Origin: Tritrichomonas musculus
Taxonomy: Eukaryota; Parabasalia; Tritrichomonadida; Tritrichomonadidae
DNA length: 64,000 bases
Direction: 5' to 3'
Assembly: GCA_039105265.1 (NCBI GenBank)
Contig: JAPFFF010000076.1
Location: 1 to 64,000, forward strand
In this document: positions 1-64,000 of the stretch, in pieces
How positions within the stretch are numbered: the stretch's first letter is position 1
Layout: every line of letters starts with the position of its first letter
Program-made: the position numbers and the translations under genes
Notes under the pieces: generated by a model
Seen by the model: the letters and a program-made list of their open reading frames with translations, nothing else
Told to the model about the DNA's origin: nothing
The model's database searches: none

Positions 1-1026
1 CTGCAAAAATTTGTCACTTTTCTTAACGGAAAGGAGAAGGGACAGATGGAAATCAAAATTAGCAGCCAATACATTTCACCTTCACTCCCTATCAGCATTC
101 AATAATAATCCGTTATCTAACGACTACGCAGTTAGACAGCAGTATCCCGTAAGTGACACTTTTTTCAAATTCGCCTTCCAAAGTAGGGCAAACCTTTTGC
201 CTACGCCTGAGTTTGTTGAAATAATGAATAACCGCCAACATTCACCTTGTGAATTGTGCTTGAGGCAAAATAAAAGCAGGAATCAAAGCCTGGCCCACAT
301 CCTTAATGGCTGCACTGCAAAATATCAAGCATATACTCAAAGACATAACAAAGTTCAGGCCGCTATCGTAAAACACGTTAGAAATTTACATGACGTAGAC
401 GAAATTTATTGTGACAGGTCACTTCATCTTAATGAATTACCTGATAACCTTAAACGGTTGAGACCCGATATCGTGATATGGCTGAATAACCGTTCAAAAT
501 GTTTTATCATCGAGATCAGTGTCCCGTACGCTTGTCAAAGAGATGGTGAAGATACACTTTCAATGGTTTACAACCAAAAGAAAGACAAATACAGAGACCT
601 CATTAATCACATAAGGGGTCTTAAAATACAAGTTCAACTTTTTGTGATTATCGTTTCTTCTCTTGGTGCAGTCTATAAAGATTCGTTAACAGATATCAAT
701 CATCTTTTTCTTTACAAAAGTATAGGTAAAACTGTTATCAGAAGTGTTTCAAGAGCTGCCCTCATCGGGTCTCTGAAAATTTGGTTTGAATGTCCCCACA
801 GAAGTTCAGATCACATGGCAAATAGTTCTGGGGCCCCTCTTAATTGCAATGAAACACTTGATTCGGTTTCTGAAGATGATGAAGACGATGAACCATCTCA
901 TGAAAATTTATATACACAAAATCTTTAATAACAACGCTTCACTACATCTTTTCACCTCACCTCACCATTTTCATTTATATGAACTCTAACTTTTCTTAAC
1001 TCTTATCTTACTTACTTAATAAACAA
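1..1026 (+). mobile_element. 3' end of a second copy of the tRNA-targeting non-LTR retrotransposon
   Basis: Bases 1-1026 match 13248-14273, the 3' end of the complete element. They hold the last part of the ORF, a short 3' UTR of about 100 bp and the AT-rich tail ending in ...aataaacaa. The element continues to the left of the window, so whether the copy is full length is unknown. It is followed by the same 24-bp target-site sequence as the complete copy. Confidence 0.9.
2..928 (+). CDS. Retrotransposon polyprotein, C-terminal part (restriction-like endonuclease), partial
   Basis: The reading frame is open from the window edge and ends at 926-928. It equals the last 309 codons of the complete element's ORF. 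It contains the Cys/His motif CELCLRQ...H...C and the endonuclease core RPDIVIWL followed by IIEISVPY. These are the CCHC finger and PD-(D/E) catalytic signature of restriction-like endonucleases in R2-type retrotransposons. An acidic tail (VSEDDEDDEPS) closes the protein. The upstream reverse transcriptase is outside the window. The product would nick the target DNA to prime reverse transcription. Confidence 0.85.
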   Translation, partial: CKNLSLFLTERRRDRWKSKLAANTFHLHSLSAFNNNPLSNDYAVRQQYPVSDTFFKFAFQSRANLLPTPEFVEIMNNRQHSPCELCLRQNKSRNQSLAHILNGCTAKYQAYTQRHNKVQAAIVKHVRNLHDVDEIYCDRSLHLNELPDNLKRLRPDIVIWLNNRSKCFIIEISVPYACQRDGEDTLSMVYNQKKDKYRDLINHIRGLKIQVQLFVIIVSSLGAVYKDSLTDINHLFLYKSIGKTVIRSVSRAALIGSLKIWFECPHRSSDHMANSSGAPLNCNETLDSVSEDDEDDEPSHENLYTQNL

Positions 1027-1050
1027 ATCCTCCTAACATCCATATTTTTT
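1027..1050 (+). repeat. Target-site duplication with tRNA-Ala 3' fragment (3' flank of first retrotransposon copy)
   Basis: These 24 bases, atcctcctaacatccatatt plus four T, repeat the 3' part of the tRNA-Ala gene and the start of its T-run. The same 24 bases occur at 4107-4130 and 14274-14297. This marks the 3' insertion boundary of the retrotransposon copy on the left. Confidence 0.85.
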
Positions 1051-1613
1051 CTATGTTTTTTTTTTTTTGTTTTCTTTTTACATGTCAAAGAACATCTGGC
1101 CATTACATAAATTAAAACTTTTTTTACATATCGCCCGAATTCTTACTCTGTGAAACATATTATGATTCCAGAATTGTTGTTTATGTCTTTTCAATCCTTG
1201 CCTATGAAATTACAACATGTAAAGAATCATGCTATGAACTTGGTCCAAAAGTAACTTCATTATTACAGTAAGATGAATACCATATTTATCTTGAATATTT
1301 AGGTAAAATCGGTCCTCCAAGAGGAAATTAAATACATCCTGGTTCATTTCGGGAAATTCGGCATAGCACCAAGACCGTATTTTATTTAAATTAATGTAAT
1401 TATTATGCTTTTTATTGTATTCAATTGAATACCTTCTAAAAAATTATATTCAATTGAATGTACTTCGAATAAAAGGAAAAAAAAATAGCTTTGCTTTTTA
1501 ACATTGGCCAAATTTTATATAATAAAAACTCTGGACAAAATGCCTTAGTTCTGAAATTTGTATTATTTATTTTCATTTTTCAAATCACATTTCATTAATT
1601 AAAACTTATAAAA
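1051..1613. other. Intergenic spacer without a recognised gene
   Basis: AT-rich spacer between the retrotransposon target site and the DUF3447 ORF. It has a T-run near 1062-1077 and a short repeated ATTCAATTGAAT palindrome near 1420 and 1450. The last 50 bases (TCATTTTTCAAATCACATTT then TCATTAATT) are conserved before the third DUF3447 copy at 22067. They contain TCA-type sequences that resemble the trichomonad initiator element. Bases 14298-14860 are the duplicate. Confidence 0.5.
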
Positions 1614-2795
1614 ATGGACCTTAAAGATTATATTGAAGAAAAAAAAGAACTTTATGAGCTCGTTATTCAATATATTGATGATGAAAGTGATGATAAAAAT
1701 GTTGTTTTTGAAAATTTGATCCAATTAATTGAAGAAATAAATTTTGATGTGAATCATAGCGAATTTAGATTATTACTTCATTTAATTGTACAAATATCGA
1801 ATAATCACTACCGTGGAACCAATTTCTTCGCTAAAATAGAGGCAATTCTTTCGAAATTGAAAATCAAACAGACCTTTTCAAATTCTGAAATATTTAAAAT
1901 ATTCAAGAGCAACAAGCGAATTCTTCTTTATCTTATTCAAAGTAAGATCCTTGAAATTGACCAAATAATCGCTGATCAAATAATTGACCTTGACTATTCA
2001 AAATTTCTGTATACCGAGGTCAAAGCATTTATTAAAGATGATAAAAAAAAGGAAGAAATTGAGAATCATTCTTTTGAAGCAGACCGCCAAATGGCTGAAA
2101 ATGATTCAATTATAGGAAAGTTGATTAGAGCAGATTCAGTTGAAGAATTCATAGCTTATGTCAATAAAAGTAACATCAATTTGAACCTGAGAATTCCACC
2201 TTCAATTTATGAAACAAACAGTTACTTATTGAAGCTAGAAAAGCTGCCATATTTGATTGAGTATGCAGCTTTTTTTGGAGCCATTCAAATTTTCGAATTC
2301 ATGCTAAAAAGTGAAGTCGAATTGACCTCTTCTATTTGGAATTTCGCCTTACATTCAAATAATCCTGACTTAATTCACCTCCTCGAAGAATACACACTTG
2401 AGCCAGAATCCAGCAATTATCAAATCTGCCTTTCTCATGCGATTCTCTTTCATAACAACAGCTTTGCTCGATACATCGTTGAAAACAAGTTGGATGAGCA
2501 AGTAAATCTTGACACTTTTTGTAATCTGGATGAAATTGTTATTGATGGCATTTTTAGCTCTTATAATCTGCATTTCTTTCCTTCTGACTTCAATAATAGA
2601 ACGATCTTTTATTGCTTGATCGAGAATTATTACACTGACATTTTAATTGCTATTGTGAGCAGCAGGATTTTGAAATCCGACTCGATAGTAATTTTCAAAC
2701 TCCAAAGTTATTTTTGTAATTCCAAAACAAAAAATTTTAATCACATTCAAAACAAAAAAATAATTTTTTATTGCGTTTCAAAACCAAATCTTTAA
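1614..2795 (+). CDS. DUF3447 / ankyrin-like repeat protein, copy 1
   Basis: The ORF encodes 393 residues. The N-terminal part (MDLKDYIEEKKELYELVIQY) and the segment around LPYLIEYAAFFGAIQIFEF, at about residues 215-300, match the DUF3447 ankyrin-like module that is greatly expanded in trichomonads. The family's function is unknown; ankyrin-type repeats usually bind proteins. The C-terminus (KKIIFYCVSKPNL) looks abnormal. One frame over, the sequence continues with LNDIYEKTKYFVKFQID, and an ankyrin-like ORF starts 91 bp downstream. The ORF is therefore probably the front part of a broken ankyrin-LRR gene. Identical copy at 14861-16042. Confidence 0.75.
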   Translation: MDLKDYIEEKKELYELVIQYIDDESDDKNVVFENLIQLIEEINFDVNHSEFRLLLHLIVQISNNHYRGTNFFAKIEAILSKLKIKQTFSNSEIFKIFKSNKRILLYLIQSKILEIDQIIADQIIDLDYSKFLYTEVKAFIKDDKKKEEIENHSFEADRQMAENDSIIGKLIRADSVEEFIAYVNKSNINLNLRIPPSIYETNSYLLKLEKLPYLIEYAAFFGAIQIFEFMLKSEVELTSSIWNFALHSNNPDLIHLLEEYTLEPESSNYQICLSHAILFHNNSFARYIVENKLDEQVNLDTFCNLDEIVIDGIFSSYNLHFFPSDFNNRTIFYCLIENYYTDILIAIVSSRILKSDSIVIFKLQSYFCNSKTKNFNHIQNKKIIFYCVSKPNL

Positions 2796-2886
2796 ATGAT
2801 ATTTATGAAAAAACAAAATATTTTGTAAAGTTTCAAATCGATTAGTTAAATAAAATTTTTATTGTTTTTTTGTTTATTTTGCAGCA

Positions 2887-3531
2887 ATGAAACTTGCCTG
2901 CGATTGTGACAATCATGAACTTGTTGACTGTTTTATATCACAGGAAGGATTTGAGTTCAAACCTTACATTTTCCAGAATGCGACATCTTTGACGAGAATT
3001 AACATTCCTGACGCGTTTACAGTGATACCAAACTCAGCATTCCGAAACTGCTCGTCACTTATCGCAGTTTCTATCCCTTCTTTTGTAACTTCATTTGAAA
3101 CAGCTTGTTTCTTTGGGTGTGAAAGCTTGAAGGAAATCACAATTCCAGACACGGTTGTCTCGATTGGCAGTTATGCCTTCTGCGATTGTTTCTCGCTGGA
3201 AGAAGTCACAGTTCCTCCTTCGGTTAAACGGATTGAAAGGTCTGTTTTCAGTGGCTGTAAATCATTGAAAAAAGTGACACTTCCAGAATCAATTTTATTT
3301 ATTGAATCTTTCGCCTTCGAAGGCTGCACTAGTTTGAAAGAGATCAACATTCCTCCCTGTGTAACCGAAATTGGAGCATGCTCATTCAAAGACTGCTCGT
3401 CCTTGGAAAAAATTGTCATTCCTTCATCTGTGACCAAAATTGGAAGGAAATGCTTTAAAGGATGCCTGGAGTTGTCTAGCATCACCATTCCTCCCTCCTT
3501 TGATTTAAAAATGCTCGATGAAAACTTTTGA
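2887..3531 (+). CDS. Ankyrin-end / BspA-type LRR protein ORF, copy 1 (probably the back half of a broken gene)
   Basis: The ORF encodes 214 residues. The first 20 (MKLACDCDNHELVDCFIS) read like an ankyrin repeat. They are followed by about seven TpLRR/LRR_5 units of the type SLKEITIPDTVVSIGSYAF, each with a conserved Cys. TpLRR proteins in trichomonads are mostly surface or adhesion-type proteins, but this ORF has no signal peptide or membrane segment. It ends early at LDENF, while the +1 frame carries another LRR unit (3518-3703). Together with the upstream DUF3447 ORF it probably represents one ankyrin-LRR gene with two frame breaks. Identical copy at 16134-16778. Confidence 0.65.
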   Translation: MKLACDCDNHELVDCFISQEGFEFKPYIFQNATSLTRINIPDAFTVIPNSAFRNCSSLIAVSIPSFVTSFETACFFGCESLKEITIPDTVVSIGSYAFCDCFSLEEVTVPPSVKRIERSVFSGCKSLKKVTLPESILFIESFAFEGCTSLKEINIPPCVTEIGACSFKDCSSLEKIVIPSSVTKIGRKCFKGCLELSSITIPPSFDLKMLDENF

Positions 3532-3703
3532 AACTGGTTCATTTAATGATTGTTATGGCTTGGCAGGAGATTTGAATATCCATAAATCTGTTGCATTCAT
3601 TGGAGAGTCTTCACTTGAAGGATGCTTTAACATGTGTGGTTTTCTAACGATTCTTGATTTGAATCATTTGCAAATCAGACAATTGTTAAATACATTATTA
3701 TAA
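3518..3703 (+). pseudogene. Frame-shifted LRR tail of the copy 1 ankyrin-LRR gene
   Basis: This short frame overlaps the end of the LRR ORF by 14 bp in another frame. It reads GSFNDCYGLAGDLNIHKSVA then FIGESSLEGCFNMCGF, which is a continuation of the TpLRR pattern. I read it as the original C-terminus separated by a frameshift near 3515-3535. Identical at 16765-16950. Confidence 0.55.
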
Positions 3704-4050
3704 GGCGTATTATGATAGAGAGAAATAATCATTTAACTAAAAATAAATATTTATTCATAAAAGTTAAAATTAGTGTTTATATTCAAAATCTATTTGATTA
3801 ATGAGCCATATTTTTCAAAGATCAAATCACCAATCCATGGTTGTTATTGAATAATAGAATATAAAGGAATTCATTCCCATTGCATTTGTGATGGGTAATA
3901 ATTGTGAAATACTTTTTGCATTGAAGATTGAACAGTCACATAATAAATGAAATTGTTTCTGAGAAAGAAAAAGTGACAAATATTATTAAAAGCTTCATAT
4001 AAATAAAATATATTATTTAAATTTAACTATTAATTTCAGAATATGTGAAA
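3704..4050. other. Spacer between LRR tail and tRNA-Ala
   Basis: AT-rich with no gene seen. It contains all three base differences that I found between the two duplicated blocks. The last 40 bp (TTTCAGAATATGTGAAA before the tRNA) are also partly conserved upstream of the inverted tRNA-Ala copy at 21498-21569. Confidence 0.5.
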
Positions 4051-4122
4051 GGGTGTTTAGCTCAGTGGTAGAGCGCTACATTTGCATTGTAGAGGCCAGG
4101 AGTTCGATCCTCCTAACATCCA
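4051..4122 (+). tRNA. tRNA-Ala (anticodon UGC), copy 1
   Basis: A full cloverleaf can be drawn. The acceptor stem is GGGTGTT/AACATCC with one G-U pair. The D stem is GCTC/GAGC, the anticodon stem CTACA/TGTAG with loop TTTGCAT (anticodon TGC), and the T stem AGGAG/CTCCT with loop TTCGATC. The discriminator is A. The A box (TAGCTCAGTGG) and B box (AGTTCGATCC) for RNA polymerase III are intact, and a T-run follows at once as terminator. The retrotransposon is inserted immediately downstream, but its target duplication restores the complete 3' end, so the gene should still work. Confidence 0.95.
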
Positions 4123-4130
4123 TATTTTTT
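4107..4130 (+). repeat. 5' target-site duplication of the complete retrotransposon
   Basis: 24 bases covering the T-arm 3' strand, the acceptor 3' strand and the first T-run of the tRNA-Ala gene. Repeated exactly at 14274-14297 on the other side of the element. The unoccupied equivalent is behind the tRNA at 17298-17369, where the T-run is followed by unrelated sequence. Confidence 0.9.
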
Positions 4131-4164
4131 TTATTTTTAGTCCTTACCTTTTTAGCCAACGATA

Positions 4165-7100
4165 ATGGCATATTTGCAATCAGCAGAAGACGCTAATTCG
4201 TTTGATACCCCTCCCGCTAATTTTCGCGAAAATTTTTCTAACGATATCTCTTTTTATAAAGAAAACCTACCTAACCGACCAACTTCACCTCACAAACCCA
4301 ATTCTTTACCTTATACGAATCAAACATCTATACCAAACTTTATAGACCAACCTTATCAAGATTTATTCCTTTTCACGAATTACCATGAAAATCGTAAATT
4401 ATCTCAATTTTCGGAGTCTAACAAGTTTAATTATGACTCCTTTTCTATTTTCAATCCAAACACTTTTGAAATTCAATTTTATAATTTTAATAAATTTTCT
4501 TTTAACAACCGCGAACATTGTATTAAACAACATCGCCCAACAAATAAACAATTTACTCCAAATGTTTACCATTTACAACATCCACCTAAATCTCATTTTG
4601 ATATCCCAATTTCTCAACAACATAAACCACATCATAACCAGCTAATTCAATCGCAGATACAGAATAACAAACTGAAGAATTCTCAACAACAGAATATCCA
4701 ATCGACGCAATCACAACAACAGACTCACCATTCAAATCTTTCACAAGTACAGAATAATCAACCGCAGACTGAACTATCAATACTATCGCACAAACAGTCA
4801 AGTCAGCCGATACAATCACAAAAACAGCAACAGCTTTCTACGCAGCCACAATATCTGATTAATCATTCTCGGCGGTCAATTCCACCAAACAACCAGTCAA
4901 CAAGACCAAATCTATGGAGTAAACAGATGACACATTCGAACTTACGGAATTTCCAGTCAATGCATTCACAAACACAAAACAGCCAATTGTTACATTCTCA
5001 GATACAGAACAACCAATCGATATATTCACTGACACAGAGCACACGGATGCAAATCAACCAGTCGATGCACTCACAGACACACAGCAAACAGAAGATGCAT
5101 TCACAGACACAAAACAACCAGTCTTTGAACTCACAGACTCACAGCAACCAATGGCACCCACTTACGCAAAGCAACCAGTCGATGCTTTCACAGACGCAAA
5201 GCAACCAGTCGATACATTCACAGAAGCATAGCATCCAGATGATACATTCACAAATACAGAACATTCAATCGATGCATTCTAAGACGCAAAACAATCAGTC
5301 AATACATTCATTGACGCAAAACAATCTACTGAGGCATTTACAGATGCAAACCAAACAGTCGATGTATTCAAAGTCACAGAACAATCAAATGTTGCATTCA
5401 AAGACACAAAATAACCAGTCAATACATTCATCGATACAGAGCAATCAGCCAATACAGTCTCATACACTGTACATCCAATCGATGCACTCACAGAAACAGA
5501 TTCAGAACAACTATCCGAAGAATTTACTGTTTCAAAACAGCCAATCATTACATTTGCAATCACAGTACTACCAGACACTGACTCCTTCACAAGTTATTAG
5601 CTCTAACGTTGATGAAGAAAATCTGACATTCGCCATGAAAATGAAGAGAGGGCTAGTTGAAGACCCAACTATCTGTACAGAAATAGATACGATTAATGCC
5701 CCCAGTACAACAGTTGATGACGATGAAATCGAAGAATTTGACTATAAACGAGATGATTTCCTCTTCCTCCCGGAATTGAATCCATTGACTCAACTAAAGC
5801 AGTCATTTGATAATGAAGAAAATCTGACATTTATCATGAAAATGGAGAAAGGACTGGTTGAAGACCCTACTTCATATACAGATAATGATATACTTTGTGT
5901 CACCAGTACAACATCTAATGACGAAGACATCGAGGAGTTCGACTACAAGCCGGATTCCTTCCTCTTCCTTCAGGAATTGAACCCATCGACTCAATTAATG
6001 AATTCATTTGACAACGAAGAAAATTCCACATTTATCATGAAATTGAAGAGAGGACTTGTTGAAGACCCAAGTATTGATACAGAAAACGAGGTATGTAAAG
6101 TTCCTAGTACAACAGTTGATGACGAAGACATCGAGGAGTTCGACTACAAGCCGGATTCCTTCCTCTTCCTTCAGGAATTGAACCCATCGACTCAATTAAT
6201 GAATTCATTTGACAACGAAGAAAATTCCACATTTATCATGAAAATGAAGAGAGGGCTTGTTGAAGACCCATCCATTTTAACAGAGTTTGACACAACAATA
6301 GTCTCCAATCCAATATTGGATAATTTTGACACAGATAATTTTGATTATAAAACTGACTCTTTTCTTTTTTCCCCTGAGTTGAGCTTAACTTCTCATATTT
6401 CATTTCCTGCAGATACAAAGCAATATGTCGATAAATTCACTAATATAGAACAAACAGGCGTTTCATTCACAAATACAAAGCAATCAATCAATGATTTCAC
6501 AAGTGCTAAGCAACCAATTGTAGTTTGCAATGATGCAGAACAATCTATTGATACATTTGTAAATGCAGGACAACCAGTTGATACATTAAGAGATCCAGAA
6601 CATCCAGTCAAGACATTCAATGTCGCAGAACAATCAGCCGATGCACTCAAAGACGCAGAATTATCTGATGACGCATTCACTAATACAGAACATTCTGTCG
6701 ACGCATTTGCAGACACAGGACATCCATTTGAAGAACCCATTGGCGCTGAACACACAAATGCAAAACAAGTAAATGATGTTATCACAGACACTGAACAACC
6801 AATTAATGAATTCACTGACACTAATTATATAGATACAGAACAATCAGACGATGCACTCACAGACACTGAACACACAAATGCAGATCAACCAGCTGATGCA
6901 TTCAAGCAACCTGAGGCATTCATAGATGCAGAGCAACCAGTCTATTTATCCACAGACCTTGAGCAATCAGACGAAACATTCGAAGCCACTGGACAAGCAG
7001 ACGCAGTACTACGAATCGATTCTTTCGAAGACACAGAACAATTAATCGATGCTATCACTGACGCAAAAATATTAGCCGATACATTCACAGATGATGAACA

Positions 7101-10100
7101 CACAGATGCAGATCAACCAGTCGATGTAGTTGCAGACATAGGACTACCACCCGATACTTTTGCAGAAGCTGAAAACACAATTGCAGAAAAACCAGTCGAT
7201 ACATTCACAGGCTCAGATCTATCAGAAGATACATTCACAGGCACTGAACAACTAACTGATACACTCTCAGATGCAGTACTACCGGCCAATTCATTCACAG
7301 ACACAGTACAATCAGTCGATGCGCTCGCTGATACTAAACAACTAATGGATTCATCCACTTATCCAGAGCAATTAGACGATGCATTCACACCTGCAAAAAA
7401 TTCTTTCAAATCAGTCACTCTGTCAACTCATTCTAAGAAGCAGCAGCAAAACCAAGTAAATCGCTCGCACCAGCAGCAAATTCGTTTCAAGCACTTTCGC
7501 CAACAGCACAAATACCAAAAACATAAACAAAGGACACTGTCAAAACGTCATATTGACCAAACAAAACAGAAAGACCAATCAAATGCACTCGCTGAGAACA
7601 ATTCAACCCAATCTAAGCATAAAGAGGAGAAAGACAGTTCTATCACAGGTGCTGATAATTCATTGCATGATAAACAGTCCCCTGTTAATTCTAATGATTT
7701 CCGTTCCCATGACTCTGATTTCATGGATAGATGTGAAATAGTTCTCGCTCCTTCACCCACAAATTCCGATTCCTCTCTTTCTTACTCCTCTGATGATTGT
7801 GATGCTTTCGATATCTTAAATCCTGTAATCTCTCTACCTAAAGATTCTAATAATTCTCATAAGAAGATAAACAACAGCAACATTCTGTATGACATTACAC
7901 AAAACTTTCAACATCTATGCTGGTCAGAAAAAGATGATAGCAGACTCCTCAGTCTCTTCAATAAATTTGGTCCTAATTGGAACAAAATTGCTAATAGAAT
8001 GAACAAAAACTGTGATGACATCAAATTACATTTCAATTTTCTTATCAATCAAAGAGACTTTTGTAATACTAGCTCAGATTCTTCTTATGATGATTGTTTT
8101 GACCGTAATCAGCAGCAGGATTCTAATGACATGACTTACACTTATCTAGAAGACGAAATAATACTACAATGTTATGCTGCTGACATTTCGACTGATCTAA
8201 GCAAATATCCAGATTTACTACATGATAAATCTTTTAAGCAGTGCAAGGAAAGATTACATAACGTTCTCCTCTATAAAACAAACAAAACAGCTTGGTGCAA
8301 ATTTGAAGATGACATCTTATTAGAATCTTATTGGATGATTGGACCTAGATGGCTGTCATTGAGCCGACTTATTAAACAGCACGATCCCCACGATATTCGT
8401 TGTAGATGTGCAATTCTCCTCAAGTCTTCTCTCAATCTCAACTATGAGATCTCAGACTTCATTGACTTCGATAAAGTTAGAATCAATATCAACAAAGGTT
8501 CAAACACTCATTCCATTAATACCTCACAGGAAATCTCCAGTTATGACACATTAATTGATGACATCACGTACAGTCCAAATCAAGATGAATATTGTTCACC
8601 AAATTCTAGCTCTACCTCATTTGAAGATTCGCTTATCGACTGCCTTAACGTTCAAGATGATTCTGATACAACCATTTTATTATCAAATCTCAAAAACACA
8701 GAGTATCTCTGTGAGAAGACATTTGATGTTAATTCTAACATCGCTGATCTTCTCCAAACATCAAACAATTGGCCAGCTCCAATACCAAACATTTGTTATT
8801 TTGATGATTGCAATCATATTGCAGAATCTGAAGGAAGCTTGCGAGTGCACATCAGAAACTTTCATAAAGTCGATACTTCATTGATTAAAGATGAGATTGT
8901 GAACATCATTTCACATATGTCAAAGAAACGGATAAAACCGTTCTTTGACTTTAAAAATGGACAAATGGCAAAAAACAATAATCTGATGATTCTTTGCCAT
9001 CAACCGAATTGTAATTACATGAGTGACAGAGACTCAAATATGGCCAAACACCGCTGCAGACACTCCTCATACTTCCGACACATTGAAAATCTTGGAAGAT
9101 TCTGGGGTTCATTAAAGACATGGTATGAAACAGTTCATCGATTACCAACAATTAATGAGCTCCTAGGCAGCAATGAAGTGTGGGTTTGTAAAAAATGTGA
9201 CTTCTCTGCTGGTGATGAGAATGCTCTCAAAAACCATGTCTATCGTAGTCACGCAATTAAAGTCAACTCTGACTTGCACAATTACTGTGACAATGCAATC
9301 TTATCTTTCTCGTTCGACGATGATCTGCCCCACACTAACGTTGAACCTGCAACCAACAAACACTTGTTAACGGACAACACATCACAGTCACATTCACCTC
9401 AGAATAAAAGAGTTGAAAAAAGTGGATCTCACCAACAAAAAAGTGACAACGTTTTCAATACAGTTGACAAAATATATTTCGATATTTTGAAAGAATCTGA
9501 TTCTGACTCTGATTCTTGTTGTTCCTTTAATAATAATTTACAAATCAATCCAAAGAAAATCGTTCAGAGCCCTCCTGATGTTCTAACTAACGGCTCGCCT
9601 ACATCTCATAATATGTCTCCCCAGCTGCCACTGTCATCCACAGACCAGCATTCTCAGTCTAATACACAGATTGATTCTCCTCTTTCATTAAACTTTTTTC
9701 CCTCTGATATTCAACATTCTTTGAGTCATAATTGCGCTATTGATGAACATCACGTAACAGCATTTGATTTGCATCCATCTTTGAATGAAAATGATGGGCT
9801 TTGCTCTTATATTGGCAATTATATTGATTATGTAAATAAGAAAGATCATCATAATTCTCAAATTGATAATCATCTTTCTGAACATCACATCAATCCAATT
9901 GAAAATCATCTTTCTCGAATTAGTAACACTCAATTCGAAACTAATCAAAACATTGAAGAACATCACATCAATCCAATTGAAAATCATCTTTCTCGTAATA
10001 ACAACACACAATCTAAAACTAATCAAAACATTGAAGAACATCACATCACACAAACTGAAAATCATCTTTCTCGAATTAGTAACACTCAATTCGAAACTAA

Positions 10101-13100
10101 TCAAAACATTGAAGAACATCACATCACTCAAATTGAAAATCATCTTTCTCAAAATAGTAACACTCAATTCGAAACTAATCAAAACATTGAAGAACATCAC
10201 ATCACTCAAATTGAAAATCATCTTTCTCAAAATAGTAACACTCAATTCGAAACTAATCAAAACATTGAAGAACATCACATCACTCAAATTGAAAATCATC
10301 TTTCTCAAAATAGTAACACTCAATTCGAAACTAATCAAAACATTGAAGAACATCACATCACTCAAATTGAAAATAATCTTTCTAGAAATAATAGCAATCA
10401 ACCCGAAGCTAAAGGTATTATCGAAGAACATCACAATTCGCCTATTGAACTTCGTCATTCTCACAATCATATTCCTAATTCCGAATCACACAATAATATA
10501 ACTTTCGACTCATTCTCGTTTAGTGATTCAGACAGTGAGGAGCAGATCTCAGACTCACCTCATAACAATAATATAACATCACATAATTGTAGAAGTCTCA
10601 ACATCCCAAGCCGATTCAATGATTTACGCCAATCCAGAAGAAAAATTCGTAAGCCATTGAATCGTATCACTATGACCTCAAATAATTCTAATTACATTTA
10701 CAACTTCCCAACAGACCCGAAGATGAAGAAGATATCGCAAGGACTGAAATGGTTCAATGATGCTCAACAAAGAGGCTGTATTCATCTTCCCAAACTGGAC
10801 CGGGACAAAAGGAAGCTGATATCCTCTGGTCTCAAAGATCTCTTTCAACTTGAACTCACGCCTCTCATCATTGAATTCAATCCAACTGCAATGGAGGATG
10901 TTGACCCTCAATTGAGATGGAAAATCTTTGAGGGTGCGTATGAAGAATCACTTCACCGTATCAGAACTCATGTCGCTCTCAAACTTAATATTGAACCTTC
11001 GTTCATCTATCACAAAAGGAAAAAACGCCAGTTCAATAATATTAAACACGAAGAACTCTTCAGTATTCAAAGAAAATTGAGTAATCTCAAAAAACTGGCA
11101 AGCGACATTGAAGTAGTTAACGAAATGGACAGACTGGCAGAAGACTCAAAATTTGAGAAAGCATTGAGTCGAATCATACAAAATGTCCAAGTCATCCCAC
11201 CTGAAGTCAGAATTGAACTTTTTAATAAGGAGAACGTTTTAGACATATGTGATGATTTATGTTACATTAAGGAAAAAGCAGCAGCGTGTTCGAAATGGAT
11301 TGAGGGGAAAATTGGTCAGCTTATAAAAGACGAAATGAGCTTAAAAAGTCAGAACATTCAAAAAAAGAGGTTACAAGAAGCATACTCAGATAACGCTAAG
11401 AAAACATTAAACAATTTTATATTCAACAAATCTTCCCCTGAATGTCAGATTGATGAAGATGTGGTTAGAGACTATTTTGCATCAACATTCAGCAGAAATG
11501 TAAAAGTATTCCAACCAGATGAAGAAGGAATTTTTTCACTTCATGAAACTTTTTCTGATGACGATAGAAGAGAATTCATTGATTTCATCAGTAACAAAGA
11601 TGAAATAATTAACGTTATTAAATCGAGAAAATACGAATCTGCTGCAGGTCCCGATGCTATTGACTATTCAATTTTCAAGTTGGTTCCGAACGCTGCAGCT
11701 GACTTCATCGTCGCAATTAACGATATCATCATCAACTATAACCGTGTTCCAAGCGGTTGGAAAACGTCTCATACAAGGTTAATATATAAGAAAGGTGACC
11801 CTAGTACCCCAAACAACTGGAGACCGATATCTATTTCAAATGCGATATACAGAATATTCAGTTGTTTGTGGGCACGGGGTATCAACTTTTTCAATACAAG
11901 ACTTAACGTATTTTCCCCTAATCAAAGAGGATTCATTGCAGGCATAAACGGTTGTTCTGATAATGCATCTATTATTTCTGAGTTATATTGTGACGCAATC
12001 AGAAAGAATAAGGATATCATTATAACCGCTCTTGATTTCAAAAACGCATTTGGCTCAGTCCCTCATGAGATGATATTCTCATCTCTTATAATGAAAGGCT
12101 TCCCTGAAAAATTCATTGATATTATTAAAGACGTTTATCTAGGAGCCACAACTAATATCGTCACATCAAGCTACTCTTCAAAAGCGATAGATATCAAGAA
12201 AGGTACAAAACAGGGGTGCCCCGTCTCCCCTCTCCTCTTCAACCTTTGCCTGGAACCATTATTTGAGGCGATCAATAATCTCAATAAAAATGACGGATAC
12301 AAATTTGGCCCTAGAGATGATCGTTCTTCATTCAATATTTTGGCCTATGCAGACGATATCTTACTTATCTCAGATTCATATCATGGAATGAACAACATGC
12401 TCAGAACTTGCGAACGATTTTGTCAGTACTCTGGGATGGAACTTGCTCCTTTGAAATCCTGTTCGTTCGGATATCTCCTCAATAACCGTCGGAGATGTGG
12501 TCTGTCTCAAGGCTTTTCAATCAACAACGTCATGATCCCCTTCGTTGGCATTGATGAATCTATCCGTTATCTTGGGACACCGATAACTGCCAGAAAAACC
12601 GCCAAACTTAAAACATCAACTGACATTGTTTTGAAATTTATTTCTAAAGCTCAGAAGATTTTTAACTCTGATCTTAAAATAGTTCAAAAAGTTCATGCAT
12701 TCAAAACATTCTTGATTCCGACCCTTGACTTCTCTCTTCAGAATGGTCAATTAAAGGTGAAAGACATTGAGAGAATTGATGATACATTAGGTGCTATGGT
12801 TAACAAACTTATCGGAGGTGCCTTACCCATTGCCATTAAGCATGCTTCATGGAAAGATGGCGGTTTGTCTATACCATCTATCAAGGAAAAAAGTGACACT
12901 GGTAAAATTAAATCTTTTCTAAGAATGTTCCTGAACAAAGATACTCTTATCAGGAAACTCACAAACATTTCAATTGAAAACGAAAGACATATGAGAAAAA
13001 TTGGTATCGTTAACGATATCAGCTCACAAAAATTCCTCAACTGGAACTCCGATACACAAGACACAGAAGCTCCAGGGACCAATTCCATTATCAACAGAGC

Positions 13101-14175
13101 CAGAAAAGCTCTGAAAAACTTGGACTTAACCCTCAGCTACGATGACGATAACCTCAACGATGACACTCTGAACACCTCATATCACAATGATTGCCCTCAA
13201 TTGGTCCTCACAGATACATTGACACATGACAGCGTTCATCTTCAAAACTGCAAAAATTTGTCACTTTTCTTAACGGAAAGGAGAAGGGACAGATGGAAAT
13301 CAAAATTAGCAGCCAATACATTTCACCTTCACTCCCTATCAGCATTCAATAATAATCCGTTATCTAACGACTACGCAGTTAGACAGCAGTATCCCGTAAG
13401 TGACACTTTTTTCAAATTCGCCTTCCAAAGTAGGGCAAACCTTTTGCCTACGCCTGAGTTTGTTGAAATAATGAATAACCGCCAACATTCACCTTGTGAA
13501 TTGTGCTTGAGGCAAAATAAAAGCAGGAATCAAAGCCTGGCCCACATCCTTAATGGCTGCACTGCAAAATATCAAGCATATACTCAAAGACATAACAAAG
13601 TTCAGGCCGCTATCGTAAAACACGTTAGAAATTTACATGACGTAGACGAAATTTATTGTGACAGGTCACTTCATCTTAATGAATTACCTGATAACCTTAA
13701 ACGGTTGAGACCCGATATCGTGATATGGCTGAATAACCGTTCAAAATGTTTTATCATCGAGATCAGTGTCCCGTACGCTTGTCAAAGAGATGGTGAAGAT
13801 ACACTTTCAATGGTTTACAACCAAAAGAAAGACAAATACAGAGACCTCATTAATCACATAAGGGGTCTTAAAATACAAGTTCAACTTTTTGTGATTATCG
13901 TTTCTTCTCTTGGTGCAGTCTATAAAGATTCGTTAACAGATATCAATCATCTTTTTCTTTACAAAAGTATAGGTAAAACTGTTATCAGAAGTGTTTCAAG
14001 AGCTGCCCTCATCGGGTCTCTGAAAATTTGGTTTGAATGTCCCCACAGAAGTTCAGATCACATGGCAAATAGTTCTGGGGCCCCTCTTAATTGCAATGAA
14101 ACACTTGATTCGGTTTCTGAAGATGATGAAGACGATGAACCATCTCATGAAAATTTATATACACAAAATCTTTAA
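4165..14175 (+). CDS. Giant retrotransposon polyprotein (Myb-like, C2H2 fingers, reverse transcriptase, restriction-like endonuclease)
   Basis: The product has 3336 residues, several times the usual 1000-1300 of R2-type proteins. Domains in order: a Gln/Ser/Asn-rich repeat region (about 150-475); four 67-residue repeats (about 483-745); an acidic 10-residue repeat region (about 750-1085); Myb/SANT-like segments near 1252 (CWSEKDDSRLLSLFNKFGPN) and 1376 (AWCKFEDDILLESYWMIGPR); three C2H2 fingers near 1543, 1612 and 1675; a 26-residue repeat array (about 1907-2110). The reverse transcriptase (about 2490-2830) has ALDFKNAFGSVPH, GTKQGCPVSPLLFNL and the catalytic AYADDILL near 2728. The endonuclease has CELC near 3110 and RPDIVIWL...IIEI near 3182. 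It would nick the tRNA-Ala locus and prime cDNA synthesis there. No stop or frameshift interrupts it. Confidence 0.9.
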   Translation: MAYLQSAEDANSFDTPPANFRENFSNDISFYKENLPNRPTSPHKPNSLPYTNQTSIPNFIDQPYQDLFLFTNYHENRKLSQFSESNKFNYDSFSIFNPNTFEIQFYNFNKFSFNNREHCIKQHRPTNKQFTPNVYHLQHPPKSHFDIPISQQHKPHHNQLIQSQIQNNKLKNSQQQNIQSTQSQQQTHHSNLSQVQNNQPQTELSILSHKQSSQPIQSQKQQQLSTQPQYLINHSRRSIPPNNQSTRPNLWSKQMTHSNLRNFQSMHSQTQNSQLLHSQIQNNQSIYSLTQSTRMQINQSMHSQTHSKQKMHSQTQNNQSLNSQTHSNQWHPLTQSNQSMLSQTQSNQSIHSQKHSIQMIHSQIQNIQSMHSKTQNNQSIHSLTQNNLLRHLQMQTKQSMYSKSQNNQMLHSKTQNNQSIHSSIQSNQPIQSHTLYIQSMHSQKQIQNNYPKNLLFQNSQSLHLQSQYYQTLTPSQVISSNVDEENLTFAMKMKRGLVEDPTICTEIDTINAPSTTVDDDEIEEFDYKRDDFLFLPELNPLTQLKQSFDNEENLTFIMKMEKGLVEDPTSYTDNDILCVTSTTSNDEDIEEFDYKPDSFLFLQELNPSTQLMNSFDNEENSTFIMKLKRGLVEDPSIDTENEVCKVPSTTVDDEDIEEFDYKPDSFLFLQELNPSTQLMNSFDNEENSTFIMKMKRGLVEDPSILTEFDTTIVSNPILDNFDTDNFDYKTDSFLFSPELSLTSHISFPADTKQYVDKFTNIEQTGVSFTNTKQSINDFTSAKQPIVVCNDAEQSIDTFVNAGQPVDTLRDPEHPVKTFNVAEQSADALKDAELSDDAFTNTEHSVDAFADTGHPFEEPIGAEHTNAKQVNDVITDTEQPINEFTDTNYIDTEQSDDALTDTEHTNADQPADAFKQPEAFIDAEQPVYLSTDLEQSDETFEATGQADAVLRIDSFEDTEQLIDAITDAKILADTFTDDEHTDADQPVDVVADIGLPPDTFAEAENTIAEKPVDTFTGSDLSEDTFTGTEQLTDTLSDAVLPANSFTDTVQSVDALADTKQLMDSSTYPEQLDDAFTPAKNSFKSVTLSTHSKKQQQNQVNRSHQQQIRFKHFRQQHKYQKHKQRTLSKRHIDQTKQKDQSNALAENNSTQSKHKEEKDSSITGADNSLHDKQSPVNSNDFRSHDSDFMDRCEIVLAPSPTNSDSSLSYSSDDCDAFDILNPVISLPKDSNNSHKKINNSNILYDITQNFQHLCWSEKDDSRLLSLFNKFGPNWNKIANRMNKNCDDIKLHFNFLINQRDFCNTSSDSSYDDCFDRNQQQDSNDMTYTYLEDEIILQCYAADISTDLSKYPDLLHDKSFKQCKERLHNVLLYKTNKTAWCKFEDDILLESYWMIGPRWLSLSRLIKQHDPHDIRCRCAILLKSSLNLNYEISDFIDFDKVRININKGSNTHSINTSQEISSYDTLIDDITYSPNQDEYCSPNSSSTSFEDSLIDCLNVQDDSDTTILLSNLKNTEYLCEKTFDVNSNIADLLQTSNNWPAPIPNICYFDDCNHIAESEGSLRVHIRNFHKVDTSLIKDEIVNIISHMSKKRIKPFFDFKNGQMAKNNNLMILCHQPNCNYMSDRDSNMAKHRCRHSSYFRHIENLGRFWGSLKTWYETVHRLPTINELLGSNEVWVCKKCDFSAGDENALKNHVYRSHAIKVNSDLHNYCDNAILSFSFDDDLPHTNVEPATNKHLLTDNTSQSHSPQNKRVEKSGSHQQKSDNVFNTVDKIYFDILKESDSDSDSCCSFNNNLQINPKKIVQSPPDVLTNGSPTSHNMSPQLPLSSTDQHSQSNTQIDSPLSLNFFPSDIQHSLSHNCAIDEHHVTAFDLHPSLNENDGLCSYIGNYIDYVNKKDHHNSQIDNHLSEHHINPIENHLSRISNTQFETNQNIEEHHINPIENHLSRNNNTQSKTNQNIEEHHITQTENHLSRISNTQFETNQNIEEHHITQIENHLSQNSNTQFETNQNIEEHHITQIENHLSQNSNTQFETNQNIEEHHITQIENHLSQNSNTQFETNQNIEEHHITQIENNLSRNNSNQPEAKGIIEEHHNSPIELRHSHNHIPNSESHNNITFDSFSFSDSDSEEQISDSPHNNNITSHNCRSLNIPSRFNDLRQSRRKIRKPLNRITMTSNNSNYIYNFPTDPKMKKISQGLKWFNDAQQRGCIHLPKLDRDKRKLISSGLKDLFQLELTPLIIEFNPTAMEDVDPQLRWKIFEGAYEESLHRIRTHVALKLNIEPSFIYHKRKKRQFNNIKHEELFSIQRKLSNLKKLASDIEVVNEMDRLAEDSKFEKALSRIIQNVQVIPPEVRIELFNKENVLDICDDLCYIKEKAAACSKWIEGKIGQLIKDEMSLKSQNIQKKRLQEAYSDNAKKTLNNFIFNKSSPECQIDEDVVRDYFASTFSRNVKVFQPDEEGIFSLHETFSDDDRREFIDFISNKDEIINVIKSRKYESAAGPDAIDYSIFKLVPNAAADFIVAINDIIINYNRVPSGWKTSHTRLIYKKGDPSTPNNWRPISISNAIYRIFSCLWARGINFFNTRLNVFSPNQRGFIAGINGCSDNASIISELYCDAIRKNKDIIITALDFKNAFGSVPHEMIFSSLIMKGFPEKFIDIIKDVYLGATTNIVTSSYSSKAIDIKKGTKQGCPVSPLLFNLCLEPLFEAINNLNKNDGYKFGPRDDRSSFNILAYADDILLISDSYHGMNNMLRTCERFCQYSGMELAPLKSCSFGYLLNNRRRCGLSQGFSINNVMIPFVGIDESIRYLGTPITARKTAKLKTSTDIVLKFISKAQKIFNSDLKIVQKVHAFKTFLIPTLDFSLQNGQLKVKDIERIDDTLGAMVNKLIGGALPIAIKHASWKDGGLSIPSIKEKSDTGKIKSFLRMFLNKDTLIRKLTNISIENERHMRKIGIVNDISSQKFLNWNSDTQDTEAPGTNSIINRARKALKNLDLTLSYDDDNLNDDTLNTSYHNDCPQLVLTDTLTHDSVHLQNCKNLSLFLTERRRDRWKSKLAANTFHLHSLSAFNNNPLSNDYAVRQQYPVSDTFFKFAFQSRANLLPTPEFVEIMNNRQHSPCELCLRQNKSRNQSLAHILNGCTAKYQAYTQRHNKVQAAIVKHVRNLHDVDEIYCDRSLHLNELPDNLKRLRPDIVIWLNNRSKCFIIEISVPYACQRDGEDTLSMVYNQKKDKYRDLINHIRGLKIQVQLFVIIVSSLGAVYKDSLTDINHLFLYKSIGKTVIRSVSRAALIGSLKIWFECPHRSSDHMANSSGAPLNCNETLDSVSEDDEDDEPSHENLYTQNL
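4640..5590 (+). repeat. Approximately 30-bp minisatellite inside the retrotransposon ORF, read in the Gln/Ser frame
   Basis: Degenerate units based on cattcacagacgcaaagcaa plus ccagtcgatg encode HSQTQNNQSM-like decapeptides here. The same nucleotide unit recurs at 6410-7420 in a different frame. The region is part of the coding sequence and probably forms a disordered, low-complexity segment. Confidence 0.85.
5611..6414 (+). repeat. Four 201-bp in-frame repeats in the retrotransposon ORF
   Basis: Units start at 5611, 5812, 6013 and 6214, each 201 bp (67 codons). Each begins with DEENLTFIMKMKRGLVEDP-like sequence and contains IEEFDYKPDSFLFLQELNP. Stretches such as 5930-6010 and 6131-6211 are almost identical, which indicates recent duplication of the third unit. 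Confidence 0.9.
6410..7420 (+). repeat. The same 30-bp minisatellite read in the Asp/Glu/Thr frame
   Basis: Units such as gatgcattcacagacactga encode DAFTDTEQPV-like decapeptides. The nucleotide unit is the one seen at 4640-5590, shifted by one reading frame, so the same DNA repeat gives an acidic region here and a polar Gln/Ser region there. Confidence 0.85.
9883..10500 (+). repeat. 78-bp in-frame tandem repeat in the retrotransposon ORF
   Basis: About eight units of 26 codons, with the consensus EEHHITQIENHLSQNSNTQF plus ETNQNI. The central units (10111-10344) are nearly identical in DNA. The array lies between the zinc fingers and the reverse transcriptase and encodes a His/Asn-rich linker. 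Confidence 0.9.
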
Positions 14176-14273
14176 TAACAACGCTTCACTACATCTTTTC
14201 ACCTCACCTCACCATTTTCATTTATATGAACTCTAACTTTTCTTAACTCTTATCTTACTTACTTAATAAACAA

Positions 14274-14297
14274 ATCCTCCTAACATCCATATTTTTT
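14274..14297 (+). repeat. 3' target-site duplication of the complete retrotransposon
   Basis: Exact repeat of 4107-4130. It contains the 3' strands of the T and acceptor stems of tRNA-Ala without the 5' part, so it is a tRNA fragment created by insertion and not a gene. Confidence 0.9.
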
Positions 14298-14860
14298 CTA
14301 TGTTTTTTTTTTTTTGTTTTCTTTTTACATGTCAAAGAACATCTGGCCATTACATAAATTAAAACTTTTTTTACATATCGCCCGAATTCTTACTCTGTGA
14401 AACATATTATGATTCCAGAATTGTTGTTTATGTCTTTTCAATCCTTGCCTATGAAATTACAACATGTAAAGAATCATGCTATGAACTTGGTCCAAAAGTA
14501 ACTTCATTATTACAGTAAGATGAATACCATATTTATCTTGAATATTTAGGTAAAATCGGTCCTCCAAGAGGAAATTAAATACATCCTGGTTCATTTCGGG
14601 AAATTCGGCATAGCACCAAGACCGTATTTTATTTAAATTAATGTAATTATTATGCTTTTTATTGTATTCAATTGAATACCTTCTAAAAAATTATATTCAA
14701 TTGAATGTACTTCGAATAAAAGGAAAAAAAAATAGCTTTGCTTTTTAACATTGGCCAAATTTTATATAATAAAAACTCTGGACAAAATGCCTTAGTTCTG
14801 AAATTTGTATTATTTATTTTCATTTTTCAAATCACATTTCATTAATTAAAACTTATAAAA
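14298..14860. other. Intergenic spacer, duplicate of 1051-1613
   Basis: No gene seen. Identical by eye to the left copy, including the T-run and the short ATTCAATTGAAT palindromes. Confidence 0.5.
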
Positions 14861-16042
14861 ATGGACCTTAAAGATTATATTGAAGAAAAAAAAGAACTTT
14901 ATGAGCTCGTTATTCAATATATTGATGATGAAAGTGATGATAAAAATGTTGTTTTTGAAAATTTGATCCAATTAATTGAAGAAATAAATTTTGATGTGAA
15001 TCATAGCGAATTTAGATTATTACTTCATTTAATTGTACAAATATCGAATAATCACTACCGTGGAACCAATTTCTTCGCTAAAATAGAGGCAATTCTTTCG
15101 AAATTGAAAATCAAACAGACCTTTTCAAATTCTGAAATATTTAAAATATTCAAGAGCAACAAGCGAATTCTTCTTTATCTTATTCAAAGTAAGATCCTTG
15201 AAATTGACCAAATAATCGCTGATCAAATAATTGACCTTGACTATTCAAAATTTCTGTATACCGAGGTCAAAGCATTTATTAAAGATGATAAAAAAAAGGA
15301 AGAAATTGAGAATCATTCTTTTGAAGCAGACCGCCAAATGGCTGAAAATGATTCAATTATAGGAAAGTTGATTAGAGCAGATTCAGTTGAAGAATTCATA
15401 GCTTATGTCAATAAAAGTAACATCAATTTGAACCTGAGAATTCCACCTTCAATTTATGAAACAAACAGTTACTTATTGAAGCTAGAAAAGCTGCCATATT
15501 TGATTGAGTATGCAGCTTTTTTTGGAGCCATTCAAATTTTCGAATTCATGCTAAAAAGTGAAGTCGAATTGACCTCTTCTATTTGGAATTTCGCCTTACA
15601 TTCAAATAATCCTGACTTAATTCACCTCCTCGAAGAATACACACTTGAGCCAGAATCCAGCAATTATCAAATCTGCCTTTCTCATGCGATTCTCTTTCAT
15701 AACAACAGCTTTGCTCGATACATCGTTGAAAACAAGTTGGATGAGCAAGTAAATCTTGACACTTTTTGTAATCTGGATGAAATTGTTATTGATGGCATTT
15801 TTAGCTCTTATAATCTGCATTTCTTTCCTTCTGACTTCAATAATAGAACGATCTTTTATTGCTTGATCGAGAATTATTACACTGACATTTTAATTGCTAT
15901 TGTGAGCAGCAGGATTTTGAAATCCGACTCGATAGTAATTTTCAAACTCCAAAGTTATTTTTGTAATTCCAAAACAAAAAATTTTAATCACATTCAAAAC
16001 AAAAAAATAATTTTTTATTGCGTTTCAAAACCAAATCTTTAA
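14861..16042 (+). CDS. DUF3447 / ankyrin-like protein, copy 2
   Basis: 393 residues, identical to the product of 1614-2795, with the same DUF3447 module and the same aberrant C-terminus. The identity extends through flanking non-coding DNA, so this is a recent duplicate rather than a gene kept similar by selection. Confidence 0.75.
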   Translation: MDLKDYIEEKKELYELVIQYIDDESDDKNVVFENLIQLIEEINFDVNHSEFRLLLHLIVQISNNHYRGTNFFAKIEAILSKLKIKQTFSNSEIFKIFKSNKRILLYLIQSKILEIDQIIADQIIDLDYSKFLYTEVKAFIKDDKKKEEIENHSFEADRQMAENDSIIGKLIRADSVEEFIAYVNKSNINLNLRIPPSIYETNSYLLKLEKLPYLIEYAAFFGAIQIFEFMLKSEVELTSSIWNFALHSNNPDLIHLLEEYTLEPESSNYQICLSHAILFHNNSFARYIVENKLDEQVNLDTFCNLDEIVIDGIFSSYNLHFFPSDFNNRTIFYCLIENYYTDILIAIVSSRILKSDSIVIFKLQSYFCNSKTKNFNHIQNKKIIFYCVSKPNL

Positions 16043-16133
16043 ATGATATTTATGAAAAAACAAAATATTTTGTAAAGTTTCAAATCGATTAGTTAAATAA
16101 AATTTTTATTGTTTTTTTGTTTATTTTGCAGCA

Positions 16134-16778
16134 ATGAAACTTGCCTGCGATTGTGACAATCATGAACTTGTTGACTGTTTTATATCACAGGAAGGATTTG
16201 AGTTCAAACCTTACATTTTCCAGAATGCGACATCTTTGACGAGAATTAACATTCCTGACGCGTTTACAGTGATACCAAACTCAGCATTCCGAAACTGCTC
16301 GTCACTTATCGCAGTTTCTATCCCTTCTTTTGTAACTTCATTTGAAACAGCTTGTTTCTTTGGGTGTGAAAGCTTGAAGGAAATCACAATTCCAGACACG
16401 GTTGTCTCGATTGGCAGTTATGCCTTCTGCGATTGTTTCTCGCTGGAAGAAGTCACAGTTCCTCCTTCGGTTAAACGGATTGAAAGGTCTGTTTTCAGTG
16501 GCTGTAAATCATTGAAAAAAGTGACACTTCCAGAATCAATTTTATTTATTGAATCTTTCGCCTTCGAAGGCTGCACTAGTTTGAAAGAGATCAACATTCC
16601 TCCCTGTGTAACCGAAATTGGAGCATGCTCATTCAAAGACTGCTCGTCCTTGGAAAAAATTGTCATTCCTTCATCTGTGACCAAAATTGGAAGGAAATGC
16701 TTTAAAGGATGCCTGGAGTTGTCTAGCATCACCATTCCTCCCTCCTTTGATTTAAAAATGCTCGATGAAAACTTTTGA
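16134..16778 (+). CDS. Ankyrin-end / BspA-type LRR ORF, copy 2
   Basis: 214 residues, identical to 2887-3531: an ankyrin-like start followed by about seven TpLRR units and no export signal. It is separated from the DUF3447 ORF by the same 91-bp frame-broken spacer. Read together with that ORF as a split ankyrin-LRR gene. Confidence 0.65.
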   Translation: MKLACDCDNHELVDCFISQEGFEFKPYIFQNATSLTRINIPDAFTVIPNSAFRNCSSLIAVSIPSFVTSFETACFFGCESLKEITIPDTVVSIGSYAFCDCFSLEEVTVPPSVKRIERSVFSGCKSLKKVTLPESILFIESFAFEGCTSLKEINIPPCVTEIGACSFKDCSSLEKIVIPSSVTKIGRKCFKGCLELSSITIPPSFDLKMLDENF

Positions 16779-16950
16779 AACTGGTTCATTTAATGATTGT
16801 TATGGCTTGGCAGGAGATTTGAATATCCATAAATCTGTTGCATTCATTGGAGAGTCTTCACTTGAAGGATGCTTTAACATGTGTGGTTTTCTAACGATTC
16901 TTGATTTGAATCATTTGCAAATCAGACAATTGTTAAATACATTATTATAA
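16765..16950 (+). pseudogene. Frame-shifted LRR tail, copy 2
   Basis: Same as 3518-3703: one further LRR-like unit (KSVAFIGESSLEGCFNMCGF) in another frame behind the early stop of the LRR ORF. Confidence 0.55.
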
Positions 16951-17297
16951 GGCGTATTATGATAGAGAGAAATAATCATTTAACTAAAAATAAATATTTA
17001 TTCATAAAAGTTAAAATTAGTGTTTATATTCAAAATCTATCTGATTAATGAGCCATATTTTTCAAAGATCAAATCACCAATCCATGGTTGTTATTGAATA
17101 ATAGAATATAAAGGAATTCATTCCCATTGCATTTGTGATGGGTAATAATTGTGAAATACTTTTTGCATTGAAGATTGAACAGTCACATAATAAATGAAAT
17201 TGTTTCTGAGAAAGAAAAAGTGACAAATTTTATTAAAAGCTTCATATAAATAAAATATATTATTTAAATTTAACTATTAATTTCAGTATATGTGAAA
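16951..17297. other. Spacer before tRNA-Ala copy 2
   Basis: Duplicate of 3704-4050, with the three substitutions that distinguish the blocks. No gene seen. Confidence 0.5.
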
Positions 17298-17369
17298 GGG
17301 TGTTTAGCTCAGTGGTAGAGCGCTACATTTGCATTGTAGAGGCCAGGAGTTCGATCCTCCTAACATCCA
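17298..17369 (+). tRNA. tRNA-Ala (anticodon UGC), copy 2, unoccupied target site
   Basis: Sequence identical to 4051-4122, with the same cloverleaf, anticodon loop TTTGCAT and pol III boxes. It is followed by a T-run (attttttttctattttttg) without retrotransposon sequence. It therefore shows what an empty insertion site looks like and confirms the limits of the target duplication. Confidence 0.95.
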
Positions 17370-18049
17370 TATTTTTTTTCTATTTTTTGTTTTGTTTTGG
17401 TAATATCTCAAATATCCATGCATTAATGCACGTCTGGCAAGTCTTCTCATCATTTCCTTGTTATAGTTAATTTTGTTGAAAAAAAATTCGAAGTAAGATT
17501 GTGTAAATGTGGTAAGTTTACTAAAGGTTACCGAACATTATCAAATAGGTTTGGTAATGAGATCATTGTTAAAAACCATAAAGAGCATAGCATACCTGAT
17601 TTGCTATACCTTGGCCAGTAGGCTAGAATAGTATGCTGGACCATATATGAGTAAAATTATTAGATGGCCATGCCATACACTATTACTACTAATTTCACAT
17701 AAAATAAAAATTTCAAATCATTGAAATCATTTAATAGAAATTATTTATAATTAATTTGGAACCAAATATTAATGAAAGTAATTTGGAGTTAGGAAATGTA
17801 TCTCCGTGCATTATTCGAGGCAATTCTAACTTAAAACTTTTAATATCCATAACATTTGTAAGAATATCTAACTTTTTACTTCTGAAATAATAGAAATTGT
17901 GTTTACTTTTGATTGTATTGTTGAATATGTTCGTTTTTGTTTCATTTTGGAAAAGAGAAAACACCTAATTTTTTCAAATATTTTAGAAATAATTTTGAAT
18001 CTTTCAATGATTTACGAGTCTTCTTATTTTTATGGTGAAAGGGTATTTA

Positions 18050-18812
18050 TTTAATTTTAAAATTACATTGTTTTTAAAGAATACTTAGAACCTGTTTATG
18101 ATTTTATGACGATGTGGGAAAATGAAAATGCTATCTTTGCTGATGTATATATTCATTATAGATCTTTCAAAGTAAAACCGCAAGCATGATTAGCATCTAA
18201 AGTCAATCGTCTGATAAAACCTCATCAATATTTATTCCATATTGACATAAACTTTTCCTGATTTTTTTCTATTAAAACTTCTGCATCATATAATTCTTCA
18301 CTTAGATGAATGAAATCTAGAAAAAAATCGCAATAATTTCCATTCGTTAAATGATAAGCAATTGCGATTTTTGTTATACCGAAGAACTGTAATATTATTT
18401 AAAAATGTATTTTCTATTGTTTGAAAAGTGTTTGTACCCAAAAGAATAAAGCCAAACATATTTTTAACTATTCTTTTTCTCTTTCTTCAGAAGATGCAGA
18501 AGGTATGTCAATTTTTGTACATTCTAAAAAAATTTTTGGTAAATGGATGCCAGAATGTCTTTTGATATTTTTGACAGAAGAAAAAATTTATAGCCATCTT
18601 TTGCATTTACTACAATGAAAATATTCTTTTGAAATCACTTTTATATTATTTTTGGAAATAACAGGAACAAAAATCATTGTAGCATTTTTCAATATAGTCT
18701 CCAATATGAATAGATGGTTCAACAAAATTATTTTTATATGTTTTTTTAACATCTTAGTTAATAATGGAATTTGGATATTTGAATTTAAGTTCAAATCCTT
18801 TGTATTAACCAT
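18050..18812 (-). pseudogene. Decayed protein-coding remnant with a C2H2/BED-like finger
   Basis: The longest open piece (18588-18812) ends in YFHCSKCKRWL. Past its stop the same frame reads SSVKNIKRHSGIHLPKIF, completing a C-x2-C ... H-x3-H finger. Further pieces such as FFLDFIHLSEELYDAEVLIE and EKNQEKFMSIWNKY are protein-like but broken by stops. It may be a fossil transposase of the BED-finger type or a host zinc-finger gene. I cannot assign a family. Confidence 0.35.
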
Positions 18813-18945
18813 TTCATCTCAATACTTCTGAATAATTTTAAATATAATTATAATTTTTTGATGATTGTAAGTCTTCAAACATTTTCATTTTAATATTCCT
18901 GATAAATTTCAATGAAATCAATCAATATATGTTTGAGTTGAAATG

Positions 18946-18967
18946 CACGCAAAACGATGTTCTTACA
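18946..18967. repeat. 22-bp direct repeat, first copy
   Basis: The sequence cacgcaaaacgatgttctta plus ca recurs exactly at 19518-19539. In AT-rich, otherwise unique sequence this is unlikely to be chance. It could be a trace of a lost insertion or a short dispersed motif. Confidence 0.6.
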
Positions 18968-19517
18968 ATCATCAAGAAATTATAATTATTTTTGTAATTA
19001 ATATTATTTGTGAGAAAATTTTCCAAAATTTTCTTCTTACGTTTACTCGTACGTTTATTCCGCAAAAAAAAAGACAGTTAATTTCTAAGGGTATATATTA
19101 TATTATATTATTTCTGAATATTTAAATATAATGGAAAAACATTAATTACTCATGAGTAAAAGCTCATTTTCGCTTGTAAAATCAAAAATTTTTTAAAATT
19201 GAAATTTGATGTATAAAATGATGAGATAAAAAAATCAAATACTTCCTGTTTTTGTTTTTTTGATTTTTTTTTTTAAATATTTGTTCCTTAACTTTCCTTT
19301 TTTTCTCTAAAACCGTTTTCGTTTCAATTATTATATAATTCGTAGTAACAAAAACCGTTTTCGTGAAAAAAAATTTTCATAAAATTTTGATTTTTTTTCT
19401 ACGCGAAAAAATTTTTTCATGAATTTTTCTATATTTTTATTGAAAATTTGAATGGAAATAAAGAATTTTTATTTTTTTCCCATGTAAAAATGAAAATTTT
19501 CTCGTGCTAGGACTATA

Positions 19518-19539
19518 CACGCAAAACGATGTTCTTACA
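19518..19539. repeat. 22-bp direct repeat, second copy
   Basis: Second occurrence of the repeat at 18946-18967, 572 bp downstream in the same orientation. Confidence 0.6.
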
Positions 19540-19784
19540 TTAAATTTTCTTTTACCAAGATAAATATTATAACAAGATAAATGGTTCTTAAACAAAAAAA
19601 ATAATTATATTAAATTTCATTAAAATAACAGTTTAACAATCTTTTTAGAAGAAATTTCTATTTGTCGATTTGCTTTCGCCCATTAAAAAATTTTCCATTC
19701 AAAATTGAAATAAAATTCAGACGAATTAAAATTATAATTTTGAACTAAATATTTTTTTTAAAAAAAAAACAAATCATTTTATTA

Positions 19785-20880
19785 ATGGAAGATTATTATA
19801 ATTACCTTGAACAAAGCAACGAAATTACAGATATGATTCTAAATTACATTGATAATGATGATGAATCTGATGAATATTTTGTAAAAATAATAAAACATAT
19901 TCAAAAGCTAGATGAAAATAGGAACACAGAAACAATACGTTTATTTCTAAAAATTATTTCAAGTTTATCAAGAAATCACAACCGTAAACATCACTTAATC
20001 AATAAAATGGAGAAAATCATTATTTCATTAAAATCAATAATAATGACAAACATATCAAATATAGAGATTTTCAAGATATTTGAAAAAAATCCCAGGATGC
20101 TATTTGCATTATTTGAACATGGAATGATTACATCAGATTATACTTTGTATCCATTAATGTTCAAAAACCGTTATTCACGATATCATAAACTTCGTCACTT
20201 TATATTCCCAGTAATTAAGAAAACTCTTTGCCAAAAAAAAGTTGATAAAGTGAAATCTGAATTATAACGTACAAGATTTCGAACTTTTTGAGAAAAAATG
20301 TAGAATAGGTGAAAATGACTCTCCAATTTGCGAAATTATAAGAAATGATGAAATTGATGAATTCATTACTTATGTAACCAGAGCAGATTTCCCATTATCA
20401 AGTCATATCAATCCATCAATATTTGAAACAAACGAGTTTTTATTTGATAAAACGCCAACATTAATAGAATATGCAGCATTCTTCGGATCAATTCAAATCT
20501 TTCGCTTTTTATTATTAAATGATGTCAAATTGACAGAAGATTTATTCCTTTATGCAATTCACGGCCGAAACGCAGACATAATTCATATTCTGGAATCAAA
20601 TAAAATAAAGCCAGAATACGATAAATGCTTGTTTGAAGCAATTAAATGCAATCATAATGAAATTACAAATTATATTTTTTCTAATTATTTAGAAAATGAT
20701 ATTAACAAAATGCGTGGATACTCTACATACATTGCTGAAAAAGATAGATACTACGATGATATGGTTTATAATGGCTTTGGATATTTTATTTTAGAGTATT
20801 ATACAAACGATTCAATTAATAAGTTAGCAATGTTTTATTACAGCAAGTTTGATATACTTTGCATATTAAGACTTCCATAA
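19785..20880 (+). pseudogene. Divergent DUF3447 ankyrin-like gene with one frameshift
   Basis: The first frame (19785-20267, 160 residues) starts MEDYYNYLEQSNEITDMILN and aligns with the N-terminus of the other DUF3447 proteins. A frameshift near 20254-20266 moves the homology to the next frame. That frame reads YNVQDFELFEKKCRIGENDS, then the DUF3447 core LIEYAAFFGSIQIFRFLLLN, and ends at 20880. Apart from this shift the gene looks complete at about 365 codons, so it is a young pseudogene or a sequencing error. It is clearly more divergent from the three other DUF3447 copies than they are from each other. Confidence 0.75.
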
Positions 20881-21123
20881 ACTAATTAATGACTTTCATT
20901 GGTAATAATACTTTCAAAGTTTGTTTCAATCATAAAATGGAGATAGAGTACTTTCTAATAATTCTGAATAAAAAGTAAATATACAATTTTATATTTATGT
21001 AAAAATTTTTATATGTGCAATATATACATAAAACAATACATCAAATATTATCATGCAACACTAAATCAATCTCTAAAATTCTGGAATTGCATTCCCAAAC
21101 TTCAATCGAATTATTAGTAATAT

Positions 21124-21190
21124 ATTGAGTTGGTCTAATTTGTAGGATATTTGGCTGTCGCTCTTGATCAGGGTTTGATTCCCATTGCCT
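21124..21190 (+). pseudogene. Degenerate tRNA-Asp(GTC)-like sequence
   Basis: GGTCTAATTTGTAGGATAT, GGCTGTCGC (loop with GTC anticodon) and GATCAGGGTTTGATTCCC ending in ATTGCC follow the order of a eukaryotic tRNA-Asp gene. The anticodon stem, T stem and 5' acceptor strand no longer pair, and the B box carries TTTGATT instead of TTCGATT. A T-run follows about 15 bp later. Best read as a tRNA pseudogene. Confidence 0.5.
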
Positions 21191-21497
21191 CATTTTGGTT
21201 TTTTTTTTATGAATTTTTTTTTTATATCAATTTATGAAAACAATTTAAATCAAATATTTAGTTGTTCTTTAACTAAATGTTTATATTATACCTATTTGCA
21301 TTCAAAAAAACATTTGTTTTTATTATTTCTATTTCACTTTTCTGAATATTGTTGATTTATAATAATAATTTGAACTAAAAAAAATCATTAATAAAAGTGG
21401 TTGTTCTAATGATAAAAAAACACCTAAATACATTAAATTTAATAATTTTGTACATAATTACTTGAGATATTAATAAAAATTCAAAATATAAAAAATA

Positions 21498-21569
21498 TGG
21501 ATGTTAGGAGGATCGAACTCCTGGCCTCTACAATGCAAATGTAGCGCTCTACCACTGAGCTAAACACCC
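21498..21569 (-). tRNA. tRNA-Ala (anticodon UGC), inverted copy 3
   Basis: The reverse complement has the same 72 bases as the plus-strand tRNA-Ala copies. About 50 bp upstream (TTTCAGTATATGAGAAA on the transcribed strand) are also similar, so the copy moved with some flank. A T-run follows the discriminator. No retrotransposon is inserted at this copy. Confidence 0.95.
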
Positions 21570-22066
21570 TTTCTCATATACTGAAATTATTAGTTATATT
21601 TAAATAATATATAGTTGATAAATGAAACTTTAGAAACCTCAAAATATAATTTTGCGAAATAGTTTTGCTGGAAACAATAATTCTTAATAATTAAAAGGTT
21701 CTTTTTGCCAATTCTCAAAAAGTTTATCATCACATTTTTTCGTGCTTTGCGAAAAATTCAAAGAAGAAATGAAACAGCTCAAATTCATCAATTATCTATA
21801 CAATTCAGAAAGTAAAATGAGGTCTGCATATTCAAAGTTTTAAGGTTATGCCATATTCACGAATATCTCGACAATTGCCATTATAGAAGTGTTATAAGAA
21901 TTCCTTATCCAATTAGTTAATTCGTTAGATAATTTGATTAGTTTACTAGTTATTTAATTAATTAGTAAACTTTGTATATTAATAAGATTTTTATAGGTAT
22001 ATACATCAATATTAAATTTGTCATTTTTCAAATAACATTTCATTAATAAAATAAAACTTATAAAAC

Positions 22067-23254
22067 ATGGACCTTAAAGACTATATTGAAGAAAAAAAAG
22101 AACTTTATGAGCTCGTTATTCAATATATTGATGATGAAAGTGATAATAAAAATGTTGTTTTTGAAAATTTGCTCAAATTAATTGAAAAATTAAATTTTAA
22201 TGCAAATCATGGCGAATTTAGATTGTTACTTCATTTAATTGTACAAATATCGAATAATCACTACCGTGGAACCAATTTCTTCGCTAAAATAGAGGCAATT
22301 CTTTCGAAATTGAAAATCAAACAGACCTTTTCAAATTCTGAAATATTTAAAATATTCAAGAGCAACAAGCGAATTCTTCTTTATCTTATTCAAAGTAAGA
22401 TCCTTGAAATTGACCAAATAATCGCTGATCAAATAATTGACCTTGACTATTCAAAATTTCTGTATACCGAGGTCAAAGCATTTATTAAAGATGATAAAAA
22501 AAGGGAAGAAATTGAGAAGCAATTACATTCGTTCGATGAAAACCGCAAAATGGCTGAAAATGACTCAATTGTAGGCCGGTTGATTAGAGCAGATTCGCTT
22601 GAAGAATTCAAAACTTATGTCGAAAAAAATGACTTCAATTTGAACCTGAGAATTCGACCTTCAATTTATGAAACAAACAGTTACTTATTGAAGCTAGAAA
22701 AGCTGCCATATTTGATTGAGTATGCGGCATTTTTTGGAGCGATTAAAATTTTCGAATTCATGCTAGAAAAAAAAGTCAAATTGACCTCTTCTGTTTGGAA
22801 TTTCGCCTTACATTCAAATAATTTTGGCTTAATTGACTTCCTCGAAAAACACAATATTGAGCCAAAATACAAAAATTATCAAATCTGCCTTTCTCGTGCG
22901 ATTCTCTTTCATAACAACAGCTTTGCTCGATACATCGTTGAAAACAAGTTGGATGAGCAAGTAAATCTTGACACTTTTTGTAATCTGGATGAAATTGTTA
23001 TTGATGGCATTTTTAGCTCTTATAATCTGCATTTCTTTCCTTCTGACTTCAATAATAGAACGATCTTTTATTGCTTGATCGAGAATTATTACACTGACAT
23101 TTTAATTGCTATTGTGAGCAGCAGGATTTTGAAATCCGACTCGATAGTAATTTTCAAACTCCAAAGTTATTTTTGTAATTCCAAAACAAAAAATTTTAAT
23201 CACATTCAAAACAAAAAAATAATTTTTTATGGCGTTTCAAAACCAAATCTTTAA
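22067..23254 (+). CDS. DUF3447 / ankyrin-like protein, copy 3
   Basis: 395 residues. Residues about 53-149 and from about 275 to the end are almost identical to copies 1 and 2, while the start (NKNVVFENLLKLIEKLNF) and the middle (for example EKQLHSFDENRKMAENDS and LEKHNIEPKYKNYQ) differ at many positions. The family core LPYLIEYAAFFGAIKIFEF is intact. It has the same C-terminal ending (VSKPNL) and the same frame break before the next ORF as the other copies. The patchwork suggests gene conversion. Confidence 0.75.
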   Translation: MDLKDYIEEKKELYELVIQYIDDESDNKNVVFENLLKLIEKLNFNANHGEFRLLLHLIVQISNNHYRGTNFFAKIEAILSKLKIKQTFSNSEIFKIFKSNKRILLYLIQSKILEIDQIIADQIIDLDYSKFLYTEVKAFIKDDKKREEIEKQLHSFDENRKMAENDSIVGRLIRADSLEEFKTYVEKNDFNLNLRIRPSIYETNSYLLKLEKLPYLIEYAAFFGAIKIFEFMLEKKVKLTSSVWNFALHSNNFGLIDFLEKHNIEPKYKNYQICLSRAILFHNNSFARYIVENKLDEQVNLDTFCNLDEIVIDGIFSSYNLHFFPSDFNNRTIFYCLIENYYTDILIAIVSSRILKSDSIVIFKLQSYFCNSKTKNFNHIQNKKIIFYGVSKPNL

Positions 23255-23345
23255 ATGATATTTATGAAAAAACAAAATATTTTGTAAAGTTTCAAATCGA
23301 TTAGTTAAATAAAATTTTTATTGTTTTTTTGTTTATTTTGCAGCA

Positions 23346-24023
23346 ATGAAACTTGCCTGCGATTGTGACAATCATGAACTTGTTGACTGTTTTATATCAC
23401 AGGAAGGATTTGAGTTCAAACCTTACATTTTCCAGAATGCGACATCTTTGACGAGAATTAACATTCCTGACGCGTTTACAGTGATACCAAACTCAGCATT
23501 CCGAAACTGCTCGTCACTTATCGCAGTTTCTATCCCTTCTTTTGTAACTTCATTTGAAACAGCTTGTTTCTTTGGGTGTGAAAGCTTGAAGGAAATCACA
23601 ATTCCAGACACGGTTGTCTCGATTGCCAGTTATGCCTTCTGCGATTGTTTCTCGCTGGAAGAAGTCACAGTTCCTCCTTCGGTTAAACGGATTGAAAGGT
23701 CTGTTTTCAGTGGCTGTAAATCATTGAAAAAAGTGACACTTCCAGAATCAGTTACATTGATCTTATCTTTCGCCTTCGAAGGCTGCACTAGTTTGAAAGA
23801 GATCAACATTCCTCCCTGTGTAACCGAAATTGGAGCATGCTCATTCAAAGACTGCTCGTCCTTGGAAAAAATTGTCATTCCTTCATCTGTGACCAAAATT
23901 GGAAGGAAATGCTTTAAAGGATGCCTGGAGTTGTCTAGCATCACCATTCCTCCCTCCTTTGATTTAAAAATGCTCGATATTGACTTAACAACTCAACGAA
24001 TAGAAGTTCAATCACCTCAATGA
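23346..24023 (+). CDS. Ankyrin-end / BspA-type LRR ORF, copy 3
   Basis: 225 residues. It equals copies 1 and 2 up to FDLKMLD except for one altered LRR unit (SVTLILSFAFEGC instead of SILFIESFAFEGC) and G-to-A in SIASYAF. It then ends in a different tail (IDLTTQRIEVQSPQ). The ankyrin-like start and about seven TpLRR units are the same. No signal peptide or membrane anchor. The tail may be the original C-terminus that the other two copies lost by frameshift, or a separate ending. Confidence 0.65.
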   Translation: MKLACDCDNHELVDCFISQEGFEFKPYIFQNATSLTRINIPDAFTVIPNSAFRNCSSLIAVSIPSFVTSFETACFFGCESLKEITIPDTVVSIASYAFCDCFSLEEVTVPPSVKRIERSVFSGCKSLKKVTLPESVTLILSFAFEGCTSLKEINIPPCVTEIGACSFKDCSSLEKIVIPSSVTKIGRKCFKGCLELSSITIPPSFDLKMLDIDLTTQRIEVQSPQ

Positions 24024-25189
24024 AAAAAGAATTCATTTACTCGCTTATTAACATTACAATTTTCAATTTATTTTGAGTTAAAACAATAGATTCATTAAAT
24101 TTTCTTGAAATTTATCTCTCTGTTTTTAGATTTTTTTATTGTTTATGTTATTTTGTTATTGATTGATTGATTATTCTTTAGTGCATATCATTAGAGACTG
24201 AAAGATTGGCTGCAATCAAAATTTGATATTATTAGCCTATAAAAAGTTTTCTAGCAAACTTTTTACAATTTGAAATCAAAACTTGTTTTATGCAAATTAT
24301 AAAGTATTGAAGCTATTGTAAACATAAATTTCAATAAAAGTAATAAGCTATATTATTTTTGTTTTCCAGATGTCTGATTTTGTATCATTCCCATAAAAAA
24401 TTACAATAGATAAAAAATCTTTGAAAAAAATATAGTTTATTATTATAAATATTCTTCATTTACATAAAAAAAATTTATGTCATTTTATTCCATCAAAATT
24501 TCTGAAATAAATCTCATAAATGTGAATAAAATGTGCTTAAAAACTTTTTCAAAGCGTTTGTATGAGAATCTCAGAAAAAAATTGAGAATCAGAATCTCAT
24601 ATTTAATTATTTATTTTTTTTTTTAAATAATAATAATTAAATATGATAAAAAATAGCTGCAAAACTAAGAAGAAATAAGAAATATTTATTGTTAAATTTT
24701 ATTACAAAATTTGAATTAATAACTCAGTTAAAAATTTTTGAGAGTTAACAAAGAATTCATTTGAATATATATCTTTTGCATTTAATAATGAATATTTATT
24801 TTTTTTTTAAATTATATATTAATTTTTTAATAAATATTTGTTTGATTTTTAAATTTTATTTTGCATATTTCCTTACTTTCAAAGATAATTTATGTTTTAA
24901 AAATTACGAATCTTTAGTAAAATTCAAAAATTTTCAATAAATAAACAATTTTTTTTGAATACTATAAACTACAGTAAATTGAATCTCAATTAAAATATTT
25001 TCACATTTATAAATATCATTAAATAATATTTTATATTTTCGGAATATAAAATATAATTTAATAATTAAAAAATGACTAAAAATATAAAAATACGAATTTT
25101 TTAAAAAGATATTAAAAGATAAATATAGACAATAAAAAAAAAACTTAAACGAAAAAATTTGAAAAGAATTTTTCAGAGTTTTTATAGTA
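24024..25189. other. AT-rich intergenic region
   Basis: More than 1.1 kb of very AT-rich DNA with A/T runs and no supported gene. It separates the DUF3447/LRR pair from the BspA-like surface protein gene. The minus-strand open frame near 24934-25233 is low-complexity and unsupported. Confidence 0.5.
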
Positions 25190-27751
25190 ATGAACATCTT
25201 TTTGATTTTTTTAATCTCTTCAATTTCTTCCAAGTCAGAAAAATGTTATTCAGGTCCATTATCCATTTTAGAAAATATTACAGAAATTAAGGACAAAGAA
25301 TACGAATTATGTTCAGAATTCACTGGAATTTTGAAGATACCTAACTCAATTACAAGAATTGGAATATCCTCTTTTAAAGGATGCTCCGGTTTTACAGGTT
25401 CTTTAATAATTCCAGATTCAGTTATATTTATTGGTCATGACGCTTTTTCTGGATGTTCAGGCTTCACTGGATCATTGACACTTCCGAATAAAATTATTAA
25501 TATTGAAGATTGCACCTTTTTTGGCTGTTCGAACCTAAAAGGATCATTATTTTTATCAGAAAATTTGATAAGTATTGGAAATTATGCCTTTTTTAACTGC
25601 TCAAGCTTAAATGGAACGCTACTAATTCCTGATTCAGTCAACAGCATTGGCCAATATGCCTTTTCGTATTGTAATAATTTTAATGGTGAATTAATTTTAC
25701 CAAAACGATTAAAAATAATCAACTCCAGCTCATTTTCAGACTGTTCTGGATTCACAGGTCAATTAAAAATACCTGAAACCGTCACATCTATTAAAAGTTA
25801 TGCTTTTTCAAATTGTTACGGTTTTTCAGAATCTTTAATAATACCAAAAACGGTTATTTCTATCGGCGGTTATGCCTTCTATCGGTGCAGTGGACTCAAT
25901 GGAACATTGACTCTTCCTGATTCAGTTATCGGCATTGGAAATTTCGCTTTTTCAGACTGTTCAAAATTGAGAGGTTCATTAACGATACACGAAACCGTTA
26001 CACAAATGGAAAAAGATGCTTTCTCAAACTGTTATAGTTTTGACGGAACGTTAACTATTTCCACACAAGCAATCGGTCTCTCCACTGGCATTTTCAGCAA
26101 CTGTTTTGGCTTCACCAAATTGGTATTGAATGCGAGTTTGCTGGAATCGATCAGCAACAGCTTGTTCACAAATTGCTATGGATTCAGAGGTAATTTGGTC
26201 CTACCAAGTGAAATCAAAATTATTGGGAAATATGCTTTTCAAAATTGTTCCGGATTCACTGGTAATTTGGTCATTCCTGAAAAAGTGACAAAAATTCAAC
26301 AAGATGCCTTCTCAAATTGTCATGGATTCACCGGTGAACTGAAGTTCTCAAATTCTTTAAAAGAACTTGGAAAAAGTGCCTTCTCAAATTGTTACGGTTT
26401 TGACGGAAATCTGACACTACCAAACAAACTGTTTTCAATTGGAGCGAACGCTTTTTTTGGATGCTTCAATTTGAAGGGATCAATGACCATTCCAGAGTCT
26501 GTAATCATCGTTGAAGAAGGAGTCTTCTCCGGCTGTTCATGCTTGGATGGGACCTTGACTATCCTCTCGTCACTCGAGATCATCGAGGATTACTTGTTTG
26601 CGGACTGTTCGGGCTTGAAAGGCCCATTGAATATTCCTGAATCAGTTGAAAGCATCAGGAGTTATGCGTTCTATCGCTGTTCTGGATTGTCTGGCTCGTT
26701 AAAGCTGCCTGATAAAGTGGCGAGCATTGGCGACTATTCGTTCTTCAACTGTTCTGGTTTTAATGGCACTTTGGCCATCTCAAGTCACATGTTAAATATC
26801 GGAAATCACGCGTTTTCTGAGTGTTCTGGTTTTGTCGGATCTCTTCGACTTTCGAGTCATATTTGTTTCATCGGCAAGTCTGCGTTTTCTAATTGTTCTT
26901 GCTTTTCTGGCACGTTAACCATTCCATATACAATCATAAGCATTTCTGATTATGCCTTCTGCAATTGTTCTGGACTGAAGGGACAATTGACTCTCCCGAT
27001 TTTCTTAAAGACGATTGGAATGTACTCATTTTACAATTGTTCTGGTTTGACAAATGATCTGCAACTCCACCAGTCAATCAAATCGGTGGGAATGTCTGCA
27101 TTCCAATACTGTTCTGGATTGAATGGTTCATTGACAATCTTAAATAATGACGGAAGTTTGTCAATCGATAAATTCGCCTTTAAATCAACAAGATTTTCTG
27201 TTGTCATTTATAATTCGACAAAATTTCCGAATTGCACATCCAGTTCATTTGATGAAGATCAAGAAATTATTCTTTCTTCAGGTGTTAACAGCACCACATT
27301 TTGTGGAATCAATTTAATCAAAAAAACGCCTTCACAGTCAGAAACACCTTCTTTATCTCCAAGTCCTTCTTTGTCTGCAAGTCCTTCATTGTCATTCTCT
27401 CCTTCAACGTCAGAAGAAATCATTATTTGTCCTTCAAAATCTCCCACTTTTTCTCCTTTCAAAACAATGTCTGAAATTCCTACAAAATCATTGGTTCCTA
27501 CTTTGACAGATTCGCAATCTTTTTCTGTTATAACTGCTTTCCCTTCTCAATCACAAACTTTCAAAGGAGGAAATGATTCTAGTCGTATTAGGGACTTTGA
27601 AAATTTATATTTGTATATTTTAATAATCTGTTCTGTTTTGTTTTTAATTTCAATTATAATAATCATTATTTTATGCGTTAAAAAGAGACGTGACTCAATT
27701 ATTCCAAGAAATGAGCATCTCTCAAATTTACTTTTTTCAGATATTGGATAA
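25190..27751 (+). CDS. BspA-like leucine-rich repeat surface protein
   Basis: 853 residues. The N-terminus MNIFLIFLISSISS is a signal peptide. About 25 TpLRR units follow (about 45-660) of the type GCSGFTGSLIIPDSVIFIG, with a Cys in nearly every unit. A Ser/Pro/Thr-rich stalk (about 705-780, for example SLSPSPSLSASPSLSFSPS) leads to a transmembrane helix (LYLYILIICSVLFLISIIII, about 807-830) and a short basic cytoplasmic tail (KKRRDSIIPRN). This is the classical layout of trichomonad BspA-like proteins, thought to act in adhesion to host cells or bacteria. The ORF is uninterrupted, in contrast to the LRR ORFs on its left. Confidence 0.92.
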   Translation: MNIFLIFLISSISSKSEKCYSGPLSILENITEIKDKEYELCSEFTGILKIPNSITRIGISSFKGCSGFTGSLIIPDSVIFIGHDAFSGCSGFTGSLTLPNKIINIEDCTFFGCSNLKGSLFLSENLISIGNYAFFNCSSLNGTLLIPDSVNSIGQYAFSYCNNFNGELILPKRLKIINSSSFSDCSGFTGQLKIPETVTSIKSYAFSNCYGFSESLIIPKTVISIGGYAFYRCSGLNGTLTLPDSVIGIGNFAFSDCSKLRGSLTIHETVTQMEKDAFSNCYSFDGTLTISTQAIGLSTGIFSNCFGFTKLVLNASLLESISNSLFTNCYGFRGNLVLPSEIKIIGKYAFQNCSGFTGNLVIPEKVTKIQQDAFSNCHGFTGELKFSNSLKELGKSAFSNCYGFDGNLTLPNKLFSIGANAFFGCFNLKGSMTIPESVIIVEEGVFSGCSCLDGTLTILSSLEIIEDYLFADCSGLKGPLNIPESVESIRSYAFYRCSGLSGSLKLPDKVASIGDYSFFNCSGFNGTLAISSHMLNIGNHAFSECSGFVGSLRLSSHICFIGKSAFSNCSCFSGTLTIPYTIISISDYAFCNCSGLKGQLTLPIFLKTIGMYSFYNCSGLTNDLQLHQSIKSVGMSAFQYCSGLNGSLTILNNDGSLSIDKFAFKSTRFSVVIYNSTKFPNCTSSSFDEDQEIILSSGVNSTTFCGINLIKKTPSQSETPSLSPSPSLSASPSLSFSPSTSEEIIICPSKSPTFSPFKTMSEIPTKSLVPTLTDSQSFSVITAFPSQSQTFKGGNDSSRIRDFENLYLYILIICSVLFLISIIIIIILCVKKRRDSIIPRNEHLSNLLFSDIG

Positions 27752-28741
27752 GATTTTTTTTTTTAATCTAATTATGCGTCTTTGTTTTGTTTTATTTATT
27801 AATTTGTTATAAAACTTGTCAATAAAATATTTTATACATCAATTACTTTTTCTTTTTCTTTGTTTTTATGTTTCTTTTAAACTTTTTTTTAATTACCCCG
27901 TATTTTCTTTCCATTACTGATTCCCCAGTAGTATGATAAAAAGGGTGATTTCGGACCGAAGTCCTCACTCCCCCTTTTTAATGTCGTCCGCCTAGCGCAA
28001 GTACAACTGTTAAACTTTCGATACAATTCTTATATCTTTCTCCAATATTATCTTCAATAGGCGTGATTTCTCAAAAACAATGCTCAGGACCGTTTTCAAA
28101 ATCAAAATCAACGTCATTGAGCGATCGCCATTTTATCGAATTACATATGTGGGATAAATTTATGGACTTGTGCGGGGTTTTCATTAGTGTTTTCATATGT
28201 AATTAAAGGTAGGTGATTTCGGACCCTGTATTGCGCATAAAAATAATTCTCATTTTAAAATTTTCATTTATTATTTTCATTAATTTTCAAAATTTTTGTT
28301 CCACTTTTTGAATTTAAATTTTTGTTCTACTTTTTGAATTTAAATTTTTGTTCCACTTTTTGAACTTAAATTTTGATGTGGTGGAAGAGATCCGGAAGTC
28401 TGTCGGAAGTCAACCGGAAGTCAACTTTAAAATTTTCATCAAAATTGAACTGAATTAATGAAAATAATTTATGTAGTAATTGAGAGATAAAATTTTATTG
28501 ATTTTCCATTTATATTTCACAAGTTTATGGTTATAATTTATGAAAAGCATTAATAATAAAAAATGTCGGACTTTCTATTTTTCGAACCTCCTAACTTTTC
28601 CACTCACGAATTACCATTAAGTTATGGTCCAAATCGAGAATATTTTTAGATGGTTTTTGTTTATGACTAAATTCTGAATTCCATTTATTAAACATAATTT
28701 TTGTTTCTTTATTTTTTTTTATCAAACATAAAACAACGCAA
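27752..28741. repeat. Host spacer and left terminal region of Maverick A
   Basis: 27752-27926 is AT-rich host sequence. From 27927 the base composition becomes more GC-rich. A short internal palindrome (AAAAAGGG ... CCCCCTTTTT) lies at 27938-27980, the phrase GGTGATTTCGGACC occurs at 27945 and 28211, and a 28-bp unit (TTGTTCCACTTTTTGAATTT) occurs three times around 28300-28375. CCGGAAGTC is repeated near 28391-28425. Probably the terminal inverted repeat plus the polymerase promoter region. The partner repeat is outside the window. Confidence 0.55.
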
Positions 28742-31700
28742 ATGACAAAACTAGAAGATACACCAACACCAAAATTATATGAACTCCTGAGCCTGATTGT
28801 AAATGAAGAGATCACAGAAGAAGATGACTTTTTTGTTAACAAGAACGATCTCATAGAAACTATTGCATATGAAATTTGTGATCATGGTTACGATGGTGAC
28901 AACATTTATGAAGCTATGTTCTGGTTCATGAAAGGTATAGAGCAAAATGAAAAAGCAAAAGTAACAAACCAAAAAGAAGAAGTGCCCGCGAAAGATGAAA
29001 TTCCCCAAGTGCCACCTCCAAAAGATATACCACGATACATTGACAATAATGATAACTACTTTTTGAAGAACTTGAAGAACAACATATGGAGGAATACCAC
29101 GAAAGATGATTCATTTGTTAAGATCACTTATAACGATTTCATCAAGCTCAAAGACGAACAAGAAAAAATAGTGGACGCGATTATGAAGAAACTTTATGAT
29201 TCACCAGAGGAGTGGCACATCAATTTCGAACAACTTACGAACCGCGGTAGAGATTTACTATTTCCTGCTCTTCATAATTTCTTCAACACTATTGTCAAGA
29301 ACTTCTCTGTCACAAATCAATACAAACTCAGATTCAAAGTTAATAATGAATGGCGGACTTTACCTTTGACACCAGAAGCTTTTAACAAACTAATGGAAAA
29401 CTTTACTAAGAAGCACTTTATATTTGACATGGATGATGTAAAACCTGAGTACTTTTATGAGAAAGGTAGCATGGAACTCCCAGAATGGTCTCTCTTTTCT
29501 CAACTCATCTTCAGTAAAACCAAAAATGTAAAAAGTAATACTGATCGTGGTGGTTCTTTCTTTCAATTCTTAGTCAAAGATAGCTGCCCACAAGAGATAG
29601 TAAAATACCTGACTCGCCTACAAATTTTCGACACTCTTGCCAACAGTAAAGGTAAACAACGAAAAGAACTCGATGACTGCTGCTTCATATATGCTCTTCA
29701 ACAAACAGGGTGCTATGATGATGAAACACTTAATAAAATGCGACTAAGAATCAACAACAGATATCTCTCCAATTCTGCTATCAACAATCTATGTCAAGAA
29801 TTTAAGATCCACATCAGTGTTTCCTTCATTAATGAAGAAGCGAATTCCAAAAACAAGAAGAAATCAATAGGGAAGAATTCATACATAGGAGTCGAGAAAG
29901 CAGAACCAAATCGTACTCACAAATTCAACATTTACGAGAAACACTACTTTATTGAAGAGCTGACACCATTTTCTACATACTACATTTCTCATCTCGCAGA
30001 GCTTTCACCAGACAAGGCTAACATGGAGTACAACAGCAATCATTGGAGGAAGGCAAGACATTTCATTAGTTCTTCCAATTTAGTGAGGGCATTGATGAAG
30101 AACAATTATTTTCGTCCATTAAATTTCGGAGACGGTTGTATTCTCAAAACTATTTTCAATAATGATATCAAGAAGGATGTCACAGGAATTAATCTTGATT
30201 ATGACGAACAATCCTGCACTCAACTTATTAAACCAAAAACAATGAAGAAGAAGACAATTGAAATCAATGATAAAAAGAGTTATTGGTACTGCGATTCTGA
30301 GGCTGACACTTCTGGAGACATTCATCGTCCATACATGTTCGTTCTTCAGTCCAAAGATGGCACAATAACTAAAACATTTAAAGGAGAAAATTGTAGTGTT
30401 TCATTTCTGGATTTCCTTCCTGATTTCTCTGTAGTGTACTTTCACAATCTTGCTTACGACATTAGATTTCTTTGTTCATATGGCATAAGGAAGTCTGTCA
30501 TTAAAGGAAACAAATTTATGAAAGGCACAATTGTCTACAAATCTAAAACACTCTATTTCCGTGACACACTTCCTATTCTCTCATGTAAGTTATCACAATT
30601 ACCATCAATGTTTAATCTCGATAGTGGACAGAAAGAAGTTTTCCCCTACAAATATTACACCATGGAGAGACTCAAGAAGAATGTTGGCGTGATTAATGAA
30701 GCAGGAGAAAATGAAGATAAGAGATGGACCGAAGAAACAAAACAACAATTCCGCCACAACTTAGACATTATTGGCTGTCGTCTCTCTGATACCACATTTG
30801 ACATGTACAAGTATGCAGAATTCTATTGCACCCAAGACGTGAACATTTTACGACAAGGCTTTAATAAATTCAGAGATGGTTTCATTAAAGATTTCAATAT
30901 AGATCCTTTCAACTTTGTCTCCATTTCTTCTCTCGCTAATGAAGTTTTCAATCAGAGAGTCTATTATGATCACGACTTATATAAATTAGGTGGTGTCCCT
31001 CGTTACTTTTGTTCACATGCTATTTACGGTGGGAGATGCATGACTGCTTACAACAAGAAATGGCACACACAAAAGAAGTTATGCGATTTCGATGCAGTAT
31101 CTTTGTATCCGTCTGCTATGGCACGCTTATATACCGTAAGTGGCACTCCTAAAGTTATTGAAAAAGAGAATCTCAATATGGAATTCCTCTCTAAGCAAAG
31201 TGCTTATGTTGTCGAAATTGAGGTCACAAAAGTAAACAAACATTACCCTTTCCCATTGTTAGTTCGCAAAGTTAATGGACTGAACTTAAATGATGACAGA
31301 ATAGGGAATGGAGAGCCCGTGAAGATGATCGTTGATAATATTTACCTTGAAGATCTCATTAATTTCCAGAAGATAGAGTTTACATTACTGAGAGGATACT
31401 ACTGGGACGGTAAGAAAGATTACACAATTCAAAAAATCATTAGGGAAATCTTCAATAAGAGACTCGAATACAAGAAGCAAAAAAATCCATTACAGAACTT
31501 ATACAAACTTATCATGAACAGCTGCTATGGTAAAACTATTGAGAGGCCCACAGATAAAGAGTTCAAGTATTTGTATGAGGGAGATGAATTAGAGAAGTAT
31601 TGGAAGAAGAATTACATGAAGATCAAAGAAGATGTCCAACTTCATAACTCAAAACTACATGCATTAAAAGTACTCAAGCCTATAGACGATCATTTTAATT

Positions 31701-32245
31701 TCTCATTACTAGGCATACAAGTTCTATCCATGAGTAAGAGAATCATGAATGAAGTTATGTGTCTGGCCCACGATATAGGATGTCACATATACTACCAAGA
31801 TACAGATAGCATGCACATAGAACTCAACGATTTACCCAAACTTGAGAAAGCCTATAAAGAAATGTACGGAAGAGAACTCATAGGTAGTGATTTAGGACAA
31901 TTCCATAGTGATTTCCCAACAATTAACAACCACAATGAAATGCCTGTTGCTATTGAAAGTTATTTCCTCATGAAGAAAATGTATATCGACAAGCTCATGG
32001 ACTCTACAGGTGATATAGATTTTATGATTCGTGGTAAAGGTCTAACATTAAATTCTATCAAACATGCGGCAAAACAATTTGGTGGCGATTATATGAAACT
32101 TTACGAGCATCTCTACAATGGAAACTCAATTACGTTTGATCTTACTCAAGGACAGCCATGTTTCAAGTTCAATTCAAATATGACTATCTCTACACTTACG
32201 AAATTCAAAAGAAAGATCAAAACAACTTATGAAGAAGGACCATGA
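28742..32245 (+). CDS. polB: Protein-primed type B DNA polymerase (Maverick A)
   Basis: 1167 residues. The proofreading exonuclease has CDSEAD (Exo I, about 517), HNLAYD (Exo II, about 568) and YCTQD (Exo III, about 695). The polymerase domain has DFDAVSLYPS (motif A, about 782), MNSCYGKT (motif B, about 926) and QDTDSMHIE (motif C, about 1019). The long spacing between motifs A and B fits the protein-primed subfamily with TPR insertions. The N-terminal 480 residues include CCFIYALQQTGCYDDE, a pattern common in the N-terminal part of related element polymerases. It replicates the transposon from its ends, probably primed by a terminal protein. The start is the first ATG after an A/T-rich leader with TTTATTTTTTTT. 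Confidence 0.93.
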   Translation: MTKLEDTPTPKLYELLSLIVNEEITEEDDFFVNKNDLIETIAYEICDHGYDGDNIYEAMFWFMKGIEQNEKAKVTNQKEEVPAKDEIPQVPPPKDIPRYIDNNDNYFLKNLKNNIWRNTTKDDSFVKITYNDFIKLKDEQEKIVDAIMKKLYDSPEEWHINFEQLTNRGRDLLFPALHNFFNTIVKNFSVTNQYKLRFKVNNEWRTLPLTPEAFNKLMENFTKKHFIFDMDDVKPEYFYEKGSMELPEWSLFSQLIFSKTKNVKSNTDRGGSFFQFLVKDSCPQEIVKYLTRLQIFDTLANSKGKQRKELDDCCFIYALQQTGCYDDETLNKMRLRINNRYLSNSAINNLCQEFKIHISVSFINEEANSKNKKKSIGKNSYIGVEKAEPNRTHKFNIYEKHYFIEELTPFSTYYISHLAELSPDKANMEYNSNHWRKARHFISSSNLVRALMKNNYFRPLNFGDGCILKTIFNNDIKKDVTGINLDYDEQSCTQLIKPKTMKKKTIEINDKKSYWYCDSEADTSGDIHRPYMFVLQSKDGTITKTFKGENCSVSFLDFLPDFSVVYFHNLAYDIRFLCSYGIRKSVIKGNKFMKGTIVYKSKTLYFRDTLPILSCKLSQLPSMFNLDSGQKEVFPYKYYTMERLKKNVGVINEAGENEDKRWTEETKQQFRHNLDIIGCRLSDTTFDMYKYAEFYCTQDVNILRQGFNKFRDGFIKDFNIDPFNFVSISSLANEVFNQRVYYDHDLYKLGGVPRYFCSHAIYGGRCMTAYNKKWHTQKKLCDFDAVSLYPSAMARLYTVSGTPKVIEKENLNMEFLSKQSAYVVEIEVTKVNKHYPFPLLVRKVNGLNLNDDRIGNGEPVKMIVDNIYLEDLINFQKIEFTLLRGYYWDGKKDYTIQKIIREIFNKRLEYKKQKNPLQNLYKLIMNSCYGKTIERPTDKEFKYLYEGDELEKYWKKNYMKIKEDVQLHNSKLHALKVLKPIDDHFNFSLLGIQVLSMSKRIMNEVMCLAHDIGCHIYYQDTDSMHIELNDLPKLEKAYKEMYGRELIGSDLGQFHSDFPTINNHNEMPVAIESYFLMKKMYIDKLMDSTGDIDFMIRGKGLTLNSIKHAAKQFGGDYMKLYEHLYNGNSITFDLTQGQPCFKFNSNMTISTLTKFKRKIKTTYEEGP

Positions 32246-32353
32246 ATGAGCATCACAAAAAAAGTTCACCATATTTTTCTTTTCATAATTGGTGCGAGGT
32301 CATGAGCCATAATTGGTGCGATCCATAATTGGGGCATGGGGAGAGCAATGTTT
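32246..32353. repeat. Short direct repeats between polymerase and integrase genes (Maverick A)
   Basis: CATAATTGGTGCGA occurs at about 32284 and 32311 and in a variant (CATAATTGGGGCAT) at about 32325. The repeats lie between the convergent polymerase and integrase stop codons. Possibly a transcription-end region; function unknown. Confidence 0.5.
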
Positions 32354-33484
32354 TTAACCATACATCTTCTTTAATCTATATCTCGGTACTACTTGCTCAT
32401 TATTTTTGTCATCTCTCACTCTATACAAACCATCTTCATAACCAACTACAAAATGTTCTCCAGGCTGTATAACCCTTCTTCTTTTCATCATTGTATCTTT
32501 AGGATTGTAGACCTTTACATTAGTCCCATTTTCTAATTTCCAATCTTTTCTGTTCATAATTTCATAGTTCTCTTGTACGATCTTCCTTACTATGAATTCT
32601 TCAAGGTCCGCATCATCTTGCACCATCTTTGGAGTTACATCAAATCCTGCATACTTAGATAGAGTCTTGTGTGGGCTATTGTTGTACTGCCAAACTATTT
32701 CACTCATAATGTTCGGCGTAATTCTTTCTACTTTCATTAAGTAAGCCATATCACGAATAGTACGTATAACTCTATCTATGATTCCCAATGATGAATGCAA
32801 AGGTTCTGTATGCCCTCCCACTTTTTGTCTTCTCACTTTTTCAAACTTAATTCTTTGTGGAAAATCATGGTAAACATTGATAGCCTCCTCAGAGAAGAAA
32901 GCTTTTTCTGCATCCCCTATTAACTTTTCCACATATAGATTATCAAAGTCTACCATATCACCAAGAGCATTAATAAATACCTGCGCTGATTTGATTTCCC
33001 TAGTTATGACTCTATTACCGTTATTCACTGCTACATTCACAGGTCTAGCAAATAAGTAACGAGTATTAATGTTGATAGCAATAAGGTACACAATATCCTG
33101 AGTCTGCATCAAGTCTATCAAGTATGTATATCTACTAGTGACAGAGTGCAGCTGAAACTTTTTGATGTTCTCCTTTAATGGAAAATTATTACTGTGGATC
33201 TCTTCTGTGTTCTTCCTAAGTCTACTCTCTAATTCTTGTAACCTTGCTACCTTATTTTTGGACTTGAATCCTATGAGGTTATTAATTGGTGGCTCCACTA
33301 ATAAATCACCATATTTTCTGATATACCTTTTCTCATATTCTTTATACCAATTATCTAGCTTCCTCTTTGTGGGCCTAAAGTTTTGCATAAGTAAGTTAAA
33401 TTCGTTGTAGGTAAGCTTTTTAGGGTTTTCATTTACGAGCTGCTCTATTCTCACACCTTCAAATGCTGACGAAAACACATTCAT
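32354..33484 (-). CDS. int: Retrovirus-like integrase (Maverick A)
   Basis: 377 residues from the preferred start (MNVFSSAFEGVRIEQLVNE); an upstream in-frame ATG at 33601 would overlap the divergent gene. The catalytic core runs from YTYLIDLMQT (first Asp) through LIGDAEKAFFS (second Asp) to IIDRVIRTIRD, where the third acidic residue is Asp rather than the usual Glu. WQYNNSPHKTL follows, typical of rve integrases. The C-terminus (GEHFVVGYEDGLYRVRDDKN) looks like the SH3/chromo-like beta domain. It cuts and joins the element ends. Homologous to the integrase of Maverick B at 43871-44950. Confidence 0.9.
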   Translation of the reverse strand: MNVFSSAFEGVRIEQLVNENPKKLTYNEFNLLMQNFRPTKRKLDNWYKEYEKRYIRKYGDLLVEPPINNLIGFKSKNKVARLQELESRLRKNTEEIHSNNFPLKENIKKFQLHSVTSRYTYLIDLMQTQDIVYLIAININTRYLFARPVNVAVNNGNRVITREIKSAQVFINALGDMVDFDNLYVEKLIGDAEKAFFSEEAINVYHDFPQRIKFEKVRRQKVGGHTEPLHSSLGIIDRVIRTIRDMAYLMKVERITPNIMSEIVWQYNNSPHKTLSKYAGFDVTPKMVQDDADLEEFIVRKIVQENYEIMNRKDWKLENGTNVKVYNPKDTMMKRRRVIQPGEHFVVGYEDGLYRVRDDKNNEQVVPRYRLKKMYG

Positions 33485-33504
33485 ACTTTTTATTTCAACT
33501 AAAA

Positions 33505-33768
33505 ATGTCAATGACGTTACAGCCACGCTCAGGACAAGCCTTCGCGAGTCTTCCACCACTCCGAAGACCACATCAGAGAAGTACATTTGCAACTCAAACA
33601 TTAAAACAGATCAACAGTAGACTTCAATATTACAGACGAGTTCTTAATACACCTATGCCCGAAGATGAGAAAGGAATTATGAAAAGACAGAAATTACAAG
33701 CCAAATATGAGAGAGATATGAGAGTTAGAAGATTATTAAACCGAGCAATTTCTAATTATTATTCATGA
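33505..33768 (+). CDS. Small Arg-rich protein (Maverick A)
   Basis: 87 residues, starting MSMTLQPRSGQAFASLPPLR at the ATG directly after an AAAA leader, 20 bp from the divergent integrase start. It is strongly basic, with a helical C-terminal half (KLQAKYERDMRVRRLLNRAI). A DNA-binding or core-like role is possible from charge alone. I see no homolog in Maverick B and cannot name a family. Confidence 0.6.
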   Translation: MSMTLQPRSGQAFASLPPLRRPHQRSTFATQTLKQINSRLQYYRRVLNTPMPEDEKGIMKRQKLQAKYERDMRVRRLLNRAISNYYS

Positions 33769-33795
33769 GCATTTTTGTTTCTTGTTGGTTATTAA

Positions 33796-34362
33796 ATGTC
33801 TAACACTCTTCGCCAAGCTAGAATTTTATCAAGTGAGAATGACGCTAGTGTAAAACAAGAGCAGAACACAAATGTTAACATAAAAATAACTCCTAACAAA
33901 AGTACCCAACCTCCTAATCCACCACAAGTTACATATCCTCAAGTGTCTCCAGTAAATTTTACTTCACAGACGACACCATCAGCATTTCCATCAGTACAAG
34001 CAACAAGCAGAGGTATAGCAGATTTGGGCACTGAACTTGATTCACTTGAGAAGAAAAACAAATTTCTAGAAATGCTGGTTGCCATGTATGAAACAAATCC
34101 TCTGAAAATCAATAGTTATGTAGTTTGTGATAGTAAATTGCTGATGAACATGATTAAACTTTTAACAGATGCCGACAAAATAGAGTTAGTATTAGATGAG
34201 TCAGATGTTGGGTGTGGGTGTAGTGGTGCCAATAGTAAGTTCATCAAGATCGACAAAATTCTGGTATACAAAAATAACAAAGCTGAAGATCTAAAGTATG
34301 GTTATAACGAAATCTATACACAATTTATAAGATATGGTGTGAGCTTGAAGATTGTAGTGTAA
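33796..34362 (+). CDS. Conserved Maverick protein with N-terminal SSENDASVK motif (Maverick A)
   Basis: 188 residues. The N-terminus (QARILSSENDASVKQEQNTN) and the C-terminal 110 residues (KNKFLEMLVAMYETNPLKI, a CGCSG cluster, KFIKIDKILVYKNN) are shared with the Maverick B protein at 57942-58517. The Pro/Gln-rich linker between them is not conserved. In both elements it lies on the plus strand upstream of the ATPase gene, though further away here. Its role is unknown; the conserved gene in a capsid-gene setting suggests a virion or packaging protein. Confidence 0.8.
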   Translation: MSNTLRQARILSSENDASVKQEQNTNVNIKITPNKSTQPPNPPQVTYPQVSPVNFTSQTTPSAFPSVQATSRGIADLGTELDSLEKKNKFLEMLVAMYETNPLKINSYVVCDSKLLMNMIKLLTDADKIELVLDESDVGCGCSGANSKFIKIDKILVYKNNKAEDLKYGYNEIYTQFIRYGVSLKIVV

Positions 34363-34392
34363 GCAATGATAGCAACCATAAATGAATGTCTC

Positions 34393-36981
34393 TCACGATT
34401 TGAATAATGCTAGTGTATGTTCATTTATTTTTGCACTTACTTTTCCAACTATTGATTGCTGAATGCGTAAAGTCATAGCATAATCCTCATCTAAGATCCT
34501 GCCATCATACAACAGCACATCTCCTACAGCATAAATGTTAGCATCATCAACATAGAAAAGGTAGTCTCCATGTGTAGCAAAAGTTATGTTACCGTTTTCT
34601 TCATCCACATTAGTAACAACACCAACAAACTCTTTCCATGATCCATCTATGACTACAGAACATATACAATCAGTACTGTCTGTTGCTGATGATGAAATCC
34701 AAACACAGCTTCGTCGCGAGGGCTCGCAGCTACTGGCATTCTCTCTCTTGTACACATGACCTGACATAAACACAGGCTTTCCAACTTTGAAGTCAGATAT
34801 TTCTTCCCCAGCTTCTATAGGTGCGAGATGTGTAATAGTTGTGCTGTTTCCATATTCCTTCAACATAGATTCATAAACAACAGGATCATGAGGGTTATAA
34901 TCTACCTTTTTTGTCAATTCATGATCTATAATTTTTGTGGAGTACACAGTTTTTGACTCGGATGCTGGTTCATTAACAATGTAGAAATCTTTTACTTTTA
35001 ATGAGGTTGTTCCGTAATAGGCATCAGATATAACAGTATCAGACACCCAGAATGTATCAAATGAGTCACTTCTGACTTCGAAAATTCTTGGATCCACAGG
35101 TTCGAAACTAGTACTGAAGCCTTTATATTTCTTAGTTCCATCAGCATTAGTAGCATCAATATATACATTGACAACATCCCATAGCGCGTTAATGTCTTTA
35201 ACACAGTATTTCTCATTTTTGATTTCTATCTCAATTGGTGTCATCTTGTCAAAATCAATATTGATAACATTTGTTTTTGCATTTTCTACATCAGTTTTGA
35301 GTGCATAAGGTTCTAGATCAACATTAGGTATTTCAGTTTTGAGTGCATAAGGTTCGAGATCAACATTAGGAATATCACTTTTCAGAGCACAATCACTATT
35401 ACGTACTTCTTCAAGATAATTTTCTGGAATATAACACTCTCTGCCTTTATAAGTTGATTTCACTAATTTTTCGTTAATACGGTACTCAAAAGCGTAAGAA
35501 ATAAGATCATACATACTATCATGTATATACAATATTTTTAGGTTACGACAATCCGAAAACATACCGGTACACGACGATGGTTCAACTGTAGCTGCTGTGA
35601 TTATGTTTGAAATATCTAAAACTTCTAAAGCTGCACAATAAGAACACAAACTGTCAATAGTTACCACATTCCTCGAATAAAACATAGATAAATCAGCTTC
35701 CTTTAGTTTAAAACACTGATCACACGCATCAAAGAAAAGATTACATAAATTATTGCTATATCTCTTATCAAATTTTATAGTCTCTAGGTTATTACACTTA
35801 AATATTAAATTTGTACATGATTTAACATTAGAAATATCAAAGTTGGTAAGATCTATATGAATTACGGTTTTAGAACAATTTCCGAATGAATACAAAGAAG
35901 TTATATCTCTACCATTGAAATCAGTAGCAACAGAGATACTTGCAGGACAATTAGCGTTAAGCCGAATATTACCAAACTTAACAACCTTATCATTGTAAAC
36001 TATACTTGGAACAAACTTTGTTAACTTCGCTACTGTTTCTAGAGTTGTGATTCTATCATTACTAACATCATAAGTATAATTGCCATAAGTAAAAACATTT
36101 TTTGTGATAGTCTTTACAAACAATATTGTAGTTTCACTCTCTACATTACACTTGATATAGCCAACTTTATCACTCTCATAAGCAACATAATTTGCTACAT
36201 AATCAACTGTATCTTCTATTTTTACATATACTTCTTTGTCATTTATGCTTACATTATGTGAAACAGTGAAAGAGGTAGAAGTTCCATCTTCAAACACAGC
36301 CTTTATAGCTAGAGTGCAATCTTTCCTGTTATATATTTCATTCTTTTCTTGGTCATACGCTAATAATTTATCTTCAACCAGTTTTACAGTAGGCACAGCA
36401 ACATCATTAGCGGTATCATGTTGTGAGTTTATTATTGTTGGTAATTCAGTTTTGAGTGCATATGGAGTAAGATCAACAGTAGGGATATCAGTTTTGAGTG
36501 CATACTTCTCTTCGGCAACTTCTTTGGTCTCATACTTATTAAATTCATATGCTAGTTCATCTTCGTCAACAAATTTCTCTTCTACTTGTGCAGCGGTATA
36601 ATGATCTTCTGCTAATTCAGTTTTTAGAACATATGGACTCAAATCTACTGTAACAATCTCATCTTTCTTCACATATGGAGTAAGGTCTGGTATTTCATCT
36701 TTCTTGGCATATATGGTCATGTCTTTATTTTCAACAGCTGCGATTCTCTCTTCATGATTTACAAGCTGTGATTTTATAGAAATTCCTCCAAGAATCATAT
36801 CTCCATCAACAATAACATCATCTTTAACATATATAGATTCATAGTCAGTGTTGTTGTTTCCAGAATTGCTACATACAAAGGCACCATCCTCAACATTTTT
36901 CTTTGTTAGTATTCCTGTCATTTGATATAAAAAGAAAAGTCCAACAACAATGATACTTACAATAGTGATAACCAACAACAA
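34393..36981 (-). CDS. Membrane-anchored fibre-like protein with LRR-like insert (Maverick A)
   Basis: 862 residues. An N-terminal transmembrane helix (LLVITIVSIIVVGLFFLYQM) is followed by repeats of the type YALKTDIPTVDLTPYALKTE and EEKFVDEDELAYEFNKYET, like phage tail-fibre stalks. The middle (about 315-520) carries units such as NNLETIKFDKRYSNN and LEVLDISNI, which resemble BspA/DUF285 leucine-rich repeats. The C-terminal 160 residues (TTITHLAPIEAG, DCICSVVIDGSWKEFVGVV) are homologous to the end of the Maverick B protein at 48736-51897. The N-anchor and C-terminal head suggest a surface spike. Function is inferred only. Confidence 0.8.
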   Translation of the reverse strand: MLLVITIVSIIVVGLFFLYQMTGILTKKNVEDGAFVCSNSGNNNTDYESIYVKDDVIVDGDMILGGISIKSQLVNHEERIAAVENKDMTIYAKKDEIPDLTPYVKKDEIVTVDLSPYVLKTELAEDHYTAAQVEEKFVDEDELAYEFNKYETKEVAEEKYALKTDIPTVDLTPYALKTELPTIINSQHDTANDVAVPTVKLVEDKLLAYDQEKNEIYNRKDCTLAIKAVFEDGTSTSFTVSHNVSINDKEVYVKIEDTVDYVANYVAYESDKVGYIKCNVESETTILFVKTITKNVFTYGNYTYDVSNDRITTLETVAKLTKFVPSIVYNDKVVKFGNIRLNANCPASISVATDFNGRDITSLYSFGNCSKTVIHIDLTNFDISNVKSCTNLIFKCNNLETIKFDKRYSNNLCNLFFDACDQCFKLKEADLSMFYSRNVVTIDSLCSYCAALEVLDISNIITAATVEPSSCTGMFSDCRNLKILYIHDSMYDLISYAFEYRINEKLVKSTYKGRECYIPENYLEEVRNSDCALKSDIPNVDLEPYALKTEIPNVDLEPYALKTDVENAKTNVINIDFDKMTPIEIEIKNEKYCVKDINALWDVVNVYIDATNADGTKKYKGFSTSFEPVDPRIFEVRSDSFDTFWVSDTVISDAYYGTTSLKVKDFYIVNEPASESKTVYSTKIIDHELTKKVDYNPHDPVVYESMLKEYGNSTTITHLAPIEAGEEISDFKVGKPVFMSGHVYKRENASSCEPSRRSCVWISSSATDSTDCICSVVIDGSWKEFVGVVTNVDEENGNITFATHGDYLFYVDDANIYAVGDVLLYDGRILDEDYAMTLRIQQSIVGKVSAKINEHTLALFKS

Positions 36982-37672
36982 TACTTACAATAGCAACTTA
37001 CATGAATGATATTCTCATTTCTGATTTTCATCAATGCTACCTACAATATTGACTTTCATGAATGATATTTACACATCTGAGAAAGAGAAATGGTAGTGGT
37101 AAAAATGAAATCTCAAAAAACTATTCCCTATACTGATTTTCATAATTACTACCAACAATATTGAAACCTACATGTGATATTCTATTCCAGACTTCCGAGA
37201 AACTACTCTCACTATCAAATGACCTCATTTAATACTCCTACTGCATACTGATTTTTGATATTTACACTACTAACTCGGAAGGTTTGTCAAGAATAGTAAA
37301 ACAGAAATTTGATAAGTAGAGTAACAAAACAGAGAATTGATAAGTAGAGTAACAATTATGAAAATCAGTATTGTAGGTAGCATTGATGAAAATCAGAAAT
37401 GAGAATAGCAATTATGAAAGTCAGTATTGTAGGTATCATTGATGAAAGTCAGTACTGAGAATAGCAATTATGAAAATCAGAAATGAGAGTATCAGAGATG
37501 AAGATCAGAAATGAGAATAACAAAAATAGATGTCAGTATTGCAGGTATCATGTGCGAAAGTCAGTATTGCAGGTATCATGTGCGAAAGTCAGTATTGCAG
37601 GTACCATTTAGCTCAATCCGAGCTTTCGCGAGGTTTCTGATTATCGATAGTGCTTCGCTCTCTTTCCCCAGT
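36982..37672. repeat. Direct and inverted repeat region (Maverick A)
   Basis: 37340-37610 holds many copies of phrases such as GAAAATCAGTATTGTAGGTA and GAAAGTCAGTATTGCAGGTA, including a 27-bp unit repeated near 37532-37606. The reverse complement of the same phrases (CTACCTACAATATTGACTTT) occurs at 37020-37070, so the region can fold into a long imperfect hairpin. No gene seen. It lies upstream of the fibre gene start and could hold promoter or recombination signals. Confidence 0.7.
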
Positions 37673-38005
37673 TCAATATTCTAATTTCAGAAATAGTGTA
37701 AAGTTGTCTGGCTCAATAATGTTACCATTCGTGTCTGTAAACCATACTTTAAACTGTCTTTTCGTACCTACAAATTCATATTTTCTATTATCATCAGGAG
37801 GTACAACATTAGCATACCATACTAGAGAATCACAATACTCATCTCTCTGTATAAAGCTACAATGAATTTCAGTTTCGCCATCAAGATATCCTTTACAAGT
37901 TGCACGACAGTATTGAAAGGAAATATATCTTTTGTTTAAGCTGCTTGTAAATTCTGATGGTAAATTATTGATGTAGTCTTTGGTGATGTAGTAAGTTTTG
38001 ACCAT
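37673..38005 (-). CDS. Small conserved Maverick protein (Maverick A)
   Basis: 110 residues, start MVKTYYITKDYINNLPSEFT. It is homologous along its length to the Maverick B protein at 44940-45290, sharing KRYISFQYC / KKYIVVQYC and the C-terminal VWFTDTNGNIIEPDNF / LWFTDMKGNVIEPESF. Four Cys residues; predicted mostly beta by eye. Function unknown. Conservation across two divergent elements points to a structural or virion role. Confidence 0.8.
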   Translation of the reverse strand: MVKTYYITKDYINNLPSEFTSSLNKRYISFQYCRATCKGYLDGETEIHCSFIQRDEYCDSLVWYANVVPPDDNRKYEFVGTKRQFKVWFTDTNGNIIEPDNFTLFLKLEY

Positions 38006-38043
38006 TTTTATGAAAAAGAAAAGAAATTATCGTTGCTTCTTCA

Positions 38044-38116
38044 TTTGTGAGAACCATTTATGTTTTGCAATTTGTGAGAACCATTTATGTTTTGCAATTT
38101 GTGAGAACCATTTATG
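38044..38116 (+). repeat. Three 27-bp repeats between divergent genes (Maverick A)
   Basis: TTTGTGAGAACCATTTATGT plus TTTGCAA occurs two and a half times, directly upstream of the calcium-loop protein gene. The phrase GAGAACCAT(T/A)(T/A)ATG is echoed by the GGGAACCATAAATGAGAA array behind the same gene (39494-39582). Confidence 0.7.
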
Positions 38117-38138
38117 TTATTTTTCTGAAAATTTAAAA

Positions 38139-39494
38139 ATGGAACAGCCGCAACAACAACAACAACAACAACAACGACAAGAAATAGATATTGATGATGA
38201 ACGGTTAAATAATTTCGATATAGATACAATTCCACAGCAATTATGGCGCCCACAAGCACAAGTACAAAGAGCACAGTTACCATCACAGTTTGCACCAGGA
38301 GCACAGTGGAACAAGACGCCTAGAGATAGAGATTTCAAGAGTTATGGACTTCCTAATTACATGGATCCTAGAAATGGCAATGTTCAAGAAATCATGGGCC
38401 ATACAAATACTGATGCTGACTTACTTACAATGTTTAATAAGCTCAATGGTACTGACATCAAACCAGAAGACATGGATGAACTCTTTGGAACTACAGAACA
38501 ACAAAGAGCATATGCAAGACAGTGGTTAATAAAAGGTATAACAGAAAAGGTCAGCAGCATTAATCCAGGTGGTTTCACTTCTAAAGTTGGTATGGATGAT
38601 CTTGCAAAATTAATCCTAAACATGAAACGTGATATCACTAGAGTAAAACAAGCAATATCTCCAGCAGGTGCAGATCATATGATCAAAAAACATAACTTAA
38701 AAGCAAAACCAAATGCAAAATGGTTTCTCAACAAAAAAGACCCCAATGGACCAGCAGAAATTACAAACTTGACTGATATCAACAATGATGGAATTCCTGA
38801 TGTTGTTGTATATAATTCAAGAAACCAACCTTTATACGTAAATGGCTACACAACTACAATCTCTAAATTCCCACATGACCTTGCTTACTACCAACAATTC
38901 CCACTAAGAAAAGACAGATCAGGAAATCCTAAGAATAAGTGGATTCGTGAACAATTTCATAACTTACACTATATTGATGATGACAGCAATGATCCTAGAA
39001 ATATTGGTAATGTTATGCCAGGCTATAGAGGATTTCCAGATGGTGTTAACACTACTGGCTACTCTGTTCGTAAAGCTAAGAGACTTTCACCATACCAGAG
39101 ATTCAGGAAATACCTTCTCGATAAAGAACTCACACTTAAGTATGCTATTGCTCCAATTCAGAATTTACCAGCAGAAGTTAAATTGCCTATTATTGCTAGA
39201 GCTACAGCACACTTATGGCAAACAGTATTTATTAATCCTATATTGAACAAATATGGTATAGATGGTAATAATCCTACCGCTGTTGCCAAAGCTAAGAAGG
39301 ATTGCAGAGATGAAATTGATGATATTGTGACTGGAAACATAAGTGACTTGTACTACGGAGATACACAAACCAAAACTAACACAAGAAATAACATCATTAA
39401 TATACTCAAAACTACTATCATACAATACTGCCAGGCTAACAACATACCATTTGATCAAAATGCACAACCACCACCACAACGAAGAAGGCAATAA
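38139..39494 (+). CDS. Conserved Maverick protein with calcium-loop motif (Maverick A)
   Basis: 451 residues from MEQPQQQQQQQ. An ATG at 37998 would give 47 more residues but reads through the 27-bp repeats and overlaps the divergent gene, so I rejected it. The Gln/Glu-rich start is followed by a conserved body. It contains DINNDGIPDVVVYN (Dx[NG]xDGxxD, an EF-hand/dockerin-like Ca-binding loop) and LYVNGYTTTI, then NKWIREQFHN and a helical C-terminus. The Maverick B homolog is the C-terminal half of 46419-48713 (DLNGDKVDDVVLID, IINGYKLVF, FNKWIQSLF). Probably a virion component; whether it is the penton or minor capsid protein cannot be decided by eye. Confidence 0.8.
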   Translation: MEQPQQQQQQQQRQEIDIDDERLNNFDIDTIPQQLWRPQAQVQRAQLPSQFAPGAQWNKTPRDRDFKSYGLPNYMDPRNGNVQEIMGHTNTDADLLTMFNKLNGTDIKPEDMDELFGTTEQQRAYARQWLIKGITEKVSSINPGGFTSKVGMDDLAKLILNMKRDITRVKQAISPAGADHMIKKHNLKAKPNAKWFLNKKDPNGPAEITNLTDINNDGIPDVVVYNSRNQPLYVNGYTTTISKFPHDLAYYQQFPLRKDRSGNPKNKWIREQFHNLHYIDDDSNDPRNIGNVMPGYRGFPDGVNTTGYSVRKAKRLSPYQRFRKYLLDKELTLKYAIAPIQNLPAEVKLPIIARATAHLWQTVFINPILNKYGIDGNNPTAVAKAKKDCRDEIDDIVTGNISDLYYGDTQTKTNTRNNIINILKTTIIQYCQANNIPFDQNAQPPPQRRRQ

Positions 39495-39582
39495 GAAGGG
39501 AACCATGAATGAGAAGGGAACCATAAATGAGAAGGGAACCATAAATGAGAGGAACCATGAATGAGAGAAACCATAAGTGAGA
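39494..39582 (+). repeat. About 18-bp tandem repeat (Maverick A)
   Basis: About five units of GAAGGGAACCATAAATGA with small variations directly behind the stop codon of the calcium-loop protein gene. Related to the GAGAACCATTTATG repeats in front of that gene. Confidence 0.8.
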
Positions 39583-39631
39583 GTTATTTATTTTTATCAC
39601 TACTGGGCTTTCTCAATTTACCAACAGCAAA

Positions 39632-40414
39632 ATGAGTCTAGAAAAAGTTCATGACATAGTATCACAAGCACTAGAGATAAACAAAAATAACTTATGTGGA
39701 AGTAGCATAGATGAAATCCACAATGATATAGATGTTCGCTACAACTCTGTGAATGTTATAGTAGGAAAACAGTCTATGGGAAAAACTGTGATAGCACTAC
39801 AGGAAATCATTAAAATATCACTTCTAAGTACACATCATTTGTTAATATATGTTACGAAGAACGGAGATGAGAATGATAAGAGTTGGCAGTCACTGAAGAC
39901 GTTCATTCAAATTCCATATATAGTAGTAAGTGAGAAAAATTGTAAGGATGCCATTCAAGAATTAATCTCTGCTAAAAACTTGTACTATATGATAAAGAGA
40001 GAGAATTTAGCGGAAAAAATAGATGATGGGCAGATGGAGGATATGTTTCAAGTGTTGCACGTTCATGACTTCAGCAAAGACACCCTACATACTCTTATAC
40101 TCTTTGATGATATAGCAAATTCAAAATTGTTCGCGGCACCAGAATCATATTTCTCACAACAACTACGACGCTGCAGACACACAAACATATCTTACTTCTT
40201 GCTGATTCAATCATGGAAAGGTCTCGCACCGCATATCAAGAACGAGATCACAACATTATTTATCTTCCCATGCTTCAACAAACAGCAACTCCACTTCATA
40301 TATTCACAGTCCGCGAGTAACTTAACTTTTGATGAATTCTATGATATGTACAAAACTATGTCAGAAATGAAAAATAAACGTCTAGAGAGTAAGGGTGTTG
40401 ATTTGGTGGGGTGA
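39632..40414 (+). CDS. Packaging ATPase, C-terminus altered by Maverick B insertion (Maverick A)
   Basis: 260 residues. Walker A GKQSMGKT (about 48), Walker B TLILFDDI (about 152) and LRRCRHTNISYFLLIQSW (sensor region) identify an A32/FtsK-HerA-type genome-packaging ATPase, which would pump the element DNA into a capsid. The Maverick B homolog (58684-59628) continues after YRTMKAH with a further beta strand. Here the equivalent YKTMSEMKNKRL runs into the terminal repeat of Maverick B, which supplies the last residues and the stop. Loss of the native end may impair it. Confidence 0.85.
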   Translation: MSLEKVHDIVSQALEINKNNLCGSSIDEIHNDIDVRYNSVNVIVGKQSMGKTVIALQEIIKISLLSTHHLLIYVTKNGDENDKSWQSLKTFIQIPYIVVSEKNCKDAIQELISAKNLYYMIKRENLAEKIDDGQMEDMFQVLHVHDFSKDTLHTLILFDDIANSKLFAAPESYFSQQLRRCRHTNISYFLLIQSWKGLAPHIKNEITTLFIFPCFNKQQLHFIYSQSASNLTFDEFYDMYKTMSEMKNKRLESKGVDLVG

Positions 40415-40630
40415 GATAAAATTGAGATTGACGGTCGCCACTTTTGAATCTTCATTTTAGAATTTACATCTTTGAACTTGTTTTAGTAGTATATATCAGT
40501 CGGTTTCCGTCAGGCTAAAGCCCGCCGTCAACACGACTAATGAACAAAAATAATATGAACTCATTTAATGATTACCATCAATTGATGTTCATTTATTAGA
40601 CAGTTCATTTAATTCATTCTCAAGCTGATG
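40384..40630 (+). repeat. Left terminal inverted repeat of Maverick B
   Basis: 247 bp, the exact reverse complement of 61421-61667 as far as I can compare. The outer edge is where identity stops (40383 T versus its partner A). The inner edge lies in the coding region of the 75-residue coiled-coil ORF. The GC-rich core GACGGTCGCCAC and CGGTTTCCGTCAGGC stands out from the AT-rich surroundings. An internal AGTAGTATAT at 40486 resembles the presumed end of Maverick A. Confidence 0.93.
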
Positions 40631-40816
40631 AACTTTATTTTTGAGGCTGTTGATGTCTTCGATAAGAGACTCACGAACGGCAAGACCGTCAGAGCCCAAC
40701 ATTCCTGATTTGATATTGTTGAGACATTGTTTGTAATCATAACACTTTTCTTTCAATCCTCGTTTGATTCGTTTTAGTTCTGGTATTTCTTTCTTGTATT
40801 CTGTTAGTTCACTCAT
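40589..40816 (-). CDS. Small coiled-coil protein (Maverick B)
   Basis: 75 residues, mostly charged with heptad-like spacing (SLIEDINSLKNKVHQLENEL). The last 14 codons lie in the terminal inverted repeat, so the other end of the element carries a copy of this gene's 3' end. It is divergent from the next ORF with about 14 bp between starts. Function unknown. Confidence 0.6.
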   Translation of the reverse strand: MSELTEYKKEIPELKRIKRGLKEKCYDYKQCLNNIKSGMLGSDGLAVRESLIEDINSLKNKVHQLENELNELSNK

Positions 40817-40830
40817 TTAATAATAATTAA

Positions 40831-41064
40831 ATGTCTGCTATTAATCAATTAAGAACCGTTCATGACGATAAGCATAAAAACCATTTTGATAGATTACAAT
40901 TAACGATGCAAAAGAATAGAACAAAAATAAATTCAGCACCAACAGTGAAATGTTATAATGAAAAAGGAAATATATTTCATGAACCACCTCCAAAAACGAC
41001 TAAATCATTAAATCATCATGATTCACTTAATCATTCTGTGGTTGTCAGGAGCAACAACATTTAA
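40831..41064 (+). CDS. Small protein of unknown function (Maverick B)
   Basis: 77 residues, polar and basic (HDDKHKNHFDRLQLTMQKNR), Pro/Lys/His-rich at the end. Its 3' end overlaps the convergent 158-residue ORF by 42 bp. The start follows the repeated ATTTAATAATAATTAA leader. No recognised domain. Confidence 0.5.
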   Translation: MSAINQLRTVHDDKHKNHFDRLQLTMQKNRTKINSAPTVKCYNEKGNIFHEPPPKTTKSLNHHDSLNHSVVVRSNNI

Positions 41065-41499
41065 TACATATTCATTAATAACTTTTGATTGTTGGTCGAC
41101 AACGTTTGAAAGCTTATTAATATGTTCTTCAAGTATTTTATTTTTGTTGTTCAATTGATTTATTAATTCATTGAGTTCGTTAATCGATTCTTTCATTAAT
41201 GATATATCAGCTTTGATGTTGTCATTTTCAAGTGTTTTAGTGATTGTGTTCCCAACTTTCTTCAAATAAATGTCGCCGTTAAGTCTTTTACCGTCTGTAC
41301 AATTTCGCTTAGTGATTTTGTATTCGTTGCCGTCATTAGTGATGATTTTATAAATCTTGTTCAAATAGTTAGTCGTTTGTGATTTCATTTGCTCGATATT
41401 CTTTTGATAGAACAAATTGAACTCTTCAATTGATTTAAATACTTTTGATTCATTTACATTATCATTTATAACTTTAAGTTCATTAATGTTTTCATTCAT
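41023..41499 (-). CDS. Coiled-coil protein (Maverick B)
   Basis: 158 residues. It starts MNENINELKVINDNVNESKV, has a basic central segment (NEYKITKRNCTDGKRLN) and then a long coiled coil (ISLMKESINELNELINQLNN). It sits in a minus-strand pair with the amphipathic minor-capsid candidate. Could be a virion-internal or scaffold-like protein; no family recognised. Confidence 0.6.
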   Translation of the reverse strand: MNENINELKVINDNVNESKVFKSIEEFNLFYQKNIEQMKSQTTNYLNKIYKIITNDGNEYKITKRNCTDGKRLNGDIYLKKVGNTITKTLENDNIKADISLMKESINELNELINQLNNKNKILEEHINKLSNVVDQQSKVINEYVLNVVAPDNHRMIK

Positions 41500-41535
41500 T
41501 TATAATTATATTAAATCATTATAATTCATTGTTTT

Positions 41536-41790
41536 TCATTTAACTTCATTCAATATTGATTTTCCAAATCTCCCAACTCTGTCAGCAACATTTAAACCTG
41601 TATCAATTGCGTCAACAACCTGACCGACACCAGGAATGAATTGTGTAATCGGTTTAACTCTGTCAACGATTTGCTTTCCAACATCAACAACTTTTGGTAA
41701 TGCTTTAACTGCTTTCTGAGCGAATGATTTTACTTTGCCGCCAATTGATTTAAATGCGTTCTTGATTTTGTTGAATATACCGACACCCAT
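41536..41790 (-). CDS. Small amphipathic minor-capsid candidate (Maverick B)
   Basis: 84 residues: MGVGIFNKIKNAFKSIGGKV then KSFAQKAVKALPKVVDVGKQ, ending in Gly/Val-rich amphipathic helices. Small Gly/Lys-rich amphipathic proteins next to the capsid gene occur in many Polintons and adintovirus-like elements and are compared to adenovirus pVI/pX membrane-active core proteins. It is divergent from the capsid gene with 49 bp between starts, and Maverick A has the same arrangement (61659-61895). Confidence 0.7.
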   Translation of the reverse strand: MGVGIFNKIKNAFKSIGGKVKSFAQKAVKALPKVVDVGKQIVDRVKPITQFIPGVGQVVDAIDTGLNVADRVGRFGKSILNEVK

Positions 41791-41839
41791 AATTTAATTA
41801 ATGATAAAAGTGTTTTATTTCCTTTTTATTCAATCATAA

Positions 41840-43783
41840 ATGTTATACAGAAACGAGAGAGCCCATAATCTTCGCACTGAAACAGGAAACGTTCTTCATG
41901 CATTTGAAGAGATGAGAAACATGATTAATGTCAATGACGGTACGCGTTCATTTTCATTTAGAACTGTTGACTGTCATGACCAACCAGCTCCATTTCATCA
42001 AGGACAATATTCGCAAATAAGTTTAACACATCCTGACCACTTCATAAGTGATATTGATAAAGGTTTCTTAACATTTCACGTTAAATTAGATTTGTCATTG
42101 AATACAGATATGAGTAAATTAAATGAAATCAATGACCCCAACAACTTGTACAAACTGTTTGTCGGTTTCAAATCATCAAACCAGTTGTTTGACAGGTTAG
42201 AGATTCTTCATAATAATGTCAATGTCGGATACCAACAGAATGAATGCATTCGTGAGGGCTTCTTATATTCTTCAGTTAAACCAGAAGCCGAGAAGAAACG
42301 TCGCAGATTCGTTCATTCATTGTGGGAAAACATTAGCAACTATTCACAGACACATGCAGGAGCTTATGTCAACTTGAATTCATTTAAGAACACAGGAAGA
42401 AGTGAAGTCGAATTTGATTTGAATGTTCCTTTTGATGATTTGCTCGCATTACAAGCATTCGATTTATTCCCTAACGGAATCATTGGTGATTTATCAATTC
42501 GTTTTCAAGTTAGTCCCGCTGGTCTTGTTTGGGCAGTATTAGACCCTTACACAGTTGCTGAAGCAAAAGTATTTCTTGAAGATAATGATTCAATATCGAT
42601 GGAAGAATTAAACAGACTAAAGGAAATCAAAGCACGAGGACACCTCAAACATCAATTCACACAAATTGGTAATCAAGCAGTGATTCCAGGACCTGGAGAC
42701 AATCCAGACCCACCATCACCTGAACCAACACCAACGAAATATCAATTGAAGTATGAAGTTAGAGAACAATACGTATCTGCATCTGGAGGTGATTTCGATG
42801 AACTGATTGAAAATTGTTCATTAATATTTAGCTTTACTGATGATGAATTTACTGAACTTGGAATTGAAAAGACTGATGATAATAAAGCAATTTGTCAAGC
42901 CCATTATACCAAAGAACATGGTAAATTACCTCAACCATCACATGCAGGTCATGTTTACGTTAACTTTGTATCTAAAACTGAAGCCAACAAGTTGATGAGC
43001 GCTCATTATTCAAAACAAACAGCAACATTAACAGTTAATCGAATGACCATCACAGCTTGTAAATCTAATATGCAAGGCTTTGGAGTTTGTGAAGCTACAA
43101 GACAAGGAATTGAAGACATTTTAAGACAAGGTTTAATCATTCCTTCACAAAAAGTTGATTATCATGCTTTTCCAATCGCTCCAGCAGCAAACGGAATCAA
43201 GTCAACATTGAATATCCCATTAATCAATGCAACTAATTTATCAATCATGTTTCCAAAGCATCATAATGATTTAACTGTCTTTGAAAATCCAGTTTATCAA
43301 AACTGTTTCTTGAATATTGGTGGAAAGAACTTCCCAGACGAAAACGTTTCAACCATTGGTGCACGATTCTTTGAAAATCAATTAACGGCTGGTGATTTAG
43401 ATGCAATCACTCTTTCATGCACAAAGGAATTTGAGGATTCGATGACAATGCCAAAGAATGACGCTAACGGTAAGAGATACAACAACACAATCAGTGATGC
43501 AACATCATTTGTATTCAACATTCAAACAGAACGAGCAAGTGCAGGATATTGTTATGACGGACTTGATGGAGGTTTCGGAAACGTTCAGATACAAGTCAAT
43601 GGGCAACCAATATATACAGGAGATGATGACACATATTTCAATGTTGTTGAACCAGATGGAACCATTGTCAAACCTCCTCCGACTCAATTATGGATAACTA
43701 GGGACTCTTACTTTAAACTATCTCTTGACGGATTGGTTTACGTTGATGACGAATCTCCACAAGGAAGTCAAGCAAATGAATAA
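41840..43783 (+). CDS. Major capsid protein candidate (Maverick B)
   Basis: 647 residues, homologous along its length to the Maverick A protein at 61938-63866. Shared blocks are HSLWEN / HSIWEN, FDDLLALQAFDLFPNGI / FTDQLVLQAWQLYPNAI, NATNLSIMFPK / NATNITMMFPK and the C-terminal FEDSMTMPKND / FEDSFTQPLND followed by GKRYNN. Size, position next to the small amphipathic gene, and conservation fit the double-jelly-roll major capsid protein of Polintons. The fold itself is inferred, not seen. Start after a TTTATTTCCTTTTTATTCA leader. Confidence 0.8.
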   Translation: MLYRNERAHNLRTETGNVLHAFEEMRNMINVNDGTRSFSFRTVDCHDQPAPFHQGQYSQISLTHPDHFISDIDKGFLTFHVKLDLSLNTDMSKLNEINDPNNLYKLFVGFKSSNQLFDRLEILHNNVNVGYQQNECIREGFLYSSVKPEAEKKRRRFVHSLWENISNYSQTHAGAYVNLNSFKNTGRSEVEFDLNVPFDDLLALQAFDLFPNGIIGDLSIRFQVSPAGLVWAVLDPYTVAEAKVFLEDNDSISMEELNRLKEIKARGHLKHQFTQIGNQAVIPGPGDNPDPPSPEPTPTKYQLKYEVREQYVSASGGDFDELIENCSLIFSFTDDEFTELGIEKTDDNKAICQAHYTKEHGKLPQPSHAGHVYVNFVSKTEANKLMSAHYSKQTATLTVNRMTITACKSNMQGFGVCEATRQGIEDILRQGLIIPSQKVDYHAFPIAPAANGIKSTLNIPLINATNLSIMFPKHHNDLTVFENPVYQNCFLNIGGKNFPDENVSTIGARFFENQLTAGDLDAITLSCTKEFEDSMTMPKNDANGKRYNNTISDATSFVFNIQTERASAGYCYDGLDGGFGNVQIQVNGQPIYTGDDDTYFNVVEPDGTIVKPPPTQLWITRDSYFKLSLDGLVYVDDESPQGSQANE

Positions 43784-43870
43784 AAATAATGATTTCATTA
43801 AATAATCATTTTGCTTTGCAAAAGGGAACAGAGTTCCTTCATAAATTAATGCTTTATTTTTGCGATTCAA

Positions 43871-44950
43871 ATGAATGAATCAATCAACTATCCTTTCAAA
43901 TCTAAATACAAGTACATCAAAGACACGGGCATTAAAACCGAGCCCTATATTAAGGATTACCAATTGAAGACAGTAAAGAAACTATCAAAACCTGACTTCT
44001 CATTTGAACCGTATGCGTACGAAATTGATATAATGTTTGCATTAAATAAAGCTTATTTAGTAATAATCAATGTAAACACCAAATACCTAATTGTTGAACC
44101 AATTGATTACAAGTCTGAGTATTATGTAATCAAAGTAATTGATAAACTAGTCAATAAAAGAAATATCAGAATTGAAACAATTAAATGTGATGGTGAAAAG
44201 GCTTTTATATCAAATGCATTCAAAAGTTATTGCAACGGTGAAGAGCAAAGATATCAATTAGACAAACACACAATTAAATTCAAAGCACCAAACAAAATAA
44301 AGTTAATCATTGATGATTCACCTTTCACGAATGCACATAAATGTGTCGATGCAGTAATCAGAACATTACGAAATGCTTTCGGTCAATCACAACAACGAAT
44401 GACAAACAATGTATTGATACAACAAACGGTTGAATGGTACAATAACACGCCTCATGCATCTCTTCGTTTATTGAATCCTTTATACACATCATTTGACGAA
44501 GAAACTGATGAATACCTTGACAAACGACAATCAAAATACATTTATCTAACACCTCAACAGATGCAAGATGACCGCGACCTTGAATGGCAGTACATAAGAG
44601 CCAAATCAATGCAATTGAAAGAGATTCAACAAAAACAACGATTTAAAGGTCTTCTGTCATATAAACCCAAAAATATAATACTCATTCACACCGATTACGG
44701 AAAAACAGAAAAGAAACATGAAAAGCGAAGAAGAGTATTCAATGAACTTGCTGAATTCATTTGTTATGAATCAGGAAACGTTAAATGTAAACTATTAAAT
44801 CCTTTGCGTCAAACTAACAAAACACTGAAGAACAAAACAATAATAACAGTTCCAATCATGTACACAAAATATGTTTGTTCATCAATAGATGCTTTGAATG
44901 ATGATTATAAAGTATTCTTTTTGACTTATAAAACGCAAAATGAAAGCTAA
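43871..44950 (+). CDS. int: Retrovirus-like integrase (Maverick B)
   Basis: 359 residues. The core has YEIDIMFALNKAYLVIINVN (first Asp), IKCDGEKAFIS (second Asp) and KCVDAVIRTLRNAF with Asp at the third catalytic position, then EWYNNTPHASL. The C-terminal region (EKRRRVFNELAEFICYESGN) corresponds to the terminal beta domain. The Maverick A integrase (32354-33484) also has Asp at the third position. Strand relative to the capsid gene is the same in B, whereas in A the integrase lies next to the polymerase. Overlaps the next ORF by 11 bp. Confidence 0.9.
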   Translation: MNESINYPFKSKYKYIKDTGIKTEPYIKDYQLKTVKKLSKPDFSFEPYAYEIDIMFALNKAYLVIINVNTKYLIVEPIDYKSEYYVIKVIDKLVNKRNIRIETIKCDGEKAFISNAFKSYCNGEEQRYQLDKHTIKFKAPNKIKLIIDDSPFTNAHKCVDAVIRTLRNAFGQSQQRMTNNVLIQQTVEWYNNTPHASLRLLNPLYTSFDEETDEYLDKRQSKYIYLTPQQMQDDRDLEWQYIRAKSMQLKEIQQKQRFKGLLSYKPKNIILIHTDYGKTEKKHEKRRRVFNELAEFICYESGNVKCKLLNPLRQTNKTLKNKTIITVPIMYTKYVCSSIDALNDDYKVFFLTYKTQNES

Positions 44951-45290
44951 ACAACCAATCACAAAACGATACTATCACACACAATCAAAAGATTTTAATC
45001 TTCCTGATGATTTCGTTTATAGTCGCAACAAGAAGTACATTGTTGTTCAGTATTGTGGGGCTGTTGTCAATCAACATATTGTCGGTGATTTGATGGTTCA
45101 TTCAGATATAGTTGAATTCATGCCTTTCTGTGACCATTTCATTATGCTTGCTAACAGACGACAAACCAAATACAGAAAATATGAGTGTCTGAACAACACA
45201 AAAAAAGAATATCATTTATGGTTCACAGATATGAAAGGAAACGTTATTGAACCTGAATCATTTATATTCAGTTGTCTTTTGATTTATTAA
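44940..45290 (+). CDS. Small conserved Maverick protein (Maverick B)
   Basis: 116 residues, start MKAKQPITKRYYHTQSKDFN, overlapping the end of the integrase gene. Homolog of 37673-38005 in Maverick A (KKYIVVQYC, HLWFTDMKGNVIEPESF). Function unknown. Its conservation in both elements suggests a core role. Confidence 0.8.
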   Translation: MKAKQPITKRYYHTQSKDFNLPDDFVYSRNKKYIVVQYCGAVVNQHIVGDLMVHSDIVEFMPFCDHFIMLANRRQTKYRKYECLNNTKKEYHLWFTDMKGNVIEPESFIFSCLLIY

Positions 45291-45302
45291 TGACTATTCA
45301 AA

Positions 45303-46418
45303 ATGGATTCTCATGTATTTTATTTAAATCCGAATCAATTGGCTGATATGAGTAATTATAAAATTAATGGTGTAGCACCGATTGCATTTGCTATGATTAC
45401 GACTACTGAATCAAGGTCAATTTATATTTTTCCATCAACTTTTACATTTCCGAGGCAAGTTCAAAGTATTTATAAAGGTACAACATTAACGACTAGACCT
45501 GCATGGATGTTATATTTAATTGGTGATGGAATTTATAGTCCGTCATACATATTTATACGAAAGATACTACCAGGATTTCAAGAACCTGTATTTGTATTAT
45601 TAAATGATAACACACCTAAAGATATAACAAATTATTATGTAGAATATGATGGTGAAGCTTATTTTAATAGAGTAAATTTCGCTTTTACTTATGAGGTATT
45701 CATGAATGCATTTAATAATATAATTACTGCAGCTGATACAGGTTATAATCCTAATGCAAATAAAACATATATATCATTCACCGTTTATGATAATCCAAAC
45801 TTAATACCGATAATTGATTTCTATGATAACACAGAACCAGGTTCTGACACCAATGATATTAGAATACAAACAATGAACGATTTAAATCAAAATACGAATT
45901 ATAAACCGAAGAAACCTGCACATTTAGGTTTTCGAAATGATACTATATTCACTGAATATCCTATATTCAAACCAAATATAAAACCCGATAACGAAACAAC
46001 AGCAAATGAAACAACAGAAAATATTAAATCATTAACTCCCAATCCACCAAGAAAGCATAAATCAAAAGAAAATGATAACAAAGTTCATTTTTCAGCATCA
46101 GCCATAAGTACAAAACCAAATTATCCAACAAGCTATGAACCTATGGAAATTGAAGACGATTGGCATGTAAGAAATCAAAATCAATCACAAGGCTTTTATT
46201 TTGAAACACCAAATCCTAATAAGACATCAAATTATTCTGAACGACAACAAAACATAAATAATGATACTTTTGAAGACTTGTCAACTTCACTTGATAATCA
46301 GCAAGACCAGAAGAAACAACCACAATCAACAAAACGTTATAGTTTTAGAATCGTTTCAGACCCAAATGACAAAAATAATAATAATAATAACAATAATGGA
46401 GGTTTTGATTTAAATTAA
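45303..46418 (+). CDS. Protein of unknown function with disordered tail (Maverick B)
   Basis: 371 residues. The first 190 look folded (VAPIAFAMITTTESRSIYIF, TTRPAWMLYLIGDGIYSPSY). The rest is Asn/Thr/Lys-rich and probably disordered, ending in an (AAT)n-coded Asn run. It begins 12 bp after the previous stop and ends against the convergent calcium-loop protein gene. I recognise no family and no Maverick A homolog in the window. Confidence 0.7.
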   Translation: MDSHVFYLNPNQLADMSNYKINGVAPIAFAMITTTESRSIYIFPSTFTFPRQVQSIYKGTTLTTRPAWMLYLIGDGIYSPSYIFIRKILPGFQEPVFVLLNDNTPKDITNYYVEYDGEAYFNRVNFAFTYEVFMNAFNNIITAADTGYNPNANKTYISFTVYDNPNLIPIIDFYDNTEPGSDTNDIRIQTMNDLNQNTNYKPKKPAHLGFRNDTIFTEYPIFKPNIKPDNETTANETTENIKSLTPNPPRKHKSKENDNKVHFSASAISTKPNYPTSYEPMEIEDDWHVRNQNQSQGFYFETPNPNKTSNYSERQQNINNDTFEDLSTSLDNQQDQKKQPQSTKRYSFRIVSDPNDKNNNNNNNNGGFDLN

Positions 46419-48713
46419 TTATTCATTATTCATTCTTTGATGTAATGGTTTAAGATTAACAGCAAAATTATCATATTTATTTTTGTTCTGCAATTTGCTT
46501 TCTTTGAGTTGTGCTTTGAATGCTGTGTATCCACAATTTGGATATATATCTCTTTCTATTGCTGCAGAGATTCGTTTAATGAAATTATCTTTAACGTTCT
46601 TAATATCTTCTGGCGTTGCTTCTTTAATTCCTTCTGCATTTCGTTTCAACCTGTTATATCCTTCTTGCTTACTTACATCAACATTGAAACCAACACCAAA
46701 GACAACATAATCAATGTAATGCATTAATTCAGTAAATTGTTTACCCCATTGACTTGGTTCAGCCTTTAATTCTCCTGATGTGATATCAATAGCTTTATCA
46801 ATAATCTTCTCAACATATGATTGAACATTCTTTCCTAATACTGAAACATATTCTTTATTGTTCTGTTGTTTCCAATATGTCCATTGTTCATATGTTAATA
46901 TCTTTCCATTGAACTTATTGTCTTGAATGATTTCTTTGAAAGGAGCATCAAAGAGATAAGCAAATAACATATTTGATACAGCAAGGTAATTGATGAGTTT
47001 CTTCAAAGGAGATAATACAAAGAATTGTTCGTCATTCCAATACACTTTCCAGACTTTAGAAAAGATTGATGACCAATAAGAACTTGGTGTAATACGTTTG
47101 CTGACTCTTGCTTTTCCCAGACCCATAGGACCGTAATAATTTTCTAGCTCTTGCATTTCTTTTCCCTTTGTTAATTTGTATTGACCAGCATCCCAATCAA
47201 TTTTCTTGATATCTTTATCAAATAATGATTGAATCCATTTATTGAACGGCATTTCTTTTCTTTCTTGTTTTGTTTTAATAACAGATTTCCAAACTTTCTT
47301 GTAAGGAGAAGCAAATACAAGCTTGTATCCGTTAATGATTGAAGGATTACCGTTCCTATCAATTAAAACAACATCATCAACTTTATCACCGTTCAAGTCT
47401 GTTATTGAGTTTCCTAACGGGTCTTTGGCATTTTCTGGTAATAAACGATATCTTGGTTTACCGTCTTTATCAACTGAATTCTTACAGTATTCAATAGCTG
47501 TATCACGACAAGCTGCATTCGGAATGTATTTGATTCTGAAGTTTCCGTTAATAATCATATCAATAAATTTATCTCTGTAATAGGATATATTACCACCAAC
47601 CCGAGGTATTTCAAGCTTGTCAAATGAATCCTTTAATGTTGAGTTAACAAGAGGCATATCTTTTTTATCACGACGTCCGCGAGTATTCTTTGAGGGTTGC
47701 TTTGCATTTCTTATTAATTCATCAAGTATTTCAGCATCTGCTTTGTTATCTTCTGCATATCCTTTGTATTTCCTTGCAAAAGGTGATTTAATTTCTTGTG
47801 CTTCTTCTTCATTATCAACATATCTGTATGGTTGTTTTGCAGGTGTTTTTGTATATCTGTATGCTTCGGTTGCTGCTTCATCATCATCATGCCAATCATC
47901 TAATTCATCATCATATAATGATTGAAGAGGTCCGTTATTATTGTTGTTGTCGTCTGCCATTTTATTAGTTGAAAAATTATTTTTATTGTGTTCCTTTGAT
48001 GGTTCAATAAAAGAATCAGATAAATCATCGTTTTTCAATATTAATGACTCAGAATCTGATTCGCTTAATGTTATATTAATTAATGAATCTTCACTGTCTT
48101 TAGGCAATTGTATTGTCGAGTCATTTTCATCAGAATCACTCGGAGTTATGCGTTTTCTTCTTGGTGTTCTTCGTTTATTAGTATCAAGTGTTGGTTCATG
48201 TATGCTTGTTCTCTTTCTTCTTCCTTTGTTGGTTTGTGGTGTTTGACTCTTTCTCGGTGGTTTGATGGGTGATGAACGAAAACCGTCAGAGCTATAATTT
48301 AAATCATCATTGACAACAATATTAAAGTAATTGATAATGATATCAAGACTTTTTTTATCTGTTGTGTACTCTTTTAAACTAAGGAATTGATTGCCTTTAC
48401 TTTTAATACCAGCATTGATTTTGTTCATCAATGAAACAAATCGACGAAACTTGACTTTCATTTCACGAATCTTTCCCACACTTCTTCCTGTATATTCATT
48501 GTTTTGTATTTGATACAACAAATTAATTAAATCATTGGGGTGTTCTAGTTTGTATGTACTGAGAAACGTGTTCTTAAAATAATCTATCGGGTCCTCTAGT
48601 TCTTCATCATCATCAGGTTTAGATACCTCACTATCAAATATAGTTTCATCATCAATATTACTTAAATCTAATTCAAAGCTATCAGATGAATTATTTTTAT
48701 CTTGTTTTGACAT
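46419..48713 (-). CDS. Conserved Maverick protein with calcium-loop motif, long form (Maverick B)
   Basis: 764 residues. The N-terminal third is acidic and Ser-rich with basic patches (KPPRKSQTPQTNKGRRKRTS). An internal Met (MADDNNNNNGPLQSLYDD, about 252) could be the start of a shorter product that matches the size of the Maverick A homolog. The C-terminal half carries DLNGDKVDDVVLIDRNGNPS (EF-hand/dockerin-like loop), IINGYKLVF and FNKWIQSLF, shared with 38139-39494. Likely virion-associated. The N-terminal extension is not present in A. Confidence 0.8.
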   Translation of the reverse strand: MSKQDKNNSSDSFELDLSNIDDETIFDSEVSKPDDDEELEDPIDYFKNTFLSTYKLEHPNDLINLLYQIQNNEYTGRSVGKIREMKVKFRRFVSLMNKINAGIKSKGNQFLSLKEYTTDKKSLDIIINYFNIVVNDDLNYSSDGFRSSPIKPPRKSQTPQTNKGRRKRTSIHEPTLDTNKRRTPRRKRITPSDSDENDSTIQLPKDSEDSLINITLSESDSESLILKNDDLSDSFIEPSKEHNKNNFSTNKMADDNNNNNGPLQSLYDDELDDWHDDDEAATEAYRYTKTPAKQPYRYVDNEEEAQEIKSPFARKYKGYAEDNKADAEILDELIRNAKQPSKNTRGRRDKKDMPLVNSTLKDSFDKLEIPRVGGNISYYRDKFIDMIINGNFRIKYIPNAACRDTAIEYCKNSVDKDGKPRYRLLPENAKDPLGNSITDLNGDKVDDVVLIDRNGNPSIINGYKLVFASPYKKVWKSVIKTKQERKEMPFNKWIQSLFDKDIKKIDWDAGQYKLTKGKEMQELENYYGPMGLGKARVSKRITPSSYWSSIFSKVWKVYWNDEQFFVLSPLKKLINYLAVSNMLFAYLFDAPFKEIIQDNKFNGKILTYEQWTYWKQQNNKEYVSVLGKNVQSYVEKIIDKAIDITSGELKAEPSQWGKQFTELMHYIDYVVFGVGFNVDVSKQEGYNRLKRNAEGIKEATPEDIKNVKDNFIKRISAAIERDIYPNCGYTAFKAQLKESKLQNKNKYDNFAVNLKPLHQRMNNE

Positions 48714-48735
48714 TGTTTAGTTTCTAATAAATTGA

Positions 48736-51700
48736 ATGTTTACGATTGAGCAGAGCGGACACATAACAAAAACAAATACTATTGACGGATTGATTAACGA
48801 ATACATTAAAAGATATGTCGATAATTATGTTATCAAAGGTGATACATCGAACGGAAACGTAGGGATTTCAAACGGAAATGGAATCACTAAGGAACAATTG
48901 AATGAAGCAGTTAACGGATTGCGTGATTATGTTATCAACAATTATGCTTTATCAACTGATATACCTGAACCAATTGATATAACGAATTATGCATTGAAGA
49001 CGGATATACCAGAAGTACTCAAAAATAGTGAGTTGCAATTGAACATAAAAGAACTATTACCCGACGAAATGTTTCAGAAATTGATGGCTGAAGATGATAA
49101 ACCATTATCAGCTCAAGCATCAATGTGTTTAACAAGTATAGCAGTTAATGAAGGTTTTCAATCGGCTTTGGATGATTGTGCCGAACGATATGTTCCAAAA
49201 GATGATTTGAAGAATTACATCACGAGAGATAATTTGACTGTATCAACTGAATACACAATTGAAATCAAGACATATATGTTTCCTAATATAGGTCCAGTAC
49301 CAGAAGAATATGAAGAAAACGGAATGGATACATCTCACGTTTTACCGTTCAAAGAAGGAACACATTTGGTTGGTTATAAATTAGACAATAGTGGTAATAT
49401 ATTCCATTTTGATATCAGATTTAAGACAAATGAATTATATGCTGATGATGAATATAACGTTAAACAACATGAAGCTGAAGGATTTGAAAGTGAAGGGGAG
49501 TATTTTGAATTAGTGTGGGATGAATTTACTGGAGCAATTTATGATAGATATCAATACCTTCCAATAACAATAACATTAGCAGAAACAAATGATGAATTAG
49601 CATTGAAGAGTGATATACCTGAACCTGTTGATTTGACACCGTATTATACTAGTGCACAAGCTGATGAGAAGTTCGTCGATGAGGATGAATTGGCTTATGA
49701 ATTAGATAAGTATGAAACGAAAACAGTTGCAGAAGGAAAATATGCAATGAAGAGTGAAATCCCAGAAATTATTGAGGGTCAAACAACAATTCAATTCGAA
49801 ATCGTCAATAATACAATTCCTGATTTGGATTACAACACATATCATGAAATGATTGAGCAATACGGGTTGGATATTGTTTCATCAAACAGTTTTTATACGG
49901 GTCATTATGTTCATGTAGACTATTCGTACAATGACGATGATGACGAACAACCCTCTCAGATAATGCGTATCGAAGGAAGTGATTCAAGTATTTGGTTTTT
50001 GTATGACAGCCATGAATTAATCAATCCAGGAACTGGCGATACACCAGAAGTTTTATCGTGTTCAATTACCAAAACTATCGAACCAACAGACAGAAACGCT
50101 TATTCAGCTAGATATGTGTCGAATACTTATGCATTGAAGACGGATATACCAGAACCAGTTGACTTGACACCGTATTATACTAGTGCACAAGCTGATGAGA
50201 AGTTTGTTGATGAAGATGAATTAGCTTATGAATTAGATAAGTATGCATTGAAAACAGATATACCAACAATTCCAACTGATTGGGTTAATGAATCTGCATT
50301 GAATACTGCATTATACGGAACTGAATTGAATATTGAATATCCGAATCCCGTTCGTGATTATATATTTGTAAAACCATACTTACCAGAAACCGATATACAT
50401 GTGATATTTGATGTTAATTGGGGTTCTAACAAGGATTACATTAACAATATTCAACATTTTGATTTGATATTCAAGCCTTATGAAAAATATATGAGAGGGT
50501 ATAGAATGATGTTAGATAATGGATTATCTATTGTATGGTATGACCGTGGCGAATTTATGTTGTGTAATTCAAGTGGCAATACTCAATGGTTAATCAACGT
50601 CATTAAAGCACAAATCGAATCACCATTTATTAAAACTGCAAATGTTGTTGATGAAAATCCAGAACAAATCACAATTCAATGTACACAGAATGAAAGTGGT
50701 TGTGTAGTTCCTGATGATGATATAAGAAGAGTATTCACAACCAAAAATATTATCGTCAAATTCAAACGAAATGCTGATGATGCATCATATGAAGAAGTTG
50801 AATACGAATACAGTTTATATAAAAGTTTGAATATGATTTACAAATCAACAAGCAATGAATTAATAAATATTAATTATAATACCCATATCGTTTCATTGAG
50901 AGCTGAGGACGATACACTGACTAATATTTATGATGCATCTATCACATTAATCAGCATCCGACCTGTGAATGATGATATGATTACTTCGGTGAAATATGTG
51001 AATGATAACTTTGCACTGAAGTCAAACGTCATAACAGAAGAACAACTAATAAAAAAATGTGCTATTGATTGCGGACCGATTACAGAGGGCGGTGAAATAT
51101 CAATTCATTATCTAAAACTTGAAGATAAGGTAATTAAACTGGAATATATAGTAGGTGATTATGCGCTATGTTTGGAAATAAGAATATTATTCTATGATAC
51201 AACTGGAAATCCTCATAACATTGTTCTTGTATTACATCAAAGAACTGTGTATTTCGACAATTTCAAATTCCCATTCTATTATGAAGACACTGTTGATATA
51301 ACATCAGGAAGACCCCTGACATATAATTTCCCGATAGGCGGATATTCTTGGACAACTACTCAGGAATTATTAGATGCTAAACAAATATATTCAAGATGCA
51401 TCATGTCCCGAGGTTATTTAGCAAAATATAAGGCTGCTATTTACGGTGCACAATCAAACACAACAATCACACATTACTCGCCGATTGAATCATCAATGAA
51501 CTCTGTTAGTGATTTCGTTGTTGGTTCTCCAGTGTATATGACAGGTAAGGTTTACAAACATGTTGGTGATGAATGGAAACCATCAACAGCAGATGATACA
51601 ACTGATTGTATTTGTAGTGTCAAGACATCAGGAACATGGAAGGAGTATGTCGGTATATGTGTGAGAATCGATGACAAAAATAAATGTATCACATTTAGTT

Positions 51701-51897
51701 CACATGGTGATTATATGGTTCACGTTAATGATTCATCATGTTATTCAATCGGTGATGAGGTGTTTATCGATAATGAAGACAATAAGCTGAAAGTTCTTTC
51801 AGGAGAGACAGCAATAACATCAAAAATAAAACGTATGACTGTTGGAATCATTACAAGTATCATTGATGAAAGAACATTAGCTGTATTCAAAGAGTAA
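48736..51897 (+). CDS. Fibre-like repeat protein (Maverick B)
   Basis: 1053 residues, starting 22 bp from the divergent calcium-loop gene. Stalk-like repeats (YALKTDIPEPVDLTPYYTSA, QADEKFVDEDELAYELDKY) occur at about 70-110, 285-340 and 475-520 and alternate with beta-rich segments. The C-terminal 150 residues (TTITHYSPIESS, DCICSVKTSGTWKEYVGICV) match the Maverick A fibre-like protein. Unlike A it has no N-terminal membrane helix and no LRR-like insert. A virion spike or attachment protein is the best guess, by analogy with phage fibres. Confidence 0.8.
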   Translation: MFTIEQSGHITKTNTIDGLINEYIKRYVDNYVIKGDTSNGNVGISNGNGITKEQLNEAVNGLRDYVINNYALSTDIPEPIDITNYALKTDIPEVLKNSELQLNIKELLPDEMFQKLMAEDDKPLSAQASMCLTSIAVNEGFQSALDDCAERYVPKDDLKNYITRDNLTVSTEYTIEIKTYMFPNIGPVPEEYEENGMDTSHVLPFKEGTHLVGYKLDNSGNIFHFDIRFKTNELYADDEYNVKQHEAEGFESEGEYFELVWDEFTGAIYDRYQYLPITITLAETNDELALKSDIPEPVDLTPYYTSAQADEKFVDEDELAYELDKYETKTVAEGKYAMKSEIPEIIEGQTTIQFEIVNNTIPDLDYNTYHEMIEQYGLDIVSSNSFYTGHYVHVDYSYNDDDDEQPSQIMRIEGSDSSIWFLYDSHELINPGTGDTPEVLSCSITKTIEPTDRNAYSARYVSNTYALKTDIPEPVDLTPYYTSAQADEKFVDEDELAYELDKYALKTDIPTIPTDWVNESALNTALYGTELNIEYPNPVRDYIFVKPYLPETDIHVIFDVNWGSNKDYINNIQHFDLIFKPYEKYMRGYRMMLDNGLSIVWYDRGEFMLCNSSGNTQWLINVIKAQIESPFIKTANVVDENPEQITIQCTQNESGCVVPDDDIRRVFTTKNIIVKFKRNADDASYEEVEYEYSLYKSLNMIYKSTSNELININYNTHIVSLRAEDDTLTNIYDASITLISIRPVNDDMITSVKYVNDNFALKSNVITEEQLIKKCAIDCGPITEGGEISIHYLKLEDKVIKLEYIVGDYALCLEIRILFYDTTGNPHNIVLVLHQRTVYFDNFKFPFYYEDTVDITSGRPLTYNFPIGGYSWTTTQELLDAKQIYSRCIMSRGYLAKYKAAIYGAQSNTTITHYSPIESSMNSVSDFVVGSPVYMTGKVYKHVGDEWKPSTADDTTDCICSVKTSGTWKEYVGICVRIDDKNKCITFSSHGDYMVHVNDSSCYSIGDEVFIDNEDNKLKVLSGETAITSKIKRMTVGIITSIIDERTLAVFKE

Positions 51898-51903
51898 ATC
51901 AAA

Positions 51904-52542
51904 TCAAATCAAATCATGTTGATGTTTGAATCTATTAATATATACGCTAACTTTTTGATTATTTATATCGTTCATTGAAATAAATTCATTGCCTGATTTA
52001 TTTGTATTGATATGAAGAATTTTATAAATACTATCAGTAATCTTTGCATAAAAAATGTCTTCATTATTAGTATCATCATGGTAATAATAATACGTGTTTT
52101 CTTCAAATTCTTTCCTTTCTGTCTTTGTTTCATAGAAATCAATAACAATTGCATCATCAGGTATGTCATCAATGAATTCATATTGAATACCTTTATAATT
52201 TGATTTATTTTTATTATTCTCTGAACTTGATACAAATCGTAAATTATCAAGATGATAATCAGTTTTGATTCTATTCTTATGGTCGACTTGTGGTAGATTA
52301 TTAGGGTTTTCAATAAATTGCTTTGCTACAAGAATATGTTTATAATATATTTTGTTATTTAGGTTTACACACGGATAAACATTTTGTCTGTATTCACCTT
52401 CAGCTATTATTTTTCCTGTTTTCTTATTCTTGATGTTATAAGGGAAAGTTGTTTGAATTTCATAATCACTTTCAAAACCTTTCAAAGGTTCAAATTCAGC
52501 TTCAGCATTTTCAATTTGTGTTTGTTCAGTTGGTTGACTCAT
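51904..52542 (-). CDS. HNH homing-type endonuclease with NUMOD4-like domain (Maverick B)
   Basis: 212 residues. The segment PLKGFESDYEIQTTFPYNIK followed by YPCVNLNNKIYYKHILVAKQ resembles NUMOD4 DNA-binding modules. QVDHKNRIKTDYHLDNLRFV is an HNH_3 nuclease motif (VDHxNxxxxDxxxxNLR). The C-terminal 100 residues have no recognised domain. Such genes are usually mobile endonucleases. It stands next to the polymerase gene on the same strand. Confidence 0.85.
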   Translation of the reverse strand: MSQPTEQTQIENAEAEFEPLKGFESDYEIQTTFPYNIKNKKTGKIIAEGEYRQNVYPCVNLNNKIYYKHILVAKQFIENPNNLPQVDHKNRIKTDYHLDNLRFVSSSENNKNKSNYKGIQYEFIDDIPDDAIVIDFYETKTERKEFEENTYYYYHDDTNNEDIFYAKITDSIYKILHINTNKSGNEFISMNDINNQKVSVYINRFKHQHDLI

Positions 52543-52597
52543 TTATAACAAAAATAAAAAAATTGATTTTTTAAAATAAAATCATTAAATTAATTGT

Positions 52598-55500
52598 TTA
52601 ATGATTCTCAATGAAATAATCCTTTGCAGTGAAACCATTGACATAAGGACAACAACAATGATTTGATAATACCAACATTTTTGAATGTGCTGCTGTTAAA
52701 GCATTTTTGATTACAGTTATTTTACTCATCAGTTGTGAATTCATTTGAAGGTTTATATTTTTGCCTTTCATTATTGATTGCTTATCAATGACATTTTTGT
52801 AATCACTTGATTTGATGTTGTTCTTCTTCAATGAAACACCTTTGAGCTTTAATGAAATTGTTTTGTCATCTGACCAAATCGTATAACATTTAGCACACAA
52901 AGCAACTTGATTTGCTCCAAACTTTTCTACACAGCATCCGAGTATCTTTTTCTCATCATATACATCATTGATTGCAGGGTTTGGCATAAAGCTATAAATG
53001 TGTTTATCATAAAATGATTTGTCTTTGATGACGTAATCAAACAACTGGTCAATCGGTTTATTCATATCACCAGCTATAGACATGTAAAGGCTGTCTGTAT
53101 CGACCGAGTTGAAATGAATTTTATTCATGTCAATGCATTTGTAAAGAAAGTCATAAAGGAAAGTCAAATACCAATATTTCGCATTGTCTAATGTCCAAAA
53201 TGATTCCTGAAGACATGTAGTGCATTTGAATGAATGAGGTTGTGATTGTATCAAATAACAATCATTTGACAATTTACATCCATTGCGATAAGTATCGGAT
53301 GCAATCAATTGAAAGGCTTTATTTTTATCAACAATTCTGACTTTGTTGAAGTTCTCTGAATTCATACCGTCATATCCGTAAGATCCGTTCATACTAATCT
53401 TGTAAAACTTTTCGTTCCCGTGTGCCTTTCCTGACAATATATCTTGACGCTTCTTCATAAACTCACAAACAAATTGATTGAATCCGTCATGAGCTTCATA
53501 TAAACTTAAGCTCTTAATGTCATCAACAATAAGTCCGTGGTCGATTAAAAACCATAAAAGGTAATTCGAGAACGTCATAAATGTTCCGCATGTATCAAGC
53601 AACATTGTCAGCTTTCTTGTTTCTTTATCGGCTGAATTCAGTTTATTGTCTTTCATATATTTGTACATATAGCTTCCAATCGTTTGCTCATCATTCATTA
53701 TATTGATATTTCTAAACACAGGAGGGAAATTAATCAAATCGTTGATTTTATTCTTTGGACATCTCAATTTGACTTCAGCTTTGAATATAAACTCAGGGTT
53801 TGCATCAAATCGCTTCTTTGATTGAATGATATTCATTGCAGTATTAAGAACCTTTTCATTCTTGTTTCCTTGTTCATCATAAACATCAAATCGTTTTATA
53901 AATGAACCAGGCATGTACATGATTCCTCCGTGATAAGGATTGAATGAATGTTTTACTGAACTGAATGATGAGGGATACAATGAATTGAAATCAATACCAG
54001 CAACGTGTGAAACTATGTTTGAAGTGTCATAGCTAATGATTCTGTCATTAACGGCATCATATTTGAGTTTATTGATTAATGTTTGACCTCTAATGTTCAC
54101 TCGATGAAGTACATTTGATAATCCTCCCGTTATGTTCTCTCTCAAATTGTAGTATTCTTTTTCATCAGTTATGAGTGTTGGCAGGTGATGGAGCTTGCAG
54201 AATTTCTTCAATTGTATTTTGGTTCTTGTTATCTTGTCATCATCACGTTGTCTCAAACGATTACATTCAGCACAAGCAAGTAAACAGTTATCAATCTGAT
54301 GTCCTTTGTTGTTATCTATTCTGTCAAGTGTCGGTTTGTTGTTGTAAGTAAAGTGTTCACCACATAAATGACATTTACCTGTTTCATTTGATTCATACAA
54401 TTTCATGAATGCTTCGAAATCCTTTTCACTAACACATTTTGAAATATCTCGTTGATTTTGGTTCGTTTGAAGCGATGAATCGCCTTTTTGTGAGCAAAAA
54501 TTATGTTTCATGTCTTGCTTTCGATAATTATCACATTTATTTAACCACCATTTCATTGTTGGTTTGAATGTATTTGATTTGTTGATGATTTCATAGTCGT
54601 TCTTCGGGTTGAAATCTTTGTAAGCAAGAGCATATTTGATACATGAAGCATTCTTTGATAACGAAAGATTGCTAATCAAATCAACTTTATATTCAGCATT
54701 CATTTGAATAAGGTTGTCAATAGGATTAATCATCATTTCAACATCATTGTCATTGTATGATAACAAGTAATCCCAACGTGTTGCAAACCTCTTTGAATCA
54801 ATCAAATACTCTTCATAATCAGCTTTTGTTAATGGATTCTTTTGATTGAGATAACTGTAAAAGTCTTCATATTTGAATGGTTCACTCTTTGATAACACTT
54901 CATTATAATTTTCATTGTTGATTGCTTCATAAGGAAATACACCTTTCGAACTGTTAGATATACCGCCAAAATCGATTCCAAACTGTTTGAGTGTTCCTCC
55001 AGCAACAAATGCTTGTGCGTCAATGAATCGTAATCGAATAGGATACTTTGATGATTTCAATATAAATTGTTTCAATGATGTAGCTGTTCCAATCATTCCG
55101 CTATCGATAGACCAATGATTTTTAATCAATTGCTCTTTGAATAAGTTTGAATCAAATCGTGATGAATTAAAACCGAATACTGTTATTGTTTTCAATGATG
55201 TATCTATTTTATTGAGTTCATCTTCTGATTTATCTTTAATGAATGATTTTAAATGATTCAATTTATCAACATACACATCACAGCCAACAACAAATAACCA
55301 GTCAATCCATTTGGCAATGAATTCATTTGTTCTTATATCAAAGTTCTTTGTTATCAAACCTTTATCAAGTTTCACACATGATGAAACACTCAAAGGAATC
55401 AATCGAGAATTGATAACTGATTTATCACTAACTTTCTTTTCAATCTTTTGCTCCATTGTTTCAAAATCATAAGTGATATAATGAATTGTTGGCTTCCATT

Positions 55501-57160
55501 CAAGTTCATATGAAAGACAATACAAATAAACAGGATTGTTTAAAATGTGTGGACAATATGGCAAAGCTTCTCGTGAAGGTATGAAATCCTTTTTGAATTT
55601 GCCATCACATTTATCTACATGTCTGTTGAATCTGTCAATATTGTTATTTCCTTTGTGAATGTATGAACCACAATGAGGACATATATGAATGTTTGTTAAT
55701 GCTTCAGCATCAATGATGTACATGATATGAAGTATCTTATCTTTTGAATACAACAGAGCTGAAAATGTTTTGTTTGATTCATCAGTGTTGTGCCATTGGT
55801 CTTGAATATCATAAATATGTTTCTCTTTGTCATATTCATAGATGTTGACATTGATGTTATGATTCTTGGCTGATTCTTTCATTTCTTCAATCGTGATTCC
55901 TTTGAATGTGTTGATGAATTGATTTGCTGCTTTTGAAGGTTTTGTTGAATAAGTTATTCCGTGTTCTTCACATAATATTTTCTTTGCTGCTGCTGTTCTG
56001 TTGGAGATTTTAAATGTTCGTGTTTCAATAAGTTGCTTATTCAAACAGCAAGCAAGGAAACGATACCAACATAAACAATCATCAACGTTATCCATAATGA
56101 TATATTTATTTTTAATGAACTCTTCTGGTAATCCATCAATCTTACCTGTTATCTTAACGACACGAGAGATTGTAAATGAAACAGACCAAACGATACACAA
56201 TTTGATGTTTGAAGCAGTGGTTTCATATTCATGAATCTTTGATTCAATATACAGTTTAACTTTATCAATATCTTTATTCTCTCTAACGATTATCGGTACT
56301 GATGATTTATAATTCTTCCATTTGATTTCACTTGCTTCATATGTATATCTTTCGTTTTCATTCTTTGGTGGTATCTCAAATATACCAGTCAATTGAAAAT
56401 ATATTTTGAACGGTTTCACTTCTTGTTTAAATACTGTTTCAGTCAAATATTCATTGATGTCTTCAATTGATGAAACTCCGTTCTTGTAATATATTTTTAT
56501 CGGTTCTTTACTGTTTTCATCTAATCGTTCAACCTTTTCATTATCATTTGGGAATTGGTCAATGAAATGACTGCATGCTTCAACTGCTTCATCAAAGTTC
56601 TCAGGTTCATTGATTATGAAATATGAGTCATGTTTTGAATGAACACCTTTATAGCCAAACTTTTTGAGGTATTCAATTAATTCAGCATTTTCATTGTTGA
56701 ATCGAATGTCTTCATATCGTTGAGGTTGTTTGTTTGTCTTTGGCGGTAATGGTCTCAATAATATATTTTCAGATTTAATTAATTGAAGGGCTTTGTTGAG
56801 TGCATCATGAGCTATTTTAATGTTGTTCTCGATTTGTTTTTGTTTTAGTTGTTGTTCATCATTTTGTTCTTCTTCTTCAAATTGTTCCTCTTCCTCCTCT
56901 TCTTCTTGTTCTTCTGCTTCTCTTTTCATTCTATTGACGAAAGCTAATATTGTTGTATCATTGATTCTATTACCTTCATGTTCTCTAAAACCGAATGAAG
57001 TTAGATAATTTTCTAAAATGTTTTTGAAATGTTTAACATCATAATCAGAAGGTTTAGATGTTGATAAGCGAGGTTTTAATTGAAGTTCATTATTGATATA
57101 CCTGATTTGTTCAATAACAAATGATTTGGTATCTTTTTGATAGTAATAACGCGAACTCAT
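52598..57160 (-). CDS. polB: Protein-primed type B DNA polymerase with internal HNH domain (Maverick B)
   Basis: 1520 residues. It has a Glu/Gln-rich coiled segment (about 85-115) and a CPHCGSYIH...H...C finger (about 494). The exonuclease has YDFETMEQ (Exo I, about 565), NSSRFDSNLF (Exo II) and YNDNDVEMM (Exo III). The polymerase has GIDFNSLYPSSF (motif A, about 1057), KISMNGSYGYDG (motif B, about 1258) and VDTDSLYM (motif C, about 1352). Between exonuclease and motif A lies a complete HNH motif (about 929-970): CHLCGEHF, LDRIDNNKGHQIDNCLLAC and AECNRLR. This domain is absent from the Maverick A polymerase, which is about 350 residues shorter. Replicates the element. Confidence 0.93.
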   Translation of the reverse strand: MSSRYYYQKDTKSFVIEQIRYINNELQLKPRLSTSKPSDYDVKHFKNILENYLTSFGFREHEGNRINDTTILAFVNRMKREAEEQEEEEEEEQFEEEEQNDEQQLKQKQIENNIKIAHDALNKALQLIKSENILLRPLPPKTNKQPQRYEDIRFNNENAELIEYLKKFGYKGVHSKHDSYFIINEPENFDEAVEACSHFIDQFPNDNEKVERLDENSKEPIKIYYKNGVSSIEDINEYLTETVFKQEVKPFKIYFQLTGIFEIPPKNENERYTYEASEIKWKNYKSSVPIIVRENKDIDKVKLYIESKIHEYETTASNIKLCIVWSVSFTISRVVKITGKIDGLPEEFIKNKYIIMDNVDDCLCWYRFLACCLNKQLIETRTFKISNRTAAAKKILCEEHGITYSTKPSKAANQFINTFKGITIEEMKESAKNHNINVNIYEYDKEKHIYDIQDQWHNTDESNKTFSALLYSKDKILHIMYIIDAEALTNIHICPHCGSYIHKGNNNIDRFNRHVDKCDGKFKKDFIPSREALPYCPHILNNPVYLYCLSYELEWKPTIHYITYDFETMEQKIEKKVSDKSVINSRLIPLSVSSCVKLDKGLITKNFDIRTNEFIAKWIDWLFVVGCDVYVDKLNHLKSFIKDKSEDELNKIDTSLKTITVFGFNSSRFDSNLFKEQLIKNHWSIDSGMIGTATSLKQFILKSSKYPIRLRFIDAQAFVAGGTLKQFGIDFGGISNSSKGVFPYEAINNENYNEVLSKSEPFKYEDFYSYLNQKNPLTKADYEEYLIDSKRFATRWDYLLSYNDNDVEMMINPIDNLIQMNAEYKVDLISNLSLSKNASCIKYALAYKDFNPKNDYEIINKSNTFKPTMKWWLNKCDNYRKQDMKHNFCSQKGDSSLQTNQNQRDISKCVSEKDFEAFMKLYESNETGKCHLCGEHFTYNNKPTLDRIDNNKGHQIDNCLLACAECNRLRQRDDDKITRTKIQLKKFCKLHHLPTLITDEKEYYNLRENITGGLSNVLHRVNIRGQTLINKLKYDAVNDRIISYDTSNIVSHVAGIDFNSLYPSSFSSVKHSFNPYHGGIMYMPGSFIKRFDVYDEQGNKNEKVLNTAMNIIQSKKRFDANPEFIFKAEVKLRCPKNKINDLINFPPVFRNINIMNDEQTIGSYMYKYMKDNKLNSADKETRKLTMLLDTCGTFMTFSNYLLWFLIDHGLIVDDIKSLSLYEAHDGFNQFVCEFMKKRQDILSGKAHGNEKFYKISMNGSYGYDGMNSENFNKVRIVDKNKAFQLIASDTYRNGCKLSNDCYLIQSQPHSFKCTTCLQESFWTLDNAKYWYLTFLYDFLYKCIDMNKIHFNSVDTDSLYMSIAGDMNKPIDQLFDYVIKDKSFYDKHIYSFMPNPAINDVYDEKKILGCCVEKFGANQVALCAKCYTIWSDDKTISLKLKGVSLKKNNIKSSDYKNVIDKQSIMKGKNINLQMNSQLMSKITVIKNALTAAHSKMLVLSNHCCCPYVNGFTAKDYFIENH

Positions 57161-57252
57161 TTATGATATTATTAAAAAATCAAATTATTTGAAATTTGAA
57201 AAAATGTTAAATCAAAAAATAAAAAATATTTCGAGTTTTTTATTTCATTGAA

Positions 57253-57603
57253 ATGTCTGAGTTAAGAGAAATAATAAAACACATTGAAGAAATACATAAA
57301 TTACTTTTGATATTAGAATCAAAACAAGAAGTAAGTGAAGAAGAAGAAACAAATGAAGAAGCAAATACAGAAGCAAACCATAAAAGAACGCGTTCAATAT
57401 TCAATTCATCAAAGTTCTTGAACAAGGATGAACGTGAAAAAGTTATACAATTTTTGGATGATAAAGTAATGAATGATATAAATAAGTTGCCAGGACATAA
57501 AAGGTGTTCATATACACAAAACTTATTGAAGGAAAAATTGAAGTTAAATGTATCATCATATATGATTAATAGATTATTGGCATTTAAGAACAACAAAGAA
57601 TAA
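57253..57603 (+). CDS. Small protein of unknown function (Maverick B)
   Basis: 116 residues. An N-terminal coiled coil (LREIIKHIEEIHKLLLILES) is followed by a Glu-rich linker and a helical basic C-terminus (NKLPGHKRCSYTQNLLKEKL), which could be a DNA-binding fold. First of a run of plus-strand genes leading to the ATPase. The start follows a TTTTTTATTTCATTGAA leader. No family recognised. Confidence 0.65.
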   Translation: MSELREIIKHIEEIHKLLLILESKQEVSEEEETNEEANTEANHKRTRSIFNSSKFLNKDEREKVIQFLDDKVMNDINKLPGHKRCSYTQNLLKEKLKLNVSSYMINRLLAFKNNKE

Positions 57604-57641
57604 AAATATCATTTAATTAATTTGTTTATTTTTGGTTTAAA

Positions 57642-57887
57642 ATGAATAGTGCAATTAAAGGTTTGAGTTGTGATACATCAGCTTTACACGCTCAGTTTCG
57701 AATAGTTAAAGACAAGATATTCAATGAATGTATGAATTCTGAAGATGATGCATTAAACGGAAAGTTTGATAAGATGATTCACATATTGTCGATATATAAA
57801 CAACTATTTAATGATATTGAATCGATTAAAATACAATTAAGAGCTATTGATGAACGTATCAAATCAGCTGAACAAATGACTTTGTAA
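57642..57887 (+). CDS. Small coiled-coil protein (Maverick B)
   Basis: 81 residues, predicted helical throughout (FDKMIHILSIYKQLFNDIES). Start after TTTATTTTTGGTTTAAA, a leader shared with neighbouring genes. Function unknown; position in the plus-strand row suggests a virion accessory protein. Confidence 0.6.
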   Translation: MNSAIKGLSCDTSALHAQFRIVKDKIFNECMNSEDDALNGKFDKMIHILSIYKQLFNDIESIKIQLRAIDERIKSAEQMTL

Positions 57888-57941
57888 ATGAATCATTGAA
57901 TGACTCATCATTAATGTTGTTTTATTTTTATTCAAACATTC

Positions 57942-58517
57942 ATGGCATTATCAAAAGCTCGTATATTAAGTAGCGAGAACGATGCATCTGTCAAAACAGA
58001 GCAGAACACAAACATTAATATAAACATCAAACCAAAGCAACCACAACCAGTTGAATATCCATCAGTTCAACCATTACCACAATCATCTCAAGCCACAAAT
58101 TTTACTATACCTCAGATGAGTGGAGTATATCAATCACAGCATCCAACAAACAACGTTTCCCTAGAAAGAGGTATCAGTGATATTGGAGCTGATATAACAG
58201 AACTTGAAACCAAAAACAAATTCCTTGAGATATTATTATCCATCTATGAAACCAATCCAATAAAAGTCAATGATTTATTGATTTGTCATTCAAATACATT
58301 AATGGAACTCATCAAATTACTAACACAAGCAGATAAAGTTGAATTGATTGTCAATGATGATTGTGCGTGTAATGGTTGCGTTTCTCGTTCCAAATATCTT
58401 TTAATTGATAGGATATTGGTGTACAAAAATAATGAATCAAATGACTTGAAATACAAATATAATAGCATTTATACCGAACTCATTAGACACAACATTTCAT
58501 TAAAAACATGTATTTAA
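57942..58517 (+). CDS. Conserved Maverick protein with N-terminal SSENDASVK motif (Maverick B)
   Basis: 191 residues, homologous to 33796-34362. The N-terminal KARILSSENDASVKTEQNTN is nearly identical to that of Maverick A. The Pro/Gln-rich middle differs. The C-terminal part (NKFLEILLSIYETNPIKVND, a CACNGC cluster, YLLIDRILVYKNN) is conserved. Lies upstream of the ATPase gene. Function unknown. Confidence 0.82.
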   Translation: MALSKARILSSENDASVKTEQNTNININIKPKQPQPVEYPSVQPLPQSSQATNFTIPQMSGVYQSQHPTNNVSLERGISDIGADITELETKNKFLEILLSIYETNPIKVNDLLICHSNTLMELIKLLTQADKVELIVNDDCACNGCVSRSKYLLIDRILVYKNNESNDLKYKYNSIYTELIRHNISLKTCI

Positions 58518-58527
58518 AAACTAATAA

Positions 58528-58659
58528 ATGATATATGAAATATTAGTTGTTTCATTATTAACAGGTTTATTTTTAGTGAAGATTGTTGAAGTATCTTTAA
58601 TGATGCCTGACAAAGAACCAGAACTCAGTGAAGAGATAAGAACAAAAATGTATTCATGA
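58528..58659 (+). CDS. Small single-pass membrane protein (Maverick B)
   Basis: 43 codons, missed by length cut-offs. The N-terminal hydrophobic stretch (IYEILVVSLLTGLFLVKIVE) would span a membrane. A short acidic tail (PDKEPELSEEIRTK) follows. It fills the gap between the SSENDASVK gene and the ATPase gene on the same strand with tight spacing. The minus-strand frame over the same bases has no support. Confidence 0.5.
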   Translation: MIYEILVVSLLTGLFLVKIVEVSLMMPDKEPELSEEIRTKMYS

Positions 58660-58683
58660 AGAGCTTTAACGAAAACTAAAGAA

Positions 58684-59628
58684 ATGAAAGGTTTCATGAA
58701 ACCCACTCAGTTTAATTACAAAGAGATTTTATTCTCTAGTGGTTCTGATTATGATGATGACCAAATGAGTTTTGCATTTGAATATGAATCATTCAAGCCA
58801 ACTGTTAATGAAACAACATTTAATATTGATGATGAGATGAATAAAGCATATCAACGCAATGAATCAAAAATAAAGAATGAATCAATCAGACCAATCGCAA
58901 ACGGTATTTATTCATATTACAATTCATTGAACATACTCGTTGGTCAGCAAGGTAAAGGAAAGAGTCATATAATGCTACGAGATGTTATTCAAATGTCTCG
59001 AATGAAGAACGCTGGCTTTCATTTAATTGTTTATGTATCACGAAACGGAACAATCAATGATGCAACATTCGAAAGCCAACGCGAATTGATACAGCTACCA
59101 ATAAAAACTGTTGCTGACAGCAATGCTGAAGAATATCTTAAACAGCTTGATTTATATAAAGAATTGTATAACAAATATTCATCAACACCAAAAATAGTAA
59201 TCGAAGGGACGGAGTCCCCTTTTGCGAAGCAAAATGAAAAGAAGTTAAACGATATGTTTGAGTTTCTTCATATCAATAAACTAGGTCAACCAAATAAACC
59301 ACTAAATACTATCATTCTTTGTGAAGACTTCTTGAAATCGAAACTAATTAAATCATCCTATTTTATCAATACCATCAGTCAGCTTCGACATAAGAATCTA
59401 ATCATATTCGTTAACATCCAGTTCTTCAAAGCTTTAACAACAGAATGGAAAAATAATGCAACATCATTCTTCATCTTTAGTGGTTATTCACGACAGAAAC
59501 TCGGCTACATATATCAACAAGTTCCATTTCCAATAGATTTCGAAGAGCTATGGAATCGATACAGAACAATGAAAGCACATCAATTCGTTTTAATCAATGT
59601 TCGAACTAATAACCTTTCATTCATCTAA
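58684..59628 (+). CDS. Packaging ATPase (Maverick B)
   Basis: 314 residues. Walker A GQQGKGKS (about 86), Walker B NTIILCEDF (about 217) and SQLRHKNLIIFVNIQF (sensor region) mark an A32/FtsK-HerA-like ATPase. Homologous to the Maverick A ATPase but longer at both ends, with an N-terminal extension of about 35 residues and an intact C-terminal strand. It ends with 12 bp overlap against the convergent 154-residue ORF. Expected to translocate element DNA into capsids. Confidence 0.9.
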   Translation: MKGFMKPTQFNYKEILFSSGSDYDDDQMSFAFEYESFKPTVNETTFNIDDEMNKAYQRNESKIKNESIRPIANGIYSYYNSLNILVGQQGKGKSHIMLRDVIQMSRMKNAGFHLIVYVSRNGTINDATFESQRELIQLPIKTVADSNAEEYLKQLDLYKELYNKYSSTPKIVIEGTESPFAKQNEKKLNDMFEFLHINKLGQPNKPLNTIILCEDFLKSKLIKSSYFINTISQLRHKNLIIFVNIQFFKALTTEWKNNATSFFIFSGYSRQKLGYIYQQVPFPIDFEELWNRYRTMKAHQFVLINVRTNNLSFI

Positions 59629-60081
59629 TACAATTTGTTGTTGAACACCAACAAACAGCTGTGGTGTATTGATATTATATTTTTGTCTCATTTGTTCAAT
59701 CAATTCCTTTGTTTTCTTATCTGTTGCTTTCCTTATGCTGTAATTATAATACTTATATTCTTTGAATGATTGTTCTTCACTTGAACCTTCAACGAAGAAT
59801 TCAATGGATGTTGTTGATATTCTTCTTCTAACATTTGATGTAAGTGTTATGTATTCAAGACCGAGTTCAACAATCTTATCATGATAGAATCGTTTGAATT
59901 CATTCTCTTTGTTCTTCAATGATATGTACATCACTTTAGCTTTATATGTAGCCTTTCCACTTGGTATTGGATATCTATCACACAATATTGAGAAATCACA
60001 TTGTTTAAACTTCTCTGTTTCATCCAGCATATCAATCAATGAATTGATGTAATCATAAACCTTTGGTGTTGACATTTTCAT
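59617..60081 (-). CDS. Protein of unknown function (Maverick B)
   Basis: 154 residues, start at MKMSTPKVYDYINSLIDMLD. Mixed charged sequence with KAKVMYISLKNKENEFKRFY and a basic segment (NVRRRISTTSIEFFVEG). I see no protease triad or other known motif. No homolog in the visible part of Maverick A. Start preceded by TTTATTTTTATTTTTAATTAA. Confidence 0.6.
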   Translation of the reverse strand: MKMSTPKVYDYINSLIDMLDETEKFKQCDFSILCDRYPIPSGKATYKAKVMYISLKNKENEFKRFYHDKIVELGLEYITLTSNVRRRISTTSIEFFVEGSSEEQSFKEYKYYNYSIRKATDKKTKELIEQMRQKYNINTPQLFVGVQQQIVLDE

Positions 60082-60109
60082 TTAATTAAAAATAAAAATA
60101 AATTTAATG

Positions 60110-60340
60110 ATATGTATCATATGAAACAATTAGTATCACATGAGGAAATAGGTATCACATGAGATAAAAGGTATCACATGAGGAAAAAGGTAGCTTATGA
60201 GGAAAAAGGTAGCTTATGAGGAAAAAGGTAGCTTATGAGGAAAAAGGTAGCTTATGAGGAAAAAGGTAGCTTATGAGGAAAAAGGTAGCTTATGAGGAAA
60301 AAGGTATCACACTAAATAAAAGGTATCACATGAGTCATCA
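60110..60340 (+). repeat. 19-bp tandem repeat array (Maverick B)
   Basis: About a dozen units of GGTAGCTTATGAGGAAAAA, with outer variants reading GGTATCACATGAGGAAAAA. It lies between the last minus-strand gene and the CAA-rich array, close to the right end of the element. Not coding. Confidence 0.9.
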
Positions 60341-60344
60341 ACAA

Positions 60345-61146
60345 GATATTCAACAATAACAACAAGATTTTCAACAACAACATGGTTCTTCAACAACAAG
60401 ATTTTTCAACAACAACATGGTTCTTCAACAACAAGATTTTTCAACAACAACATGGTTCTTCAACAACAAGATTTTTCAACAACAACATGGTTCTTCAACA
60501 ACAACAAGATTTTTCAACAACAACAAGATTTTTCAACAACAACAACAAGGTTTTTCAACAACAACAAGGTTCTTCAACAACAAGATTTTTCAACAACAAC
60601 ATGGTTCTTCAACAACAACAAGATTTTTCAACAACAACAACAAGATTTTTCAACAACAACAACAAGGTTTTTCAACAACAACAAGGTTCTTCAACAACAA
60701 CAAGGTTTTTCAACAACAACATGGTTCTTCAACAACAACATGGTTCTTCAACAACAACATGGTTCTTCAACAACAACATGGTTCTTCAACAACAAGATTT
60801 TTCAACAACAACATGGTTCTTCAACAACAACATGGTTCTTCAACAACAACAAGGTTTTTCAACAACAACAAGGTTTTTCAACAACAACATGGTTCTTCAA
60901 CAACAACATGGTTCTTCAACAACAACATGGTTCTTCAACAACAACATGGTTCTTCAACAACAAGATTTTTCAACAACAACATGGTTCTTCAACAACAACA
61001 TGGTTCTTCAACAACAACATGGTTTTTCAACAACAACAAGGTTTTTCAACAACAACATGGTTCTTCAACAACAACATGGTTCTTCAACAACAACATGGTT
61101 CTTCAACAACAACATGGTTCTTCAACAACAACATGGTTCTTTATAA
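60345..61146 (+). repeat. CAA-rich minisatellite of about 16-22 bp units (Maverick B)
   Basis: About 800 bp of units such as ATGGTTCTTCAACAACAAC and AAGATTTTTCAACAACAAC. Because the commonest unit is 19 bp, which is not a multiple of three, and contains no stop, all three plus frames stay open and give the same cyclic peptide. I treat the three long frames as artefacts of the repeat. 61147-61420 behind the array holds a GC-richer patch (61180-61290) but no gene. Confidence 0.9.
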
Positions 61147-61420
61147 ATAAAATTTTTTTTCCTAACCAGCTAGCTTTTCAGGCGTTCGACAACGTTTCTG
61201 ATGACCTTTAGCATTCTCATTGACTACCAGAACTGGCTACGTTCCAGCTTGTCTCGATGTCGTTTCGGTCTCGCCCCGATTTCAGAATTAAATAATAATA
61301 ATATTTTTTATCTTTGCTATATACAAATATTTTTTAAAAATAATTTTTTATTTTCGCAAATTCTAAAAACAATATAAAACAAGTATAAATATATTAGGAA
61401 TAATAAATAAACACAAACTG

Positions 61421-61667
61421 CATCAGCTTGAGAATGAATTAAATGAACTGTCTAATAAATGAACATCAATTGATGGTAATCATTAAATGAGTTCATATTA
61501 TTTTTGTTCATTAGTCGTGTTGACGGCGGGCTTTAGCCTGACGGAAACCGACTGATATATACTACTAAAACAAGTTCAAAGATGTAAATTCTAAAATGAA
61601 GATTCAAAAGTGGCGACCGTCAATCTCAATTTTATCTCACCCCACCAAATCAACACCCTTACTCTCT
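61421..61667 (-). repeat. Right terminal inverted repeat of Maverick B
   Basis: Reverse complement of 40384-40630, 247 of 247 bases by eye. Its inner end repeats the 3' end of the 75-residue coiled-coil gene. Its outer end supplies the last two codons and the stop for the small minor-capsid candidate of Maverick A. Confidence 0.93.
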
Positions 61668-61895
61668 TACGACATTTCTGACCCCAATTGCATTTGTTCC
61701 GCTGCTATTTTTGTCTCCATTTGCCCAAGAATCTGCTTTGTCTGCAAAATAGCCTATAGTATTGAGAACATTTCCGACTGTACCACCGAAGACTGGAGCT
61801 ACTGCTTTTGCTACTTTGGATACTATTGGTGCTGCTTTACTTACGACATTTTTAACGCCTTTTGCTATCTTTTTGAAGAAACTTCCGAAAGCCAT
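61659..61895 (-). CDS. Small amphipathic minor-capsid candidate, 3' end altered (Maverick A)
   Basis: 78 residues from MAFGSFFKKIAKGVKNVVSK; an in-frame ATG 63 bp upstream overlaps the start region of the capsid gene and is less likely. Gly/Ala/Val-rich amphipathic helices (APIVSKVAKAVAPVFGGTVG) match the style and position of the Maverick B protein at 41536-41790. The last codons (RE and stop) lie in the terminal repeat of Maverick B, so the native C-terminus may have been cut. Divergent from the capsid gene with 42 bp between. Confidence 0.65.
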   Translation of the reverse strand: MAFGSFFKKIAKGVKNVVSKAAPIVSKVAKAVAPVFGGTVGNVLNTIGYFADKADSWANGDKNSSGTNAIGVRNVVRE

Positions 61896-61937
61896 GATTT
61901 TGAATTCGTGGAAAAAGATACTTTTTTTGAAACTGAA

Positions 61938-63866
61938 ATGACATACTACAACGCTCAAACCAAGAATTTAGGAAATGATGAAGGTGACGTACTCGGGTTC
62001 TTCCAAAATAAGATGCGCAATTTAATACAGAAAAACGGTGGCGACAATTCTTTCTCATTCATTATGGAAGAGTTTAAAGACAAAGACGCTCCACTCCCTG
62101 TTGGAACCAAGACCAGAATCAAGCTCACACATTCAGGACACACAATAACACAAATAGAAAAATCATTCTCAACTATACTCCTCGACTTCAGAATTAAATT
62201 GTCAGACCCTATAGATGTTTCAGCAGATAAGAACAAACTCATGAAAATCTTCGTGGGCTTCAAAAATGCTGTGGAATTCTATGAGGACTGTAGATTCTGG
62301 ATAAATGACAAACTCCTCTCTGCATACAGGCAAGATGAACTACAAAGGGAATCATTTGCGTATAACAGTATCAAGCCTAGAGATGCCAAAGCTTCTAGTA
62401 AATTCAGTCATAGTATCTGGGAAAACGTTGCACAATACTCACCATCTGTCTGTGGAACCTACATTGATTTAGTAGACATTGCTGATGGACAGCCACATAC
62501 ATTCACTATTGAACTCACAATTCCATTTACAGATCAACTTGTACTTCAGGCTTGGCAACTCTACCCTAATGCTATCTGTGGTGAAATAGAAGAGGAAGTC
62601 AAAACAAGTCTTCGCGCAATGGTCTGGTGTCAAGTAAATCCAAATATTGTAAAAGAAACATTGCAGTTCTTGGAGGATAAAGAAATTACAGAACAAATTC
62701 CAGCAGTAGTTCCAATCTCACGCAAGTTCACACAAGTAGGTAGACCATCAAATATAGTCGTTCATTACTCAGAAAAGCCAGCATCAAATCAAGTCTTACA
62801 CATTAAGTACCAAAGACTACACGCAGGAAAAGCTTACACAGATACAGATCCAGCAAGTAGGGCAGACACACATAATGATGAAGCAGAACCTTTGACGATA
62901 GACTTCCATTATACAGAAGCCGACTACACTAAATATGGAGTAACAAAGGAAGACATCAATAAAGCTTCATTTGCGATTATGATAGCTGCTGCCAATCCTG
63001 ATTATGTTCTCAATGCTGGAGATGATGTGAAAATCATAAGTGAAGAAGTAGAAGGTGCTTTAATTACTGATGTTAAGAAGAGCGACGACAATATCAACCT
63101 CAGTGTTGGAAAAATCACCCTTGATGTCCTCGGTGGCACAATACAATTGGGACGTAGCAACTTGGCAGGATTTGGACTAAAAGAAGAAACATATCAAGGT
63201 TTAGTTCGAGAATTACAAACACCATTGCTAGTACCTGCGCAAGAACTAACTCGAGAAATCTTTGAGGGAAGCGCAAAGGTAAATGGTCTTGAAATCTCTA
63301 AGTCTGTACCTCTTCGTAACGCCACTAACATTACCATGATGTTTCCAAAATCGCCGGCAGACATCACCTGCTTTGATAATATTATGTACAGAAATGTTCA
63401 GCTCATCGTAAATAAAAGAACATACCCAGATACTGAATTCAGTGATACGTGTGCAGCAAGGTTCTACCAACATCAACTTATTGCAAATGAACTCGACGGA
63501 ACTTTAGAAGCAACCCAAGAATTTGAGGACTCCTTCACGCAACCTCTTAATGATCCCGTTACTGGAAAGCGTTACACCAATTGCAGGAGTGATGGTACTT
63601 CTTTTGGTATCAATTTCCAAATGGAGAGAAGTAATGCTGGCTATGTCTTTGATGGTATCGATACGGGCTCAACATCTATTACAGTCACATTTAGAGGACA
63701 ACCAATGTACCAAGGAGAGAACGACACATACTTTATACCAGACCCTGACTATCCAGATCAACACCCACCTGCACCAGAAGCTTGGATTTGCAGCGATACA
63801 TACTGGACATGGAGCACAAATGGTGTAGAGTATTATGCTGTAGGTGTCCCTGCTGGATATGAGTAA
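61938..63866 (+). CDS. Major capsid protein candidate (Maverick A)
   Basis: 642 residues from MTYYNAQTKNLGNDEGDVLG, which aligns with the start of the Maverick B protein (41840-43783). The frame is open back to 61596 but the extra part reads antisense through the minor-capsid candidate and the terminal repeat, so I rejected it. Conserved blocks: HSIWENVAQYSPSVCGTYID, LQAWQLYPNAICGEI, NATNITMMFPKSPADITCFD, QEFEDSFTQPLNDPVTGKRY. Presumed double-jelly-roll capsid shell protein. This confirms that Maverick A resumes here. Confidence 0.8.
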   Translation: MTYYNAQTKNLGNDEGDVLGFFQNKMRNLIQKNGGDNSFSFIMEEFKDKDAPLPVGTKTRIKLTHSGHTITQIEKSFSTILLDFRIKLSDPIDVSADKNKLMKIFVGFKNAVEFYEDCRFWINDKLLSAYRQDELQRESFAYNSIKPRDAKASSKFSHSIWENVAQYSPSVCGTYIDLVDIADGQPHTFTIELTIPFTDQLVLQAWQLYPNAICGEIEEEVKTSLRAMVWCQVNPNIVKETLQFLEDKEITEQIPAVVPISRKFTQVGRPSNIVVHYSEKPASNQVLHIKYQRLHAGKAYTDTDPASRADTHNDEAEPLTIDFHYTEADYTKYGVTKEDINKASFAIMIAAANPDYVLNAGDDVKIISEEVEGALITDVKKSDDNINLSVGKITLDVLGGTIQLGRSNLAGFGLKEETYQGLVRELQTPLLVPAQELTREIFEGSAKVNGLEISKSVPLRNATNITMMFPKSPADITCFDNIMYRNVQLIVNKRTYPDTEFSDTCAARFYQHQLIANELDGTLEATQEFEDSFTQPLNDPVTGKRYTNCRSDGTSFGINFQMERSNAGYVFDGIDTGSTSITVTFRGQPMYQGENDTYFIPDPDYPDQHPPAPEAWICSDTYWTWSTNGVEYYAVGVPAGYE

Positions 63867-63951
63867 GTGGTGGAATCTCATTAATGTTGACTTTTGATGA
63901 TTTTTATTTTTGTTTAATTATTTTTGAATTTTATCTCATGTACAAAAATAG

Positions 63952-64000
63952 ATGACAACAGAAATGACAAACTCAAGAATAACAATAACACCGAAGAACA
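63952..64000 (+). CDS. Start of a further Maverick A gene, truncated by the window
   Basis: An ATG in an A-rich context (ATGACAACAGAAATGACAAA) opens a frame that runs to the window edge (MTTEMTNSRITITPKN). It is preceded by T-rich leader sequence like that of other Maverick genes (TTTTTATTTTTGTTTAATTA). Too short to identify. Confidence 0.35.
   Translation, partial: MTTEMTNSRITITPKN

Follow-up and report, generated by a model that had tools for sequence, protein, structure and literature searches.

We found that a 64,000-nt stretch of Tritrichomonas musculus DNA (the window; positions 1 to 64,000 of contig JAPFFF010000076.1, assembly GCA_039105265.1) carries a non-LTR retrotransposon of 10,143 bp with a single 3,336-aa ORF, lying directly 3' of an intact tRNA-Ala(UGC) gene. 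This element very probably belongs to a clade of site-specific non-LTR retrotransposons with a restriction-like endonuclease (RLE type) that live inside tRNA genes, and forms one of its families. Across the genome, six families of one reverse transcriptase (RT) clade, together with a seventh 3' end, were each tied to a single tRNA among tRNA-Ala, -Met, -Asn, -Phe and -Tyr. Both junctions, the target duplication, the upstream tRNAs, the arrays, the pairing of each RT class with one tRNA and the membership in one clade were all observed directly.

Structure of the element and its tRNA-Ala target

The initial annotation had proposed an intact RT and restriction-like endonuclease in a 10.1-kb element of a trichomonad-type genome, flanked by 24-bp duplications of the tRNA-Ala 3' end, and all of this held. 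The genome is that of T. musculus, the ORF matched Pfam RVT_1 (2.4e-32) and Myb (1.2e-8), and a phmmer alignment to a solved R2 protein (1.2e-49) covered two separate stretches, namely the RT and the endonuclease. The predicted fold aligned to R2 chains as far as aa about 3,300. RT, C-terminal CCHC and PD-(D/E)XK endonuclease thus lie in one protein, as in RLE-type non-LTR elements. A Pfam scan of the window protein revealed neither a Ulp1-like protease (PF02902), which nematode NeSL elements carry although some members of the NeSL clade do not, nor an APE endonuclease domain N-terminal to the RT. By regular expression, the endonuclease motif was found in 6/6 families and the CCHC in 4/6. The limits of the C2H2 fingers (Table 1) were read by eye from the sequence. 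The 24-mer ATCCTCCTAACATCCATATTTTTT is present on both sides of the element; because the last base of the element is A, we give the duplication length as 23-24 bp, and we took the T-run at the 3' side of the tRNA as the Pol III terminator.

Table 1 Features of the tRNA-Ala element and its surroundings in the window.
Feature	Position	Strand	Basis or remark
3' end of preceding element copy	1..1026	+	part of 13,247-bp tandem duplication
tRNA-Ala tail behind preceding copy	1027..1050	+	
Intact tRNA-Ala(UGC) gene, 5' side of element	4051..4122	+	ARAGORN; Rfam tRNA 69.9 bits
Target duplication, left 24-bp copy (tRNA 3' end and T-run)	4107..4130	+	
Non-LTR retrotransposon, 10,143 bp	4131..14273	+	limits are the two 24-mers
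Single ORF, 3,336 aa, with AYADDILL and RPDIVIWL...IIEIS	4165..14175	+	
Two Myb-like repeats, aa 1252-1291 and aa 1355-1405	7918..8379	+	Pfam (first); phmmer to Myb chains (second)
C2H2 fingers with motif LGRFWG, aa about 1544-1696	8794..9252	+	last finger by Pfam, below cut-off
Internal ORF repeats, 78-bp (26-aa)	9724..10563	+	family D2
Reverse transcriptase domain, aa 2542-2806, YADD	11788..12582	+	Pfam, phmmer, predicted fold
CCHC knuckle and PD-(D/E)XK restriction-like endonuclease, aa 3061-3289	13345..14031	+	second phmmer stretch to R2, i-Evalue 8.6e-5
Target duplication, right 24-bp copy (tRNA-Ala tail without remainder of tRNA)	14274..14297	+	
Empty tRNA-Ala target, end of duplication	17298..17369	+	ARAGORN
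Second empty tRNA-Ala target	21498..21569	-	ARAGORN

The window had also been described as holding a second copy with the identical 3' junction and an empty site. Both are real, but a tandem duplication of 13,247 bp (units 99.9% identical over 3,104 bp) encompasses the copy at 1-1026 together with its flank and the empty tRNA at 17298, which are therefore not independent evidence within the window; two separate insertions were thereby ruled out. Independent evidence for tRNA-Ala targeting came instead from a copy on contig C2 and from empty tRNA-Ala genes elsewhere.

The last 398 bp of the Ala element with its tail had 13 matches in the genome, all 100% identical, and 13/13 joined the tRNA tail at the same base. 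The predicted site-specific family at tRNA-Ala was therefore borne out, with no copy in unrelated sequence, and Ala proved to be one of five tRNA targets. Downstream of these 13 ends, 11 flanks equalled that of the window, C2 had another flank, and the end on C65 ran directly into the next element. Since the 11 ends sit in tandem units of 13,247 bp, the full Ala elements represent two separate loci. The C2 copy is 99.1% identical to the window element over its first 1,492 bp, the two Ala elements on C65 are spaced by 10,167 bp (the element and 24 bp), and C51 holds a decayed Ala relic (93.5% over 277 bp). Among 21 tRNA-Ala genes, 11 were followed by an intact element start and 1 by a relic, 8 were element-free in the 1.5 kb read behind the gene, and 1 was ambiguous (L030). 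Like RLE-type site-specific elements, the Ala family, and with it the 142/150 RTs described below, thus occupies a fixed site in a multicopy gene, with no LTR and no poly(A) at the 3' joint.

Other features of the window lie around this unit. BspA-type leucine-rich repeat genes occur at 2887-3531, 16134-16778, 23346-24023 and 25190-27751; PF13306 was matched in the first and last, and the other two are near-identical to the first. Those at 2887-3531 and 16134-16778 lie within the duplicated tRNA-element unit. Maverick/Polinton-type genes extend over 28742-63866, including PolB (PF03175), an A32-type ATPase (39632-40414) and further large ORFs. An ORF at 32354-33601 is integrase-like by reading and had no Pfam match, and a second Maverick/Polinton-type gene set seemingly runs from about 52.6 kb onward. 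At 60382-61211, a short-period repeat is open in three frames (FSTTTWFFNNN / MVLQQQ).

Six families at five tRNA genes

We scored 150 of 198 RT candidates in 746 contigs (193,395,805 bases) and followed these RTs to their 3' ends. As many as 142/150 ran into a tRNA tail: an exact pattern identified 109, 3 were read directly and 30/34 came from fetched stretches, one of them with a mismatch. The other 8 had no readable tail; 2 were at contig ends (C738, C8:6192277), 2 were rearranged (C63) and 4 were tail-less in the fetched stretch. No RT score class carried the tails of two tRNAs.

With the slash marking the joint between element and tRNA tail, the Met family ends in ATTAAACATTTT/GTCACGCCCAAAGC (tail of tRNA-Met(CAT)), Asn-A in AATAAACGAATTT(A or T)/CCACACGGGAGGAG and Asn-B in AATAAACAAT/CCACACGGGAGGAG (both the tail of tRNA-Asn(GTT)), Phe in AATAAACAGTCA/GTCCGCGAAGTCCCA (tail of tRNA-Phe(GAA)) and Tyr in AATAAACACTTTAA/TTCCAGCAGCGCGGA. 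A second Met-type 3' end, in L058, is known from the 3' end alone. ARAGORN called one of the two Tyr target genes Arg(TCT) and missed the other (L085 631-712, L086); judged by their sequence, we infer that both are intron-containing tRNA-Tyr(GTA). Open frames across the families span 2,210-4,784 codons, the longest being in Phe units, which are 14.3-14.6 kb apart.

By exact match, the genome has 21 tRNA-Ala genes (71 nt) and, using 25 nt of the 3' part, 30 tRNA-Asn, 17 tRNA-Met and 98 tRNA-Phe genes; a 16-nt Tyr pattern had 42 matches, 2 of which are element tails. The 98 Phe genes are those among 133 Phe-tail matches that have the tRNA-Phe T-arm, and many lie in tandem clusters with a 3.3-3.6-kb period (on C10, C66, C115, C158, C185, C252, C270, C541 and others). 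We therefore rejected a reading of about 130 Phe tails as non-autonomous elements, at most 35 being element tails. Non-autonomous Phe units were shown on C2 only, where units of 0.7-3.5 kb lie behind a tRNA-Phe. These had no internal open frame above 101 codons in the 14.5 kb read, which covered the first six of ten places with a Phe tail, the first being the tRNA itself. One unit is 88% identical over 102 bp to the autonomous Phe element at its 3' end, and these units are non-autonomous partners of that element. Short Asn-tailed units (about 0.7-1.8 kb) beside tRNA-Asn or in Asn arrays (C31:213569-215356, L084, C58:695014-696460), are probably further non-autonomous elements. Searches with P0064 and P0025 returned only the known families among the 33/465 and 48/513 candidates scored.

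A common junction in the T-loop

For each of the eight junction types, identity to the tRNA starts between TTCG/A and TTCGAT/C. We take this range to be T-loop positions 57 to 60, that is, within 2 nt of one position. Since the tRNAs differ 3' of the junction, the shared cut position on different genes is real and does not reflect one target that was copied.

Upstream tRNAs and head-to-tail arrays

A matching tRNA on the same strand stood at the head of 31/55 arrays or single sites, within distance limits of 6 kb (Tyr), 9-9.5 kb (Ala, Met and Asn) or 24 kb (Phe). The Asn, Met and Phe tRNAs were recognised in this test by a 25-nt match to the 3' part, whole upstream genes being confirmed for only 1 Asn, 4 Met and 1 Phe. 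The distance from tRNA to element was nearly constant within each family, excepting Asn, whose first units differ. The test failed at 24/55: 9 started less than 7 kb from a contig edge (C129, C406, C522, C177, C66, C738, C742, C442 and C11:5634052), 2 lay behind an unlisted Asn-B copy (C3, C63), 3 were on short contigs (C229, C354, C656) and 10 were unexplained (C10, three on C14, three on C19, C27, C28:681678 and C8:2342857). On C14, the fetched tails of three RTs carry a G-to-A change.

Met arrays had an exact spacing of 10,094 bp, and a 22,976-bp higher-order unit of Asn-A and Asn-B elements was seen twice at C58:627989-664825. In the Met array on C8, tails read GCAGA versus GCAAA in the head tRNA, so not all of its units were made by insertion at that tRNA. 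The equal spacings, the repeated C58 unit and the C8 tails make it clear that arrays also grew by recombination. Asn tails led into at least four types of 5' start (47 places counted, partly overlapping). We discarded C6:6026961/6032551 as a simple pair of filled and empty sites, the 245-bp flank there (99.6%, starting exactly at the joint) itself resembling the start of an old Met element (77.6% over 134 bp).

RT phylogeny and protein modules

A midpoint-rooted IQ-TREE analysis of 61 RTs (LG+C20; four long branches were flagged) joined the six families for which an RT sequence exists, along with relatives known mostly from metagenomes, in one branch (100/98); three R2 proteins of known structure fell in a separate branch (100/99). 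The placement expected in the initial annotation was thus upheld: the families stand beside R2, on a branch of their own and not outside the RLE-type clades. A Ulp1-bearing RT (P0085) lay outside the families' branch, in a tree whose named clade references were R2 proteins. Over the RT-endonuclease piece, identity was 47-49% among Ala, Phe and Met, 49% between Asn-A and Asn-B, and 25-32% for other pairs. The five tRNA states require at least four changes on the RT tree.

Upstream of the RT, a C2H2-LGxFW-C2H2 module was found in 13/15 clade entries over 1,800 residues, the two failing the pattern being P0010 and L133 (VGVFW in L133), and in 22/82 entries overall, many of them fragments. The pattern is not exclusive to the clade, as it matched 2/63 proteins outside the clade list (P0016, and P0082, which is absent from the tree). 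Myb domains were present in P0001, P0003-P0006 and the window element and absent from P0009 and P0013; the whole clade therefore does not require Myb.

Relatives in genome contigs came from at least three loci, of which L133 was informative, L134 ended at the element end and L135 had no 3' end; none with flanks was found in viral contigs. Some relatives are filed under bacteria (Lachnospiraceae, Rickettsiales, Helicobacter, Opitutales), namely L133, L134 (CAMWTP010000157/162), L135 (JAITSP010000020), P0003 and P0101, and these are probably contamination of public assemblies. P0003, an RT identical to that of the Met family over 487 aligned columns and filed as Helicobacter typhlonius, is best explained in this way.

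Proposed insertion mechanism and alternative explanations

We infer the enzyme steps, their strand order, the target-reading domain and the order of insertion as follows. The C2H2-LGxFW module would probably bind the protein to its own tRNA gene, the Myb repeats contributing in one branch. The endonuclease would then nick one strand in the T-loop, beside A58 and within the B box, and the element RNA, lacking a poly(A) tail, would be copied from the nick by target-primed reverse transcription. The second strand would be cut within the T-run that terminates the tRNA transcript, about 23-24 bp further downstream, and the resulting stagger would duplicate the tRNA 3' end and terminator, leaving a complete tRNA gene to the 5' side of the element and no more than a tail to its 3' side. 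The host would lose no tRNA, and the same tRNA could be hit again, which would generate head-to-tail arrays that recombination enlarges. Families would have switched tRNA identity while retaining the T-loop position.

The copies might instead descend from a few old insertions in tRNA genes that were multiplied through segmental duplication, gene conversion and unequal crossing-over, while retrotransposition has contributed little since then. The 99.9% identity of the 13,247-bp units, the exact Met spacing, the doubled C58 unit and the GCAGA/GCAAA mismatch all fit this account, which is nevertheless unlikely to suffice: Ala insertions have different flanks (C2 versus C65/C76), the DNA upstream of the two Tyr sites reads differently (by reading, not alignment), eight Met sites lie on seven contigs, and one T-loop position in different families is left unaccounted for. 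It is also improbable that the Pol III machinery on tRNA genes, rather than recognition of DNA sequence, guides insertion. The Pol III transcription machinery targets Ty3 to tRNA genes, the junction here lies in the B box, which is bound by TFIIIC, and all five targets are tRNA genes; against this, each RT class inserts into one tRNA only, at a fixed nucleotide within the gene, whereas a general factor would be expected to yield multiple tRNAs per family along with flanking sites, like those of the TRE elements (PMC5911963).

We see only a very slight chance that these are simply R2-clade elements with a changed target. R2 proteins were the best solved-structure matches by sequence and fold, and the order of fingers/Myb, RT and endonuclease is the same, but the midpoint-rooted RT tree splits the families from R2, their open frames run to 2,210-4,784 codons against 1,114-1,390 aa in R2 chains, and a 24-bp duplication lies inside a tRNA gene. 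With the RT outside the R2 branch and the junctions in tRNA rather than in 28S rDNA, where most R2 members insert, the elements most probably do not belong to the R2 clade.

A broader proposal, which we regard as evenly poised between right and wrong, can be attached to the insertion mechanism outlined above. The conserved T-loop/B box may serve as a universal docking point for a clade that is perhaps confined to parabasalids. The C2H2-LGxFW module would fix the cut at A58/59 and a separate, fast-changing part of the protein would pick the tRNA, at least five tRNAs having been used with the cut unmoved. As the stagger extends to the Pol III terminator, every insertion would rebuild its target, giving a harmless, self-renewing niche.

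Significance and comparison with known systems

The T. musculus families form a natural series in which the cut position is kept and the cut gene changes, which bears on how RLE endonucleases read their targets and on tools for RNA-templated gene insertion built on R2. They also offer a clean case of an essential host gene preserved by the element rebuilding it; bacterial islands at tRNA 3' ends are an analogous case. The elements explain part of the repeats in a gut protist used in mouse studies. Its genome paper reports 193.49 Mb in 756 contigs (longest 11,419,247, N90 305,259) and 42.67% repeats, in a main text that uses neither the word transposon nor retrotransposon (PMC11978803).

The initial annotation took such an element to be not commonly described in this group of protists, one better known for DNA transposons. 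Among open-licence papers, we found no report of a multi-tRNA clade, of a common T-loop junction or of such elements in Tritrichomonas. A tRNA-specific relative, NeSL-1_TV, has been in print since 2015 (PMC4640811). The suffix _TV presumably denotes T. vaginalis, following Repbase naming. According to Kojima and Jurka 2015, NeSL-1_TV is specific for tRNA-Pro and its position is unresolved (PMC4640811), and elsewhere it is placed in the NeSL clade (PMC7650587). It resembles the T. musculus families as an RLE-type non-LTR element at a tRNA gene, apparently in a trichomonad, and differs in that one family with one tRNA was reported, a comparison made by description (PMC4640811). The planarian elements LIN15_SM and LIN25_SM, of the R5/LIN lineage, are likewise RLE elements specific for tRNA genes (tRNA-Arg and tRNA-Glu, respectively), but, again compared by description, belong to an animal lineage with 28S-specific sisters (PMC4640811). 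Utopia shares the choice of a small-RNA gene and occasional tandem insertion; its target is U2 snRNA genes, and some relatives have a Ulp1-like protease (PMC4640811), for which the window protein had no Pfam match.

R2, at 28S rDNA, differs from the T. musculus families in RT branch, target, size and duplication length. Dictyostelium TRE5 and TRE3 are also non-LTR elements targeted to tRNA genes, with Pol III machinery-based targeting reported for TRE5, but they belong to the L1 clade, have an APE endonuclease and insert 40-54 bp upstream or 40-150 bp downstream of tRNA genes (PMC5911963), whereas the T. musculus families sit inside the gene at the T-loop, with one tRNA per family. The available portion of that review of Pol III targeting includes no RLE element or insertion inside tRNA genes (PMC5911963). 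Targeting of tRNA genes by RLE elements is thus known, while diversification over several tRNAs, a T-loop junction common to all families and arrays that renew the target are, as far as we searched, new.
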